Origin: Ochromonas danica | Lineage: Eukaryota; Sar; Chrysophyceae; Chromulinales; Chromulinaceae | Direction of reading: 5' to 3' | Length of the DNA: 64,000 nt | Assembly (NCBI GenBank): GCA_015146655.1 | Contig: VKHL01000015.1 | Span: forward strand, 113,064-177,063 | Shown here: piece after piece, positions 1 to 64,000 of the stretch | Layout: each line of letters starts with the position of its first letter | Numbering within the stretch: the stretch's first letter is position 1 | Notes under the pieces: generated by a model | What the model saw: the letters and a program-made list of their open reading frames with translations, nothing else | The model's database searches: none | What the model was told of the DNA's origin: nothing | Translations under genes and position numbers: made by a program

Positions 1-207
1 GGGTATGGAGGAGACATGTCTTCTGTGTCGTGGTTGCTGGGAGGAGGTGTGGTGGAGTTGCATGGTGGCGAGCTGTCGTTTATGGCGGTGAGGTCGGATG
101 GGTTGTTGGTGGGGTGGGGGAATAATGGTGTGTTTGTTGATGGCAGTTCAGTGAGTTCAGTGTCAGTGTCAAGTGCATCTTCGATGAAGTGGGAAGATTT
201 GATGTGA
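1..207 (+). CDS. PSSQP-stalk/RCC1-like giant secreted protein, copy A (C-terminal end only)
   Basis: The frame is open from the first base of the window and ends at TGA 205-207, so only the last 68 residues are present; the rest lies to the left. It holds the last blade of an RCC1-like propeller (a GLLVGWGN motif) and a serine-rich tail ending in KWEDLM. The nucleotide sequence is the same as the end of copy C (12433-12639) as far as I can compare by eye. It differs at several positions from copy B (6405-6611). This shows the tandem array continues leftwards. The role is inferred from the complete copies: a secreted or cell-surface protein. Confidence 0.85.
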   Translation, partial: GYGGDMSSVSWLLGGGVVELHGGELSFMAVRSDGLLVGWGNNGVFVDGSSVSSVSVSSASSMKWEDLM

Positions 208-750
208 TGTTTCTGTTCAGCATTGCAATGTTGTTGGCCACACTGATCACTGGACTGGTTAGTATTAATTTCTATTCTTTTCTGTTTTTCTGTTCCACAG
301 AGTCGATTTGTTTATACTATCATGAAGGAAAAGGTTGTAAACGGCAGGAGGTGTAGCTTAAAGCAGTATGATCGTCGTTGACATTATAACCATTATATCA
401 TACAATACCATAATATCATACAATGGCATTTCTGTTTTCTAGTGCCTGTGATTAGCTTTATAGTTCAATTGTGCAGAACCCTTTGGTGCTTCTGTCTTGT
501 TCTATTCCTGCTACTTGAGCAGTGTGTGGTGGTTTCCAATCATGCTGTTCCTATCTAGTAATCCTCTGATTCACAGGCTTCTTCGAAAGGTGATTTCTGT
601 TTTGAGATGAAATCGAAGTGGAAGAAGTGTGTGTTGTTTGATTTCAAGCTTTGTAACCTCTTGTGTGAAGTAATTTTGGTAACAATCAAATCAAATCAAA
701 TCAAATCGAATCACCAAGACAGACAATGTTCATCTAACAGATAGAGCCTA
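208..750. repeat. 3' flank of array unit, copy A
   Basis: Non-coding sequence that recurs after copy B (about 6612-7180) and copy C (about 12640-13215). Shared landmarks include a GAAGGAAAAGGTTGTAAA block, ATATCATACAAT repeats, a block reading GATGAAATCGAAGTGGAAGAAG, and an AATCA pentanucleotide microsatellite (687-711 here). It marks the boundary of the duplicated unit and probably holds the 3' untranslated region. Confidence 0.8.
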
Positions 751-2279
751 GTATGAGTGATATGAGCAATGAGCAAGAAATAGGAGCATCCAGATTTAGG
801 CAATATGGAACATCAATTAGTCTATCATGTGTCAATGCAGTCAACAATTTGATGAGAACCCAAACTCAGCATCAAGAGGAATCAACAAACTGCTATTCCA
901 GAGCACAAGAAACCTATTCGGTGACAGCAGATGTCTTCTAAACAAAACTGATCGCCCAAGGTTCCAAATTAAATGCCACGAGTTTTCAAGGCATTGAACA
1001 CTGGATTTCTCCTTCCATCTCACCTAAAACTGCCGTCCTAAGGTCTGATTATTATCACGCACTTCATTCCACGCCGTTCCTCCGCCTTTTGAAAGAACAG
1101 TTGATAACATCCACACATTTCGGTCGGTAATGATCGATCGACGGAACTTTGACACTTCTACTTCCAGGGGAGCATGCACGAGATTCCACCCACCAGGAAG
1201 ACACACAGGTCACAGGTCACAGGTCGCCCCGTGTCATCAGGCTAGCCTCCTTGAACCGCAAAGATGTCCCCACTCTGAGCAACAAGCCTCGCCAGAAGAA
1301 CAAGATAAGAATGAGCAGCTCTCTCACTGAAAGAGCTTAGCTCAGACCTAAATTTAGCTCTTGAAGCTATCCATTCGATCCGCGGTAAAGACTTCCGTTC
1401 TGGACATTGCCATGGGGAACCCAGCTGTGATCAACCTCAACGCGGATGTAGTGAACGTCGCGAGAGAGACCAGGAGAACCTCGCCTTCTGACGTTTGACG
1501 TGGAGCTTGGCATTTATTGGCCTTTTCAAGACATCTTGAGCTACAATCAAGAAGGTGATGAGCGAGGAGAAAGCAAATGACAGAGTCACCGCCAAAAAAG
1601 CGATGCCATCAAGAGCCGCTCATTCAACTTCCTTCAGAATGGATTCTGTTCAAGTTTGATAAACTTCTTAGTACCACAGAGGAGTATCGACAGCTCAATG
1701 TGATCGAAAGGGCTGTAAAGTTTGGGGATATCGTTTCATCGAGCTGGAGAAGCAGCTGGGTGGTCAAGAAGATCAACATCACATTGCACCTACCCCCAAC
1801 AAGAAAATACGCAAACCAGTAGTAGGCATCAACCAGGGCAAGCTTGGTGGAAGAGAATGAGAATTTCAACCATCAAAATGAGAAGGAAAAAGTAAATGAA
1901 ACATTATACTTGTAGACCAAGTAGAAGATTTGTTTGTTTGTTTGCCAGGGCAGCTGCAAACACTTGAAAACCGAGCTACAACTCGTCTTTTCCTACTTTT
2001 GCCCACGGAGGAAAGAAAACTCGAAAACTTCATCTCCTGATCGTTTTTCCACTTTTCCCACTTTTCCCACTTTTCCCTCTGTGTGCATCGCCTCGGAACA
2101 AAATCTTTCGACCAACAATCAAAGACTACAGTACATAAAGAACATCTGTTGACAAAAACAAGAAAAAAGGGAAAAAACAAAGAGAAAATAGAATAGAGAG
2201 AATAATAAAGAGAAGAAAGTCTTTGTCATTTCCCGGGGCGTATCAAGTAAAATCACAGTCTATCTATCTCTCAAGTATC
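751..2279. other. Intergenic and 5' leader of copy B
   Basis: No convincing gene. The first part continues the array-unit homology. The middle (about 1670-1735) has a short block repeated near 7387-7440 upstream of copy C (see findings). The last ~110 bases form a purine-rich leader, GAATAGAGAGAATAATAAAG onward, that is nearly identical in front of copy C (about 7850-7941). It is therefore a good candidate for the transcription start and 5' UTR. An 81-codon frame at 1577-1822 is not supported as a gene. Confidence 0.5.
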
Positions 2280-5200
2280 ATGAGAATGGGAGGAATGTTA
2301 ACAGTTCTACTACTTCTCTTGTCTTTGACACTGGGGAGTCTGGACACTTCTTCAGCCACTTTAGTAGCTGCCTCTTCTTCTTCGCAACCAATTTCTGAGC
2401 CATCCAGTCTTCCTTCAGCACAGCCTTCGACTGAGCCTACCGTAATCCCCACGGCCCAACCCTCCGCACAACCAAGCCAAGAGCCTTCTTCTCAACCTTC
2501 CAGCGAACCAACTAGTCAACCATCTTCGCAACCCTCGAGTACACCAAGTGGCTATCCTTCTTCGAAACCTTCTCAACCTTCTAGCCAACCAACGAGTCAA
2601 CCATCCTCGCGACCCTCAAATGAACCATCTGGCTGTCCTACCTCTCAACCATCGAGTAAACCCAGTGGCTATCCTTCTTCTCCACCTTCTTCTGAACCTT
2701 CCACGCAACCATCGGCTTTACCGACAACATTCCCTTCTTCTCAACCTTCTTCTCAACCTTCTAGCCAACCAACGAGTCAACCATCCTCGCGACCCTCAAA
2801 TGAACCATCTGGTTGTCTTTCCTCTCAACCATCGAGTAAACCCAGTGGCTATCCTTCTTCTCAACCTTCTTCTGAACCTTCCACGCAACCATCGGCTTTA
2901 CCGACAGCATTTCCTTCTTCTCAACCGACTTCTGGGCCCAGTTCGCCACCCTCCTCTCAACCCTCCTCTCAACCTACCGCCCAGCCCACATATCAGCCAT
3001 CATCTCCCTCAGCTACCCCATCTTCACGTCCTTCCACCCAACCTTCTTCTCAGCCCTCCTCTCAACCTACCACCCAACCCTCCTCTCAGCCTACGACCCA
3101 ACCAGCCCAGCCTTCTGCGCAGCCTTCCTCTCACCCAAGCAGCCCTTCTTGTTGTCCCAGCTCTCAACCAACAAGTCAGCCCACCTCCCGCACTTCTTCA
3201 ATCGAATTAACACTTAGCCAGTGGTCTGCGTGTCCATTTTACTCCACTTACCATACCTATTGGGCGACTAACACCAACTCCTACATTTGTACCTTCACTC
3301 TTTGTCCGGGATACGGAATTGGCACAAGATTCAACAATCAAGATAGACGAGGTCGATTGCGCCTTACGAACGGCCTTGGCAACCAATACCTTTATTATGA
3401 TACTTTTACTACCACTCTTTACTATACGCCTTCTTTGTCGAATTGTACTACCATGTATTTTTGGGAAGGATGCGGATACGAGTGGTCTTGTTCTGGACAG
3501 GTTTCAATCGTCTTGACCGTCGATACGAAGTCTCCAACAAGGATGCCAACAATAGCTCCTTCCCCGTCACCTACCAAATCTCCTACACCGCGTCCTAGTT
3601 CAAGACCATCTTCCCAACCGACCTCTGGACCATCTTCCCAACCAACGAGAGAACCTACGGCTGAGCCCACATGTTATCCAAGCAGCATGCCATCAACTCA
3701 GCCAACAGCACAACCGAGCTCCCAACCAACGGCACATCCAAGCTGCCAACCAACATCTCTACCATCTTCCCAACCAACCTCTCAACCAACCTCTCAACCA
3801 AGCATCCAACCATCATCCAAGCCAACCTTACAACCAAGCTGCCAACCAACATCTCTACCATCATCCCAACCAACGTCTCAACCATCTTCCCAACCAACGC
3901 GACAACCTACGGCTGAGCCCACATGTTATCCCAGCAGCATGCCGTCAACTCAGCCAACAGCACAACCGAGCTCCCAACCAACGGCACATCCAAGTAACCA
4001 ACCAACATCTCTACCATCTTCCCAACCGACCTCTCTACCATCTTCTCAACCAACGCGAGAACCTACGGCTGAGCCCACATGTTATCCCAGCAGCCAGCCA
4101 TCATCTCAGCCAACAGTACAACCGAGCTCCCAACCAACGGCACGTCCAAGTAACCAACCAACATCTCTACCATCTTCCCAGCCGACCTCTCTACCCTCTT
4201 CCCAACCAACGCGAGAACCTACGGCTGAGCCCACATGTTATCCTAGCAGCCAGCCATCGTCTCAGCCTACAGCGAAACCGAGCTCCGAGCCAACAGTACA
4301 ACCAAGCAGCCAACCGTCATCTCTACCCTCTTCACAACCGACATCTCAACCTGCTTCCCAACCCTCAGCTATACCTTCTGCTCAACCTTCTGGTTGGCCT
4401 ACTACCCAACCCAGCTGCCGTCCATCGGGACAACCATCGGCCAACCCTTCGACTCAGCCAACCAATCAACCAAGCAGCAAACCTTCAAGCCAGCCCAGCT
4501 CCCAACCTTCTTCCCAACCCTCAGCTATACCTTCTGCTCAACCTTCTGGTTGGCCCACTAGCCAACCCAGCTGCCGTCCATCGGGACAACCATCGGCCAA
4601 ACCTTCGACACAGCCGACTATTCAACCAAGCAGTAAACCTTCAAGCCAGCCGAGCTCCCAACCTTCCTCCCTCCCGTCTTGCCAACCATCTGGTCAGCCC
4701 ACTTCGATGCCCAGCTCGTCACCGTCAAGTCAGCCCAGTACTCAGCCTTCCTCCCAACCTTCTTCCCAACCATCGGGGAGACCTTCATCACAACCTTCTA
4801 ATGTTCCCACCAATCAACCCACGTCGCAGCCAAGTTTGAAGCCAACAGCCCAACCATCTGCTATTCCATCTGCTCAGCCTTCAGATCAACCCAGCAGCAA
4901 ACCATCTGGTCAGCCCACTTCGATACCGACTATAATACCATCGAGTCAGCCATCCTTCCAACCCTCTTCTCAACCTTCTTCTCAACCCTCTGCTATACCC
5001 TCTGCTCAACCTTCCAGCCAACCCTCGGTCCATCCTTCTAGTCAGCCCTCTGCCCAGCCTTCCTCTTTCCCCACCGTGGATGTGAGCAGCTTGGGAGAGA
5101 TGCTTCGATCTTCTCCGAGTTACCATCCGAGAAGCTTGAGTGGGATGGTGGCTTGGAATGTTTCTGGCAGTGTGTGGTGGTGGGAAGGGGATGAGAAGCA

Positions 5201-6209
5201 TAGTCAGGAGCAGAATCAGAAGCAGGATGGTTCGCTAACAGTGTTCAACGTGAGGTCGAAGCTGTGTGGTAGTTCATCGAATGTGTCTGAGTCGGAAGCG
5301 GAGTTGAACATGACGGCGGTGATCTCGAGCAAGAATGGGTATGTGGGTTTGCTGCGGGATGGTCGTTTCGCGGCGTGGGGATCGGAGGTGTCGATCTCAG
5401 GGTGGGAGCAGCATGTGTGGTGTGGGGTTGAGAGTTTGGGTGGGAGTGTGAATGTGAGTGTGTTGGGTGGTGTGAGCTGGTGGGGTTTAGTGTGGTTGGT
5501 GAGCACGGATATGTCGTTCGCAGGTGTGAACAAGACAGGAGGAGTGGTATCGTTCGGAGCAGCAAGTCATGGCGGCGAGGTGTCGTCATCTTGTGCATCT
5601 TATGTGTCAAGCGGAGTGTTGGGTATCGCAGCTGCGTCGGGTGGCGCTTATGCGGCGTGGAGAAGGGATGGGAAGGTGTGTAGCTGGGGCAATGCGTGGG
5701 CCGGAGGAGGCGTCTCTTCGTGGCAGCCGGATGGATCGCTGAAGGGTGTTAGAGGGAAGCATGTGAGGTTGAATGTGAGCGAGTCCCTTCATGATGTGAA
5801 GATGATCGTGGCGTCGGAGGCAGCGTTCGCGGCGTTGCGAGGCAATGGGTATGTGGTGAGTTGGGGGAATTGTTACTATGGTGGGTGTGCTCCAGCGGAT
5901 CTTCCTCGGTTATCGTGGTTGGTATCGGGTAGTCAAGTGTTTGTGGGAGTGAAGGCGGAAGGTCGAGGTCAGATCGTGGCGTGGGGTAAGTCGGATGTGG
6001 GTGGAGTAATTCCCGAGTCAGTGTCGACCGCGTTGTATGAGGAGGAAGTGGTGTATATCGAGTGCAATCGCGGGTCGGTGTCAGTGTTGACATCTGTAGG
6101 TCTCCCCACACCCTCACCTCACCTCCTTTCCGCCAAGCAGCAAATGCTCGATCCGAGCTCACCAATCTCACCTCCCCGACTTCCACTCCTTCTCCAGACG
6201 TGCTCTTGA
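2280..6209 (+). CDS. PSSQP-stalk/RCC1-like giant secreted protein, copy B (cut short by an inversion)
   Basis: The open frame begins at a TTG at 2223, but the likely start is the ATG at 2280 because it opens a clean signal peptide (MRMGGMLTVLLLLLSLTLGS). The product is 1,309 residues. Next comes a stalk of PSSQP, PTSQP and PSAQP repeats interrupted by one cysteine-rich domain at about 3190-3530 (CTFTLCPGYGIG and a CxxxWxCSGQ motif). The stalk ends near 5075 and an RCC1-like propeller follows, with GRFAAWG, GKVCSWGNAWAGG and YVVSWGNCYYGG blades. At 6101-6270 the propeller sequence is inverted relative to copy C, so the frame runs into a stop at 6207-6209 and three C-terminal blades are lost. 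There are no introns, unlike most genes in the window. The product is probably secreted or part of the cell covering. The function of the family is unknown to me. Confidence 0.85.
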   Translation: MRMGGMLTVLLLLLSLTLGSLDTSSATLVAASSSSQPISEPSSLPSAQPSTEPTVIPTAQPSAQPSQEPSSQPSSEPTSQPSSQPSSTPSGYPSSKPSQPSSQPTSQPSSRPSNEPSGCPTSQPSSKPSGYPSSPPSSEPSTQPSALPTTFPSSQPSSQPSSQPTSQPSSRPSNEPSGCLSSQPSSKPSGYPSSQPSSEPSTQPSALPTAFPSSQPTSGPSSPPSSQPSSQPTAQPTYQPSSPSATPSSRPSTQPSSQPSSQPTTQPSSQPTTQPAQPSAQPSSHPSSPSCCPSSQPTSQPTSRTSSIELTLSQWSACPFYSTYHTYWATNTNSYICTFTLCPGYGIGTRFNNQDRRGRLRLTNGLGNQYLYYDTFTTTLYYTPSLSNCTTMYFWEGCGYEWSCSGQVSIVLTVDTKSPTRMPTIAPSPSPTKSPTPRPSSRPSSQPTSGPSSQPTREPTAEPTCYPSSMPSTQPTAQPSSQPTAHPSCQPTSLPSSQPTSQPTSQPSIQPSSKPTLQPSCQPTSLPSSQPTSQPSSQPTRQPTAEPTCYPSSMPSTQPTAQPSSQPTAHPSNQPTSLPSSQPTSLPSSQPTREPTAEPTCYPSSQPSSQPTVQPSSQPTARPSNQPTSLPSSQPTSLPSSQPTREPTAEPTCYPSSQPSSQPTAKPSSEPTVQPSSQPSSLPSSQPTSQPASQPSAIPSAQPSGWPTTQPSCRPSGQPSANPSTQPTNQPSSKPSSQPSSQPSSQPSAIPSAQPSGWPTSQPSCRPSGQPSAKPSTQPTIQPSSKPSSQPSSQPSSLPSCQPSGQPTSMPSSSPSSQPSTQPSSQPSSQPSGRPSSQPSNVPTNQPTSQPSLKPTAQPSAIPSAQPSDQPSSKPSGQPTSIPTIIPSSQPSFQPSSQPSSQPSAIPSAQPSSQPSVHPSSQPSAQPSSFPTVDVSSLGEMLRSSPSYHPRSLSGMVAWNVSGSVWWWEGDEKHSQEQNQKQDGSLTVFNVRSKLCGSSSNVSESEAELNMTAVISSKNGYVGLLRDGRFAAWGSEVSISGWEQHVWCGVESLGGSVNVSVLGGVSWWGLVWLVSTDMSFAGVNKTGGVVSFGAASHGGEVSSSCASYVSSGVLGIAAASGGAYAAWRRDGKVCSWGNAWAGGGVSSWQPDGSLKGVRGKHVRLNVSESLHDVKMIVASEAAFAALRGNGYVVSWGNCYYGGCAPADLPRLSWLVSGSQVFVGVKAEGRGQIVAWGKSDVGGVIPESVSTALYEEEVVYIECNRGSVSVLTSVGLPTPSPHLLSAKQQMLDPSSPISPPRLPLLLQTCS

Positions 6210-6270
6210 AAGCAGAAGAAACAGAACTGCAGTTCCCTCCATAGCTAGATCGACCCCAACAATACAAACC
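6101..6270 (-). other. 170-bp micro-inversion inside copy B
   Basis: Read on the minus strand, this stretch encodes the blade sequence YCWGRSSYGGNC and DRAFAAWRKGGEVRVWG, which copy C carries on the plus strand at 12118-12299. Sequence on either side (to 6100 and from 6271) is collinear with copy C, and both breakpoints can be placed to within 1-2 bases. The copy C segment is 12 bp longer, a four-codon difference in a Gly-Glu-rich loop. The frame after the inversion is unchanged, so the stop arises only inside the inverted piece. Confidence 0.9.
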
Positions 6271-6611
6271 ACAGTGGGTATGGAGGCGAGATGTCTGAGG
6301 AGGAGAGGTTGTGGGCGTCGAGTGGAGTGCAGAAGGTGGTGTCTTCTCAAGGAGCGTTTGCAGCGTTGAGGCAGGATGGCAGTGTGTTATCTTGGGGTCA
6401 TGGTGGGTATGGAGGAGACATGTCTTCCGTGTCGTGGTTGCTGGGAGGAGGTGTGGTGGAGTTGCATGGTGGCAAGCTGTCGTTTATGGCGGTGAGGTCG
6501 GATGGGTTGTTGGTGGGGTGGGGAAATAATGGTGTGTTTGTTGATGGCAGTTCAGTGAGTTCACTGTCAGTGTCAAGTGCGTCTTCGATGAAGTGGGATG
6601 ATTTGATGTGA
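6271..6611 (+). pseudogene. Detached C-terminal propeller blades of copy B
   Basis: This in-frame continuation of copy B lies after the inversion. It encodes the blades GAFAALRQDGSVLSWG and LLVGWGNN and the tail ending KWDDLM. The first ATG in frame is at 6291. It is cut off from the main frame by the stop at 6207-6209. It could be expressed only by an unusual splice removing the inverted piece or by internal initiation, for which I see no good signal. It differs from copies A and C at several bases, for example in the tail residues. Confidence 0.75.
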
Positions 6612-7941
6612 TTTTTTGTTTAGCATTGCAATTGGTTCAGCACTGCATTGCAATTCTGCTCTTTTTCTGTTTCTCTGTTCCAAGAAGTTGATTTATTGAT
6701 ACTGTGAAGGAAAAGGTTGTAAATGACAGGAGGTGTAGTTTAAAGCAGTATGATCGTCGTTGACATTATTACCATCATATCATACAATGCCATAATATCA
6801 TACAATAGATTTTTTCTTTGTTTTCTGTCTTGCAGCGCCTGCTGTGATTGCCTCTATTGTTCAATTATTTAATACCCTTTGGTGCTTCTGTGTTGTTCTA
6901 TTTCTGCTACTTGAGTAGCGCGTCATTCGCTATGCTCTTTAATCATGCTGTTCTTATTAAGTAATCCTCTGATTCACAGGCTTCTTCTTCGAAAGGTGAT
7001 TTCTGTTTTGAGATGAAATCGAAGTGGAAGAAGTGTGTGTTGTTTGATTTCAAGCTTTGTAACCTCTTGTGTGAAGTAACTTTAGTAACAATCAAATCAA
7101 ATCAAATCAAATCATCAAGACAGACAATGTTCATCTAACAGATAGAGCCCAGGCTAGTATGAGTGATATCAACAATGAGCAAGAAATAGGAACGTCTTGA
7201 TTTAGGCAATATGGAAAGCAGATTTAGCCAGCAGTGTAAACTGCAAGGAATAACAATAGGCACTAAATACTTTCCTCGTTGTTTAAGATGCTACTTACAC
7301 ATTAGGTCTTTTGATAGCATTCGTTCTTTGTACAGGTAGTAACATTAAATGCATTGCACGAGTTGATATCTCAACAGTTTGACATCATTTCAGAAGTACC
7401 GACAGCTCAATGAGATCGAAAGAGCTGTAACATTGGGGAAAGAAGCAGCAGGCATATCTTTTCATCTAGTTGGTTGCTGCTATCTTTCGTGAATTAAAGT
7501 CAACATAACCAATCAAAACAAATTGTTTTTCAAAGGCTGAGGTGATGTTTTTCAAAGCACGTTTATTGCTGGTGGTCTCAATGCTGCTAAGTTAATGAGT
7601 TTCGGGAAGGCAGAGCACTGCGAAACTCCGAAAGCCCGAAAGTTCTGGTGGAGGTGACGTGACGTCACTTCATACCACCTTGGCCTCACAACACCCCCCC
7701 CACTCACTCACAGCAAGAAGATCTCTTTCATCAACAACCAGAGAGAAGAGAAAAAGACGAAAATAAATAAATAAATACATAAAGAAATAAAGAAGTTCTG
7801 TCTATTGACAGACAAGAAGAGAAAAGAAAAAATTCAATAAAATAGAGAAATAGAATAGAGAGAATAATAAAGAGAAGAAAGTCTTTGTCATTTCCCGGGG
7901 CGTATCAAGTAAAATCACAGTCTATCTATCTCTCAAGTATC
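6612..7941. other. Intergenic between copies B and C
   Basis: The first ~570 bases are the array-unit 3' flank, including an ATCAA microsatellite around 7089-7112. The rest is the upstream region of copy C. It holds a CTAAGTTAA motif at 7587-7595, the motif CGAAACTCCGAAAG at 7621-7634, and the conserved purine-rich leader just before the ATG at 7942. No gene is supported. Confidence 0.6.
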
Positions 7942-10900
7942 ATGAGAATGGGAGGAATGTTAACAGTTCTACTACTTCTCTTGTCTTTGACACTGGGGAG
8001 TCTGGACACTTCCTCAGCCACCTTAGTAGCTGCCTCTTCTTCTTCGCAATCAACTTCTGAGCCATCCAGTCTTCCTTCAGCACAGCCTTCGACTGAGCCT
8101 ACCATAATCCCCACGACCCAACCCTCCGCACAACCAAGCCAAGAGCCTTCATCTCAACCTTCCACTCAACCATCGGCTATACCAACTGCATTTCCCTCTT
8201 CTCAACCAACTTCAGGGCCCAGTTCGCCACCCTCTTCTCAGCCCTCCTCTCAACCTACCACCCAACCCTCATGTCAGCCTTCCACTCAGCCATCTGCGCA
8301 GCCTTCCTCTCACCCAAGCAGCCCTTCTTGCTGTCCCAGCTCTCAACCAACAAGTCAGCCCACCTCCCGCACTTCTTCAATCGAATTAAAACTTAACGAG
8401 TGGACTGCGTGTCCATTTTACTCCACTTACCATACCTATTGGGGGACTCAAAACCTGTACTTTTGTACCTTTACTCTTTGCCCGGGATTTGGTATTCGCT
8501 TAAACTATAATACTCATGGGGGTTCTATACTTCGCCTCAAAAACAGCACTGGCTTTGAGTACTTAGGCTGTATGGCCAACAAGGAATTTCTCAACGAATA
8601 CAACGAATGCCCTTCTTACTATAAGCCTTCTATCTCAAATTGTACTACCATGTATTTATGGGAAGGGTGCTTCAATGAATGGTATTGTTCTGGACAGGTG
8701 TCTTTTAACTTGACCATCGATTTGGCATCTCCAACAAGGATTCCAACCATAGCTCCTTCCCCGTTACTTGTCAACTCTCCCACATCGCGTCCTAGTCTCA
8801 GACCATCTTCCCAACCAACATCTCTACCCTCTTCCCAACCGACCTCTCAACCATCTTCCCAACCAACGAGACAACCCACGGCTGAGCCCACATGTTATCC
8901 CAGTAGCCAGCCATCGTCTCAGCCTACAGTGCAACCGAGCTCCCGACCATCAGAGCAACCAAGCTGCCAACCAACATCTCTATCATCTTCTGAACCGACC
9001 TCTCTACCATCTTCCCAACCAACAGGACAGCCCACGGCTGAGCCCACATGTTATGAGGCTTTACCAACTGCTATTCCTTCTTCTTCTTTGCCGACGTCTG
9101 GGCCCTGTGCGCCACCCTCCTCTCAACCGTCCTCCCAACCTACAGCCCAGCCCACATATCAGCCATCATCTCCCTCAGCTACCCCATCTTCACGTCCTTC
9201 CACCCAACCTTCTTCTCAGCCCTCCTCTCAACCTACCACCCAACCATCATCTCAACCTACGACCCAACCAGCCCAGCCATCTGCGCAGCCTTCCGCTCAC
9301 CCAAGCAGCCCTTCTTGCTGTCCCAGCTCTCAGCCAACAAGTCAGCCCACCTCCCGCACTTCTTCAATCGAATTAAAACTTAACGAGTGGACTAAGTGTC
9401 CTCCTTACTCCACTAGTAAAACCGCTGGGGCACTTTACAACATCTATCTTTGTACCTTTACTCTTTGCCCGGGATACACGATCAGCACAAGCGTTTCCTA
9501 TGAAAAATATTTTTCTTTGCGCTATAAAGATGGCAGTACTAAGAATGCCCATCAGTTCGCTACTTGCGACAATTATTATAATATCCCTTGTTCCTATAAG
9601 CCTTCTTTCTCAACTTGTGCTACCATGTATTTATGGGAAGGGTGCCCAAATGACTTCTATTGCTCAGCACAATTTTCAATATACTTGGCCGTCGATACGA
9701 AGTCTCCTACAAGGATGCCAACCATAGCTCCTTCCGCATTACCTACCAACCCTCCTACACCGCGTCCTAGTCCCAGACCATCTCCTAAACCAACCTCTCA
9801 ACCTACCTCTCAACCAAGCATCCAACCAACATCTCAGCCAACCGTACAACCAAGCTGCCAACCAACATCTCAACCATCTTCTCAACCGACCTCTCAACCA
9901 TCTTCCCAACCAACAAGACAACCCACGGCTGAGCCCACATGTTATCCCAGCAGCCAGCCATCATCTCAGCCTACAGTGCAACCGAGCTCCAAACCAACAT
10001 CTCTACCATCATCCCAACCAACATCTCTACCATCTTCCCAACCGACCTCTCTTCCATCTTCCCAACCAACGAGACAACCCACGGCTGAGCCCACATGTTA
10101 TCCCAGCAGCCAGCCATCATCTCAGCCTACAGTGCAACCGAGCTCCAAACCAACATCTCTACCATCATCCCAACCAACATCTCTACCATCTTCCCAACCG
10201 ACCTCTCTTCCATCTTCCCAACCAACGAGACAACCCACGGCTGAGCCCACATGTTATCCCAGCAGCCAGCCATCATCTCAGCCTACAGTGCAACCGAGCT
10301 CCAAACCAACATCTCTACCATCATCCCAACCAACATCTCTACCATCTTCCCAACCGACCTCTCTTCCATCTTCCCAACCAACGAGACAACCCACGGCTGA
10401 GCCCACATGTTATCCCAGCAGCCAGCCATCATCTCAGCCTACAGTGCAACCGAGCTCCAAACCAACATCTCTACCATCATCCCAACCAACATCTCTACCA
10501 TCTTCCCAACCGACCTCTCTTCCATCTTCCCAACCAACGAGACAACCCACGGCTGAGCCCACATGTTATCCGAGCAGCCAGCCATCATCTCAGCCTACAG
10601 TGCAACCAAGCTCCGAGCCATCAGGGCAACCAAGCTGCCAACCAACATCTTTACCATCTTCTCAACCGACCTCTCTTCCATCTTCCCAACCTTCAGCTGT
10701 ACCTTCTGCCCAACCTTCTGGTTGGCCTACTAGCCAACCCAGCTGCCATCCATCGTCACAACCATCGGCCAAACCTTCGACACAGCCAACCAATCAACCA
10801 AGCAGTAAACCTTCAAGTCAGCCCAGCTCCCAACCTTCCTCCTTCCCATCTTGCCAACCATCTGGCCAACCAAGCACCAATCCAACCAGTCAGCCTTCCT

Positions 10901-12639
10901 CTATTCCATCGGAGACGCCATCTGGTCAGCCCTCTTCGATCCCCAGTTCATCACCATCAAGTCAGCCCAGTGCTCAGCCATCTTCCGAACCGTCTTCTCA
11001 ACCCTCTGCTATACCCTCTGCTCAACCTTCCAGCCAACCCTCGGTCCATCCTTCCAGTCAGCCCTCGGCCCAGCCTTCCTCTTTCCCCACCGTGGATGTG
11101 AGCAGCTTGGGAGAGATGCTTCGATCTTCTCCGAGCTACCATCCAAGAAGCTTGAGTGGGATGGTGGCTTGGAATGTTTCTGGCGGTGTGTGGTGGTGGG
11201 AAGGGGATGAGAAGCATAGTCAGGAGCAGAATCAGAAGCAGGATGGTTCGCTAACAGTGTTCAACGTGAGGTCGAAGCTGTGTGGTAGTTCATCGAATGT
11301 GTCTGAGTCGGAAGCGGAGTTGAACATGACGGCGGTGATCTCGAGCAAGAATGGGTATGTGGGTTTGCTGCGGGATGGTCGTTTCGCGGCGTGGGGATCG
11401 GAGGTGTCGATCTCAGGGTGGGAGCAGCATGTGTGGTGTGGGGTTGAGAGTTTGGGTGGGAGTGTGAATGTGAGTGTGTTGGGTGGTGTGAGCTGGTGGG
11501 GTTTAGTGTGGTTGGTGAGCACGGATATGTCGTTCGCAGGTGTGAACAAGACAGGAGGAGTGGTATCGTTCGGAGCAGCAAGTCATGGCGGCGAGGTGTC
11601 GTCATCTTGTGCATCTTATGTGTCAAGCGGAGTGTTGGGTATCGCAGCTGCGTCGGGTGGCGCTTATGCGGCGTGGAGAAGGGATGGGAAGGTGTGTAGC
11701 TGGGGCAATGCGTGGGCCGGAGGAGGCGTCTCTTCGTGGCAGCCGGATGGATCGCTGAAGGGTGTTAGAGGGAAGCATGTGAGGTTGAATGTGAGCGAGT
11801 CCCTTCATGATGTGAAGATGATCGTGGCGTCGGAGGCAGCGTTCGCGGCGTTGCGAGGCAATGGGTATGTGGTGAGTTGGGGGAATTGTTACTATGGTGG
11901 GTGTGCTCCATCGGATCTTCCTCGGTTATCGTGGTTGGTATCGGGTAGTCAAGTGTTTGTGGGAGTGAAGGCGGAAGGTCGAGGTGAGATCGTGGCGTGG
12001 GGTAAGTCGGATGTGGGTGGAGTAATTCCCGAGTCAGTGTCTGCCGCGTTGTATGAGGAGGAAGTGGTGTATATCAAGTGCAATCGCGGGTCGGTGTCAG
12101 TGTTGACCTCTGTAGGCGGTTTGTATTGTTGGGGTCGATCTAGCTATGGAGGGAACTGCAGTTCTGTTTCTTCTGCTTTCAAGAGCACGTCTGGAGAAGG
12201 AGAAGGAGTGGGAGATGGAGTCGGGGAGGTGAGATTGGTGAGCTCGGATCGAGCATTTGCCGCTTGGCGCGAAGGAGGTGAGGTGAGGGTGTGGGGAGAC
12301 AGTGGGTATGGAGGCGAGATGTCTGAGGAGGAGAGGTTGTGGGCGTCGAGTGGAGTGCAGAAGGTGGTGTCTTCTCAAGGAGCGTTTGCAGCGTTGAGGC
12401 AGGATGGCAGTGTGTTATGTTGGGGTCATGGTGGGTATGGAGGAGACATGTCTTCTGTGTCGTGGTTGCTGGGAGGAGGTGTGGTGGAGTTGCATGGTGG
12501 CGAGCTGTCGTTTATGGCGGTGAGGTCGGATGGGTTGTTGGTGGGGTGGGGGAATAATGGTGTGTTTGTTGATGGCAGTTCAGTGAGTTCAGTGTCAGTG
12601 TCAAGTGCATCTTCGATGAAGTGGGAAGATTTGATGTGA
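7942..12639 (+). CDS. PSSQP-stalk/RCC1-like giant secreted protein, copy C (intact)
   Basis: The product is 1,565 residues from the ATG at 7942; the upstream TTG at 7885 is rejected because the signal peptide starts at this ATG. Order: signal peptide, short PSSQP stalk, cysteine-rich domain 1 (about 8371-8730), stalk, cysteine-rich domain 2 (about 9361-9700), a long stalk containing a 156-bp DNA minisatellite, then an uninterrupted RCC1-like propeller from about 11090. Propeller blades are recognised by repeated W-G motifs such as GKVCSWG, GLYCWG, GEVRVWG, GSVLCWG and GLLVGWG. The propeller DNA is almost identical to copy B, whereas the stalks differ greatly in length and layout. The protein has no transmembrane tail or GPI-like signal, so it is probably secreted or held in the cell covering. 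PSSQP stalks are likely O-glycosylated, by analogy with Ser/Pro-rich wall proteins. Confidence 0.88.
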   Translation: MRMGGMLTVLLLLLSLTLGSLDTSSATLVAASSSSQSTSEPSSLPSAQPSTEPTIIPTTQPSAQPSQEPSSQPSTQPSAIPTAFPSSQPTSGPSSPPSSQPSSQPTTQPSCQPSTQPSAQPSSHPSSPSCCPSSQPTSQPTSRTSSIELKLNEWTACPFYSTYHTYWGTQNLYFCTFTLCPGFGIRLNYNTHGGSILRLKNSTGFEYLGCMANKEFLNEYNECPSYYKPSISNCTTMYLWEGCFNEWYCSGQVSFNLTIDLASPTRIPTIAPSPLLVNSPTSRPSLRPSSQPTSLPSSQPTSQPSSQPTRQPTAEPTCYPSSQPSSQPTVQPSSRPSEQPSCQPTSLSSSEPTSLPSSQPTGQPTAEPTCYEALPTAIPSSSLPTSGPCAPPSSQPSSQPTAQPTYQPSSPSATPSSRPSTQPSSQPSSQPTTQPSSQPTTQPAQPSAQPSAHPSSPSCCPSSQPTSQPTSRTSSIELKLNEWTKCPPYSTSKTAGALYNIYLCTFTLCPGYTISTSVSYEKYFSLRYKDGSTKNAHQFATCDNYYNIPCSYKPSFSTCATMYLWEGCPNDFYCSAQFSIYLAVDTKSPTRMPTIAPSALPTNPPTPRPSPRPSPKPTSQPTSQPSIQPTSQPTVQPSCQPTSQPSSQPTSQPSSQPTRQPTAEPTCYPSSQPSSQPTVQPSSKPTSLPSSQPTSLPSSQPTSLPSSQPTRQPTAEPTCYPSSQPSSQPTVQPSSKPTSLPSSQPTSLPSSQPTSLPSSQPTRQPTAEPTCYPSSQPSSQPTVQPSSKPTSLPSSQPTSLPSSQPTSLPSSQPTRQPTAEPTCYPSSQPSSQPTVQPSSKPTSLPSSQPTSLPSSQPTSLPSSQPTRQPTAEPTCYPSSQPSSQPTVQPSSEPSGQPSCQPTSLPSSQPTSLPSSQPSAVPSAQPSGWPTSQPSCHPSSQPSAKPSTQPTNQPSSKPSSQPSSQPSSFPSCQPSGQPSTNPTSQPSSIPSETPSGQPSSIPSSSPSSQPSAQPSSEPSSQPSAIPSAQPSSQPSVHPSSQPSAQPSSFPTVDVSSLGEMLRSSPSYHPRSLSGMVAWNVSGGVWWWEGDEKHSQEQNQKQDGSLTVFNVRSKLCGSSSNVSESEAELNMTAVISSKNGYVGLLRDGRFAAWGSEVSISGWEQHVWCGVESLGGSVNVSVLGGVSWWGLVWLVSTDMSFAGVNKTGGVVSFGAASHGGEVSSSCASYVSSGVLGIAAASGGAYAAWRRDGKVCSWGNAWAGGGVSSWQPDGSLKGVRGKHVRLNVSESLHDVKMIVASEAAFAALRGNGYVVSWGNCYYGGCAPSDLPRLSWLVSGSQVFVGVKAEGRGEIVAWGKSDVGGVIPESVSAALYEEEVVYIKCNRGSVSVLTSVGGLYCWGRSSYGGNCSSVSSAFKSTSGEGEGVGDGVGEVRLVSSDRAFAAWREGGEVRVWGDSGYGGEMSEEERLWASSGVQKVVSSQGAFAALRQDGSVLCWGHGGYGGDMSSVSWLLGGGVVELHGGELSFMAVRSDGLLVGWGNNGVFVDGSSVSSVSVSSASSMKWEDLM
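9916..10615 (+). repeat. 156-bp minisatellite in the copy C stalk
   Basis: Units start at 9916, 10072, 10228, 10384 and 10540, exactly 156 bp (52 codons) apart. Four are full and the fifth is partial. Each begins RQPTAEPTCYPSSQPSSQPT and contains one cysteine, so the stalk gains one cysteine per unit. The units are almost identical at the DNA level, which suggests recent expansion by slippage or unequal exchange. Confidence 0.92.
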
Positions 12640-13700
12640 TGTTTCTGTTCAGCATTGCAATGTTGTTGGCCACACTGATCACTGGACTGGTTAGTATTAA
12701 TTTCTGATTTTTTTCCGTTTCTGTTGATTTGTATATACTATCATGAAGGAAAAGGTTGTAAACGGCAGGAGGTGTAGTGTAAAGCTGCGCGATCGTCGTT
12801 GCCATTATTACCATTATATCATACAGTGTCCTAATATCATACAATAGTATGTTTTGTTTTTGTCTTGTAGTGCCTATGATAAGATCTATCTCGTAGTAAT
12901 TGTGCAAAATCCTTTGGTGGTAGATTGTTTTTGGGTCTTTCGTGTCTGGTCAACTTAGCAAAAATCTCATGCGGTGTTTAATTCTGCATGTTGTCATTAT
13001 GCTTCAATCATGCTGTTGCTATCTAGTAATCCTCTGATTCACAGGCTTCTTCTAAAGGCGATTTCTGTTTTGAGATGAAATCGAAGTGGAAGAAGTGTGT
13101 GTTGTTTGATTTCAAGCTTTGTAGCCTCTTGTGTGAAGTAATTTTGGTAACAATCAAATCAAATCAAATCATCAAGACAGACAACGTTCATCTAACAGAC
13201 ATTCGCCAGTATATAGAGTGTGGGAAAAATAAGCTCATCCGCTCTAAACTGTGTTAGTTAGAAAGCTTCTTCATTCTTCTCTCAAACCAAGGACAAATGC
13301 ATTCCTCACTCTGGCTTGAGAGAAGTAAAGAGCTTACGAGTTAGAACACATAACATTTCCTTTCCACTTGTATTAGACTAGCTAAGTTAATGGGTTGCTG
13401 TGAATGTTGCTAAGTTAACGGATTTCAGGTTTTCGGCGGCAGGACATTCGAGCTCCGCATCGAAAATACGAAATCCCGAAAGCTGGGGTGGGAGTGACGT
13501 CTTTCGCACCACCCCTCACACCTCATCCCAGCAATCGCGTCCACCACTCCATACTAACTAGATAAAACGCAGTAAATACTCTAAGAAACGCTTTAAAAAG
13601 TGATATTGAGCGAACTGACGAATTCTTGGCCACGAAATCTCTCATCGCCACCGTATTAATTGAATATCATCATCTTCATCATCCATCTTGAGACTAAGCT
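12640..13700. other. 3' flank of copy C and upstream region of the amine oxidase gene
   Basis: 12640 to about 13215 repeats the array-unit flank, including the AATCA microsatellite (about 13153-13170). After that the array homology ends. The upstream region of the next gene has CTAAGTTAA motifs at 13382-13390 and 13410-13418 and the motif CGAAATCCCGAAAG at 13469-13482. These resemble motifs in front of other genes here. Confidence 0.6.
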
Positions 13701-15200
13701 ATGGCATCTTTTGAATCTAAGCCAGTTGAGAAGTTCGACGTCGTTGTCGTGGGAGCAGGTGTAAGCGGTCTGAAAGCTGCCAAGGAATTGATTTCCAAAC
13801 ATGGTGTAGAGGCCAGTCGTGTCCTCGTGCTCGACGCGCAAGACTATGTGGGAGGAAGAATCAAGCAGTCTACTGACTTCATCCCTGGTGTTAAAGTGGA
13901 GCTCGGCGCTGAAATCGTTCACGGCAACGGCACGTTCATCACGGACTTCGCGCGCGAGCAGGGCGAGGCTCTGCAAGAGATCTACTGCTGGGCACACGGT
14001 GACGGCGGACCCATGGAACGTCCCGTCAATGGAGGCTACGGCTTGTACTTTGTCGGAGACGGCTGGAGTGAGGAGAAGACCTCCAGCCGTCTCATCCGCT
14101 TCGATGACGAAGACCCAGAATTCGTGCGCTTGAATGAAAGCCTCTGGGACTTGGAGAAGGTCAACCTAGACACTCTGGATGCTTCCCTTTCTTTAAAGGA
14201 CCATCTGCTTGGCTTGGGGTTCAAGGAGTCTATGCTGCGCATGGCAGACGCTGGCTTTGCCAACACTTTCTGCAGTCGTATGGAAGAGCTTTCCATCAAA
14301 GAAGCTGCCCGTTGGATTCAACGCTGGAATGATTCAGAAGAAGGAGAGTTTAAACTAGTCAACTCATATGGTGTCTTGATTCGTTTCCTTCAGTCTGGTG
14401 TCAGCAATATTCGTCTCAAGAAAGTTGTCAATCGTGTTGTTCGTGAGGAGGGAAAAGTCATCGTCGAGACAGAAGATGGAGATGTTTTCCATAGCAAAGC
14501 TGTCATCTTAGCCATCCCTCCCCCAGTATTAGCTAGTGGTAAGATTAGCTTCACTCCTCCTTTACCTGAGCGTAAAGTGACAGCTTGTCGATCCACTCAA
14601 ATGAATCGTGCCTGCAAGGTCTTCGTCAAGTTCTCCAAAATCTTCTGGCCTGCAGGTCTAACTGGTACAATCACTGCAGATCCTAATGCTCTTATCCCTG
14701 AGATTTGGTTCCGTGATGTTCGCGATCTCATTGAAGACGATTCCCAAGGAGTTGGTTATGCCACTGGCTTTGTCACTTCTTCCTTTGCTGATCACATCTG
14801 CTCTATCCCTGAAGAAGAAGTATTCAAAGCTATGGTCAGTCAGTTAGACAAGATGTTTAGCCATCTCAAGCCTCGAGATTGTTTCGCTGATATTGAAAAA
14901 GTTGAAGAAACGCTGTTGAGCTCAGACGTCGTGGCGGATTTACCCAAACCTTCCGAGGTTTATCTGGGTGGTATCATCCAGAAGTGGACTCCTGAAGTCC
15001 ACCCTTTCATCCACGGTGGATATTGCAGTCCATTGAAAGGATTTACCCACGCTGGGGAAACTGTAGCTGAATCTGTGGATGATCAGCTATTCTTCGTTGG
15101 CGAGGGTGCTAACATTGGCCATGGTGGTGTAATCCATGCCGCTATGGAATCTGCAGTACGAGCTGCAAAGGAAGTCAAAGCTGTTCTTGACAAGAACTAA
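13701..15200 (+). CDS. Flavin-containing amine oxidase (polyamine oxidase-like)
   Basis: A 499-residue intronless protein with an ATG at 13701. The N-terminus has the FAD dinucleotide-binding glycine motif (VVVGAGVSGLKAAKEL, residues about 14-29) and then LVLDAQDYVGGRI, the second FAD contact of the amine oxidase family. The C-terminus has the FAD-closing motif GEGANIGHGGVIHAAMESA. Length and layout fit polyamine/monoamine oxidases and related flavoproteins, which oxidise amines to aldehydes with release of peroxide. No obvious targeting sequence or peroxisomal tail is present. The exact substrate cannot be read from the sequence. The usual acidic residue at the end of the second strand is Asp here (LDA) rather than the more common Glu. 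Confidence 0.85.
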   Translation: MASFESKPVEKFDVVVVGAGVSGLKAAKELISKHGVEASRVLVLDAQDYVGGRIKQSTDFIPGVKVELGAEIVHGNGTFITDFAREQGEALQEIYCWAHGDGGPMERPVNGGYGLYFVGDGWSEEKTSSRLIRFDDEDPEFVRLNESLWDLEKVNLDTLDASLSLKDHLLGLGFKESMLRMADAGFANTFCSRMEELSIKEAARWIQRWNDSEEGEFKLVNSYGVLIRFLQSGVSNIRLKKVVNRVVREEGKVIVETEDGDVFHSKAVILAIPPPVLASGKISFTPPLPERKVTACRSTQMNRACKVFVKFSKIFWPAGLTGTITADPNALIPEIWFRDVRDLIEDDSQGVGYATGFVTSSFADHICSIPEEEVFKAMVSQLDKMFSHLKPRDCFADIEKVEETLLSSDVVADLPKPSEVYLGGIIQKWTPEVHPFIHGGYCSPLKGFTHAGETVAESVDDQLFFVGEGANIGHGGVIHAAMESAVRAAKEVKAVLDKN

Positions 15201-16438
15201 ACAGCGCGTACTGATGACGATAGATCGTCTTTGTGCATGACCTAGACTATGCAAACATTGGTATGTATGAATCAAACAGTAGTTTTACAGTAGCATAGAG
15301 TTTTACGTAGAATATTCTTCTTCCTCAGTCGTGTTGATTCATTCCCTTTTGACTTGATAATTCAATAGCTTGGATGAATCCCTTCATTGTTAATTCAGAC
15401 CATAATTCATTCATATCCCAACCAAGCTAAGATCACATTTAATTTACATCACAGACGATGATTGCCGCAGCTTCTAACGTGGCAAGAAAAGCTTTTTGTC
15501 TTGTAGATATCGAAGAAGAAGTCATAGCAATTACCACCAAAGCAGAAGAGGAAGAAGAAGCAGAAGAGGTCATAGTCATAGTGTGTGTTTGTTTGTTATA
15601 TTGTATATGTAGAGAGAAGAAGAGCAAAGCACAGAACACGTTCTTATAGCAGAATAGCAGCTAGTCTAGTCACAAACAAAAAAGAGAAGAGTAGTAGCAC
15701 GACCAAGCCAATGCAAGTCTCAAAACAAAGAACACTTTCTCATCTTCACCGTTGCGAGAAGAAGAAGAAGGAGTTAGTAGAACAAGAAAGAAATACACAC
15801 GGTTTAGGGTTTCTCTTTCTTCGAATGTAATCTATCTTGGACGATGATTGAACAGTGAAAGAACACGAAACAGGAAGATCATCACGAGGCTGAGGAGTTG
15901 AGAAAGCTGCTGTTATCTTGCTTGGAGGAGTTAGTTTTGATCAAAAAGCAGTCGCACATAGAGAATTGTTGTAAAAGGTCTAGTTAGCTCTCACTCGACC
16001 TGTCTCAGCGTCAATTATTCCGAAAAGGTGGTGCAATATAGAAACTAATTACACAGCTTCGAGCTGCCGCTGTTGTTGCATAGAGTAACAAGCAAGTCAT
16101 CACATCACTAAACTCATGCACCAATATAGAAGAGACATTTCCTTTCGATATAACAACCAGCTAGCGGTAGTTGGTTTATAGCATTTATACCACCACAATC
16201 TGTAAAGAAAAAGACAATTTCAATACCACATAACCACCATATCATATCACTCACACCACTTTCATTTAAAATAGACAACACCACGAGAAAGTTATTGATT
16301 GATTGATCGTTGACAGCTGTTATATGTATACTTGATTTAACATCAATCAATGCGAAAGAGAATCAAATCCATCCCTCTTGATCATCTCCTCCGGCAACCA
16401 AACCGTAACGAGTGGTTTACAATACAATAGTCTACTGT
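15201..16438. other. Intergenic, convergent 3' ends
   Basis: About 1.2 kb between two genes that end towards each other. It has an imperfect GAAGAAGAAG/GCAGAAGAGG-rich stretch at about 15508-15570. Short frames on both strands there (15458-15649, 15439-15639) are low-complexity and not credible genes. No RNA gene was recognised. Confidence 0.5.
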
Positions 16439-18134
16439 TTAGAAACTAGCTGGCATGGAAGATTGGGGCATACTCCAGCTTTCAAGAGTTTTGTTATATT
16501 CCTCAGTACCTACCGCTGGAGGAGGTTTACTGCCGCTATTACTCTTTCTAGTGTTGCTGGGTGAAGAGGAGGCAGCGGCAGCCATAGGCGGGACAGCGGC
16601 ACCACCAGCTGACCCGCCACTATTGCCGCCAGCCACTGCGAAAGTAGGAGGTCCTGATGTAATTGGGTTATTCTTCTCCATATCATCTAAACGACTATCA
16701 TTATCGCGTACATCACGGAAGGATAATATTCCCACTCTCAATGCACAGCAATTGTTATAGATTTGCGCATCTAATAGGCCACCATTAAACCAATCCATTA
16801 GCTCATTAATCATTGCATAAACAAGATGAGAATACGCTTACCAAATACACGTTCACTAAAGGAAGTATCTTTTTTCGACATGGGATTGTTTAACTTCTGA
16901 CATACTTTTAACAATCCTTCACAGAATAGCGCGAAGATAATATTCGTAACAGTGATCTCTAACATGTTATTAACATACCATGTTGTTCTATTAACAGGCC
17001 AAGTATCTCCACTAGGTGGACTGTAATCTCCATCACCAGTGCGTTGAGTGTAAAAGCAGGTAGCAAGCATGACTCCCGTCTCAATCGACAGCGCGGCCAG
17101 CAAGACCTGAATAGTCCAATAGATTGCATGAACATAAGGATAAGGCAATTGAGTATCAATACAGCTTTGTGTAGTGAGAATGCCATTGCGGAGATTCATG
17201 AGGTTATTGGCAACCTGTCCATCAAAGACATCATTGCATCGAAACTTGTATTTATGTCTCAAATCTTCGAAATATTGATTCATCCAACCAATCACCACTA
17301 ATGGACGAGAAAGTAAAGTTGCCATACGCAAATACTTTAACTCCATAGGTGTGAGTAATCCAGCAGTCTGTAGAGTGGAGAGATCTTCATCGTGTTGCAT
17401 GGACTTGAAGAGAAGCTGGAAACACAAACGACAATAGCGAATGAGAAGGAAAGACAACTCTTCCTCCTCCTTGCGGTCTTTACACTGTCTGCTAATGGTT
17501 TGGAAAGTCATCAAACAGATATGTTCAATCGCTGTCCAGGCTTGAGCAAGAGTGGTGTTACGAATTCGATCCCAACGCGAAATGATCAACGAGATGTACG
17601 ATGCAAACACAAAGGAAATCAGCACTTGGATACGAGAGGTCACAGTGCCGTCATCGTATACACTACGATAAGCTCCACTCTCGTAGCAAATGACGGTAGT
17701 AAGGACACAGATAATGCCTAGAATGAGAAGATGTAACCACGTGTCTCGATCAGAGATAATAGTGTGTGAGAACGACACCAAAGCCTATTGACATTCATTT
17801 CAAACATGACTAAGAATCATCTAGCTAGATGAAGAAGAAGGGTTTAATTTATTTCACTCACCCTCCAGATGCTCAGCGCGGGTGCATCATACTTGACCAC
17901 TTTGCTGTCGCATTTGTAGAAAGTTGGGTCAAACACGTGCTGCTTGACTCGCCAAGGCATGTCCATCTGACCAAACATGTCTTTGATACGATGATCATCA
18001 TGGTCTTTATCAAGTGGAATACGATTAATTTCAATATCATTATGCAAAGGATTGTCCACCATACGCGAAGTGGAAACTCGTTTTGTATCCGTGCTCATAC
18101 GCATGGATAAAACTCTAGGCAGAGTAGAAGTCAT
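16439..18134 (-). CDS. Bestrophin-like anion channel
   Basis: Three exons read on the minus strand: 18134-17862, 17784-16842 and 16770-16439. They are joined by introns of 77 and 71 nt with GTGAGT and GTAAGC donors, giving 515 residues. The membrane domain lies in exon 2: DTWLHLLILGIICVLTTVI, then ISFVFASYISLIISRWDRIR, and later QLPYPYVHAIYWTIQVLLAA. This last resembles the conserved Leu-Pro-(Phe/Tyr)-Pro-Tyr-Val-His stretch of bestrophin/RFP-TM proteins. The C-terminal exon is a low-complexity Gly/Ala/Ser tail. Members of this family are chloride or bicarbonate channels; in algae some supply bicarbonate to thylakoids, but no plastid presequence is visible here. The last splice join is the least certain: without it the frame ends 12 residues after the donor. 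Confidence 0.68.
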
Positions 18135-19144
18135 GATAATTTAATCAAATAGATATGCAAGGAGGGACAAGAGGGCTGGATTGAGAAGGCTTCGGAATGA
18201 TCAAGCAGTAGTATACAGTAGACCAGACTAACGTTAGTCAACAAGATTTGACCACTTGACAGACAGTAGAAGGCCAAGATGGATAGGGAGGGGAAAGTCC
18301 AAAAGAGGCCCTTTAAAGTCGCTTTTTGGTGATGATGAGGTAGAGATTGGAAGATGTGATGGTCTACATTGTTACATTGCGTGGTATTTTCGGTTTTCCG
18401 TCGATCATCAGAGGGAATGTGGAGGACTTACGGTAATAGCTCGGAGAGCAAAGTTAGATATGAAGTGCTCTATAAATCACGAATAACAAGTCTCAAGGTA
18501 ACTGAAAGCTTTTGACAAACAAACCTTCTCAATTACAGAACTAGCGGATCCTAATATTATATCCACAACTTCGGCTTATCACTAGACTACTATATAATTT
18601 AAAGTCTGTAAGAGAAGAAATGTAGATCTTCTCACACATCTAGCAACTGAAAGGAGGATGATTTTTATCCAGCTTTCAACAAACATATAGCAAGCATGAA
18701 GAATTTTCATCACGCTTTCTAACATCTAAATCAGGGGGAAAAACACATATATAAAAGAAAATGAAGGTGATAAATTCACGAAGTACATTTTTGATTGGAG
18801 TCAGGAAGTCAGGTCGGTGGAATGGTAGCAAGCAAAGCATCTTATCTTCAAGCAAATACAGACGCTAAAAACATAAAACATACGGACACAGTCACACAAG
18901 TGTGTTCGCGCAAGATAGTTGACGTCTCTTGCAAAACAAAAAATTATCTTCCGTCTCGAAAGCGACAAGAATCAGAGGATCAAACACAGGTTAAGGTAGA
19001 TCAAACGTCGCACAATGCAATAGAAAAGGACAGCCATTTCTCCGTGCCTTCTAAGCACCAGAAAAGAAAGCTTGTGGAATGCAGATACAAGACAAGGTGA
19101 TACGAAAAATAATATAAACAACAGACAGACAGACATAAATATGA
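18135..19144. other. Intergenic, no gene seen
   Basis: About 1 kb upstream of the bestrophin-like gene and downstream of the next minus-strand gene. It is AT-rich with many stops. The plus-strand frames at 18256-18486 and 18795-19100 lack recognisable domains, and I do not accept them. Confidence 0.45.
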
Positions 19145-19906
19145 TTAAGAGGCAAATGTTGGAAGGAAAGAAGGAATAGATCCAGTAAGTTTAACAACAT
19201 TTCCTTCTCTGTCAATATAAAAGGAAATCTTAATCTTGAAGTCAATATCAGTCGATAACAGACGATCAGAACCGCCGACCTCATGGCCGTCAGATAAGTC
19301 CAGCCTGGTCCCCTTGACAGTGGCATAGAGTTCGGAAATACAGATATCGTCATGAAGTTGTCGGATGACACGAATTCCAAGAGGAATGATAGCATAATCA
19401 GGTAGAATAGACTCGATGGAGAGCAAATGATTGATATGTTCACGAGGTCCCGTGTAGCACAACTCAGGGGATAGTAGCTGAGCAAGAGGTTGGCAGATAA
19501 CCTCAGCAGTAGGTGGCATGCATCGATTTAGTAACCTTTCGACACTCTTACAACGTCCGCTGTTGAGCACATTGCAGTACATGAAGGGGAAAGTGCGGCG
19601 GATATCCGACTTGAGCATTCGCTTGAAGGTGAGCTGCATCCGCTTGTAGTGATGGAGACGGCTTGGCTTTCGTTCTCGCATGCTATTATGCTCATTCGGA
19701 ATAGAATGGGCATGAGATGACGTCTCATCGTCATCCATGGCGGCTTCCATGAGGTCGAACTGCTCTGGGATAGAATCGGTTACACGGTCAAAAGTTGTTG
19801 GCATCATCTTCGAGCTTGTAAAACCGCTCATCTCATCCTCAAGCACAGGTAGAGAGGGGTTGGGATCGTCATCCCTTCGCTCATCAGGAGAATCATCATC
19901 CACCAT
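19145..19906 (-). CDS. Unknown protein with an acidic N-terminus
   Basis: The stop is at 19145 on the minus strand. The frame is open up to 20104 but begins there with GTG and would overlap the start of the plastid gene at 20092. The first in-frame ATG (MVDDDSPDERRDDDP) is at 19906, giving 253 residues. An alternative is an exon entered at 20014 after a TATTTCAG acceptor, with the first exon unplaced. The N-terminal half is acidic and disordered. The middle has a basic stretch (RERKPSRLHHYKRMQLTFKR) followed by SDIRRTFPFMYCNVLNSGRC. The C-terminus looks folded (alternating hydrophobic strands). I do not recognise the family. Confidence 0.55.
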   Translation of the reverse strand: MVDDDSPDERRDDDPNPSLPVLEDEMSGFTSSKMMPTTFDRVTDSIPEQFDLMEAAMDDDETSSHAHSIPNEHNSMRERKPSRLHHYKRMQLTFKRMLKSDIRRTFPFMYCNVLNSGRCKSVERLLNRCMPPTAEVICQPLAQLLSPELCYTGPREHINHLLSIESILPDYAIIPLGIRVIRQLHDDICISELYATVKGTRLDLSDGHEVGGSDRLLSTDIDFKIKISFYIDREGNVVKLTGSIPSFLPTFAS

Positions 19907-20091
19907 ACCGCCTAACAACTCATAGATCTTCAATTCTACCACACTTGTGCTGGCTGCGGCACCGCTTCCCTCCTGCCCATCAATTTTTGGCCACGGGAAT
20001 AGCGACTTCAAACCCTGAAATAGTGAGTTATGGAGGGGTGTTTGGTGACGGCCGTTTTCAAGTTTCACCAAATCATCGAAGAGATTGAAGC

Positions 20092-21093
20092 ATGCGATCA
20101 ACACACACCTCTTTGATAATATGGAACTTATTGCTCTTATCTCTCTTAGTTAGTGCTTTTCAACCTTCTCCTTGTAGATATAGTAGAGGATGGGTGAGAA
20201 TGGCAAGTGTTGTGGATTATCCTGCAAGAATTAAGACTGTGGTGTCCAGACTGACAGCCAGCACGCAGAAGGCTTTGAAAGGCCAACTTTCTCGAATCAT
20301 CGTTGATCTCCCACCTGGCGCTGAGTTTGGCATTGAATCTGCAAAGAAGTTGGCATTTTCGAAATCCAGCGACCCGGCGGATCAAGTGAGACGAAGTAAT
20401 CGAGAGGCCGCCCGCTTATTCACTGAAATGTTCTCAGTTTTAGGTTCTACCACTGTGGTTCAATTCCCCACGGATAGTGAGGCTAGTTCTGCACGAAGTT
20501 CATGGGGAGGAAAGTTCAAAGGAACTGTGTTGGCTACAGAGCAGCAGGCTAGTAAGGGCTACGGCAGCAACGCCCTCTTCTCCAAGAGATTCACTGAAGA
20601 GGAACGGAAAGCTGCTCTGCTAGGAAAGGATGGCATATATGTACCTGACGGGACGGAAGTTTTCATCATGGTCGGAGCTCGCCAGCAAGACCTCGCCAAA
20701 GTCCTCCAGCTCCATCGCACTGTGGGCTTGGACTGCCTGGTCATTCTATTGAATGCTTATCTTCCACCTTCACGTGCTGAAAAGGGAGAAAATAAAACAC
20801 TTTCTGTTGGGGAAGAGATAGACAAGGCTTTCGAGCGTGTTTTTCATTACGCCCCTCCAAAGCTACGTCCAGAAGTCATCGGCAAACGAGAGCTGCTGCT
20901 CTTCCATGAGATGAAAGGACCTTGGTATTTGGCTGAGAAACCAACTAAATTCACGCCCAGTGTTGTGGAAGGAATGGTTGATAAAGTGATTCAAGCTGTA
21001 TCGGGCGAAGGCAAAGATATGGTCACTCTGTGGCAGGGTCCAATTATGCCCACAGAGAGCGAGATTGTTGATATACTTCGAACCCATGCCTAA
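20092..21093 (+). CDS. DUF1995-like protein with plastid-type presequence
   Basis: A 333-residue intronless protein. The N-terminus is a signal-peptide-like stretch (SLIIWNLLLLSLLVSA) followed directly by FQPSPCRYSRGWVRM. A phenylalanine at the cleavage site plus a basic Ser/Pro-rich transit segment is the known bipartite plastid-targeting signature of stramenopile algae. The mature part has LSRIIVDLPPGAEFG and later EVFIMVGARQQDLAKVLQL, which resembles DUF1995 proteins. One family member in plants, LPA3, helps assemble photosystem II; the link to that role here is only inference. The family call is by pattern memory and less certain than the targeting call. Confidence 0.65.
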   Translation: MRSTHTSLIIWNLLLLSLLVSAFQPSPCRYSRGWVRMASVVDYPARIKTVVSRLTASTQKALKGQLSRIIVDLPPGAEFGIESAKKLAFSKSSDPADQVRRSNREAARLFTEMFSVLGSTTVVQFPTDSEASSARSSWGGKFKGTVLATEQQASKGYGSNALFSKRFTEEERKAALLGKDGIYVPDGTEVFIMVGARQQDLAKVLQLHRTVGLDCLVILLNAYLPPSRAEKGENKTLSVGEEIDKAFERVFHYAPPKLRPEVIGKRELLLFHEMKGPWYLAEKPTKFTPSVVEGMVDKVIQAVSGEGKDMVTLWQGPIMPTESEIVDILRTHA

Positions 21094-21232
21094 GATAAGA
21101 CAAGTTTGTAGAACATATTGGCTCTGTTTTGAATTAAGTCTCTAAAGGACCCATTAGAAGTGCAAAACACACAGTGTCTACTCTGAGACGCATCAACAAA
21201 CAGTAGAAAACCACCAGACCTCACAAAATCTC

Positions 21233-22663
21233 TTAAGCACTCTCCTCCAAAGCAATCAACTTGTCCACACCATCAATCATACGCTGGACAAGCTCAACCT
21301 CAGAAGCACCGATACGGCCCTTGTTGGAAATATCGAACTCTCCGTTAGGACCAGGAGGAGAATGCTCTCCGCGGCCACCGCGAGCCTGAAGACCCAGGGA
21401 GTCAGCAAGCTCCTCCAACTTATGCACACCAAGCTTCTTGTAAAGTTTGGGAAGCTTCAGCATGACAGAGGCACGCAAGCCGGTACCAACATTGGATGGG
21501 CAAGTAGTGATGTAACCCAAATGCTCATCATGAGCATAATGATAGCCTGCCTTGTTCAGACTCTTCTCAACGGAGTTAATAGCATTGGCCCAGCGAACAA
21601 AGACTTCCTTCACGTTGCCACCATCTTGCATGGCAATGCAGCGCATGTGGTCCTCCTCATTCACCCAGACGAGGAATGTCTTGTCCTTGTTGTGGAAAAT
21701 ACCACGAGCATCAGGCCAATCTCTAGCAGCTCCACAGTTGGAGAGGACATTGTTGGGAGTAGGCTTCTGGAAGAGGAAGCCAGTGTCCTGAAGATCCTGC
21801 TCCTCTTTCTTGGTCATGGCACCCAGAGGATAATAGATGCCGGTGAGATCTTCAGGCATCTCATTTAAAGCCTGAGTGAGAAGCTTCTCGACAAGACGAC
21901 GCTGCTTGCGGTCAGTGGAGGGAGGGAGGGCAAGGGTATCAATGGAGCGACCAGCACGGATACGAGTGCTCACGACGTACTTGTTGAATTTGGCAGCCTG
22001 TTCAGGAGTCATCACAATCTTAGAAGCATCCATGTCTGAGTGATGGCTATCAGTAGCCTTGTAGCCATGCCAGCCTTCAATGACAATGTCCATGATATCC
22101 TTGTAGGCATGGTAAGCGGCAGGCTCTCCAGCAACAATACCCACGCCAAGGTGAGGAGCATCCAGACCAGCTTGAATGGCCTGATCAAAGCTGAAGCCCA
22201 TAGGAGTGCGCACATTAGCATACTTGGTGTAGAGGGAGGGGTCAGCACGGATGGCCTTGCAGGTAAGGGAGCGATGTTTGTCGGTGATGTAAGGGAAGTT
22301 GCCCACGGGGTCCACCGACTTCTTCACGACAATATCAATGCCAAGATCAGTCTCAACTTTTCTCACGAGCTATTTTCATTGAACGGAAACACAAATCAAG
22401 ACAGAGAGCGATCATTAGCGTTGAAGAAGCAAGGAATTTTTAAATTTCTTTACCGCGAAAATCTTCTCCAACACTGCTGCAGGATTTTTCTCATCATTAG
22501 AGGCTTGGGTAACAGTCAAGGTCTGTGAATATAATTTTTAACACAGCAGCGGAGTTAGAGGTTTGCAGGTAGGCATGGGTTGAAGGAAGAGGAAACTCAC
22601 GGCACCGGCTCCAGCGGTAAAAGCAATAGCAGGGATGGCACGAGAAGACAATTTGCTAAACAT
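21233..22663 (-). CDS. Mitochondrial guanidino kinase (creatine/arginine kinase family)
   Basis: Three exons on the minus strand: 22663-22601, 22522-22454 and 22369-21233, with introns of 78 and 84 nt, giving 422 residues. Exon 1 encodes MFSKLSSRAIPAIAFTAGAGA, a typical mitochondrial presequence. Exon 3 holds the catalytic domain of ATP:guanido phosphotransferases: NEEDHMRCIAMQDGG and the active-site cysteine in CPSNVGTGLRASV, plus STRIRAGRS for nucleotide binding. Total length matches mitochondrial creatine kinases. The family transfers phosphate between ATP and a guanidino compound to buffer energy. The substrate (creatine, arginine, taurocyamine or other) cannot be decided from the sequence; the active-site motif is closer to creatine-type enzymes than to the CPTNLGT form usual in arginine kinases. 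Confidence 0.9.
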
Positions 22664-22803
22664 CTTGGATAGATTGACAAATAGAGGAGAAACTAGAACA
22701 GATAAGACTAGAGGGAAAAGTGACTAAGAGCGACCGAGTCAATGAAGTTGATCGAGAGAATTCCAAGCAACGGAATCTTCTTTTGGCAAAAGATTGTGCC
22801 ATA

Positions 22804-22856
22804 GCAACACAGCACAGCAACACAACACAGCAACACAGCACAGCAACACAGCCGGC
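22804..22856. repeat. CAACACAG-type microsatellite
   Basis: An imperfect tandem repeat of CAACACAGCACAG units between two divergent genes (guanidino kinase and bL28m). It lies about 140 bp upstream of the kinase start. The rest of the 22664-23278 gap holds no gene that I can support. TTTCGAAACCGAAA at about 22924-22937 may be a promoter motif. Confidence 0.75.
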
Positions 22857-23278
22857 AACCGCACACACACCACACAGCAACGGTAAAGAAACACACCCCA
22901 CATCCCAAACACGCACTTCTGGCTTTCGAAACCGAAAAAGGTGATTTTTATCTCGCTTTTCTTTTCCACCTGAGCTTTTTTCTTTTGTGAACATCTACAG
23001 AGGGAATTCTCTCAAAGACATTTCTTTCTGTGTTGGACAGGCATCCAAAGAGTCGATCAGCGCAGCAGCCGAGTTCCAGAGCACTCCAGAGAGCACCAGA
23101 TCTTTTGACCAAAATAGATGTACAATCAGCACACTGTAAAATCGATTTTTCAGAAGTTTGAGTTTTGGTCAATGGCCAATAGATTTGAAGATCTGGCGGT
23201 CTGCGGGGATGGTGTGGCTGAAGGAGCGCCGCGGCAACAAAGACGAGGCCAAACTGTGTCCTCGATAGAAACGCGACC

Positions 23279-23871
23279 ATGCTACGCCTCTTTCAGACCT
23301 CCAGACTCTCTCTAGCCACTCCTTCTCCTAGTTTTGCCTTACAACAGGTAGCTGGCTTTAAATGGAAGCCTCCACGCACTGCTGGAAGAAGCACAAACTT
23401 GCATCGCTCAAACCGCGCCAAAGAAGGTTCTTCCCTCTCCTCTCTCTGCCCTGCGTCTTCTCTTTCTTATTCCTCATTTGTGTAGGTCTTTATCACGGAA
23501 AGGACATTCGCTTTGGTTGCTCTATTTCCCACTCACATCATCGATCGAATCGTTGCTGGAAGCCCAACGTCCAAAACAAGCGCTTGTGGAGTGACGCCTT
23601 GAACGAATGGGTGCGCTTTAAGATCACCACAGCTGCGATCAAGGCAGTTGATAACTATGGAGGTATCGACAACTATATGCTCGCGTTGGACGAGCGCCTC
23701 GTGCAAGACTCCAACTATTTGATCAAAGTGCGCGGCCTGATCGCGGCAGCTGTCTACCACAAGGGAGAGCTCTCGCCTAAGCTTATTAAGCGGTTAGGCT
23801 TTCATAAGAATCCTCCCCTCCCTCCTGCTGCTGCTGAGGTCCAGGCAGTGGCTCCTATCGAGCTGGCCTAG
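23279..23871 (+). CDS. MRPL28: Mitochondrial large-subunit ribosomal protein bL28m
   Basis: Two exons, 23279-23426 and 23486-23871, with a 59-nt intron (donor GTTCTT, acceptor TGTGTAG), giving 177 residues. The join reads AKE|GLYHGKDIRFGCSISHS, followed by HRSNRCWKPNVQNKRLWSD, the core of the bacterial-type L28 family. The N-terminus (MLRLFQTSRLSLATPSPSFA) is basic and hydroxylated, as expected for mitochondrial import. The C-terminal extension ends in a Pro/Ala-rich tail. The intron donor is not the usual GTAAG/GTGAG form but is supported by the continuous domain. A plastid destination is less likely because there is no signal peptide. Confidence 0.82.
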
Positions 23872-23999
23872 ACCTCACCCACTCCTGCTGCCTGCTGGTC
23901 TATCGCTAACCTTAACTGTTCTTCTCCTACATCTCGCAGCTTTATAGTTAATCATAAAAGATTTTGAAACAGTACACGTGATGGGAGGCATCAGCTGCG

Positions 24000-24747
24000 T
24001 TAAAAATGAGAATAAATGAAAGCACCGGCCACCACGACAGGAATGACAATCACGGCCAAGCCCAAGCGTGAAGAGACCACCGGTCGAGATCTATGAGCCT
24101 GATTCATTTTAAAGGATCAGAAAAGAAATAATGACAAGGAAAGGGTAGTGTCTCACAGTACCTTCTTCTCGTTCAGAGTCATCTTCTGCCATTTCGGTGA
24201 GCGATATTTATCCTGAAAATCTCTCCAATTTGATGAAGCATTTACACGAACATTGGCAGAGTAGTTTTCTCGTTGGGTAGTGAATCCTTGACATATCTCG
24301 CTTTGGTCCAAGCCCACGACACCAGAGGAGGGCAGACCTGAGCTATTGCTGCCAGTTAGCCGCGCCCGTCGCGAGTCATAATGTGCCTTGAGGTCCGCTT
24401 TTGAGAGAATGCCCCATGCTTCAGAGATCTTGGCAAACTCCTCGTGCGCGGCTTTGTTGTTCTCCTTCTCTGCTCGACTAGTGTCAGGGTGGTGGGTGAG
24501 AGCTGACGTGGAAGAGGTAATAGCAGCAGTGAGCACGAGCAAGAAATAGCAAAGCATGACAGTAGACTCACCAAGGCTGACATAAGCGGCCTTCATCTCC
24601 TCGATGGTGGCTGAGGACTTCACTCCCAGCACTTTGTAGTAATCTTACAAAACAGACACAGACACCACGGCAGCATTACACAGGGAGGCAAGAAGATAAA
24701 CAAGACTATGATTTATAACCCTTCGTTATGTCAATATCATCCATCAT
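24000..24747 (-). CDS. J-domain (DnaJ/Hsp40) protein with C-terminal membrane anchor
   Basis: Four exons on the minus strand: 24747-24720, 24643-24572, 24502-24162 and 24098-24000, with introns of 76, 69 and 63 nt, giving 179 residues. Spliced, the start reads MMDDIDITKDYYKVLGV and continues through AAYVSLALTHHPDTSR, a standard J domain with the His-Pro-Asp triad that stimulates Hsp70. The last exon encodes RPVVSSRLGLAVIVIPVVVAGAFIYSHF, a single hydrophobic tail segment at the extreme C-terminus. This indicates a tail-anchored protein facing the cytosol (ER, mitochondrial or other outer membrane). Without splicing, intron 2 reads through in frame, which would hide the HPD region. The gene is convergent with bL28m (128 bp apart) and divergent from enolase. 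Confidence 0.85.
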
Positions 24748-24801
24748 TTTTTCTTCTCTTATTCAATCTTACATTCCGATTCTCTCCTCAACAAACTAGG
24801 A

Positions 24802-24837
24802 TGTTATTGCATTGCGTGGTATTATTGCATTGCGTGG
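24802..24837. promoter_or_regulatory. Two perfect tandem 18-bp copies between divergent genes
   Basis: TTATTGCATTGCGTGGTA occurs twice with no gap, at 24802-24819 and 24820-24837. It lies in the 270-bp space between the J-protein start (24747, minus) and the enolase start (25018, plus). A head-to-tail pair in a bidirectional promoter is a plausible binding site for a dimeric factor. Confidence 0.5.
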
Positions 24838-25017
24838 TAAATAAACGCGTTGGTGGTAGTGTGACACATAAACAGTGTGGGAAGTAGTTTGTGTGGCTGG
24901 CGTGGTGAAGCACTGCCCACATCCTCTGCCCACTGCCCTGCAGGCCTCGCTGTTGATGACAAGACAACAGATCACATCCCCAAGAGATCCCGCCTTCCTT
25001 CAAGAGGACCGTTTGCC

Positions 25018-26617
25018 ATGTTAGCATTGTCACTAGTCGTTCTGTTAGCTATTTTAGCCATTGGTAAGGTCTAGAGGGTTCTATAGATGACTGTGTCATT
25101 GTTTTGGTGTTTTTGGAATGTTGGCTTTCTCTCACTTCAACTTCGTGTTCTAACTGACGGAATGTGGTGGATCTAGTCAATGGTTTCCAAGGCACTGCCC
25201 GTGGTCCTTCCCGCATCTCTTCCTTGCGCATGGTAAGTCTCTCCCATAGTCTGTTTTAGACTGTCTGCTGCAAGATCTCATTCATCATGACTGACTGTAG
25301 AGCATCAAGGATATCCATGCCAGAGAGATCATCGATTCTCGTGGTAACCCCACAGTTGAGGTCGACGTCATCACTGATCTTGGTCTCTTCCGTGCTTCTG
25401 TGCCATCTGGTGCCTCCACAGGCACCCACGAGGCCTGCGAGCTGCGCGATGGAGGCAGTCGCTACTCAGGCAAAGGTGTTCTCAAGGCTGTGCAGAACGT
25501 CAACAACATCATCGCCCCTAAGCTGAAGGGTCACGACGTGACTGATCAGAGCAAGATTGACGAGGTCATGCTGCAACTTGATGGTTCTGCTAACAAGGCC
25601 AACCTCGGCGCTAATGCTATCCTGGGTGTCTCTCTTGCCGTCGCCAAGGCTGGTGCTGCCAAGCGCCATGTGCCTCTCTATCGCCATTTTGCTGACCTTG
25701 CTGGAAACAAGGAGCTGGTCTTGCCTGTGCCTTCTTTCAATGTCATCAACGGAGGAGAGCATGCTGGCAATGGCTTGGCCTTCCAGGAGTTCATGGTTTT
25801 GCCTACCGGTGCTTCTTCTTTTGCTGAGTCAATGCAGATTGGTTGCGAAATCTATGCTGCTTTGAAGTCTGTGACTAAGAAGAAGTATGGCCAGGATGCT
25901 GTCAATGTGGGTGATGAGGGCGGCTTCGCTCCTCCCATCAAGAACAACAAGGACGGTCTTGATCTGTTGCTTTCCGCCATTGAGAAGGCAGGTCACCTCG
26001 ATAAGGTTGTCTTAGGCATGGATGTTGCCTCATCTGAGTTCTACGTGGATGGCAAGTACGACTTGGACAAGAAGACTCGCGCTGCCAATCCAGCGGGTGC
26101 CTCTGCTCCTCTCTCCGGCCCTGAGCTGGCTGCCTTCTACAAACAGCTCGCTAAGGATTACAACATCAAATCCATTGAGGATCCTTTCGAGCAGGATGAC
26201 TGGGATAACTGGGTGGCCTTCACCAAGGCTGTTGGCAAAGATGTGCAGGTTGTGGGAGACGATCTCACCGTCACCAACCCCAAGCGCATCGCTGAAGCTG
26301 CCAAGCTCGGTGCATGCAATGCTCTCTTACTCAAGGTGAATCAGATTGGCTCTGTGACCGAGTCCATCGAGGCTGTGAAGCTGGCCAAGCGCAGTGGCTG
26401 GGGTGTCATGACCTCTCATCGCTCAGGAGAGACAGAAGACAACTACATTGCAGACTTGGCTGTCGGTCTCTGCTCTGGACAGATTAAGACTGGCGCGCCT
26501 TGCAGATCTGAGCGCTTAGCTAAATACAATCAGTTGCTTCGTATTGAGGAGGAGCTGCAGGGCAAGGCTGGCTATGCTGGCCACGCCTTCCGCACTCCCA
26601 AGTGGATGGGACATTAA
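25018..26617 (+). CDS. ENO: Enolase with plastid-type bipartite presequence
   Basis: Three exons, 25018-25063, 25177-25232 and 25301-26617, with introns of 113 and 68 nt, giving 472 residues. Exons 1 and 2 encode [18 protein letters not shown] then [16 protein letters not shown]: a hydrophobic signal peptide, a phenylalanine at the cleavage point and a short basic segment. The enolase body starts at [18 protein letters not shown]. Catalytic landmarks are present: [27 protein letters not shown], the Mg-ligand region [10 protein letters not shown], and [18 protein letters not shown]. The enzyme interconverts 2-phosphoglycerate and phosphoenolpyruvate in glycolysis. The leader suggests the product goes to the plastid rather than the cytosol. 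The first two exons are short and easily missed, in which case this would look like a leaderless cytosolic enzyme. Confidence 0.93.
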
Positions 26618-26679
26618 ACAGTGTTATTGCATGCGTCTCACTATCATTCTAACCTTTAACAAACTAGCTTTCCCTACTC

Positions 26680-27519
26680 TCATCGATGAACAGAGTCTCT
26701 CAGAGCCACTCCAGCCAGCGCCTCGACGGCATCGCGTACCTCCCAGGCATTGGCAGCGGTGAAGTCAGTCATGCCCTGTCCATACGCCATGTCAGGGGTA
26801 CGATAGCGACAAGTGTGGTATCCGCGCTGTCTAGCAGCTAGCAGGATGTCATCTCTTGAGGAGACTAAGAGGACCTGAGCCTCTCTCAACTGCAGCGCTG
26901 TCTCCATCTCCAGTAGTGACTGCTGCTGCCACTCAGCCTCGTTAGCACCCTTGGCTAAGGTAGGTCGGACGTAAGCCACCTCAGAAGGTCGCAACTGCTG
27001 GCAGAGAAGAGTCAGCTTGTCTTCAACCAGGGAGGGACTGCCTAGGAGGGACAGCCGCATGGATCTGTTGTAGATGTAGTCCAAGACATCGCCCATGCCC
27101 TCAGCGATCAGCCAGCGACTATGACTACCCAGCAGACTGCTCTTGAGAGGATTGTGTGCGGGGTGGTGGAGGTCGTGCTTGAGGGTCTTCATGCGCAGCT
27201 TCTCTGCATACCTCAGCTTGGGGTCTGACCGGGGGTCAACCACTCCGTCATACTTCACTGGCTTGCTGGCTTTGGTGGTAGCAGGACTTGGAGTTGGAGT
27301 AGTGTCAGTAGGAGAAGCTGTGGTGGAGGTGGGCGGCTGACTGCCTAGCTTGCCAACAGCATCATTGGCATTAGCAGAAGGGTTGGGGTTCAAGACAACG
27401 CCAATATCAAAGGCCACTGCCTTCAGCCGAAGGTTCTTAGACATGTCAGCCCATATTGATAAGGACCGACCACCTGGACCCACGACCAGGGGAACCATTC
27501 GCCTCAAAGTCATCCTCAT
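26680..27519 (-). CDS. Possible HAD-superfamily protein
   Basis: A 279-residue protein from the ATG at 27519; the frame opens at a GTG three codons earlier. Near the N-terminus, LKAVAFDIGVVL resembles HAD motif I, but the second catalytic Asp position is occupied by Gly-Val-Val. Near the C-terminus, VLLVSSRDDILLAARQRGY resembles the late HAD motif in which an acidic pair binds metal. Between them lies a Thr/Pro/Ser-rich disordered insert (about residues 60-85). If it belongs to this superfamily it may be a divergent or inactive phosphatase. It is convergent with enolase (62 bp) and divergent from the next gene. Confidence 0.45.
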   Translation of the reverse strand: MRMTLRRMVPLVVGPGGRSLSIWADMSKNLRLKAVAFDIGVVLNPNPSANANDAVGKLGSQPPTSTTASPTDTTPTPSPATTKASKPVKYDGVVDPRSDPKLRYAEKLRMKTLKHDLHHPAHNPLKSSLLGSHSRWLIAEGMGDVLDYIYNRSMRLSLLGSPSLVEDKLTLLCQQLRPSEVAYVRPTLAKGANEAEWQQQSLLEMETALQLREAQVLLVSSRDDILLAARQRGYHTCRYRTPDMAYGQGMTDFTAANAWEVRDAVEALAGVALRDSVHR

Positions 27520-27550
27520 TTCATCCACAATAACCTGCCAACATATGCCT

Positions 27551-27602
27551 CCAGATATCCAGAGCTCTAGATCTTTAGATTCCTAGAAATCTAGATATCT
27601 GG
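27551..27602. promoter_or_regulatory. Palindromic element in a divergent promoter
   Basis: The arms CCAGATATC (27551-27559) and GATATCTGG (27594-27602) are perfect inverted copies. Further CTAGAT/ATCTAG pairs lie inside. The element occupies the centre of the 125-bp gap between two divergent starts (27519 and 27645). Confidence 0.5.
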
Positions 27603-27644
27603 ACTCTTTGGCACGAAACCGTCTGTGTGCGGGCATTTCAAAGG

Positions 27645-28499
27645 ATGATGTTGTCGTCCTATTTCTACTACCTGTGGGTAGTTCAACTTCTGTGGCTTTG
27701 GCCGTCTTGTGCTCAACCTTCTCCATCATTATCCGCAGCAGCAGAGGGTCGCTATATTCAACTCAATGCTAGTCGACAATTCAGTGAGACAGATCTGCAG
27801 CCACTGTATGACTCACTCTTCCCCACTAACTTACAAGATGACTTCCTCGCTGAGGGTCGGCGGCAACTACAAGTCAAGAAGAAGGCTTACAATGCCTCTG
27901 ACCCTGTGCCCTGTGTGATCTGTCGCTCTCTGAGCTACTGCTCCATCCTCAACGGCTATATGGTGGAAGAGACGTACTACCCCGACAACCTCAACTATCG
28001 GGAGACTTGTAAAGTCATCGAGTCCTTTGGTGATCGCATCCAAAAACTCGTTTTTGGTACGGGCACTACCTTCCGAGACACTCCACAGTGTCGCACGATG
28101 GTGATGCAGTACCTGTGCCTCTTCTACGGCACCAACAACGAGATGTACACCAACTACTGCGTCTACCAAGAGACTACAGATCCAGTCAGTAGTATTAAGA
28201 CTGTCACTCAACGACCACCATGCCATAGCTTCTGTGTTCAAGTGGCGATGTATTGTGCGAATGATCCCGACTTCTTCATTCAGACCTGCTCGCGCATTGC
28301 CTGTCCCTATCCCTCCTCTGAGACGTGCACTGCCGATCCCATCATGCAGGGACTCACACTAGGTGCTAATCTGGATTGTGAAGTGCCCTATTACACCTCA
28401 CCTTACTTCCGAGCCGCCGCCTCTTCCAGCAAAGGAGCTGTTTATTGGACATCATGGGCTGTCATGCTGTTGCTCGTGGCCTTGCTGTGGACTCATTAA
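27645..28499 (+). CDS. Secreted cysteine-rich protein with Frizzled-like pattern, probably GPI-anchored
   Basis: A 284-residue protein from the ATG at 27645; the frame opens at a GTG at 27627. It has a signal peptide (YYLWVVQLLWLWPSCA) and a cysteine-rich body. The stretch from CVICRSLSYCSIL through CRTMVMQYLCLFYG and PPCHSFCVQVAMYCA matches the spacing style of Frizzled/Mid1-type cysteine-rich domains, with the diagnostic Leu-Cys and Pro-Pro-Cys-x-x-x-Cys elements. The C-terminus is SSSKGAVYWTSWAVMLLLVALLWTH, a small-residue site followed by a short hydrophobic tail, as in GPI signals. The role may be as an extracellular receptor or channel accessory (compare yeast Mid1), but this is only inference. 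Confidence 0.6.
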   Translation: MMLSSYFYYLWVVQLLWLWPSCAQPSPSLSAAAEGRYIQLNASRQFSETDLQPLYDSLFPTNLQDDFLAEGRRQLQVKKKAYNASDPVPCVICRSLSYCSILNGYMVEETYYPDNLNYRETCKVIESFGDRIQKLVFGTGTTFRDTPQCRTMVMQYLCLFYGTNNEMYTNYCVYQETTDPVSSIKTVTQRPPCHSFCVQVAMYCANDPDFFIQTCSRIACPYPSSETCTADPIMQGLTLGANLDCEVPYYTSPYFRAAASSSKGAVYWTSWAVMLLLVALLWTH

Positions 28500-28618
28500 T
28501 AGCGACATGAGTCCTTTATTGTACATAGTAAACTAGCCCTGACTGCATCGTAACTTAACTAGTATGCTGAGGTTAAATGATGGAAACAAGAGGAGTAGGA
28601 GAAGCGATAATTTGAAGA

Positions 28619-30006
28619 TTAATTGGGAGACTTGACAATCTTGCTAACTGTTTGACTAGCAGCTGTTGACATCGAGCGCTTGGAGATGAAAGAGTGCGAC
28701 GTGCGCAATAGCGATTGAGAGAAGGCGGACAAGTTGGCCCCGTGCTTCACGAAATTGAGGGAGTGGACGAGGAAGGTGGTCAAGGTGAGCAACACCAAAG
28801 AGCCTGCCTGATGAGCAGTCGCCAGCTCGAGCGGCACATACATGAGTAGCGTAGAGATACCAAGGGTAACTTGGGTAGCTGCCATAGCCGCTACTGCGGT
28901 GTAGGCGAAGCGCAAACGACGGGGAAGAGCAGCCCAATAACGTCCCTCCAGAGCTTTCTTAGCCAATACATAGCCGGCAGTGATGGCAGAAATGGTGGTA
29001 TACGCCAACATGCGGTGGTCGAACTGCACAGTGGCAGTGTTTTCGAAGAAGTTCTTCCACAGAGGCTTCAAATCCAAAATCTCCTTTGGAATCCACTCGT
29101 CACCCATCATAGGCCAGTTGTTATACGCCAGACCAGCATCCATTCCCGCCACGAATGCGCCAGAAACAGCAGTGGTGAAGACCAAAGCCAAGTTATGAAT
29201 TCCAAATCGACGAGAGCGGCGGGCATAATTGAGAACTTCATGAGGCAGCTTATCAGCCAAGGCGCGTAGCTTGGATGCTGGTTGAATAACATCTAACGCA
29301 GTCCATAACACAGCAGTATAAGTGGTAAACGCCATGGTGAGGTGAGCAGCGAGGCGATAGGGAGAGACACGGATCTCTTGTCGCTGCTGGGGGTCCATTT
29401 CCAACCCAGACTTCACCATCCACCAACCAACTAAACCTTGAGCACCACCTAAAGAGAAGAGTAAAGCCATACGAGGATACATGGACTTGGGGATCATGCC
29501 TCTAGCAGAGAAATAGAGAGCAGGCAAAGTGAAGGCCACGCCAACAAAACGACCCATCATTCTGTGTCCATACTCCCAGAAGTAGATGAATTTGAAGTCA
29601 TCTACAGTCATGGATTGTCGTTGCTGCCACTCTGGAAAGGTCTTGTAACGAGCAAACTCCTTCTCCCATTCCTCGTCTGTCATAGGAGGGAGACTGCCTT
29701 GGATGTTCCAGTCAGTCATGGACAGGCCAGAGCGAGTCAAGCGAGTAACGCCACCGACAGTAACAATACCAGCAATCATAGCAGAGACGCCTAATAGCCA
29801 ATATCCCACGACAGGCTTGGCCTCAGGGGCTTCTTGGGCGACAGTGCTCAGCCTGCGAGTCACTGCCTTGGAGTAGGGAGAGACCTACACATAGAAAATG
29901 CATGGAATTAGTCATGCAATAGTAATCCAGTGACATGTGAGAAGGTCACCTTGTTCACCATTGGACGAACGGAAGTGCAGTATCGTTGACGTGCCAAATG
30001 TGCCAT
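28619..30006 (-). CDS. COX15: Heme A synthase (COX15)
   Basis: Two exons on the minus strand, 30006-29950 and 29884-28619, with a 65-nt intron, giving 440 residues. Exon 1 encodes MAHLARQRYCTSVRPMVNK, a mitochondrial presequence. The body has the conserved blocks GGVTRLTRSGLSMTDW, EYGHRMMGRFVG, AHLTMAFTTYTAVLW, and FDHRMLAYT with later AHQAGSL, which carry the heme-ligand histidines. The enzyme sits in the inner mitochondrial membrane and oxidises heme O to heme A for cytochrome c oxidase. Length and layout are normal for the eukaryotic family. It is convergent with the preceding cysteine-rich protein gene (119 bp). Confidence 0.93.
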
Positions 30007-30574
30007 GACGGAACCTCTGCATCGATTAGCTAACATCTTCAATAATCTAACAGTCTACTATCTAGTGGAAAGACTTCACAATTCAAAGCAAGAAGTGATG
30101 GTGTTTGGTAGGACAGAGATGAGCGATCACTGTTTGGTTCTGCTTCAAGGCAAGGCAACAAGTCAACAAGTCAGTGGGCGAGTGAGTGAATCAGCCCCAC
30201 AGCCTCTTCACACTGTCACTGCCTTGCTCTGCTGCAGCAGTGAGAGTGACTTTCGGAATTTGGGAAAATTGACGACATCGAAATTCCGAACTCCGCATTA
30301 TGCGTAAAAGCAGTCCAGAATACCAGATGCCAGAACCACTACCTACAGACAATTATCATCCGATGAAGTTCTCAACTGGCGTATATTTCAATGAATCTTG
30401 TAACATTTCCCTACTAACAATACTCGCATTGTCTAACGGAGTGTCTGAGAAGAAAACACAAACCAGCCGCTCTTGATCAGATATGGAAGCTTCAGGATAA
30501 TAAAGAAATGATTCTACACGAATATCATAATAAAAGGTTTAAAACCAATACACGCTAGTCACAACCATTGTAGT
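30007..30574. promoter_or_regulatory. COX15 upstream region with a perfect inverted repeat
   Basis: No gene is supported here; a 100-codon plus-strand frame (30005-30307) overlaps the COX15 start and has no domain. TTCGGAATTT (30252-30261) and AAATTCCGAA (30281-30290) form a perfect 10-bp inverted repeat about 250 bp upstream of the COX15 ATG. The right arm is part of CGAAATTCCGAA, which resembles motifs in front of two other genes here. Confidence 0.5.
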
Positions 30575-33500
30575 CTAGTCTTCTATAGAAAGACAATAGA
30601 TACGATCATTTCTACATCCTATATAGACCCGATCAAAGTAGACAACAGGAGAGGAGAAGATTTCGGCTTCAAGACGTATTGTGTATTCAACGGTCATTTC
30701 CTTGTCCTTCAACAACACACAGTAAATGTCTCCAGCAGTGGTAGCACAAATGATGCGACCACCACCACTGACTAGCGGAACAAAGAATGGACTGGCAAAT
30801 AGCGCCGCTTGGAGCTCCACAGAGGCGATAACCTCGCCTGTTTGAAGATCAATATGACGTAGTGTCCCATCATGACTGCCTAGAACAGCCGTGCTACCAG
30901 AGGTCAGACAAGCAGAGGAAAATACAGGTCCAGCACAAGGATAAGACTCCCAAAGCAGCTCCAAAGACCCTTCATCCCCACATCGAAGAGTGCGCAGACC
31001 TCCATCCATGCCAGCCACCAATATCCCCACCTCAGAAACTAGAGGTGTTGAGAAGAGCGGACTATCACAAACGATTTGATTCGTGCAAATCAAATAAGGT
31101 GTTGTAGTGAAGACACAGAGATGGCCGCGAGTTGTTGCAACTATCAATTGGCGGTCATCTTGGTTCAGAGTGGGCATGGCATAAACAGCTCCTTCCACTT
31201 CCGCACAACATTGAAGCTCTCCGGTAAGGCTGTTAAAGGAGGTAACCTTTCCATCGTAACTACCAACATAGACACTTTGTAGCTTCTCACTGACAGCCAC
31301 AGTAGCTTTGCATTCTCCTTCTAACTCCTGCATCCAAACCATCTCCCCAGTGATCATGTTCAAAGCTCGAATAGCCCCGAGCATGTGAGTTTCGCACTCT
31401 GCAGCATCTCCACTATTAGATGCATTTGTAGGGGCAGCGTGAATATCTGTTGCCCGATAGGAAGAGCAATAGACTATACCCTCCAGACGATTCACTGCCA
31501 TTGCGCTTTCAATATGCTCGCCTGTTTCCATCCTCCAGCGCTTATGACCTTCTTTCCCGTCATCTTCCAAACAACAAATATCTCCTCCATGTGAGGCAAT
31601 GTATATCAACTGAGAGATACGATCAGATTGCTGGTGGTCAGTAAAGATACATAATAGTGGGCTGGCATCTATACATTTCAACATCTTGTGTGTCCATTGA
31701 ATAGTCAAGTGACCTGCACGAGCATCTAGAACCTCATTAGAAATACTTAAAAGACCCTTCAGTTCCTGACCATGAGCTTCTTGCGAACGATTCGCTCGAG
31801 TAATAACAGCAGTGCATTCTCCAGCCATTATTGGCAATCCCACGATATCAACATGTTGAACAGATGAGGAAGATGATTGCAAAGTGGAGCTTGTCGTGCG
31901 AGCTTTCTTGGCTAATGGCTCATGGACAAGATGGTCCAGCTGTTGACTTTGAGCGACATGAATCCTATTTGCTAGAGATGTTATAGACTCTCTGAGAGCT
32001 GGTGCTGGTAAAGACACATTAGGAAAAGCACGTCGCAATCTCCACAAAACCTCAATACTCATCAGAGAATCTCCTCCAAGAGAGAAAAAGTCTTTATCAC
32101 AAGATATAGAAAACTCTGGTGGTAGGTATGGAGAAAGGATATCTCGATAAACAGTCAGAATAGTAGACCTGACTTCGTTATCATCATTCGCCATGTCAAT
32201 TACATCATCCTTGACCTGTTCAGAGACATCAGAGCTTTCATCTACTTCAAGCAAAGGTAATAAGTCAGCAAGCAGCTGTTGTCTGTCAATTTTATGGGAT
32301 TGTGTGCGAGGAAACATGTCTGAAGATATTACTAACACAGTGGCAACGCTGAGCAAGTTGTGTAGTACATGGCTGCCACTACTATGTTCAAGTACCCATG
32401 TCTTCAGCTCGACTCCGTTCATAGGTACTGCAGATTTCGCAGACTCCAAAACAGAACGATCGATGAGGGTCAAGAATTGGTTTGGCGTCTCTGGTGACGG
32501 TTGGTCTGCAACAGTCAACACTACCACACCTTCGGCCAGTCCTAACACGTCTCTCAATCTACGCTCAGCATCATCTAACTCTAACCGCTGACCATGAAGC
32601 TTAACCTGTCGATCTGAACGTCCCACATAAATCAACTGCTTTGTCTCCTCGTGCAATCTGACCAAATCTCCTGTGAGAAATGCTTTCGAATGAGCGGAGA
32701 CTGTTACTTCCAGACTTTGCGGTAACTTGGGCAAGTCAGAAGGGACAACTGTCTTCGCATGGAATGGATTGGGGAGGAAGCGATGCTTGTTGGCATGGTC
32801 TGGGATATACCCCATGGCCACGTGGTCTCCAATCACCAACAACTCTCCAACAACACGGTCGTCCACTCCACAAACCCTGCCCTCATCGTCTAGCGTAGAT
32901 AGGAAACGAATACTCCCAGTCTCAGAGTCATAGTGTACAATGAACAGGTAATTGTGTGGTAGTGCACGGCCGATGGGCACAACTAACTCTCCATTGGGTA
33001 AGTGAACCAGCCGCTCAGCAGGGAACTGCAGGGAATAGGTCACATCTCCCGCCACTTCTGTAGATCCATAAATATTCACCAAGCGAGTTTGTGGAAAGGC
33101 GTCAGAAAAGGTCTGAACAAGTGCTGGAGCGCAGGGCTCTCCACTAACAAAGACCACTTTGAGGATGTCAACTCCCCACAGCTGGCCAAGGTCAGGACAT
33201 AGTCTCAAACTTTGTGAAAGAATACTTGGGATCATGGTAAATCGACTTATTCCGATCTCACAGGCTTCTTGAGCAATGGAATGAAGACCTTCTGTGTTGA
33301 CTTTCTCCATCAGATGGATGGCCAAGGGCACTCCAGCTAGCACGGGCGCGAAAATCTCAGCCAAACTATCCACGAAGGTAAGAGGAGTTCTTCGTAATAC
33401 TACCTCTCCTGCTTCGTAAGGAAAGGTATCGTACTGCCATGCCAGACGATTCAACAGGCCGCGATGCGTGCCAATGACTCCTTTGGGTACCCCAGAAGAT

Positions 33501-34234
33501 CCTGAGGTGAAGAGAATATAGAGCGGTCGGTCAAAACACTCCTTTTTATCTTCTTCGTCGTCTCTTTCTTCAGAGGAAGAGGACAGGATGGTTGGCAGAG
33601 TGTCGATGAGCGCACTGGTGACCGTGGCGTCAGTCTCTACCAACATCCCATTCCAGGTGAGCAGAGCGCAGCGAAAGAGACGCAAGGAGGCCAACAGCAG
33701 TACAGCAGGATCTTCATCATCTCGTCCAATGACAATAGCTGCAGCTGGTTGCGTTGCTTCTAGAATCATTTCCAGCCTCGCTTTGCTGGAATTGATGCCG
33801 TGCTGAACCTCGCTCAGTGTGCTGTCCAAGTCAAAGGGAATAAACACTGCGCTTAGTAGAAGACATGCTAGCATGGAGACCAGCTCGGACGCTGTTGACC
33901 CACTGGCACTGATGAGCACGTGGTCGCCAGGCCGCACGCCAAAGCGATAGTAGAGATGAGTGGCCAGGGCTTGAGAATGGTATTGAATTTCAGCAAAGGT
34001 TATACCAACAAGCTCCACGTCAGTTTTCTCAGAGTCGTCTAGTTCTTCGGGCTCGTCATCACCCTCGTGCTCGTTCTCGATGTCAGCGTGGCCCTGCTCT
34101 GCTTGGTATTGGTCGAAGGAATGCACTATTTCGTGTAATCCATTCACCAGAGCCACCTGCTCACCCATCATATTAATTACAGTATCAAAGCAGCCAAGAA
34201 GGCCATACTCTAATAACATCTCTGAATCACACAT
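30575..34234 (-). CDS. AASDH: AASDH-type enzyme: adenylation domain, carrier domain, PQQ-type propeller
   Basis: A single 1,219-residue exon from the ATG at 34234; the TTG three codons upstream is not used. The adenylation domain carries LFTSGSSGVPKGVIGTHRG (ATP-binding core), VNIYGSTEVAGDVTY, AFLTGDLVRL and GRSDRQVKLHGQRLELDDAE. It is followed by a carrier domain with FFSLGGDSLMSIEVLWRL, whose serine should carry phosphopantetheine. The C-terminal third is a propeller with repeated blades such as VYVGSYDGKVTSFNSLTGE, LIVATTRGHLCVF, AVLGSHDGTLRHIDLQTGE and VYIGCRNDRIYCLS. This order matches animal AASDH (ACSF4, beta-alanine-activating enzyme), whose natural role is not settled. No condensation or reductase domain is present, so it is not an alpha-aminoadipate reductase or an ordinary peptide synthetase. 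Confidence 0.85.
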   Translation of the reverse strand: MCDSEMLLEYGLLGCFDTVINMMGEQVALVNGLHEIVHSFDQYQAEQGHADIENEHEGDDEPEELDDSEKTDVELVGITFAEIQYHSQALATHLYYRFGVRPGDHVLISASGSTASELVSMLACLLLSAVFIPFDLDSTLSEVQHGINSSKARLEMILEATQPAAAIVIGRDDEDPAVLLLASLRLFRCALLTWNGMLVETDATVTSALIDTLPTILSSSSEERDDEEDKKECFDRPLYILFTSGSSGVPKGVIGTHRGLLNRLAWQYDTFPYEAGEVVLRRTPLTFVDSLAEIFAPVLAGVPLAIHLMEKVNTEGLHSIAQEACEIGISRFTMIPSILSQSLRLCPDLGQLWGVDILKVVFVSGEPCAPALVQTFSDAFPQTRLVNIYGSTEVAGDVTYSLQFPAERLVHLPNGELVVPIGRALPHNYLFIVHYDSETGSIRFLSTLDDEGRVCGVDDRVVGELLVIGDHVAMGYIPDHANKHRFLPNPFHAKTVVPSDLPKLPQSLEVTVSAHSKAFLTGDLVRLHEETKQLIYVGRSDRQVKLHGQRLELDDAERRLRDVLGLAEGVVVLTVADQPSPETPNQFLTLIDRSVLESAKSAVPMNGVELKTWVLEHSSGSHVLHNLLSVATVLVISSDMFPRTQSHKIDRQQLLADLLPLLEVDESSDVSEQVKDDVIDMANDDNEVRSTILTVYRDILSPYLPPEFSISCDKDFFSLGGDSLMSIEVLWRLRRAFPNVSLPAPALRESITSLANRIHVAQSQQLDHLVHEPLAKKARTTSSTLQSSSSSVQHVDIVGLPIMAGECTAVITRANRSQEAHGQELKGLLSISNEVLDARAGHLTIQWTHKMLKCIDASPLLCIFTDHQQSDRISQLIYIASHGGDICCLEDDGKEGHKRWRMETGEHIESAMAVNRLEGIVYCSSYRATDIHAAPTNASNSGDAAECETHMLGAIRALNMITGEMVWMQELEGECKATVAVSEKLQSVYVGSYDGKVTSFNSLTGELQCCAEVEGAVYAMPTLNQDDRQLIVATTRGHLCVFTTTPYLICTNQIVCDSPLFSTPLVSEVGILVAGMDGGLRTLRCGDEGSLELLWESYPCAGPVFSSACLTSGSTAVLGSHDGTLRHIDLQTGEVIASVELQAALFASPFFVPLVSGGGRIICATTAGDIYCVLLKDKEMTVEYTIRLEAEIFSSPVVYFDRVYIGCRNDRIYCLSIED

Positions 34235-34353
34235 CTTCCCCAATTATTTTCAACCTCTTCTCCATGCGTCCATCATCATCTGGTCGACTAGCTCGTTGGC
34301 GGGAAGTTAAAGAGTGAAGCACTCACACAACGTTGGTTGTTGCGGGGCATTCC

Positions 34354-36108
34354 ATGGATTGCGGCAGAAGAAAATCATCTTCCACCATGGACTCGCCCTC
34401 TTCCGACCAGGATTCAGACCAACCCAATCCTATTCAGACACTCTTGCAATCAGGTCTTGCATCTCAGGAACCTCCTCCTAAGAAGAAAAGGCTGGTTAAG
34501 AAGAAGTCTGAGGTGTGGGATTATTGTGAAGAAGCTGGACCACGTGGAGCGAGGTGCAAGTATTGTCTCGCAGATATTCAATTTACCCGTGGAAGTGGAA
34601 CGAATAACTTGAAGAACCACATCTTAGGATGTCTGGCTTGTAAAAGAGGAATGCCTAACCAGCAGCCTTTCTCTTCGGATTCGTTGAGGCACAGAGGCGT
34701 GGCAGAATTTGAACCTGTCATGTCTACATCCTCCTTCACTGGAACGATTTTAGTCTCACCGGAACTCTTAAAGGAGCTTGTTGAGATTGACCTCTCTAAT
34801 TCAACCTCTAAGAGCAGCATCTATGTTCTTCCCGAGGTGTTGGCGTTGAAAGACGAAGCCATCGCCCATCGCAGATGGTTCCATGCCCACCCTGAGTTAA
34901 GCTTTGAAGAGCATGACACTGCTGCTCGCGTGGTAGAGATTCTTCGTTCTTATGGTTACACAGAAATCCATGAGAATGTGGGCAAGACGGGCGTAGTCGC
35001 GGTGATTCATGGCTCGGAGCCTGGCCCTTGCATTGCTTTGCGTGCCGATATGGACGCTTTGCCCATCGCGGAGACGTCTGATGTAGCTTACAAAAGCAAG
35101 AACGACGGCGTGATGCATGCTTGTGGGCACGATGGCCACATTTCTAGTCTGTTGATTGCAGCGAAGATCTTGATCGCAGAGAAGGACAGTATCAAGGGCT
35201 CCATTAAACTGATTTTCCAACCTGCTGAGGAAGGCTATGGTGGAGCGAAAGCCATGATCGATGATGGTGTTTTGGAGGACAAGTACGGACCAAAAGTCGA
35301 TGAAATTTATGGCATTCATATCTGGAGTTGTAAGTACCTTGTCTAAATGTTGTTGGTCATGCATGTTGTGTGTTGGTCTCATCAGTTCGAATCTCCTGTT
35401 CAGATCTGGCTCTGGGTGAGATTGGTTGTGAAGACGGGCCTGTGATGGCTGCTTCAGATCGTTTCCAAATTGTTGTCAAGGGTCAAGGTGGACACGGAGC
35501 GTTGCCTCACACAACTGTTGATGCAGTCGTGGAAGCGGCCACTGTGATCACTTCTCTCCAAACAATCATCTCTCGCAACACCGCGCCATTGGACAGTGGT
35601 GTCATCACGTGTGGAATGATTAATGGTGGTTATGGTTACAACATTGTTGCTGACAAAGTTGAAATCACAGGAACTTGCCGTTCATTCACGAAGAATGTGC
35701 AAGAAATGATCAAGAAGCGCATGCACGAATGCTGCAAGGGAGTGGCCACGATGTACGGCGGAGAAGTGGAGATGGACTACCATTGTAAGCAACTTATTCT
35801 TTCCTTCTTCGTGTTGTTGGAGGAAAATGCGCTCATCTGATTGGTTGTTATTCTCAGATGGATACCCTGCCACTGTCAATCGCTACCCAACGTGCACCAC
35901 TGCGGTTAGAGAGGCTGCCGCTCCTTTTGTGGGTTCCAATCGCATTAGCGCACCTCAGAAAACTATGGGAGCTGAAGACTTTGCCTTCTTCCTACAGGAG
36001 GTGCCCGGGTGCTTCTTCTTCGTTGGCGCTGCTTTACCTGGCGAGCTAAAGCCACACCACAAATCTGTCTTCGACTTTGACGAGGTACGCTACGCTGCCG
36101 ATGCATAG
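34354..36108 (+). CDS. BED-type zinc finger fused to an M20 amidohydrolase (ILR1/hippurate hydrolase-like)
   Basis: Three exons, 34354-35329, 35404-35784 and 35858-36108, with introns of 74 and 73 nt, giving 535 residues. The N-terminus has a basic nuclear-signal-like run (PPPKKKRLVKKKSEVWDYCE), then a BED-like finger with CKYC and HILGC as the metal ligands. After a linker comes a complete M20D peptidase domain: HRRWFHAHPELSFEEHD, ACGHDGHISSLLIAAKIL, QPAEEGYGGAKAMIDDG, GHGALPHTTVDAV and MGAEDFAFFLQEVPGCFFF. Family enzymes cut amide-linked conjugates such as indole-acetyl amino acids or hippurate. Finger and enzyme lie in one uninterrupted exon, so the fusion does not depend on splice prediction. 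An internal ATG at 34720 could give an enzyme-only form. The neighbouring AASDH gene is divergent, 119 bp away. Confidence 0.85.
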
Positions 36109-36353
36109 TTCTTACCCCATCTTTCCCACCGTGACAGAGTTTTGATTGGATAACAGAGAGGAATGCTCGTTAGCGCGTCAGTCTTCGTGCAGCTTATTCG
36201 CAATAAGCTCCGCCCATCTGGTGATGAGGACGCCTAGACTAGACTGGACTGCCTCTGTCCAACAGAGTGAAGAGCTGCTGGCTGGAACATTTTGTCTTGC
36301 TTTTCAATCCAAAGATAATTGTCTAAATCGATATCTATTATTATGAATCATGC

Positions 36354-37580
36354 CTACTTATAAGAGCGCATCAGATTTGTATCTAATGCACCATTCTGCT
36401 GCCGTTGTAGTTCACGGTAATTGTATGGAACTATTGTGCAATCATCTAACGAGGCGGGAAACACGAAAACATTCATTCGAAACTCCCATGGTGTGCGATG
36501 ATCCTCTGTGGTCATTCGATGTCGAGGTACAGAGGCTACATTTGTGTAGATTGACCTCAAGCAATGGTGTATAGAGTACTTCATTGTCCCCGGAATGGCG
36601 ATGTCGAAGGCATAAAACTGGAAATCCGCCTGCCATTGGTCTGCATTCTGAATTACTTCCCGAGCAATATGCACACGTGGGAAAGGATCCCAACGTCGAT
36701 AGACTGTATACAAGGCAGAGGAAGGAAGCTGGTGGTCGAAGCCATAGAAAGATCCAATCACTCTCCAATCCTGCCGAGCATAGAGGATTGGCCCAGCCTC
36801 AATCCAATAGGTTGACCCCCATCCTCCTTCACTATCCAGAGCCTCATGATGAATTCTCTTCTCTAAGATATAATACTGTGTCGCAGGATAAGTAGCGAAG
36901 GAGTAAAGACGACGTAATCCCAATCCTGGCTCTTCCTGTGATGAGATGAAATAGCGATCAGGTAGATCACAATAGTCAATATAGAGACGTGCAGTTCCTT
37001 TCGCAAAGTGTGGGTCTTGATAGCAGTGCAGAGTCTCTTTCAACACCCACTTGACCAAGTCGCGCTTGTTCTCTTTGCCACTGAGACGATATTTACTCCG
37101 CCGTGGTGGTCCAGCAGATTCCACCATGAGCTTGCAGGAGTTCTCTGTCTCACCGTCTAGGAAGAAGAGCGACCGTAGGGGATACCAGCTACCACTTCGT
37201 CTTACAGAGAGAGAATCATGTCGATCAGAGGTAGCATATTGTAAATAGGGACGATCTTGTTGATAGACATCTAGACGCTTTAAGATGACAACACGTGGCA
37301 GAGTGGGGAAGAGAAATTGAGAGGTCCATGGCCAGTCGATCATAGCAGTGAGCTTCTGCTTCTGAAAGAGAGAGATGAACTTCGGGATCTCTTCTGGCAG
37401 AGTCTCGGGGTCGATGATGTCTTCTGGGTCTTTCAGCAATCGTCCCATTTCATCATGAGGCACTCCCTCTGGAGGTGGAAAGTAGTCCACACCTTCACTC
37501 TCTGTATTCCCTTCACCTGTTCCATATGGATCAGTTAACTGTTGATTTTGGTCATAATAAGCAATCTCGTTGTTACTCAT
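36354..37580 (-). CDS. Unknown conserved-looking soluble protein
   Basis: A 408-residue intronless protein with an ATG at 37580. It has no signal peptide, membrane segment or motif I recognise. The N-terminus (about 70 residues) is acidic and proline-rich with FPPPEGVPHDEMGRLL. The remainder is rich in aromatic residues and Arg, with probable strands such as WTSQFLFPTLPRVVILKRL, RLYIDYCDLPDRYFISS and TYWIEAGPILYARQDW. This aromatic-rich style and the even length suggest one large beta-rich domain. It is convergent with the amidohydrolase gene and divergent (263 bp) from an UNC93-like transporter. I assign no function. Confidence 0.6.
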   Translation of the reverse strand: MSNNEIAYYDQNQQLTDPYGTGEGNTESEGVDYFPPPEGVPHDEMGRLLKDPEDIIDPETLPEEIPKFISLFQKQKLTAMIDWPWTSQFLFPTLPRVVILKRLDVYQQDRPYLQYATSDRHDSLSVRRSGSWYPLRSLFFLDGETENSCKLMVESAGPPRRSKYRLSGKENKRDLVKWVLKETLHCYQDPHFAKGTARLYIDYCDLPDRYFISSQEEPGLGLRRLYSFATYPATQYYILEKRIHHEALDSEGGWGSTYWIEAGPILYARQDWRVIGSFYGFDHQLPSSALYTVYRRWDPFPRVHIAREVIQNADQWQADFQFYAFDIAIPGTMKYSIHHCLRSIYTNVASVPRHRMTTEDHRTPWEFRMNVFVFPASLDDCTIVPYNYRELQRQQNGALDTNLMRSYK

Positions 37581-37781
37581 CGGATCTAGAGATCACTCAA
37601 TGCTTTCCCCACCCAGTTCATTCATAAACGGCTAGAGTAAAAACGCGTTGGTTTGTGTCCAACAGCGTTCAAACGGCCCAGGTGAGTATTAACTTAAGAG
37701 GTTTCTTTGTTTGTTTTGGGAAAGAGGCGAGAAGGAACAAGACAAACAGATAAGACTAGTGAAGTGCAAGAAAGAAGACCT

Positions 37782-37837
37782 TCATCATCATCATCATCAT
37801 CATCTTCTTCTTCTTCTTCTTCTTCTTCTTCTTCTTC
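37782..37837. repeat. (TCA)n(TTC)n microsatellite just before the UNC93-like start
   Basis: About seven TCA units run directly into about eleven TTC units. The block ends 6 bp before the ATG at 37844, so it lies in the 5' UTR. A TTAACTTAAG motif sits upstream at 37689-37698. Length variation here could affect translation or transcription of the transporter. Confidence 0.8.
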
Positions 37838-37843
37838 CTGTCC

Positions 37844-39502
37844 ATGGCGAGTAATCCGATCTACTTTACATTACCAAATGAACAAGGACATTGGAATCCT
37901 GCTGAAGAGGAAATCGTTGATTTGTTGAAAGGCACAGAAGATGGCGTCAAGTCACGACGCAACTTCATCATATTCTGTGTTCTCTTCTCTGTCGTCCACG
38001 CTGCTGCTGATGCGATTCTAGCTTATTCCTCTGCAGAATTAGGGACAAAGTTAGGCTCGAATGGTGGGTTTACCATGTATATCTTCTACACGGCGACTTC
38101 CTTCTTGGCAGCTAAGCCTGCCGTGGAGTGGTTGGGGGCGAAGCAGACCGTCCTCATTGGACTGCTTGGCATGCTCACCTATATTGCCCTGTTCTTCCTT
38201 GCTATGCTAATGCCCAAGCTGGCTATCTATGTCTTCCTGCTGGGCTCTGCTATTGGAGGCTGTGGAGCAGGTCTGCTATGGACGGGGCAGGGCACTTACT
38301 ACGCCAACAATGCCAATGAATACTCCGTCTTACTTGACAGCAATCTAAGTCAAGTCTTGATTCAATTCGCTAGCATCTTTGCTGGCTGTTACTTAGGCTT
38401 TGAAACAGCATTGAAGTTCATCGCCACTATCATATTTGTGTTAACAAGTCAAGCAGTTATTTCGTGGAAACCAACCGTCTTTGGTCTATATGCTGCTTCT
38501 GCTACCATAGCCACGGTGCTGTATTCCTTTTTAGTGGAAGAGTTCGATGACCATTCCAATATTTTCGCCAGTGATGGTGAGCCTGAAGAACATCTTTTCA
38601 TCGAAGATTTGTCAGCTCATTCTGCTCATTCGACACATTCAGTTTCACGGCATGGAGTGATGGAGATCTCACAACCATCCAACTATGCCTCCCAAAGCAG
38701 CACTATTGCGACCATTTGTTCGAAATCATGGGCTGTCGCCTACTCAGTCGCAACTGTTCCAAAGCTGCAATTACTTCTGCCTTATCAGATCTGTTACGGC
38801 TTTACTGTTGGATTGGTTGATACTTATGTCAACGGTATTATAGTTTCAGAGTATTTGGGAGATGGTTATATTGGCCTTCTCTCTGGAATTATCACTTTGA
38901 TTGCTGCTGTGCTGGCGCCAGTCTTGGAATACTATAGCAAGAAGGAAGACTCTGGGAGCTATTTCATTATGATGATTGGAGCGGCATGCTTTTCAGTGGG
39001 AGGATTGCTCTTGTTCACTTTATCAGACAAGCAGATTTCTTTCTGGCCAATCATTGTGTTGTATTATATAATACAAGGTGTTGGTAGAGGAGTGTGGGAG
39101 AACACTAACAAGGCTACAATATCTATATTCTTCCAACAAGACCATCAACGAGATATTGCTTATGCTGCGATCTACTTCGCGAGTGGACTTGCCACAGCGT
39201 TAGGGTTTGCATTCTTTCAATTTCTGTCGAAGAAATACATCGCCATCATCAATCTCTCTGCGTCACTCTTGGCTTTGGTATGCTTCCACTTTGGGTATCT
39301 GCTTCACAAACGCTGTGTGCTTCAAGAAGCGTTGCTTCATGTGCGCAACATTGTTAGTACAAGTCGTAGTAATAGTGACAGTAGTTTAGATTCTCTTGTG
39401 ATGAATGCTTGGGAGGGAAAGTCTGGGAGAAGAGCTGAGGAGGAGCATATAGAGAGCAGCATGCAATCCTCTCAACAACCTACTTCAAGTATAGCTAACT
39501 AA
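37844..39502 (+). CDS. UNC93-like major facilitator family membrane protein
   Basis: A 552-residue intronless protein with an ATG at 37844. About eleven hydrophobic segments are visible, starting with FIIFCVLFSVVHAAADAIL. The diagnostic UNC93 stretch GGCGAGLLWTGQGTYYANNA is present between the fourth and fifth segments. A central hydrophilic loop (EEHLFIEDLSAHSAHSTHS) divides the halves, as usual in this superfamily. The C-terminal tail is soluble and Ser-rich. Animal UNC93 proteins regulate potassium channels or traffic receptors; plant and algal members are linked to ion balance. The role here is not determined. Confidence 0.78.
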   Translation: MASNPIYFTLPNEQGHWNPAEEEIVDLLKGTEDGVKSRRNFIIFCVLFSVVHAAADAILAYSSAELGTKLGSNGGFTMYIFYTATSFLAAKPAVEWLGAKQTVLIGLLGMLTYIALFFLAMLMPKLAIYVFLLGSAIGGCGAGLLWTGQGTYYANNANEYSVLLDSNLSQVLIQFASIFAGCYLGFETALKFIATIIFVLTSQAVISWKPTVFGLYAASATIATVLYSFLVEEFDDHSNIFASDGEPEEHLFIEDLSAHSAHSTHSVSRHGVMEISQPSNYASQSSTIATICSKSWAVAYSVATVPKLQLLLPYQICYGFTVGLVDTYVNGIIVSEYLGDGYIGLLSGIITLIAAVLAPVLEYYSKKEDSGSYFIMMIGAACFSVGGLLLFTLSDKQISFWPIIVLYYIIQGVGRGVWENTNKATISIFFQQDHQRDIAYAAIYFASGLATALGFAFFQFLSKKYIAIINLSASLLALVCFHFGYLLHKRCVLQEALLHVRNIVSTSRSNSDSSLDSLVMNAWEGKSGRRAEEEHIESSMQSSQQPTSSIAN

Positions 39503-39981
39503 GCTCGAGCTGTAGGGAAGAAGCTTACTACGAGTGTTTTTGTATGTATAAATAACTCAACCAGTCCTGTCTTATCTTAGTCACAGCTAGTTGACTGTTT
39601 TAGCCTCGTGGGTTTTATCTTTATGGGATAGGCACTCTATAGTATGAACGAAAAACACCCGGAAAGAGCAGAGTGCTTTGTACCATCCAGTTCTGTGCTG
39701 TGCTGTGTGCTCTGCTAACAACGGCCTTGGTAGGCTGTGACTTCCTCAATAGTGTCTGTCTGTTAGAGTATTAACTAAAAATGATTCATTAAGACAGATT
39801 TCTCCGTAAACACGAACGTTGATTATTTACATACTGTTTCTGTATTAGTGGCAGAAAATGAAGACTTTTAAACCCATATATATGGTTTTGAGATTAGCAA
39901 ACCCAGAGATTCCAAGAACTCGATGTTTGGGCTTTGAATTCAAAGCAACAAGACAAGTGAGTGATCAGATCATCACCAGAG
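39503..39981. other. Intergenic upstream of MCM4
   Basis: About 480 bp with no gene. It contains CTGTGCTGTGCTGTGTGCTCTGC (short tandem CTGTG units, about 39694-39716). An ATG-led frame at 39858 overlaps the MCM4 first exon in another frame and is rejected. Confidence 0.5.
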
Positions 39982-42900
39982 ATGGACGACTTCGAAGACG
40001 AACAAGGTCAGAGCACTGGCTCTCCGCCTCACCTCAGCCCTCAGAGGTCTTCTTCTGCGCGTCCTCCTCAGGCAGCTTTGCTTTCCACTCCTCTGCGACT
40101 GTCCAGCCAGCAGAGCCAGCAGTCTCGATGGAGTCAAAACAGTCCCATCGTAGGGGCAGGCAGCCATCTCCCAGTGCCCAGAGGAGGCCTTGGATACAAT
40201 CCTAATCGAGGAGCCCGAGACGCGCGCATCATCCCTCTCACACCAATGTACGTACTGCTTGGCATCGTCATGCATGTAGCCTTGTCGCTCTGAACATGTC
40301 CATCTCTCTCTCTTGTGCTTCTAGGGATGACTTCGCGGAGACTCAGCAACCTGCAGTCGGTGGAGAGCACATGATAGGGGATGAGGACGATGAGGAGATC
40401 CTCGCTGACATCGACGCCGCGGGAGAAGCCGCACGACAACAAACACACATCTGGGGCACAGAGATCAACGTGCAGAACTGCATCAATGTCTTCAGACTCT
40501 TCCTCGAGTCTTTCTCCCCTTTGACAGCACTAGCTAATGCCGCTATTCCGTCGAGAGGAGAGGATGGTAGTCTCTCATATTACCATCGCTTCCTTCTCCA
40601 CCTGCAGCGCATCGCTCGGCCCGAGCAGACCATCACCATCCTCAGCCTAGATTGTCGGCATTTGCAGCAATTTGCTGCTACTAGATTATTCTATGACCAA
40701 CTGGTTCGCTATCCCCAGGAAGTTGTGCCACTGCTGGACCAGGTGGCCAGTGAGGAAGTGATCAGACTGCATGGCCAGGGACGATTCGATCTGCCCGACA
40801 CCGTCTTACCAGTTCAAGTGCGTCCATTTAACCTCGCGAACTGTGTCAGGCTTCGTGAGCTCGACCCTGAACAGATCGATAATCTGGTTTCGCTGCGAGG
40901 CATGACTCTTCGTCTGTCTTCTGTGCTGCCCGACCTCAAGGTCGCTGTCTTCCGATGCTCCCTGTGCGCTGCAGTGGTTGAAGTTGGAATAGATCGAGGC
41001 CGTATTGAAGAGCCCAATCTCTGTCAGCAGTGTCAACAAACAGGCACTCTGTCTTTGCTGCATAATCGCTGTGTCTTCACTGACAAGCAACTGGTGCGAT
41101 TGCAAGAGACCCCAGATGACACACCCGCAGGAGAAACTCCCTATACCATGACTCTCTTCGCATTTGATGATCTGGTAGATAGTGTGCGGCCGGGAGATCG
41201 TGTGGAGGTAACGGGTGTCTTCCGCGCTGTTGCCAAGCGAGTGCATCCCAAACAACGCAACGTGCAAACCGTTTTCCGCACTTACATCGACGTCTTGCAT
41301 TTCCGTCTGCTTCACCATACACAAGGAGGTGAAGAAGGAAACGGCAGTAGTCGTTATGAAGGAGCTGGAGAGATGGGCCGTGCGCCACAAGAGCTAGGCG
41401 GGGGTATTGACGATATGTTGTCGCCACTTGAGAACAATGCCTCGATACATAGCAACAGCGACTTACCTGATGAAGCACCGTCTTTCTCGACAGATCAAAT
41501 CGCTCGGTTTCAAGCCTTTGCTGGTGTTGTGGGAGGAGGAGATGTCTACCAACGCTTATTGTCGCTATTTGCTCCTTCCGTCTATGGTCTGGAAGATGTG
41601 AAGAAAGGTTTGCTTTGTATGCTCTTCGGTGGAACAGTGCGCACTCCTCTCTACTATCATCTCCGTGGACAAGAAAACACTGTGGATAGCGTACATTTGC
41701 GTGGTGATATCAATATCCTCTTGTGTGGAGACCCGGGCACTTCCAAGTCGCAGTTGCTCTCATATGTGCACCGCCTTTCCAGTCGAGGCATCTATACCTC
41801 CGGCAAGGGCTCGAGTGCAGTTGGTCTCACTGCTTCCGTAGCACGTGATCCAGAGACGAAAGAAGTGGTACTTGAGTCTGGTGCACTGGTTCTATCGGAC
41901 CAGGGCATCTGCTGCATTGATGAGTTTGACAAGATGTCCGATCAGACTCGTGCCATTCTGCATGAGGCCATGGAGCAACAGACTGTCTCAGTGACAAAGG
42001 CAGGAATCATTGCCACGCTGCATGCGCGTACGTCTATTCTAGCATCTGCTAACCCCGTACAATCCAGATACAATCCACGTCTTAGTGTCTTGGAGAACAT
42101 CCAGCTGCCTCCCACTCTCATCAGTCGATTTGGTAAGCGATTCATTCTCTTGTTGTTTGTTACCTGTGGATTAGCTTGATTGGTCTCATGTTTCTCTGGT
42201 GATTGGCTTGATATCAGATCTGATCTATCTCATTCTGGACAAGCCGGACAAGGAAGCAGATCGAAGACTAGCTCACCATCTCGTCTCTCTCTATCATCCT
42301 GGATCAACTTCCTCATCTTCAGAAGTACCAGCTAATGTCCAGGGATACGATCAATCCTTCCTTCGCAGTTATATCCTCTACGCGCGTTATTACATCTTCC
42401 CTGAAATCTCTGCGGAGGCTGAGCCTGTGCTTCAGGAAGCCTATCTTGCCATGCGGTCACTGGGAGGCGGCGGAGCGGGAGGCGGTGGGTCGCGGAGAGT
42501 GCAACATCACATTACTGCCACTCCTCGCCAACTCGAGTCACTCATTCGATTATCCCAGGCACTCGCCAAAATGCGCCTCTCCAGCTTGGTCACTCCAGGT
42601 TCGTGCCTATGGCTTCATCATGTATACCTTTTCCCCTCTCCCTAACCTAAACCTTTCTTCCCTATAGATGATGTACATGAAGCAGTCCGATTGATGAAGG
42701 TGGCCACACAAACAGCTGCAATTGATCCCCGCACGGGTACTATCGACATGGATCTACTCACTACGGGACGTAGTGCCATTGATCGAGACCTCTCGCAAGC
42801 CCTTGCCCAGCACCTTTTCGACCATTTCCTCGCTCCTACAGCTGTTGCTTCCTCGGCAGTGCACGCTCTTGGAGGAGGAGAACGCATCACTCTGGGCCAG

Positions 42901-43074
42901 CTCCGTCATCTTCTCGTTCAAGCTGCTCGAAGAGGGGAAAGTGGTCCTGGAGGGAAGTGGGGAGCAGGTGTGACGATGGGTCAGATGGAGGCTGCTGTGA
43001 GAGAACTCGATGCTCAAGGTGTAGTGCACTACATCGAATCCTCACAAACCATTCTGCTGAACCACCGCTCATAG
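39982..43074 (+). CDS. MCM4: DNA replication licensing factor MCM4
   Basis: Four exons, 39982-40247, 40325-42132, 42218-42598 and 42668-43074, with introns of 77, 85 and 69 nt, giving 953 residues. The N-terminus is a Ser/Pro/Gln-rich disordered tail, typical of MCM4 kinase target regions. Next come the MCM N-domain (TEINVQNCINVFRLFL), a zinc finger (CSLC and CQQC), Walker A (GDPGTSKSQLL), Walker B (CCIDEFDKM) and the arginine finger SRFD, which is formed exactly across the second intron. A C-terminal winged-helix region follows. The protein is one of six subunits of the replicative helicase. MCM4 rather than another MCM is chosen from the N-terminal INVQNCINVFRLFL and EPNLCQQC stretches. Confidence 0.93.
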
Positions 43075-43586
43075 GCTTAGGGTTTCTCTTCTCGTTGTAA
43101 TCACTGTATTGATCACTGTCTCAACATCCTGACTTCTGCTTTCACACCTTGGAAGGAAGCGAGCCAATTCCGACTAGAGTTTTCTCCAGCCCACACCACA
43201 CTAACCCTAACCCTTAAAAGCCAGGTCAACAATACGCACGCAATAGTCTCACAATTCTTCTTCTTTTCTTGATATTTACCTCCAAAGAACAGAGAGATGG
43301 AACAATCTCAGAAAGAAGTATCATTCTGAAGCTGTTGTTGGAAGACAAGAAGGCCCAGTCTCTGGAGGTAAATAATAGGTAAACTTGTATTCTGCTAGTC
43401 TACTGTGGTCTGGCAATATTTACATTCGGCTCAGAGTCAAAGTAGGAAAATACGACTTTTATCTCTACTTTCCCGCCAAACCGTTTTCCGTTTTGGTTTT
43501 CGGCCATTTTTTAGGTATGACTTCTGACTTGATTGCTTGGGAGCATATTGATTGATAGACTATTCTGGGCTGGTCTATGGCATGGA
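43075..43586. promoter_or_regulatory. Upstream region of the giant gene with an E2F-like site
   Basis: TTTCCCGCCAAA at 43469-43480 is a textbook E2F consensus, 107 bp upstream of the ATG at 43587. Short CCCTAA repeats (CTAACCCTAACCC, about 43200-43213) resemble plant telo-box promoter elements. No gene is seen in the interval; an ATG at 43297 runs into a stop within 11 codons. Confidence 0.4.
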
Positions 43587-46500
43587 ATGGAGTCTTTTTT
43601 GAAGAAATTGAGCAAGAGTTGTGCTTTAAAAGTCTTCGACAAGAATGATACGATCAAAGAAGAAATCACACAATGGTGGCAAGACTCTGTGGAGGAAGTC
43701 TCGTACACTTATGATGACACACAAGATGAATTGAAATCTCTGGAGGCAAATGCCATCCTTGCCAATGAAGTGCGATCCTTCATTCTCAAGAGAAAGGGGC
43801 GGATGAACTTCGCCGTCTATGCCACACTTCCGCGCTGTTCCTTCATGCCAGCGTTGGTCACTTCTCTCACAAGCACTGAGGATGACGACACTGCGTTATC
43901 CAAACGCTTTAATATGAAGCTGCTCTATCTGGGTCGTCTCACAGCGAGGGATCAGATGCTCTCCTCGGCTGTTCAGGAAGGCAGACGAGTGACACAAAGC
44001 AATATCGTGAAATGGGTACAGCAGCTCTTCACTACCTTGGGTGCTATGCATAAATGCTTTGTCACCACGGGTGGATTTGATTGTGATCAAGTCATTCTTC
44101 GTAGTGATGAAGGGGGTCTATTCAATGCTCTCTTCCATCTGGAGGATACCCCCGCCACAGCCTTGCGACCCCATGGTAAGGACAAAGTAGTAGGATGCAC
44201 TATTGTCAAGAGCAAAACATCTTCAAAAGAAGAGAAAGAGAACAATGAATGGGAAGAATTTGGTCGTCATGCCTGGTTAGATGTCATCAAGATTCGCTCA
44301 TTTGTGGATTTACGGTTAATAGGTAAAGATCTGCAATGCAAGATTGAGACAACCATAGCAGAGAAGATTAGTGAGATTAAACAGACTTACGATGACTTCA
44401 TTGATTCTGTATGTAAGGATTGGCGTTCACTTGGTTTGATTATCTTGGAGTTGTTATTTCATCGTAGATTATCTTCAGCAGAAAGAAAGTTTTGGATGAC
44501 CTTTCATAGTGAACTCTTCCCTGTTGGATGGGAAGATATTTATCTACCTAATAATAGTCGACGACCTGATGCAGCATCTCTTCCAAAGACATTGAATGAC
44601 CGAGTCAAACTTTGTATTTACAAACTGGGAGATGTGAACAAGAAAATGTTGCGATTGCTGTCCATGGTAGAAGCCACACTAGCTGATCAAGTGCAAGAAA
44701 TTCTAACCTATCCTGTAGTCCTTCGTCAGATTCTCAGTATTTGCTTTATGCCACGCTTGCCTGTAAGAGAAGAGGAAGGCAAGAATCGCTGCCAGCTTTC
44801 CTATCCGCTGTGGTCTGCTTGTCAGTCGATTCTGAAGGAAGCCAAAGACTTCATCTTGCAGTACTATGAAGATTGTCACTATACCAAGCCAACATATTGG
44901 TAAGCTAAGCTATGTTTGGTCGTGGTGATGGTATCAATTACTCATCTCTTTGTCTTCATAGGACTGCTGAGGATGAAAAGAAAAGATTGCTGTGAGTTTT
45001 GATAACCACATGTCTCCTCATCATGTCTAATTGATATGGTCTGTTGTGGATATAGAGCAAGGAAGGAACGCAGTGAGATGTTGCAAGAGAAGGCTGAGGA
45101 GGGAGTGCTCGCAGCAAAGCAACGAATCCTCAAAGCCAAGTATCAAGTCTGGTGGGATCTTCAAAGCACAACTTATCGACAACGATTGGAACGACAAAGA
45201 AAGCTTCGAATTGAAGCTGAGAAACGTCGACGAGAGTCCAAGAAGTTTCTTAAAGCTGCTCTCTTTCATTCCTGGTATTGTAATTCCCTTGATATTAATA
45301 ACCTTCACCACCACTAACAGTCAGTCATGTAATCCTTATTTTGCTTGTATTGAATGATAAACAGGAGCAGTGATGAATTACAGAAGTGGTTACAATTAGC
45401 TCTTGCTTCCTACTTCCATATCTTAGCGTATTTCCATGCCTATGCTATCAGCTTGAATCCGAAGAAACCACAAGTCTATGTCAGTCGCTTGTTGGAAGAA
45501 TTGACATCTTTGTTGGATGACTTCATCATCGAGAAAGTTCACACTCGATACAATATAGCCAATGAAGAGGTCAGAGAGAAGATTTTGAATGCTTTTCCTC
45601 AGTTGCTCCACATGCCTACGAATACCTCACGAGGAGAAAGAGCTGGAAATGGAATGGGAGCTGCTGGTAGCTCAAAATCCACAGAGAAGACAGCACCTAT
45701 TAGGTCAATCAATACGACTAACAAGCTGCTACCGGTCCCAGCTAATCTCATTCTTTCGAATGGTAAATCAGATCTGGAAGTTGATATGGATGATACCATT
45801 ACAATTCAGCAAATCATGTCAGTGGGTCTGGACAACAACAACAATAGCAATAGTCTGAATCTCTGTATTGCATTGCCTAGACGAACTGTGGCAGCGATGA
45901 AGCTCATCGCTTATCATCTCCCTTCTTATCTGATTGACCTCTACTATGACAGTCAAATGCTCAGTAAGACTATTCGAGCCTCATTGCGGGCAGGGCAGAA
46001 CACAGTACAAGCCCGTCTGAACAAGCAGAAGGCAGTCTTTCTCTCCCCACAACAACTACATTTCAAACAATTGCAACAACAACGTCTAGAAGTGATTCAT
46101 CTCTCCCCACAGTTTCGTAAAGCTGTCTGGGCTTTTTATGATAATTTGCAAATCATGGATCGTGGACGAGGACAACAATTAGTGAACATCTTCAGCGCTG
46201 CTGTGCTTCATCAGTATATTTCAGAAACAGAAGTGAGGAGGAAAGGTGAAGATATTGCAGCGCATATCCTCGTCTCTTTCTTTCGAATGGTCAGAGTGCA
46301 ACGGAAACTATTGCCTTTACTGCGTGCTGAAGTGAAAGAGTTGCGCTACCATTCCTATGAGATCAAGAAGAGTCATCAACGAGCTGATAGTATGAAGAAC
46401 CTCATGGATCTGATTGGCAAGAAAGCAGCGGCTTCCTTGGGCATCAAATTGCCTTCTTTGTCGTCTCAACCTCGAACACCTTCCTCTAGAGCCTTGTCAA

Positions 46501-48275
46501 GGCAAAAGTCCTCCAGAGAAGCGAAGGAAGGAGGTGGAGAAGATGATGGAGCAAAGGGCAAAGAAGAGAAGGAAGCTATCAAGCTATTGCGATGGCAGAT
46601 TGAGGTTGTCTCTAGTGGCTGTGTTAGAGTGATTTGGTCTGTCCTCCTCAGTGCTAGCTTTGATGAAGAAGAAGAAGTGCTGGCAGCTCACGGGCAGAAG
46701 ACGTTGAAAGACTTGGCAACCACTGCTTTTCTACTAGACCACCCTTCCTCGGATAATTCACATTCCTCCTCAATTTGTGTTTTCTTCCAGTCCAAGCAAC
46801 GATCAATTTTATACGATCCTGTTGCTCTTTTCCCTCAGAGGTTTAGCAGAAGTGAGAATGATGGTCGAGCAGCAGAAGGCTATGTGTTGCCGTGCTCTCT
46901 TCATCTTGCTGTAGAGAAAGAGAATGAGTTAACTTGGCAAGTTGAGATCTTCGGACTGCTTCCCAATCACAAGTATGAGATCATAGCAGAGTTAGATACA
47001 GACCTCAACGAGGCATTGAGGAATGTGATGCGGGAATCGTTGAAACAAGAAGGAGGGATGGTAGAGCAGCAGGTCAGCGTGTCTCTTTCTGATCGCATTT
47101 CATCGTGGCCTATACTGCCCAGAGCTTTGATCAATACCACTGGAGGACTGGCTTTCTCAACCCGTGCCTGTATCAAAACCAAACCTTCTCGTCCTATTTC
47201 TCCCAGTCCTGTGGTAGCTGGTGTTCGATATTCTTCAGGCTTGTCTGCTACTTTGGTTTCTGAATTGCGTCCATCTAGCAAACCACTGCCGTACAGTCAG
47301 AAGAGTCGACCAGACAGAACAGCCGCACCGCCTTCACTGCCCAGTCAGATCGCCTTTTATCTGTCCTGCAGTCCAGTTGGACTTGTAGACGAGTTTAGTT
47401 CTTTATTACAGGTATCTTGGCCTGCTAGCATAGAAGATAGAGCTAGTCTGACGACTTACAGTCTTCGCCGCAGAATGATTTTGCTCATGGAGCAGTCGTT
47501 ATTCGAGCAACAGCAAGAAGAGATGTCCTCGCCAGCAGCCACAAAGAATGCCCCCATGCTGACTTATAGTTGTTTGGATGAAATGGGACGTTGGCTGGCC
47601 TTCGCCTATCGCGGGCAGTGGGTAGAAGTCAAAGAGAAGAGTCGCGCTGCCGAGGCGGTGGACCACGTCAGCTCATTGTCTGAGGAAGTGGCAGTGACGA
47701 TGACCTCACCTCTCAAGACCTTGTTGTGTCAACTCTTTACCTCTTTAGTGACAAGAGCCACTGTGTTGAGAGATGGTGAGGGAAGAGAACAGATTCGCAC
47801 AGGCATTTACCTTTTCGTGCAATACGCCGTGCAGACAACCAATTCGCAAGGATCCAGTCCTTTCTCGACGACTGCCTTGGGCACTATATTCACCAAAGAG
47901 AAGGCCTCGAAATTAGAAGGACGACATTGCCAAGGCCTACAAGGTGCGGGTTTGGGTCTGTGCGAGCTGGCAGAGGTCGTCATCAGCAAAGACTGCCTGC
48001 TAGCAGTGGCGGGAGCGCAGCAGAAGCTCCTATTATCCCACTCCCTTCTCCCTGTCTTTATGCTGTCTACACTTGAAGAAGAAGAGGAGAAGGATGGGGT
48101 GGCTTTGCAGGAAGGAGAAGATGATGTACATCTCACTAGTGGTGGTGGTGGTGGTGAGAATGACCTGCTAGAGGAAGAAGAAGTAGAGAATAACAAGGAA
48201 GTTGATGCATGGCTACAACGAGTTGTCGCTGCTTCTCCTTTACTAACCTTTTCTCAGAATAGCTTATTTGTGTAG
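43587..48275 (+). CDS. Giant unknown protein with degenerate kinase-like region
   Basis: Four exons, 43587-44899, 44962-44991, 45056-45274 and 45365-48275, with introns of 62, 64 and 90 nt, giving 1,490 residues. The start is the first ATG in a frame that opens with TTG at 43533. In exon 1, NIVKWVQQLFTTLGAMHKCF and DWRSLGLIILELL sit at spacings that recall the alphaE/catalytic-loop and subdomain IX helices of a protein kinase. I see no glycine loop, HRD or DFG, so at best this is a pseudokinase. Exons 2-3 are a charged helix (ARKERSEMLQEKAEEG through RLERQRKLRIEAEKRRRE). Exon 4 has long helical stretches, a basic Ser/Arg-rich disordered part and an acidic Glu-rich C-terminus. The complete function is unknown. 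Confidence 0.65.
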
Positions 48276-48386
48276 CTACAGTACATGTTATATATATTGC
48301 TTATTTGTATATTTGCTGGACTACTTAAGTTAATAGCTAAATCTGCCAAACTTTGGCAATCTGGCTCCTGTGTGTGGAAGATCGTG

Positions 48387-50114
48387 ATGAGCAGCAGAGA
48401 GTGCAGACACAAAAGCAAAGCAAAGCAAAGCATTCCCTCTGGTCTTGTCCTCCCTGCTGCCTCCAGCGAGATAGAGATGGCACCGTGTTTTGAAAGCTGG
48501 CAGAAGTCTCCCTATTGGAATATTGTTCTCTTAGCTCTGGCATGGGCGCTGACTTTGAGCACGTCCACGCTGCTCACCACTGTCGGACCGTTATCAGCCA
48601 AGGACCTGGGCCAACCCAATGCTATGGCATCCTTCACCATCGGTATCTTCCTCGTCGGAGCTGCTTTCTCTTCTGTCCCTAGTGGATGGCTATTCCGCAC
48701 CTATGGCAGGTTTTGGGGCTTCACTCTGGGTTGTCTCTTCCAGTTCATCGGGTCTGCCTTAGGTGTACTGGCATTACTCACACGTGAAGCAGTCTGGCTC
48801 TATATGGGGTGCTTCTCTATTGGTCTAGCACAGGGCCTGGGTCAGTTCTACCGCTTCTCTGCCGTGGAAATCACTCCCCCACATCTCAAGAGTCGAGCGG
48901 TGACGTATGTCTTGTCCGGGGGAATCATCGCTGCCTTCTTAGGACCGACCTCAGCCACCTATTCTGTGCATATCTTTGACAAGGACTATATGGGGTCCTA
49001 TGCCATGGTGGCTGTCTTCGCCATTCTCAATCAATTTGTATTGCATTTTGTCAATTTCCCTCCCAGAGCATCTGCTGTAGCGACTGTTGGAGCGAAGCAA
49101 GAATACAGTCGTATTCTATCCGCTGGTGGTGATGATGAAGCTGGTGTTAATGCTGAGGTGATACAAGGAGTCAATCCCATCCATGACAAGGAAGATCAAC
49201 AACATCAACAACAACATCATGATGATAATGACGATGACGATGAAGATGATGAGCAGCCTGAGCGATCGCCTTCATTTGTTCGTCGTACTACATGGCAGAT
49301 CGTCACTCAGCCCATGTTTGTTCTCTCTTGTGCTATTGCCACATTAGCGCATACCATCATGGTCATGCTGATGTCCAACGTCACGCTGGACATGGAAGAC
49401 CACGGCTATGGCTTCTCTATGACTTCTCTTGTCATGGAATTACACTTCTTTGCCATGTTTTCACCTGGATTTATATCTGGTCGTATGATAGAAAAGTATG
49501 GGTCTTTGTTTGTTTCATTCTTAGGTGGTTTCTTATTTGCAGGATCGAGTGTTGTCTTGGCCATTGACACTGCCTCGTGGAATTATGTCTTGGGGATGAT
49601 TCTACTTGGCGTCGCCTGGAACTTCTCGTTCTCTGCAGGAACAGTGATGCTTACGTCTTCCTATGATCCACGGGAAGCAACAGAGGTGCAGGCTGTGAAT
49701 GACTTCCTGCTCTTCTCAGTGGCAGGCGGAGGATCGCTTGGTTCGGGTTTCATCTATTCGGCCGCTGGATGGCTTGTCTTGATCTATGTTTGCTCTGGAA
49801 TGGTAAGATTTGAACCAAACTGGCTGTGTTATTCTTCTAGTTCTTATCTTGTTCATGCTCGTGTGTGTGTTTGTGGTGAGTAGATGCTTGCATACCTCAT
49901 GCTGTTCGTCACTGCATGGGGTGGCAAGGAGACAGACGATGGCCTTGAAGAAGCGCTTGTGCCGGACTCCAAGTCCACGGAAAGTGATGCCACCATCCGA
50001 GTAACTAAAGTGGAGAACTCCATTCTGCGCGGCTTGTCCTTCTCGTCGCGACTGGATGGCCGAGCAGAGAGTACAGATGTGTTCACACCTGTCCGCACCA
50101 TCTCTGTTGCTTGA
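48387..50114 (+). CDS. Major facilitator superfamily transporter
   Basis: Two exons, 48387-49802 and 49884-50114, with an 81-nt intron, giving 548 residues. The frame also has an earlier ATG (48285), only 10 bp after the previous stop, but MSSRECRHKS at 48387 or MAPCFESWQ at 48477 are better starts. There are about twelve membrane segments in two halves, beginning NIVLLALAWALTLSTSTLLT. The loop GWLFRTYGRFWGF corresponds to the family loop 2-3 signature. A central loop contains a His/Asp-rich run (HQQQHHDDNDDDDEDDE), which could bind metal. The C-terminal exon adds the last segment and a cytosolic tail. The substrate is unknown. CTTAAGTTAA at 48324-48333 lies 54 bp upstream. Confidence 0.78.
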
Positions 50115-50378
50115 GTGAGCTCTTCTTCTCTGTGCTGGTCTTGTGGTCATCATCTTGCTTCTCATCTACCTCTCTGTAGTATCTATACCTGCTCCATGTT
50201 CATCTATCTACCTGTTCTTCAGTCAATGGAGAATAGTCTTGATATGCGAGTATGGAGGGAAAGGTTGTTCTTTTGTTTAGCATCGACATCATTGTTGGGG
50301 TTTGTAAACCATCGCCTCCTTGCGGCAGGAATTGGACAGAAAGTGTATTATTTAATTTCTCAATACAGACAAACAACC

Positions 50379-50854
50379 TCACTTGGCCTGTCCTCGGAGG
50401 TGCACGAAGATCTTGTTCTTGATCCACGCCTTGTCGCGAGGGTCGTACTTGCTCACTGCGGGGTCCCAGCTGGTGGAGAGGAAGGAAGACCATAAGACAA
50501 CCGCAGGGGAGAGGTGCGGAGGGAGGAGGAGGGGCTTACACTAGTGCGCAGATATCGTGGAGAGAGTCGAAGAAGGTGTAGAGGTCGTTGACATCGTATG
50601 TGATGTTGGCCACGTGTGGGTTGAGATCCTTTAGCTTGTGCTCGTACATCTTCACCAACGCGTCCATTGCCGCGCCCACACTCTCAAAGTCCATGAAGGT
50701 GCGGGTCTAAAGAAAGGACATGACAGAGCGATGCAGAAGCAAATTGCAGCAGGACAGAGATTATCACTGAGAGCTGAGGTGACGGGCAAAGGGGAAGGAC
50801 TACCTGAAAGGAAGGAGTGTATTGAATAAGAATAATGGTGTGCTTTCCTGACAT
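50379..50854 (-). CDS. ERH: Enhancer of rudimentary homolog (ERH)
   Basis: This gene is split into three small exons, so no single long frame shows it: 50854-50804, 50706-50540 and 50469-50379, with introns of 97 and 70 nt, giving 102 residues. Exon 1 reads MSGKHTIILIQYTPSFQ. Exon 2 reads TRTFMDFESVGAAMDALVKM and NITYDVNDLYTFFDSLHD. Exon 3 reads WDPAVSKYDPRDKAWIKNKI followed by FVHLRGQAK. All three align by eye with animal and plant ERH (104 residues in human), including the Tyr-Asp and Trp-Ile-Lys landmarks. ERH is a small dimeric nuclear protein linked to mRNA splicing, RNA decay and cell-cycle genes. It is divergent (212 bp) from an RS/RD-rich splicing-type protein. Confidence 0.93.
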
Positions 50855-51066
50855 TTTCTAGGCTAGAGAGTGTTGAATAAGAAGAAGGCAACAAGGGAGG
50901 AGAGTAGAATAATTCCAAGGAAGGACTGAGAGGTCGAATTTCAAATGATCTGATCAGTGATCTCTCTGTCGGGATGAGATTTACCACCAAAACATGTTTT
51001 ACCACTTTGGCGCGGATTTTACCGGCCAGCAGGTTTTGTCACTGCCCGTCAATCAACTTCGAAGCC

Positions 51067-52236
51067 ATGCCTCGCAGCCCGAGTCCTCCCTCTAGGGGAC
51101 GAAATAAACGAGATCGTGAGAGTTCTCGAGAGCGGGCTAGTGATGACAGACGGAAAGAGCCGCGTCGGGATCGTGATCGACGAGATCGAGACCGAGACCG
51201 AGATCGAGACAGGGATAGAGACAGAGAGAGAGACAAGGAGAGAGGAAGAGATAAGGAGAGGGAAAGGGAAAAGGAAAGGGGCAAAGAGAGGAGTCGTGAG
51301 CGTAAACCACCTCGTGATGGAGACCGTGTGAGACCCTCAGAGGATGTCTCGCACCCTCCGCCACCGCCCCCTCCTCCTCCTCCCTTACCACCTGGGATGC
51401 CCTTCCCTCCCTTCCCAACAGCTCCCGCTGCTGCTCAAGGAGGATGGTCTCAGCTTGTTCCACCTCCTCCACCTTCGTCTCCCCCCGCTCCATCCCGGCC
51501 GCCTGCCCCTACTATGTCTGGACCTTCTTTCGCTCATCTCGAGAATGCCGCGGCCAACGAGTTGCAGGAAAACTTGCACAATTGGCGACTGAGTCTGAAT
51601 CATATCTGCTCCACTCCTTGGCTGTTAGCACAGAATGATCTAGCCATTCCTTTGGATCTAGCTGGACCAGAGCTATTTGCTCGAGTGCAACAGTTGCGAT
51701 CCCAGCAAGAAGAAGTTGAGGTCCCAGCTGCAGAAGACTCCATCCCTGAGGAAGGACCAGCTGAGATGGATCTGCAGCATGAGGAGGATGCAGTGGAGGA
51801 GGACTTTCCTGTCGAAGTCGCTCACAGTCCTGCAGTGGAGGCGGAAGAAGCACAGCAAGATGATGATGCAGACGGAGGAGGAGGAGGAGGAGATGATTTT
51901 GATTTATATGGTGACCTCTCCATGGCGGCAATACATGAGGAGGAAGAGGTGGAAGAAGAAGTGGAGAGAGAGCAGGAGGATGTGGCAGACTCTGCACGGG
52001 CTTCGGATAGTGGTCCCTCCTCCAGGCCGAGTAACGAGGACTCCAGTGAGAGAGTGGAGTCTGAGGGAGAGGTGATTCACAGGCTACGCCTCCTGCAGCG
52101 CGAGTCAGCGCAGCTTCCTGAGTTAGCCAAGGATCTGCGCACTGTGCGGCTTGCTCTTATCAGCCGTGTCGCGCGAGGCCACGCCCTTGCCACTTTGCTA
52201 GTGCAAGATCCCTTAGCCTTCACTGGCACTAGCTGA
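51067..52236 (+). CDS. RS/RD-rich, proline-rich splicing-type protein
   Basis: The product is 389 residues from ATG 51067 (MPRSPSPPSRGRNKRDRESS); an in-frame ATG at 50974 would add an unconvincing 31 residues. The N-terminal ~100 residues are a basic Arg-Asp/Arg-Glu alternating domain (RDRDRDRDRDRDRERDKERG). A polyproline run follows (PPPPPPPPPPLPPGMPFPPF), like those that bind WW or GYF domains. The C-terminal half is acidic, with EEEEVEEEVEREQED and a glycine run, and ends in a predicted helix (RLRLLQRESAQLPELAKDLR). The composition fits an RNA-processing scaffold; no RRM or known fold is visible. Confidence 0.6.
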   Translation: MPRSPSPPSRGRNKRDRESSRERASDDRRKEPRRDRDRRDRDRDRDRDRDRDRERDKERGRDKEREREKERGKERSRERKPPRDGDRVRPSEDVSHPPPPPPPPPPLPPGMPFPPFPTAPAAAQGGWSQLVPPPPPSSPPAPSRPPAPTMSGPSFAHLENAAANELQENLHNWRLSLNHICSTPWLLAQNDLAIPLDLAGPELFARVQQLRSQQEEVEVPAAEDSIPEEGPAEMDLQHEEDAVEEDFPVEVAHSPAVEAEEAQQDDDADGGGGGGDDFDLYGDLSMAAIHEEEEVEEEVEREQEDVADSARASDSGPSSRPSNEDSSERVESEGEVIHRLRLLQRESAQLPELAKDLRTVRLALISRVARGHALATLLVQDPLAFTGTS

Positions 52237-52556
52237 GCTGCTTGTTAATAGCTTTCTATAGAACTTAACTGTCCACTAAACTCAACACTTCTTTCTCTTT
52301 CACACTGTGAGCACTTGTCACCTCTCCACAGGAAGTGTCTAATGGCTGAATGACTGCTGAGATAGTGAAGTTAATGGGTTAATTCAGTGATGACTGACTT
52401 GGCAGAAACCGTATCTTTCAGTTCCTATTTTTTTTTTTTTGCATATTCCTTCCTCTTCGTTTTTCAGTCTGAGCAAACTGAAAAGTAGTATCTTGTCTGG
52501 TCATTGGCCATCATCAGTCAATCTTGCTGTCATCTCATAGCAAGGCATTGGATGAG
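52237..52556. other. Intergenic with a T-run
   Basis: A 13-base T-run lies at 52428-52440, and AAGTTAATGGGTT at 52368-52380 matches 13384-13396 in another upstream region. No gene. A possible TCATAG splice acceptor precedes the next frame, so that gene could have an unseen first exon here. Confidence 0.4.
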
Positions 52557-52895
52557 ATGGAAGACGATCACAGCAAAGGAGTCGTCGAGTCAGCCACTTC
52601 TTCCCTGAACCCTGACACCTGCTCCAATGAGATCAGCGCACACATTCATTCTTTCAGAAGAGAAGCAGAAGTGATGCATGACCAGATCAACGCACTGGAA
52701 GGCCATCTGAGTGAGCTGACCAAAGTCTTCGCCAAAGATATTCGCGCCTATCTCGCCTCCGCCATAGAGGAGTTCGAACACAATGCAGCTGAAGCCAAGC
52801 AAAAGTTCGAGCAACTAAGAAGCACCATCGCTCACTTCCACTTGCTAATGACTGTGGTGAATGAGTTCAGAGACCACACCAACAGCCTCTGCTAG
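52557..52895 (+). CDS. Small coiled-coil protein of unknown function
   Basis: The product is 112 residues from ATG 52557 (the frame opens at TTG 52524). After a short acidic start, residues about 30-105 form a continuous amphipathic helix with heptad-like spacing (EAEVMHDQINALEGHLSELT, AYLASAIEEFEHNAAEAKQK). Size and shape resemble small subunits of trafficking or kinetochore complexes, but I cannot match a family. The stop is 24 bp from the stop of the next, convergent gene. A spliced N-terminal exon is possible. Confidence 0.5.
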   Translation: MEDDHSKGVVESATSSLNPDTCSNEISAHIHSFRREAEVMHDQINALEGHLSELTKVFAKDIRAYLASAIEEFEHNAAEAKQKFEQLRSTIAHFHLLMTVVNEFRDHTNSLC

Positions 52896-52919
52896 CACCA
52901 AATGAGAGAGAAAGATCCT

Positions 52920-54350
52920 TCATTTGCGCAAGAAGAAGATACACTGGGCGGAGTTTCCCCCATAGCAAAGCACGTTCATAGAGGAGCGGAGCAGAGTTAA
53001 TGCTTGTTGCCAGTGTTCCTTGCTAAGACATGCATCGAACATCAGCACTAGTCTAGGTTGTAAAGAGTCGTTGAGTTGATGTTCGATGGTGAGATAAATG
53101 TTGCCTGTAACTCTCTTAGCGACAATATCCAAGCGATGTTTCACAAATTTCTTCCATTTTCGAGCTGAGTTAGCAGCATCAGAGAGATTGTCAGCTTGCT
53201 TCAGTCTGTCCGCTAAGACAACAAGCTGAGAATGACAGGAATAGAGAGGTAAAGAGATCAAGCTCTTAGCCCTGTAAGAGACTTCTGGCACGGGGCACCC
53301 CAGTAACGTCTTCAATACGATAGTCTTGTACCAAGCCAGCATCATTCCAGCCAACTCCTGCTCAGTGCGCCTGTTGGGTTTATTGTCACAAAACTCCTTC
53401 AACCTCCTCCCTGTGTTAATCAATTCTTGAGCCAAAACCTGCCTCTGGTCTGCATTTAAAACTCTGTCTTTGTAAGCAATCAATCGACTGCAAAGGCTCT
53501 GCAGAAGACTCGATCCTATAGGACTACTTGCATAGCCATCAACAAGAGGAAGGGTACGCTGAGAGAGAACTTTAAGTAGCAGATGAGATAGTTGCATTAG
53601 AAAAGACCTTCTCAATGACCGCAACCACTCCAATTGCCTCTTCACTAATAGCACTTTATCAGATGGACTCCCACCAGATGAAGGCTCTGGGATAGACTTT
53701 ACATCTCCAGATGATGATAAGACAGGCAGAGGAGGCTTGACTTTAGTGGAAGAGGTTGATGGCAGAGGAGCAGGAGCAGGAGTAGAAGAAGAAGATGCGG
53801 CTTTGATGAAAGCCTCACGAAGGCTCTCAGGCTTGATAACTGCCGCCTTGTTTGTCTTTTTGTTAGACGAGGAAGATGATGATGAAGTCTTGACCTCAGC
53901 ACTGCCTTTCTTGCTCGAAGAAGAAGAAGACCGTGTCAGCTTGGCTAACTGCAAGATACGATCTAGCTTTTGATCTATAGGCTCGTCACTGTGGCTATTC
54001 TCCAATTCCTGTGACTTCACTGCTGCCACTGCAGCTGACGGTCTGTCTGGTCTCTGCTGTGCGTCACATCGTTCTTCAGCAGCAGCGCTTTTGAATGGCG
54101 TAGACCCTACTACTACTTCCCGAGACCTATCTACTGGCAGAGACAGATTCTCCTGGCCTTCCTCGGCACTGCTGGCTGGTCGCGCGGCTTCGGGAAGAAC
54201 TTGGCGCTGCTGGGCTGCCACCACCTTCCTCAGCAACGAGACATTGAGCTTTAACCTACGGTTGATCTCCTCTAAGGACAGAATCCGATTATCAAGATGA
54301 TTCTTGACCTCATTCAAAGAGTGGACGATAGAAACAGTCTCTTTCTCCAT
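52920..54350 (-). CDS. Unknown protein with N-terminal coiled coil and folded C-terminus
   Basis: A 476-residue intronless protein with an ATG at 54350. Residues about 1-50 are a coiled coil (SLNEVKNHLDNRILSLEEIN). Residues about 50-230 are low-complexity, with serine runs and many Lys/Pro. The C-terminal half is helical (KRQLEWLRSLRRSFLMQLSH through KWKKFVKHRLDIVAKRV), ending SAQCIFFLRK. Two perfect TTAACTTAAGAAG copies sit 38-67 bp upstream. I recognise no domain. Confidence 0.55.
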   Translation of the reverse strand: MEKETVSIVHSLNEVKNHLDNRILSLEEINRRLKLNVSLLRKVVAAQQRQVLPEAARPASSAEEGQENLSLPVDRSREVVVGSTPFKSAAAEERCDAQQRPDRPSAAVAAVKSQELENSHSDEPIDQKLDRILQLAKLTRSSSSSSKKGSAEVKTSSSSSSSNKKTNKAAVIKPESLREAFIKAASSSSTPAPAPLPSTSSTKVKPPLPVLSSSGDVKSIPEPSSGGSPSDKVLLVKRQLEWLRSLRRSFLMQLSHLLLKVLSQRTLPLVDGYASSPIGSSLLQSLCSRLIAYKDRVLNADQRQVLAQELINTGRRLKEFCDNKPNRRTEQELAGMMLAWYKTIVLKTLLGCPVPEVSYRAKSLISLPLYSCHSQLVVLADRLKQADNLSDAANSARKWKKFVKHRLDIVAKRVTGNIYLTIEHQLNDSLQPRLVLMFDACLSKEHWQQALTLLRSSMNVLCYGGNSAQCIFFLRK

Positions 54351-54387
54351 TCTTATTTCTATTCATTTCTATTGAAACCAAGCATTA

Positions 54388-54417
54388 TTAACTTAAGAAG
54401 ATAGTTAACTTAAGAAG
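54388..54417. promoter_or_regulatory. Duplicated TTAACTTAAGAAG promoter motif
   Basis: Perfect 13-bp copies lie at 54388-54400 and 54405-54417, just upstream of the minus-strand start at 54350 and 19 bp from the stop of the next gene (54436). The TTAACTTAAG core or its complement recurs in front of several other genes in the window (37689, 48324, 63030). Confidence 0.5.
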
Positions 54418-54435
54418 TTTAGGTCTACTGTGACA

Positions 54436-55761
54436 CTATTTCAAAACAAATACAGTGAAATCCATGTCAGCAATCGATTCATTCAACGCATCTTCATGGC
54501 CTTGAAAGGTCATCATAATTCCCATTGCATTCTCTTCTCTCGCTACTTTGCCCAAGGTCTGAGCAATCGACTGCCGCGAGACTGTGCGCTCAATTCGTAT
54601 CCGACCAGTGAGAAATGATTTTGACAGAAGGTTGTCCATGTCTTGAGTGAAATCCTCCACGGCCTGGTCGTTCCAGCCTAATCGCAGCGGCTCTTTCTTC
54701 ACCTCCTCCTCCTTGCGAATCCAATCCTGCCTCTCACCAAAATCAAATCGCAGTTCACGATTATCACCAATAGGCTCACGGGGTAAGAAAATAGCAGTGA
54801 GGATAACACAGTCTCCAGGGCGGAAGTACTTGATCGCCTTCAAAAGAGTTGCTCCTCCTTCCGCGGGTTGATCGATAAAGACGACGAAAGTGCGACTGCA
54901 TTCCACCTCTGTGAAGGGACGCACATAGGACATATTCTGACAGAGCACAGCGTCACCTGAGAACGTCTGCACTGCCCATCGCTGCATGGTATCAACAGGC
55001 AGGAAGCGCAGTTGCCCCAGATGGTCCCCATAGGGTAACACAACGGTCTTGATGTGAAGACTCTCCAAGCAGCTTTCAAGAGAGAACTTCCGCTGTGGCT
55101 GTGGTGATGGCGGCGATGAAGATGATGATGGTCGTGGCGGAGAAGTAGTTTCTAGGAAGTTGTTCTCCTGCCCAAATGTTTGGCTATTATGGATGACAAA
55201 TCGATGATCCGGTAGCTTATAATGAAGTCTGCATCTTCGTTGAATATCATGCTCTAAGTGTGACAGTTCTTCCACATTCTCCGTGTAGAGTAAGACGTGG
55301 AGCTGGCCGTACTTGCAGATGTGCACAGCATTGTCAAGGGCGATAAAGGAGGCGCGACTGCCATCCACCACACACAACACATCTAACGGATAGACTGGCA
55401 CTCGATGGACATCTGATTGCAACTTCAACAAGACTAGCAAGGCCACGTTGTATAGCTCACGAACAACTAGTCCTCCGCAGTTGATCGCCTCCTCGTAGTC
55501 CACACCCGGCTCCAGCATCTTGTTGAAGAAGTCTGAGGCCACCTCGTTATCGATATCTTCGCTGGGCAAGTTGGTCAGCCAGGAGAGGTGGTCGTAGAAG
55601 TCTGTGGCCAGTACGGCTAGGGTGGCGTCATAATTGGTGGGGATGGAGACCTTGTAGCCGGACTTCCAGTAAGATTTGGACAGATTGAGAAGAATACCGA
55701 TGGACTCAATGAGTTTGATCAAAGATGGAGGGGGCTTCTTCAATGCTTTTATCTTCTCCAT
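54436..55761 (-). CDS. Dynein-stalk-like N-terminus fused to universal-stress-protein-like domains
   Basis: A 441-residue intronless protein with an ATG at 55761. Residues about 1-115 match the pattern of the dynein heavy chain microtubule-binding stalk after the coiled coil: KIKALKKPPPSLIKLIESIG, then LATDFYDHLSWLTNLPSEDI and INCGGLVVRELYNVALL. Two USP-like alpha/beta units follow: VLCVVDGSRASFIALDNAVH at about residue 130 and FVVFIDQPAEGGATLLKAIK at about 300. The second is followed by a conserved-looking end (SIAQTLGKVAREENAMGIMM). No AAA motor is present. The family calls are by eye. The protein might tether a stress-sensing unit to microtubules, but that is inference. Confidence 0.55.
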   Translation of the reverse strand: MEKIKALKKPPPSLIKLIESIGILLNLSKSYWKSGYKVSIPTNYDATLAVLATDFYDHLSWLTNLPSEDIDNEVASDFFNKMLEPGVDYEEAINCGGLVVRELYNVALLVLLKLQSDVHRVPVYPLDVLCVVDGSRASFIALDNAVHICKYGQLHVLLYTENVEELSHLEHDIQRRCRLHYKLPDHRFVIHNSQTFGQENNFLETTSPPRPSSSSSPPSPQPQRKFSLESCLESLHIKTVVLPYGDHLGQLRFLPVDTMQRWAVQTFSGDAVLCQNMSYVRPFTEVECSRTFVVFIDQPAEGGATLLKAIKYFRPGDCVILTAIFLPREPIGDNRELRFDFGERQDWIRKEEEVKKEPLRLGWNDQAVEDFTQDMDNLLSKSFLTGRIRIERTVSRQSIAQTLGKVAREENAMGIMMTFQGHEDALNESIADMDFTVFVLK

Positions 55762-57508
55762 CGTCCGCAGAGATTTTATGTTGGTTCTGGATTTGGAAAC
55801 CCATCCAAAACACCTGAAACGGCCGAAAATATCAGGGGTTTGTATTAAGTTAACGGCCTTGTCTCATGTTAATTAGAGTTTGAGCTCATGATTTCAGACG
55901 TTTCCCAGTAGGCACATCGAAGATTGGTTGACATTGTTTGACAGATTCCGGGATTGTCCATTATTTCCGAAGGATGTCATAAATCTTTTTCACCAACTTG
56001 TTCATTGAGCTATCTATCAGGGAATCTATCTTTTATGTCATCTTTGAGTAAGTTTTGAGAAAACTCATCCAACGCTGAGATAAAAGAGAGATTCGCTGAT
56101 TGACAGCAAAACAAACTGGTTGGTGGTGTTGCATGCTTGACAAATGAACACCAAACAATCCTATGTCCTCCATCTTTTCAGAAGGTACATATTGATACCT
56201 TCCTTCAATGAACATTCGAAATGACCACCACTCTAGATGAAGTTGATGCAGCTCCCTGTTCAACACAATTTTCTAGAACTCAAGAAACTACTGAGGTGTT
56301 CTGTAGTATGCGCAACAGGCGCAGAAAGTGATATATATATTTACACCTCTCCCTTCATCGCCCTCGATGGTTGTTGCGTAGGTCTGTCTATTTTAGTAGC
56401 AATGCGCTAACCATTTCATCCTTCCTCAATCAAGTATGTTAATTTAGTTGTTGAACAGGCAAGTCTATTCACTTATTTCCCAATATTGAAAATTGCCTCT
56501 GCTGACTGGTCCATGGATGCTATCTTGCTCGATAATCTGATTACATTACATTCAGTTACGATTTTCCTGTTACCGGGTTAAAGCTTTCTTTCTACAAACT
56601 GAAATTGCTTTCGTTGTCCGCCGGATGTTTTAGTTAAAATCTTTTTGCCCACTCGTACAAGTACTCTTTGGCAATTTGTCAGACAAGCACTTTGTCAAGC
56701 GCCGTGGTCAATCATGGCACGAGTGACGGGTTTCCAAAGCTCCAATACGTGGTTCATTGGCTTCGACTGATCTGGCCTCCAATGCCTTGGCTTGGTCATG
56801 AATAAGCCTTGATGAGATACTTCAATTCAGCCTTAACTGCCTCCCATTTCCTTTAGACTAGTTGTTGTTAACATGTATTCTAAATGTGAGAGAATGAGCC
56901 TCAGCCAAAGACCTTTCAGTATGTTAGATTCGCATCAGTGCACCTGGACATAGAATATGGACTGGGAATTGACTCAATCGATATTGGTAGGATCTACATA
57001 CCAGAAATGGAAAGACAACATGAACATGGACCATCCTGTGATAAATAGATGTAGCTATTCAGTTGAAAATAACTGCTTACCTCTCCCAATTTAAATTTCA
57101 AATATTTGATTTGAACCGCGCAATAATCATCTATTCTCATCCCAACCGTTAGTGCACTTTTCATTGTTCTGCAAGAAGTCATGCAAGTACAAGTTGGCAT
57201 GAGGGAAGCAGTTACTATTGCGCGGGCTTTTCGTAGAATTTTCCTCCCCGCCCATCTTGTTGTCCGGGAGAGAGTTCTGAGTGAGTGAAAGGCAACACGA
57301 AGAGAAGTGAAAGAAATTTCTCCTCCCTCCCCAAGAAGAAGAAGTTCTCTACTCCACCCCCACAAAGAATCATCTAACTGATCCTCCGTTGAAGGCGATC
57401 TGAACTCTTCGGCAGAATTAAATTATTCATCTTGATTTGACTATCCTCGCACAGCACTAGTCTAGTTCTGACTCAATCCTACCCCCTGCTCAAGTCAATT
57501 CTTCTCAC
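55762..57508. other. Long intergenic region with a possible coding relic
   Basis: About 1.7 kb, AT-rich. TTAAGTTAA at 55845-55853 is probably part of the promoter of the gene at 55761. On the minus strand at about 56580-56860, coding-like stretches appear in more than one frame, so an old decayed gene is possible. Short frames at 56033-56266 and 56994-57365 have no features. No RNA gene was recognised. Confidence 0.4.
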
Positions 57509-59497
57509 ATGTCTCAAAGTAAGTGGAGTCTTTTCTACGAAGTAGAACAGTCGAAAATGCATGAAGGAAGGAAAGAAGGAACGAATAGCAAAAGAAAACT
57601 TCTATTCTCCTTCCTTGCGGTGTGCTTGTTAGCCACTGCTATTAACTACACTGTCGATTTTTTCAAACGCTCCTGGTATAAAATTCCAGCCTTCCTATAT
57701 CACCTGAAGAATCCTCCTCAGAAGTATCGAGAGATTGAATGGGGTTTGAATAAGCAAGAAAGCGCTTCTTCCAGCTCTCTCGGCCACTTGCCCAACATCG
57801 TACTCATTGTGGCAGATGACTTGGGAATCAATGACATCTCAGGAGGTGCCGGAGTCGCTACTCCTAACATTGATTCTCTTTTCGAGCATGGAGCTAGGTT
57901 TCCCAATGCCTATTCGGGTCATGCCACCTGCGCTCCTTCAAGAGCCGCGATCTTCACTGGCCGCACCCCCACCAAGATGGGCTTCGAATTTACCCCCACG
58001 CCAATGGTAATGACTCGTATTATCGGCGCAATTGACTCCTCTCCAGAACTTCCTTCCAAACTGGACCAAAGCAAAATCAAGGATGTGCCTGCGATGGCCG
58101 ACATGGCGTTGCCTCATAACTTCTCCACAATCGCCGAGAGACTGCATAATCGAGCCTATAGCAACTATCTCATCGGCAAGTGGCATCTTGGTCATTCCAA
58201 AGGATACTCTCCTTTAGAGAGAGGCTTTGATGAGACCTTGACTTTCCCTCTGCAGCAAGCAGCCTATGGGCTTGAAAGTGATCCTGATCTGATCACTGCG
58301 CAGTTGAAAGGATCTACTGAGCTCTTAGATGAGTTCCTTCGTCATTGCTTACCGTTCACTGTCAGCTACAACAATGGTCCGATCTTTGAGCCTAATGAGT
58401 ACATGACGGACTACCTAACCCATCAAGCTGTGAAGTTGATCGATGCCAAGAAAGACAGTCAAAGTCCTTTCTTCCTCTCTTTAATGTATACTGCCCCGCA
58501 CAGTCCTATTCAAGCCAAGCGATCAGACTACGAAGATCCGGAGATTGCTCGCATCTCTTCCCATCCTGCTCGTGTCTACGCTGCGATGATCAAGGCGTTG
58601 GATCGTGGTGTGGGTGAGGTTATTGATGCGTTGAAGGCTGCGGGTAAATATGAAAACACATTGGTCATCTTCACGAGTGATAATGGTGCAGCTCATTATG
58701 TTGGGTTACCCAAATCCAACTATCCTTATCGCGGATGGAAAGCCACTCTCTTTGAAGGTGGTATCCGCGTGCCTTTCGCCATGCAATGGCCCAAGGTCAT
58801 TAGCCCTGGCACAATCTACTCCAAGCCTGTGAGCCATGTGGACATCTATGCAACAATCATGTCTGCGGCTACTGGTCAATATAACCGCGAGAAGGATCTC
58901 GACCCCTTCTGCAAGGAAAATAATGATCTCCCTTTGCCTGAAACATTGTTTCGCGAAACAAGTGCTAGTAATGGCCATGAGGACAGCGAAGAAGGCGAAC
59001 CTGACGATGATGCACGGGATGCAGATATTGATGGCAGTAATCTTCTGGAGAAGTTTGTTCTTCATGTTCCCTGCGATCACCATTCTGCCCGCAAAGAGAC
59101 TGGCGCAAACCGCACCTTGTCTACTCTCAGTGCACATTATAAGCACCATCTAGCAGACATCGCACCTCACGAACACTTATTCTGGCGCTCAGGCCATTAT
59201 AAAGCTCTTCGTTATGGAGATTGGAAGCTACAAGTCGCTGATGAGGCTCAAAAGCAGTGGCTGTTTAATTTAGCCAACGATCCCACGGAGCAAGTCAATT
59301 TAGTTGAGCAGGCTCAGCAACAGGAAGGTTCAGAACTTGCTTCCATGTTGCAAAGACTTAGATCCAAGCTTGAGGAGGTCGATGCCACACAGTTTCCTCC
59401 TCTTTGGCCTTCTGTACTACAGATGGCCGTACCTGTGGATAAGACCGCATTAGATACCATTAGCGACACAGATGAGTATGTATATTGGCCCAATTAG
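57509..59497 (+). CDS. Membrane-anchored sulfatase (arylsulfatase/GALNS type)
   Basis: A 662-residue intronless protein with an ATG at 57509. A short basic N-terminus is followed by one hydrophobic segment (LLFSFLAVCLLATAINYTVD), suggesting a type II membrane protein of the Golgi or cell surface. The sulfatase domain begins NIVLIVADDLGINDISGG, whose Asp pair binds calcium. The signature CAPSRAAIFTGRTPTKMG has the cysteine that is converted to formylglycine. GKWHLGHSKGYSPLERGFD and FTSDNGAAH complete the active site. An acidic insert lies near 58975-59035 (EDSEEGEPDDDARDAD). The substrate is probably a sulfated polysaccharide or glycan, unproven. Confidence 0.88.
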   Translation: MSQSKWSLFYEVEQSKMHEGRKEGTNSKRKLLFSFLAVCLLATAINYTVDFFKRSWYKIPAFLYHLKNPPQKYREIEWGLNKQESASSSSLGHLPNIVLIVADDLGINDISGGAGVATPNIDSLFEHGARFPNAYSGHATCAPSRAAIFTGRTPTKMGFEFTPTPMVMTRIIGAIDSSPELPSKLDQSKIKDVPAMADMALPHNFSTIAERLHNRAYSNYLIGKWHLGHSKGYSPLERGFDETLTFPLQQAAYGLESDPDLITAQLKGSTELLDEFLRHCLPFTVSYNNGPIFEPNEYMTDYLTHQAVKLIDAKKDSQSPFFLSLMYTAPHSPIQAKRSDYEDPEIARISSHPARVYAAMIKALDRGVGEVIDALKAAGKYENTLVIFTSDNGAAHYVGLPKSNYPYRGWKATLFEGGIRVPFAMQWPKVISPGTIYSKPVSHVDIYATIMSAATGQYNREKDLDPFCKENNDLPLPETLFRETSASNGHEDSEEGEPDDDARDADIDGSNLLEKFVLHVPCDHHSARKETGANRTLSTLSAHYKHHLADIAPHEHLFWRSGHYKALRYGDWKLQVADEAQKQWLFNLANDPTEQVNLVEQAQQQEGSELASMLQRLRSKLEEVDATQFPPLWPSVLQMAVPVDKTALDTISDTDEYVYWPN

Positions 59498-59720
59498 CTT
59501 GTCTGTCAGATTGTTCGAACCACTGTTATGTACATACCGATTTTGCACCTTCATATTACTTTGTGATTCATATTGCTTTTGTACCTACTGCAATGTGTTA
59601 ATATTGCTTGACTCCTACCACTAGTAGTAGTCATCTGTTATAGTGGCTAACATAAAAGAACTTTTCTATCACGTCTTTGGTTCAGTTATTCTTAGCTCAC
59701 ACACTATGATTTATCATCAA

Positions 59721-60326
59721 TCAGATGTAATGGTGGCTAACAGTTCGTCGCACGGCATCGAAGGCCTTGATGTTAGTCTGCTGAAACATAAAAGGCCTCA
59801 CTTTTCTCTTCTTTCCTAGCTCTTCATTGAGAACCTATAAAGGTACAACAATGGTCAGATTCTACATGATATCAACGGTAATAAGTCATAGAGTAGAGTT
59901 CACCTTGGCAGATTTCTGCGGGTTCTCGAGCATCATCCAACACAGAGCAATCGATGCTGCCCGGCCATTACCAGCCTTGCAGTGAACCAGAACTCTCTTC
60001 TGCTCACTTTTGCATCGTTTAATAAACTCTAAGGCACGCAGAATATTCTCTAAAGATACTTCATGATGATCCAAAGTGGGAAGACACAACTGTTCTATGC
60101 CCAGACGATCATAGACAACCCTAGGACCACTATATTCTGAGCACATGTTAATTATAGCAGACACTCCATTCCTCTTCAACCACTGTGGATGAGATAGGAA
60201 TTCTAATGGAGCACATCCCACCAATAAGGTATCATCAATCTTGGTCCAATAATTCCAAGCTCGTAACAGAGCGGACAAGGGAAAGCCAGTTGAAAGAAAG
60301 ATAACTTTTGCCAAGAAATCTGACAT
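59721..60326 (-). CDS. Dual-specificity phosphatase, PTPMT1-like
   Basis: Two exons on the minus strand, 60326-59904 and 59834-59721, with a 69-nt intron, giving 178 residues. The start is the ATG at 60326; an upstream GTG is not used. The active-site loop is VHCKAGNGRAAS, matching HCx5R. An upstream stretch, INMCSEYSGPRVVYDRLGIE, resembles PTPMT1-type phosphatases, which remove phosphate from phosphatidylglycerophosphate in mitochondria. The N-terminus (AKVIFLSTGFPLSALLRAW) is hydrophobic and could act as an anchor or import signal. Exon 2 encodes a basic tail ending in SHHYI. An assignment to plant-type phosphatidylinositol phosphatases is also possible. Confidence 0.75.
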
Positions 60327-60444
60327 AATACTCACGATGTCAAATAATTCATTCGACTAGGAAGATAACCATCAAGATTGATGTGGTCAGAACGTCAGAA
60401 CAGTCTTCTCTTTCTCCAGAACATGGACTGTCAAGAGGGAAGAC

Positions 60445-60600
60445 TTTCTTCTTCTTGTTGTTCTTCTTGTTGTTCTTCTTGTGATTGTTCTGTTTCTTAG
60501 TCCCTTTGTTGTCATGCCACGCAATTGAATAATAGCAACAACAGCACTAACAATAACAACAGCAACAATAATAACGCCGACATCCAGTAGATATCCAGTG
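60445..60600. repeat. Low-complexity TTCTTGTTG and AACAACAATA tracts
   Basis: A TTCTTCTTGTTGTTC repeat (about 60448-60490) is followed by an AACAACAGCA/AACAATAATA-rich tract (about 60535-60575). The two tracts are partly complementary and could pair loosely. They lie between the PTPMT1-like start and the LRR gene stop. No gene is in the 60327-60639 interval. Confidence 0.6.
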
Positions 60601-60639
60601 GCATATCATATCTCTGCCAATAACAAAACAACAACAGTG

Positions 60640-62991
60640 TTAGGCAAAGCCAACCATGTGATTACTTGCTAAGACAGAAAAGTCGGCAATCCCTTCTTGG
60701 ACCTTATTAGATTGGTCACGCATTTTCTGTTCATCTTCTTCATGGATATGTTTGAGGGTTTCTTCATTATTCTCAAAGTTATTGTTGAAAAGAAACAAAT
60801 CTTCCAAACTAGTTAATGCGAAAAGCCAATCAGGCACACGCCCAGTTAGCTTATTGCTATGAAGAGATAGAGTTTGCAATTGATGCAATCCCACTATACT
60901 CTGCGGGACTACTCCTTCGAGTTGATTCTCCCCCAAAGAGAGATAAAGCAGATTCTGTAACTTTCCTATTTGGTCTGGAATGTTTCCTACGAAGGCATTC
61001 TTAGCCAAGCAGAGATGTGTTAAAGCAGTCAATTTGCATACACTATCTTGAATAGGTCCTGTCAGCTTGTTGCCTGTTAACCAAACCTCTCGTAACTCCT
61101 GAAGATGGCAAAAGTTCTCAAATGCCACCTCACCAGATAATTGATTATATTGCACTGAGATAATCTGTAAATGATGGCATTTTTGAAAAGCATAATCTGG
61201 AACTCCACCTTCCAGATGATTATGATCCAGCATGACTGTCTCCAAGTAAGGTAGACGACTAATATCATCTGGAAATAGTCCACGGAGATTGTTTCCAGGA
61301 AGGTTAATTTCAAAAACATGTCCCTCTACAGTCACTCCCACACCAAACCAATACTTAACAGGTTTGTCTGGGTCACACCAATTATCCTTACGAATCCAGC
61401 CATTGCCTTGACAACTGCGAAAGATATCCATCAGTGCATCACGCTCGAAGAGTTCTTCATCGGAGCTGATGCGATGAATGTTGGATAGATCCTTCCTGGG
61501 GTGGTAGCTTTTCCGAGTCCGCTTGAGTCTCAACACCATCATTTCCTGCATGCGACGCTCCATTTCCTTTGCATTGAATTCCATGGCTCTGGCCAAGCGC
61601 GAGGATTGCTTCTTCGTCAGACTTTGTATTTGGCCAGCAGAAAGGGGACGATCCTTTGGTATTTGGGATTGAAGATGGACTTCTTTCAACGTGTTGTGAG
61701 AGGAATAGGTGAAAGCTACTGGCGCTGTCTCTATCAGCACCTCCTCGCTGCCTGACTGCACTGCAAGAGAGCCAACTTTGGGCGAGTTCAATGGACTAGT
61801 AGAAACATCTAGCCTTTTGCTGACTTCTTTTAGCAATCGACTGGACAGCGACTGGCTTGCACGGCTCAGCGATTTAACGCCTCGTTCTCCCAGCGGACTT
61901 GATTCGGAGGATGGAGCCTGAAGAAAAGATGACCGCAAAGAAGGCAAATCCAGAGCAACCGGACGAGAGAAGACATCTTCTTTCTCAGCCTCGCGAGCGG
62001 AAAGTGGTAGATTTGCTTCTTCTTCCTCGTGGGGAGGTATTGACAAAGCTGGAGTTTTAGGACGACCATCACGCAGGGCAGGCAAAGGGATTTGACTTGG
62101 TTCTTCAAGGGTCAATGTTTTCAATGCATTGCTTAGCTTCTCTCCATACGATGTATGAGCACGTTTCGGACCATCGCGGTTCTGTCTGCGCCGCTTGTCT
62201 CTCTTCAACGCCTTCTGGTCGAAGAGAAAGCCATACTTGCGGTCATTACGATATAAGCAGGTTGAGATGTGAGCAATAGGGATGACAGTGTTCTCGCTGA
62301 TATAGAACTGAGAATCATGTCTGATGTTCATAACAGAGTCTTCGCCATAGGTGCGCTTGGTAAACGCCTTCTCCACTTCCACGGGATTGAACTGACCTCC
62401 AGACTTCAGAATTGGCACTCCATCTATACCCGGCCTGGTCTCCTGAGGGCCATTTTTAACATAAGATAAGACCTTGCTTGGTTTGGGTAGCATGGGGACG
62501 CTACCTTGGCTGGCAGGTCGCTGGCGTTGTTTCTTTCCATCATAGAGAGATGGGGAAGTACTGCGAGAGAGACTGGATGCATTGGCTTGCTTTAACAGTC
62601 TGACAGAGGACTTGAAGAATTCTCTTCGCTCTTCAAATTTCATAGCACGTTTCTGGAAAATGGTGGGGTTGGTGGGGACTGTGTGGGGGCGAGAAGATGT
62701 GGAGGGGAGAGGAGCAAGGTCGATGGGCGGGAAGACATTGACCATGTGCTCTTCATCTTCACGACACCAAACAGTCTTGCCATCAAAAAATCCGTCATCA
62801 ACGATCCACTGATAGTCATCACTATCCAACCCGCTGTTGGGGGGACAGTAGAATCCAGGCACACTTTGCACTCGCTCACGATCAGCAGTTCGTACACGAA
62901 CTTGCCCAAATTCTAGATCATAGCGATCTTGAACAAACTCTACAGCATCTTCTAGGCATGGTACAGCTTTACTGCGTCGTTTGGAGCTCAT
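60640..62991 (-). CDS. Leucine-rich repeat protein with long disordered N-terminus
   Basis: A 783-residue intronless protein with an ATG at 62991. Residues about 1-90 form a small domain (EDAVEFVQDRYDLEFGQVRV, then an SGLDSDDYQWIVDDGFFDG stretch). A long basic, Ser/Pro-rich disordered part follows. From about residue 530, a plant-type LRR begins with the cap-like NWCDPDKPVKYWFGVGV and has about eight repeats (FEINLPGNNLRGLFPDDI, REVWLTGNKLTGPIQDSV, LYLSLGENQLEGVVPQSI, QTLSLHSNKLTGRVPDWL). It has no signal peptide or kinase domain, so it is probably cytosolic and scaffold-like. CTTAAGTTAA at 63030-63039 lies in the 189-bp divergent promoter. Confidence 0.75.
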   Translation of the reverse strand: MSSKRRSKAVPCLEDAVEFVQDRYDLEFGQVRVRTADRERVQSVPGFYCPPNSGLDSDDYQWIVDDGFFDGKTVWCREDEEHMVNVFPPIDLAPLPSTSSRPHTVPTNPTIFQKRAMKFEERREFFKSSVRLLKQANASSLSRSTSPSLYDGKKQRQRPASQGSVPMLPKPSKVLSYVKNGPQETRPGIDGVPILKSGGQFNPVEVEKAFTKRTYGEDSVMNIRHDSQFYISENTVIPIAHISTCLYRNDRKYGFLFDQKALKRDKRRRQNRDGPKRAHTSYGEKLSNALKTLTLEEPSQIPLPALRDGRPKTPALSIPPHEEEEANLPLSAREAEKEDVFSRPVALDLPSLRSSFLQAPSSESSPLGERGVKSLSRASQSLSSRLLKEVSKRLDVSTSPLNSPKVGSLAVQSGSEEVLIETAPVAFTYSSHNTLKEVHLQSQIPKDRPLSAGQIQSLTKKQSSRLARAMEFNAKEMERRMQEMMVLRLKRTRKSYHPRKDLSNIHRISSDEELFERDALMDIFRSCQGNGWIRKDNWCDPDKPVKYWFGVGVTVEGHVFEINLPGNNLRGLFPDDISRLPYLETVMLDHNHLEGGVPDYAFQKCHHLQIISVQYNQLSGEVAFENFCHLQELREVWLTGNKLTGPIQDSVCKLTALTHLCLAKNAFVGNIPDQIGKLQNLLYLSLGENQLEGVVPQSIVGLHQLQTLSLHSNKLTGRVPDWLFALTSLEDLFLFNNNFENNEETLKHIHEEDEQKMRDQSNKVQEGIADFSVLASNHMVGFA

Positions 62992-63180
62992 ACTCCGTAC
63001 TGTGCTGTATTTTGCCCTGACCGTTTCGTCTTAAGTTAACTGGCAGAAACGCACCGGAGAGATAGTTTCTGAACTGCAGCGTGTTTATCATCTCTGGTGA
63101 ACTTCCAGACTTGTTGGACTGCTTCTAATCTGGTGCTTGTTGGACGTACCTTTTGACTTAGATTCAATGGTTTAATCAAA

Positions 63181-64000
63181 ATGGATCTTGCAGACTCTAC
63201 TGTTATTGACGTGCTGCAGAGTGTGAGTACAACTGTCAGCCCAATCACTGCTACCATTACCACCAGCAACTCTGACAGAACAAGCGACAAGAATAGCGAT
63301 GAAAATTCAAACGTGAATGGCAATGATGACAATGGAAACGGAAATGGACATAGCGATGTCGAGACGGCTGAGAGGACGTCAATCAGAGCGCTGGCTGGCG
63401 AAGAGGCCTCTGACTTTGCTGCCACTGACCCTGCAGCACTTCTTGGACAGTCTCTGGCCCGCTTTTCTCTCTTGTTCAACAAACTTGTCGAGACACTCTG
63501 TGAGCTCTTCCAACACTCTTGGCTGGCATCAGCTGCAAGAATTCATTATGTACTCTACCTCTACCTCACCGCGCACATCAACGGCGGGACCAACTGGCTC
63601 GCCTCTCAGCTCTCCTTGCTCTACCATGAGCGACGAGAGCTAATCGTGCGCTTGATGAAAGACCTCCTGTTCGAGCAGTTTCAATTCGAGCTTTATTACT
63701 CCCTAGAGAGTCTCTTGACAAGTTATGGTAAAGTTGTGTTCACTTGCTGTCAGATGACATTCTCAACTCATTGACCTGTTTTGTGTCTTAATTAGCTCAG
63801 CCAGTGATCAGCCGAATCTCCATTGAGAAGCGATTGGATGCTTTGAAAGAGGCTGACTTGGTCAAAGGCTTCGATCTGGATGATTTCAAGCAACAGCTGA
63901 CTCAAGTGCATTCGATTAATAACACCGCTGGCAGGTCCATGAATCGATTGCAGGCTCTGTTGCTTCGCATCCCTCCTGTCTACTCCAACCTCCGTGCGGA
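63181..64000 (+). CDS. Unknown protein, 5' part (runs off the window)
   Basis: Exon 1 is 63181-63727 and exon 2 starts at 63796, with a 68-nt intron (donor GTAAAG, acceptor AATTAG); exon 2 is still open at the window end. After a Ser/Asn/Asp-rich disordered start (residues about 20-60), the protein is helical: ALLGQSLARFSLLFNKLVET, LIVRLMKDLLFEQFQFELYY, and after the join ISIEKRLDALKEADLVKGFD. No signal peptide or known domain is seen in the visible part. The family cannot be decided without the remainder. Confidence 0.6.

Follow-up and report, generated by a model that had tools for sequence, protein, structure and literature searches.

The DNA analyzed here, a 64,000-nucleotide stretch of the Ochromonas danica genome (the window), contains three related genes arranged head to tail in its first 13.2 kb. 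The copies, termed 0, A and B (Table 1), were recognized from frame calls and self-alignment. Their homologous 3' ends start at positions 1, 6405 and 12433 and are thus spaced by 6404 and 6028 bp, and the similarity between copies is far above chance (83% over a 2,398-column alignment, E = 0). A first-pass annotation had proposed at least three head-to-tail copies about 6 kb apart, and this is borne out with a spacing of 6.0-6.4 kb, copy 0 being represented by 68 codons only. The array continues past the left edge of the window, and the full-length view is limited to copies A and B. From 13.2 to 64 kb, tblastn retrieved no further propeller or cysteine domain.

The proteins encoded by A and B share the same order. 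A signal-peptide-like leader is followed by a Ser/Pro/Gln/Thr stalk with six-cysteine domains, one in A and two in B; the C-terminus is formed by a propeller of the RCC1/BLIP-II type. The proposed joining of a signal peptide and a stalk to a propeller is found in both copies, with a leader that resembles a signal peptide. The two spacers at 811-2135 and 7217-7787 are about 1.3 and 0.6 kb long, respectively, and by eye have a diverged piece containing CGACAGCTCAATG in common.

Table 1. Coordinates of the array features in the window.
Feature	Position	Strand	Evidence
Copy 0, 3' end: last 68 codons and stop; remainder left of the window	1..207	+	translation; tblastn 100%
Tract common to copies 0 and B (in B from 12433), A excluded; candidate gene-conversion tract	1..276	+	runs test
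Copy A, truncated by inversion	2280..6209	+	ORF from ATG 2280
Signal-peptide-like leader of A, 36 codons compared	2280..2387	+	codon comparison with B
Cysteine domain of A	3198..3554	+	three-domain alignment
PT/PSSQP stalk of A with 156-bp units	3555..5075	+	repeat search, PF04886, unit comparison
Propeller of A ahead of the break	5076..6098	+	codon comparison with B
Inverted segment of A's propeller; matching repeat reads on the minus strand	6100..6270	-	BLAST, MAFFT against B
C-terminal propeller end of A, stranded behind the stop, 111 codons	6276..6611	+	codon comparison with B
Copy B, single open frame, 1,565 residues from first Met	7942..12639	+	ORF from ATG 7942
Cysteine domain B1	8377..8751	+	translation, three-domain alignment
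Cysteine domain B2	9364..9726	+	translation, three-domain alignment
156-bp tandem array of B	9858..10691	+	units starting 9934, 10090, 10246, 10402 identical
RCC1/BLIP-II-type propeller of B, C-terminal, seven N-glycosylation sequons	11092..12636	+	PF13540, profile, model

The window is gene-dense. Pfam assigned an amine oxidase, bestrophin, a DUF1995 protein, a guanidino kinase, enolase, COX15, an ACSF4-type enzyme, an M20 peptidase, MCM, MFS transporters, a sulfatase and an LRR protein. According to a reading of the sequence, the enolase frame requires an intron after the first codon (GTAAGT to TGTAG). Because of these eukaryotic-type genes and the predicted intron, the window is taken to be a eukaryotic nuclear region. 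It gave no Rfam match at gathering thresholds and contained no tRNA. The DUF1995 protein (20092-21093) adjoins the ATP:guanidino phosphotransferase (21233-22366), a hint of a photosynthetic protist, as DUF1995 is presumably linked to plastids. Taken together with the PSSQP-type proteins, this pair would suit a stramenopile-like alga. Long frames without a Pfam family at E 1e-4 are located at 36354-37580, 45354-48275, 52920-54350 and 54436-55761.

The propeller of B matched RCC1_2 (PF13540, 1e-11) in five stretches, as repeated RCC1-type blades, and phmmer against the PDB found two HERC2 propeller sequences (best 3.5e-4). An AlphaFold model based on 35 sequences (mean pLDDT 73.2, pTM 0.77, 205 of 501 residues at pLDDT ≥90) consists of nine three-strand repeats, with pLDDT below 50 in segments 1-61, 90-118, 200-219 and 478-501. 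When this model was compared to the PDB with Foldseek, BLIP-II came first (E 4e-14), followed by UVR8, RPGR, HERC2 and RCC1; the CR4 ectodomain (7a0k) ranked 42nd. Scored on the query, TM values were low, at 0.31-0.34 for the 20 best PDB rows, which makes ring closure and blade number tentative. The RCC1/BLIP-II fold class itself is settled, and the propeller is related to known extracellular propellers. The presence of the leader and the PT stalk argues against identity with RCC1 proper, the Ran exchange factor.

BLIP-II, the best solved structural match, is not known to have a PT stalk. Passages in the literature describe it as a secreted binder grouped with RCC1 (PMC9218822) and give it a seven-bladed fold (PMC4617170), as opposed to the nine three-strand repeats modeled here. 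The same passages of PMC4617170 describe the CR4 receptor ectodomain as an RCC1-like propeller. CRINKLY4/ACR4 thus resembles the present proteins as a eukaryotic protein with an extracellular RCC1-like propeller, but it is a receptor with TNFR-like repeats and a kinase, neither of which was found here with Pfam. The CRINKLY4-family order (propeller, TNFR repeats, membrane span, kinase) is also absent, since the propeller is C-terminal and the later hydropathy maximum is 1.41.

Relatives were also found in prokaryotes and viruses. Six plasmid records matched the propeller, the closest being a tandem-95 repeat protein of Shewanella oneidensis MR-1 (33.0% identity, E 3e-16), and a DVUA0089 family protein of Euhalothece shared 28.6% identity. 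These bacterial giant or lipid-anchored RCC1-like proteins are the closest plasmid sequence relatives, and they differ by putative lipobox anchoring in some of them. On the Shewanella oneidensis megaplasmid (L001:9046-23718), three tandem-95 repeat genes are neighbors, of which the first carries the propeller match and two are annotated with the same protein accession. A profile of three sequences (the window propeller, Shewanella and Euhalothece) identified 257 relatives among 487 pattern-matched stretches in prokaryotic genomes, of which the best 80 loci were kept, and 21 loci in viral contigs. In 69 of these best 80 loci the start of the reading frame was included, and a crude rule (charged start plus hydrophobic stretch) flagged an export-signal-like start in 22, 15 of them with a lipobox-like motif. 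The other 47 were unflagged, so export of the majority of relatives is unsupported. Nevertheless, the statement in the first-pass annotation that RCC1-like propellers are normally intracellular is too strong, in view of secreted BLIP-II, the RCC1-like CR4 ectodomain and the 22 export-flagged relatives. Among viral structures in BFVD, giant-virus RCC1 proteins top the list (best match a Megaviridae RCC1 protein, E 1.1e-30), while the propeller alone found no relative in IMG/VR and none in phage records. Despite the 21 viral loci and the BFVD matches we make no claim of a viral origin, as the window has the gene content and the predicted intron of a eukaryotic nuclear genome.

The leaders of A and B are identical in amino acid sequence over the 36 codons compared, with two nucleotide differences. 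Hydropathy, measured on B, peaks at 2.0 over 19 residues in the leader, which also supplies all five of the best 19-residue stretches. Besides the leader, hydropathy of B revealed no membrane span or other anchor; the best value after residue 1000, the 1.41 mentioned above, is inside the propeller. The propeller has seven N-x-S/T sequons, compared to a mean of 2.8 in shuffled sequences (p = 0.011). The leader and the sequons suit export as far as can be judged from sequence, and proteins of the A/B type would be secreted. The predicted surface location is unproven because hydropathy shows no membrane span or anchor.

The stalk matched the PT repeat family PF04886 in both copies (1.1e-127 for A, 3.2e-115 for B), as expected for a PT-repeat protein, but because it is a low-complexity repeat this match is a weak sign of ancestry. 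A sample of 755 residues from B contained 29% Ser, 26% Pro, 14% Gln and 11% Thr, a composition that is common in extended modified rods. The middle of the gene had been described as variable, and this is confirmed by the number of cysteine domains (one or two), the number of PTCYPSS units (four in A, six in B) and the divergence of the units. Units 2-5 of B are mutually 100% identical, whereas the units of A share 75-88% identity with those of B (76-88% for A2-A4 against B units 2-5), and A2 and A3 are 94% identical to each other. Read from these alignments, the 156-bp unit has undergone recent expansion inside a copy.

All three cysteine domains (A, B1 and B2) have six invariant Cys residues. 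No confident family was found in Pfam, PHROGs or NCBIfam, and the domain was absent from the viral contigs searched. Its structure model was poor (pLDDT 50.8), with every PDB match worse than E 0.001. Beta-sandwich folds (the ColH collagen-binding domain, GOLD, CUB and CBM) appeared among these matches but, with E above 0.001 in all cases, were not used; a pre-peptidase C-terminal-like fold is conjectural. The domain search proposed in the first-pass annotation thus gave a family and a structural match for the propeller and neither with confidence for the cysteine domain.

Copy A differs from B by an inversion in the propeller, which the first-pass annotation had overlooked. The inverted piece of 171 bp corresponds to the reverse complement of B 12118-12300, with 91% identity over 183 columns and two gap openings in BLAST; in MAFFT, 165 of 171 aligned bases are identical, with 6 substitutions and 12 gap bases. 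The inversion introduces an in-frame TGA at 6207-6209, giving a product of 1,309 residues from the first Met, of which the final 35 are unrelated to B. The break lies at about residue 328 of the propeller model, within the sixth of the nine repeats, so that A has lost the last three repeats together with a portion of another. Since the 12-base length difference is a multiple of three, the downstream frame of A is unchanged. The propellers had been called near-identical between copies; this is true before the break and after the inverted piece but not at the inversion, and A is truncated. An invertible switch was considered and rejected, as the inversion creates a stop and is not bounded by an inverted repeat: of the three pairs of inverted repeats detected between 5900 and 6500, none flanks the segment on both sides. 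We treat the inversion as damage. Copy A is probably a broken gene, and its decay indicates that the locus tolerates damage.

To compare the ends and the middle of the genes, synonymous and nonsynonymous divergence was calculated by the Nei-Gojobori method. Between A and B, dS was 0.068 and dN 0 in the leader (36 codons), 0.017 and 0.006 in the 341 propeller codons that precede the inversion, where 9 nucleotides and 5 amino acids differ, and 0.040 and 0.016 in the 111 codons after it, where 7 nucleotides and 4 amino acids differ. For the last 68 codons, copies 0 and B are identical at the nucleotide level, and the comparison of either with A gave dS 0.065 and dN 0.020. In contrast to these dS values of 0.02-0.07, the cysteine domains have dS values of 0.46-0.58 (A-B1 0.58, A-B2 0.48, B1-B2 0.46), with dN of 0.29, 0.35 and 0.40, respectively. 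A's cysteine domain is distant from both B1 and B2, which excludes a recent simple loss of one B domain in A. A scan of linker, domain and linker in 20-codon windows gave pS values of 0.14, 0.00, 0.26, 0.43, 0.60, 0.46, 0.40, 0.31 and 0.15, followed by 0.50 in a last fragment of two codons. The value of 0.00 belongs to the 20 codons that span the PT linker and the very start of the cysteine domain, and values of 0.26-0.60 extend across the remaining domain. The 3' flanks have diverged as well, with identities of 80.5% for A-B (125 gap columns), 86.2% for 0-B (68) and 87.8% for 0-A (56).

Purifying selection alone could in principle keep the leader and propeller alike in old duplicates, and the propeller dN/dS of about 0.4 agrees with this. 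However, the leader and propeller are also nearly identical at silent sites (dS 0.017-0.068) beside far more diverged flanks and cysteine-domain synonymous sites, for which selection at the protein level alone is insufficient, making this explanation very improbable. The simplest cause of the similarity of the ends is conversion or exchange of whole ends.

The same divergence bears on a possible assembly artefact, in which a single gene or alleles would have been laid in tandem, or repeats or the inversion would be false. Identical tandem units and near-identical genes are indeed prone to such errors. On the other hand, each copy has its own 3' flank, the cysteine domains differ between copies, the inverted piece has its own substitutions and gaps relative to B, and no runs of N are present. 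We therefore regard an artefact as unlikely.

Exchange between copies was examined with runs tests (20,000 shuffles) on the 109 ungapped polymorphic sites obtained when the 3' ends and flanks of all three copies were aligned. An uninterrupted run of 20 sites (24-276) is shared by copies 0 and B (p = 5e-5), whereas the longest runs for 0 and A (7 sites, p = 0.084) and for A and B (2 sites, p = 0.95) were not significant. At all 20 sites of this tract it is A that deviates, for which a higher rate of change in this broken copy would be a partial alternative explanation. The other 89 sites count against that alternative, as the odd copy is A at 23 and B at 44 of them. Among the 141 two-state sites of the aligned cysteine domains, 13 in a row near the front of the domain (3228-3261) match between A and B1 (p = 2e-4); the tests for A and B2 (p = 0.078), B1 and B2 (p = 0.47) and clustering of B1/B2 patches (p = 0.13) were not significant. 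These p-values are guides, as shuffling takes no account of mutation that varies from one part of the sequence to another. The array thus shows the homogenized ends, diverged middle and tracts of a gene-conversion array, even though some runs tests were not significant. A role of recombination in shaping the array is supported by the synonymous contrast between ends and middle, the tract shared by 0 and B, the patch shared by A and B1, and the identical units of B.

The first-pass annotation had gone further and suggested that unequal exchange generates surface variants. The tracts and the dS contrast uphold the recombination part of this claim. The variant-generating part is not upheld, with one haplotype analyzed, dN/dS values below 1, no anchor apparent by hydropathy and A being broken. 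An adaptive generator would make new stalk and cysteine-domain combinations on which selection acts, helping the cell to evade grazers, viruses or bacteria or to tell self from non-self, as in surface-antigen families. The constant ends and variable middle would fit, and there is a parallel in the Plasmodium merozoite antigen paralogs DBLMSP and DBLMSP2, for which PMC10919680 reports non-allelic gene conversion together with deeply diverged forms of one domain; these are unrelated proteins, and population data are given there as opposed to a single haplotype here. However, whole-domain dN/dS was below 1 for each pair of cysteine domains (A-B1 0.50, A-B2 0.73, B1-B2 0.86), leaving positive selection over the whole domain unsupported, and the ratio exceeded 1 in just two of the 20-codon windows, reaching 1.17 inside the cysteine domain and 1.19 in the PT linker that follows. 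The inversion in A, without bounding inverted repeats, also resembles damage rather than a switch. Adaptive generation of variants is therefore improbable. The pattern is real, but it looks more like ordinary repeat evolution than a proven variant-making system, and the measurements are accounted for by a repeat-rich family that evolves passively in concert.

The explanation that we consider probable is a secreted, modular tandem family with an adhesive or cell-covering role, evolving in concert by conversion or exchange, stalk duplication and module turnover. The extended Ser/Pro/Gln/Thr stalk, probably glycosylated or hydroxylated, would carry cysteine-bridged domains and hold up the C-terminal propeller as a binding head. 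The idea of a binding head is based on BLIP-II and CR4, which use the same fold class for binding outside cells. An adhesive or cell-covering component is the most likely role, and the disulphide bridges, glycosylation, adhesive or matrix function and exact recombination process are likewise proposed. Gene conversion or unequal exchange between copies would prevent leader and propeller from diverging, 156-bp units would be duplicated by slippage or unequal exchange within the stalk, and the cysteine-domain modules would be older and have been gained, lost and exchanged in patches. As a compact natural case, the locus lets conversion between genes, growth of repeats, turnover of modules and decay of a gene be followed within 13 kb. 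Among the matches listed, mainly from non-subscription literature, there was no published description of a leader and a six-cysteine PT stalk combined with an RCC1/BLIP-II-type head.

A narrower form of this explanation, overlapping with it, is a structural wall or scale protein resembling diatom pleuralins and PT-repeat proteins, with neutral drift of the repeats. PT repeats are carried by silicon-responsive Thalassiosira proteins, including TpSIL1, according to passages of PMC5501833. The proline-rich repeats are alike, and pleuralins, as described in passages of PMC4557024, add repeated cysteine-containing domains, combining a proline-rich part with repeated 90-residue PSCD domains and variable C-termini. 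These pleuralin passages mention no propeller, and we consider this narrower reading less likely than not. In coccolith research, a passage of PMC11685980 names EhG32342.1, which has an RCC1 domain, as one of the coccolith proteins that had been proposed before; the main text of PMC10290126, presumed to be the earlier study, contains neither RCC1 nor EhG32342.1. In the passages of PMC9481584, PMC11453091 and PMC4742977, RCC1 occurs as strain codes only, without protein meaning.

A more speculative proposal, to which we give little credence, is a diversification locus for recognition of or defence against microbes, in which conversion would fix leader and head while cysteine cassettes and stalk length are reshuffled, yielding lineage-specific variants in a free-living protist. 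The propeller might then be of bacterial origin, in view of the many bacterial relatives in the prokaryotic and plasmid collections searched.

The 3' flanks contain a further conserved feature. A block of about 150 bp is found at 578-750, 6983-7131 and 13022-13190, about 375 bp downstream of each stop. In 60-base windows it is 91-100% identical between copies, with the stretch from stop to block mostly more diverged. This block is possibly a regulatory element or a conversion patch.
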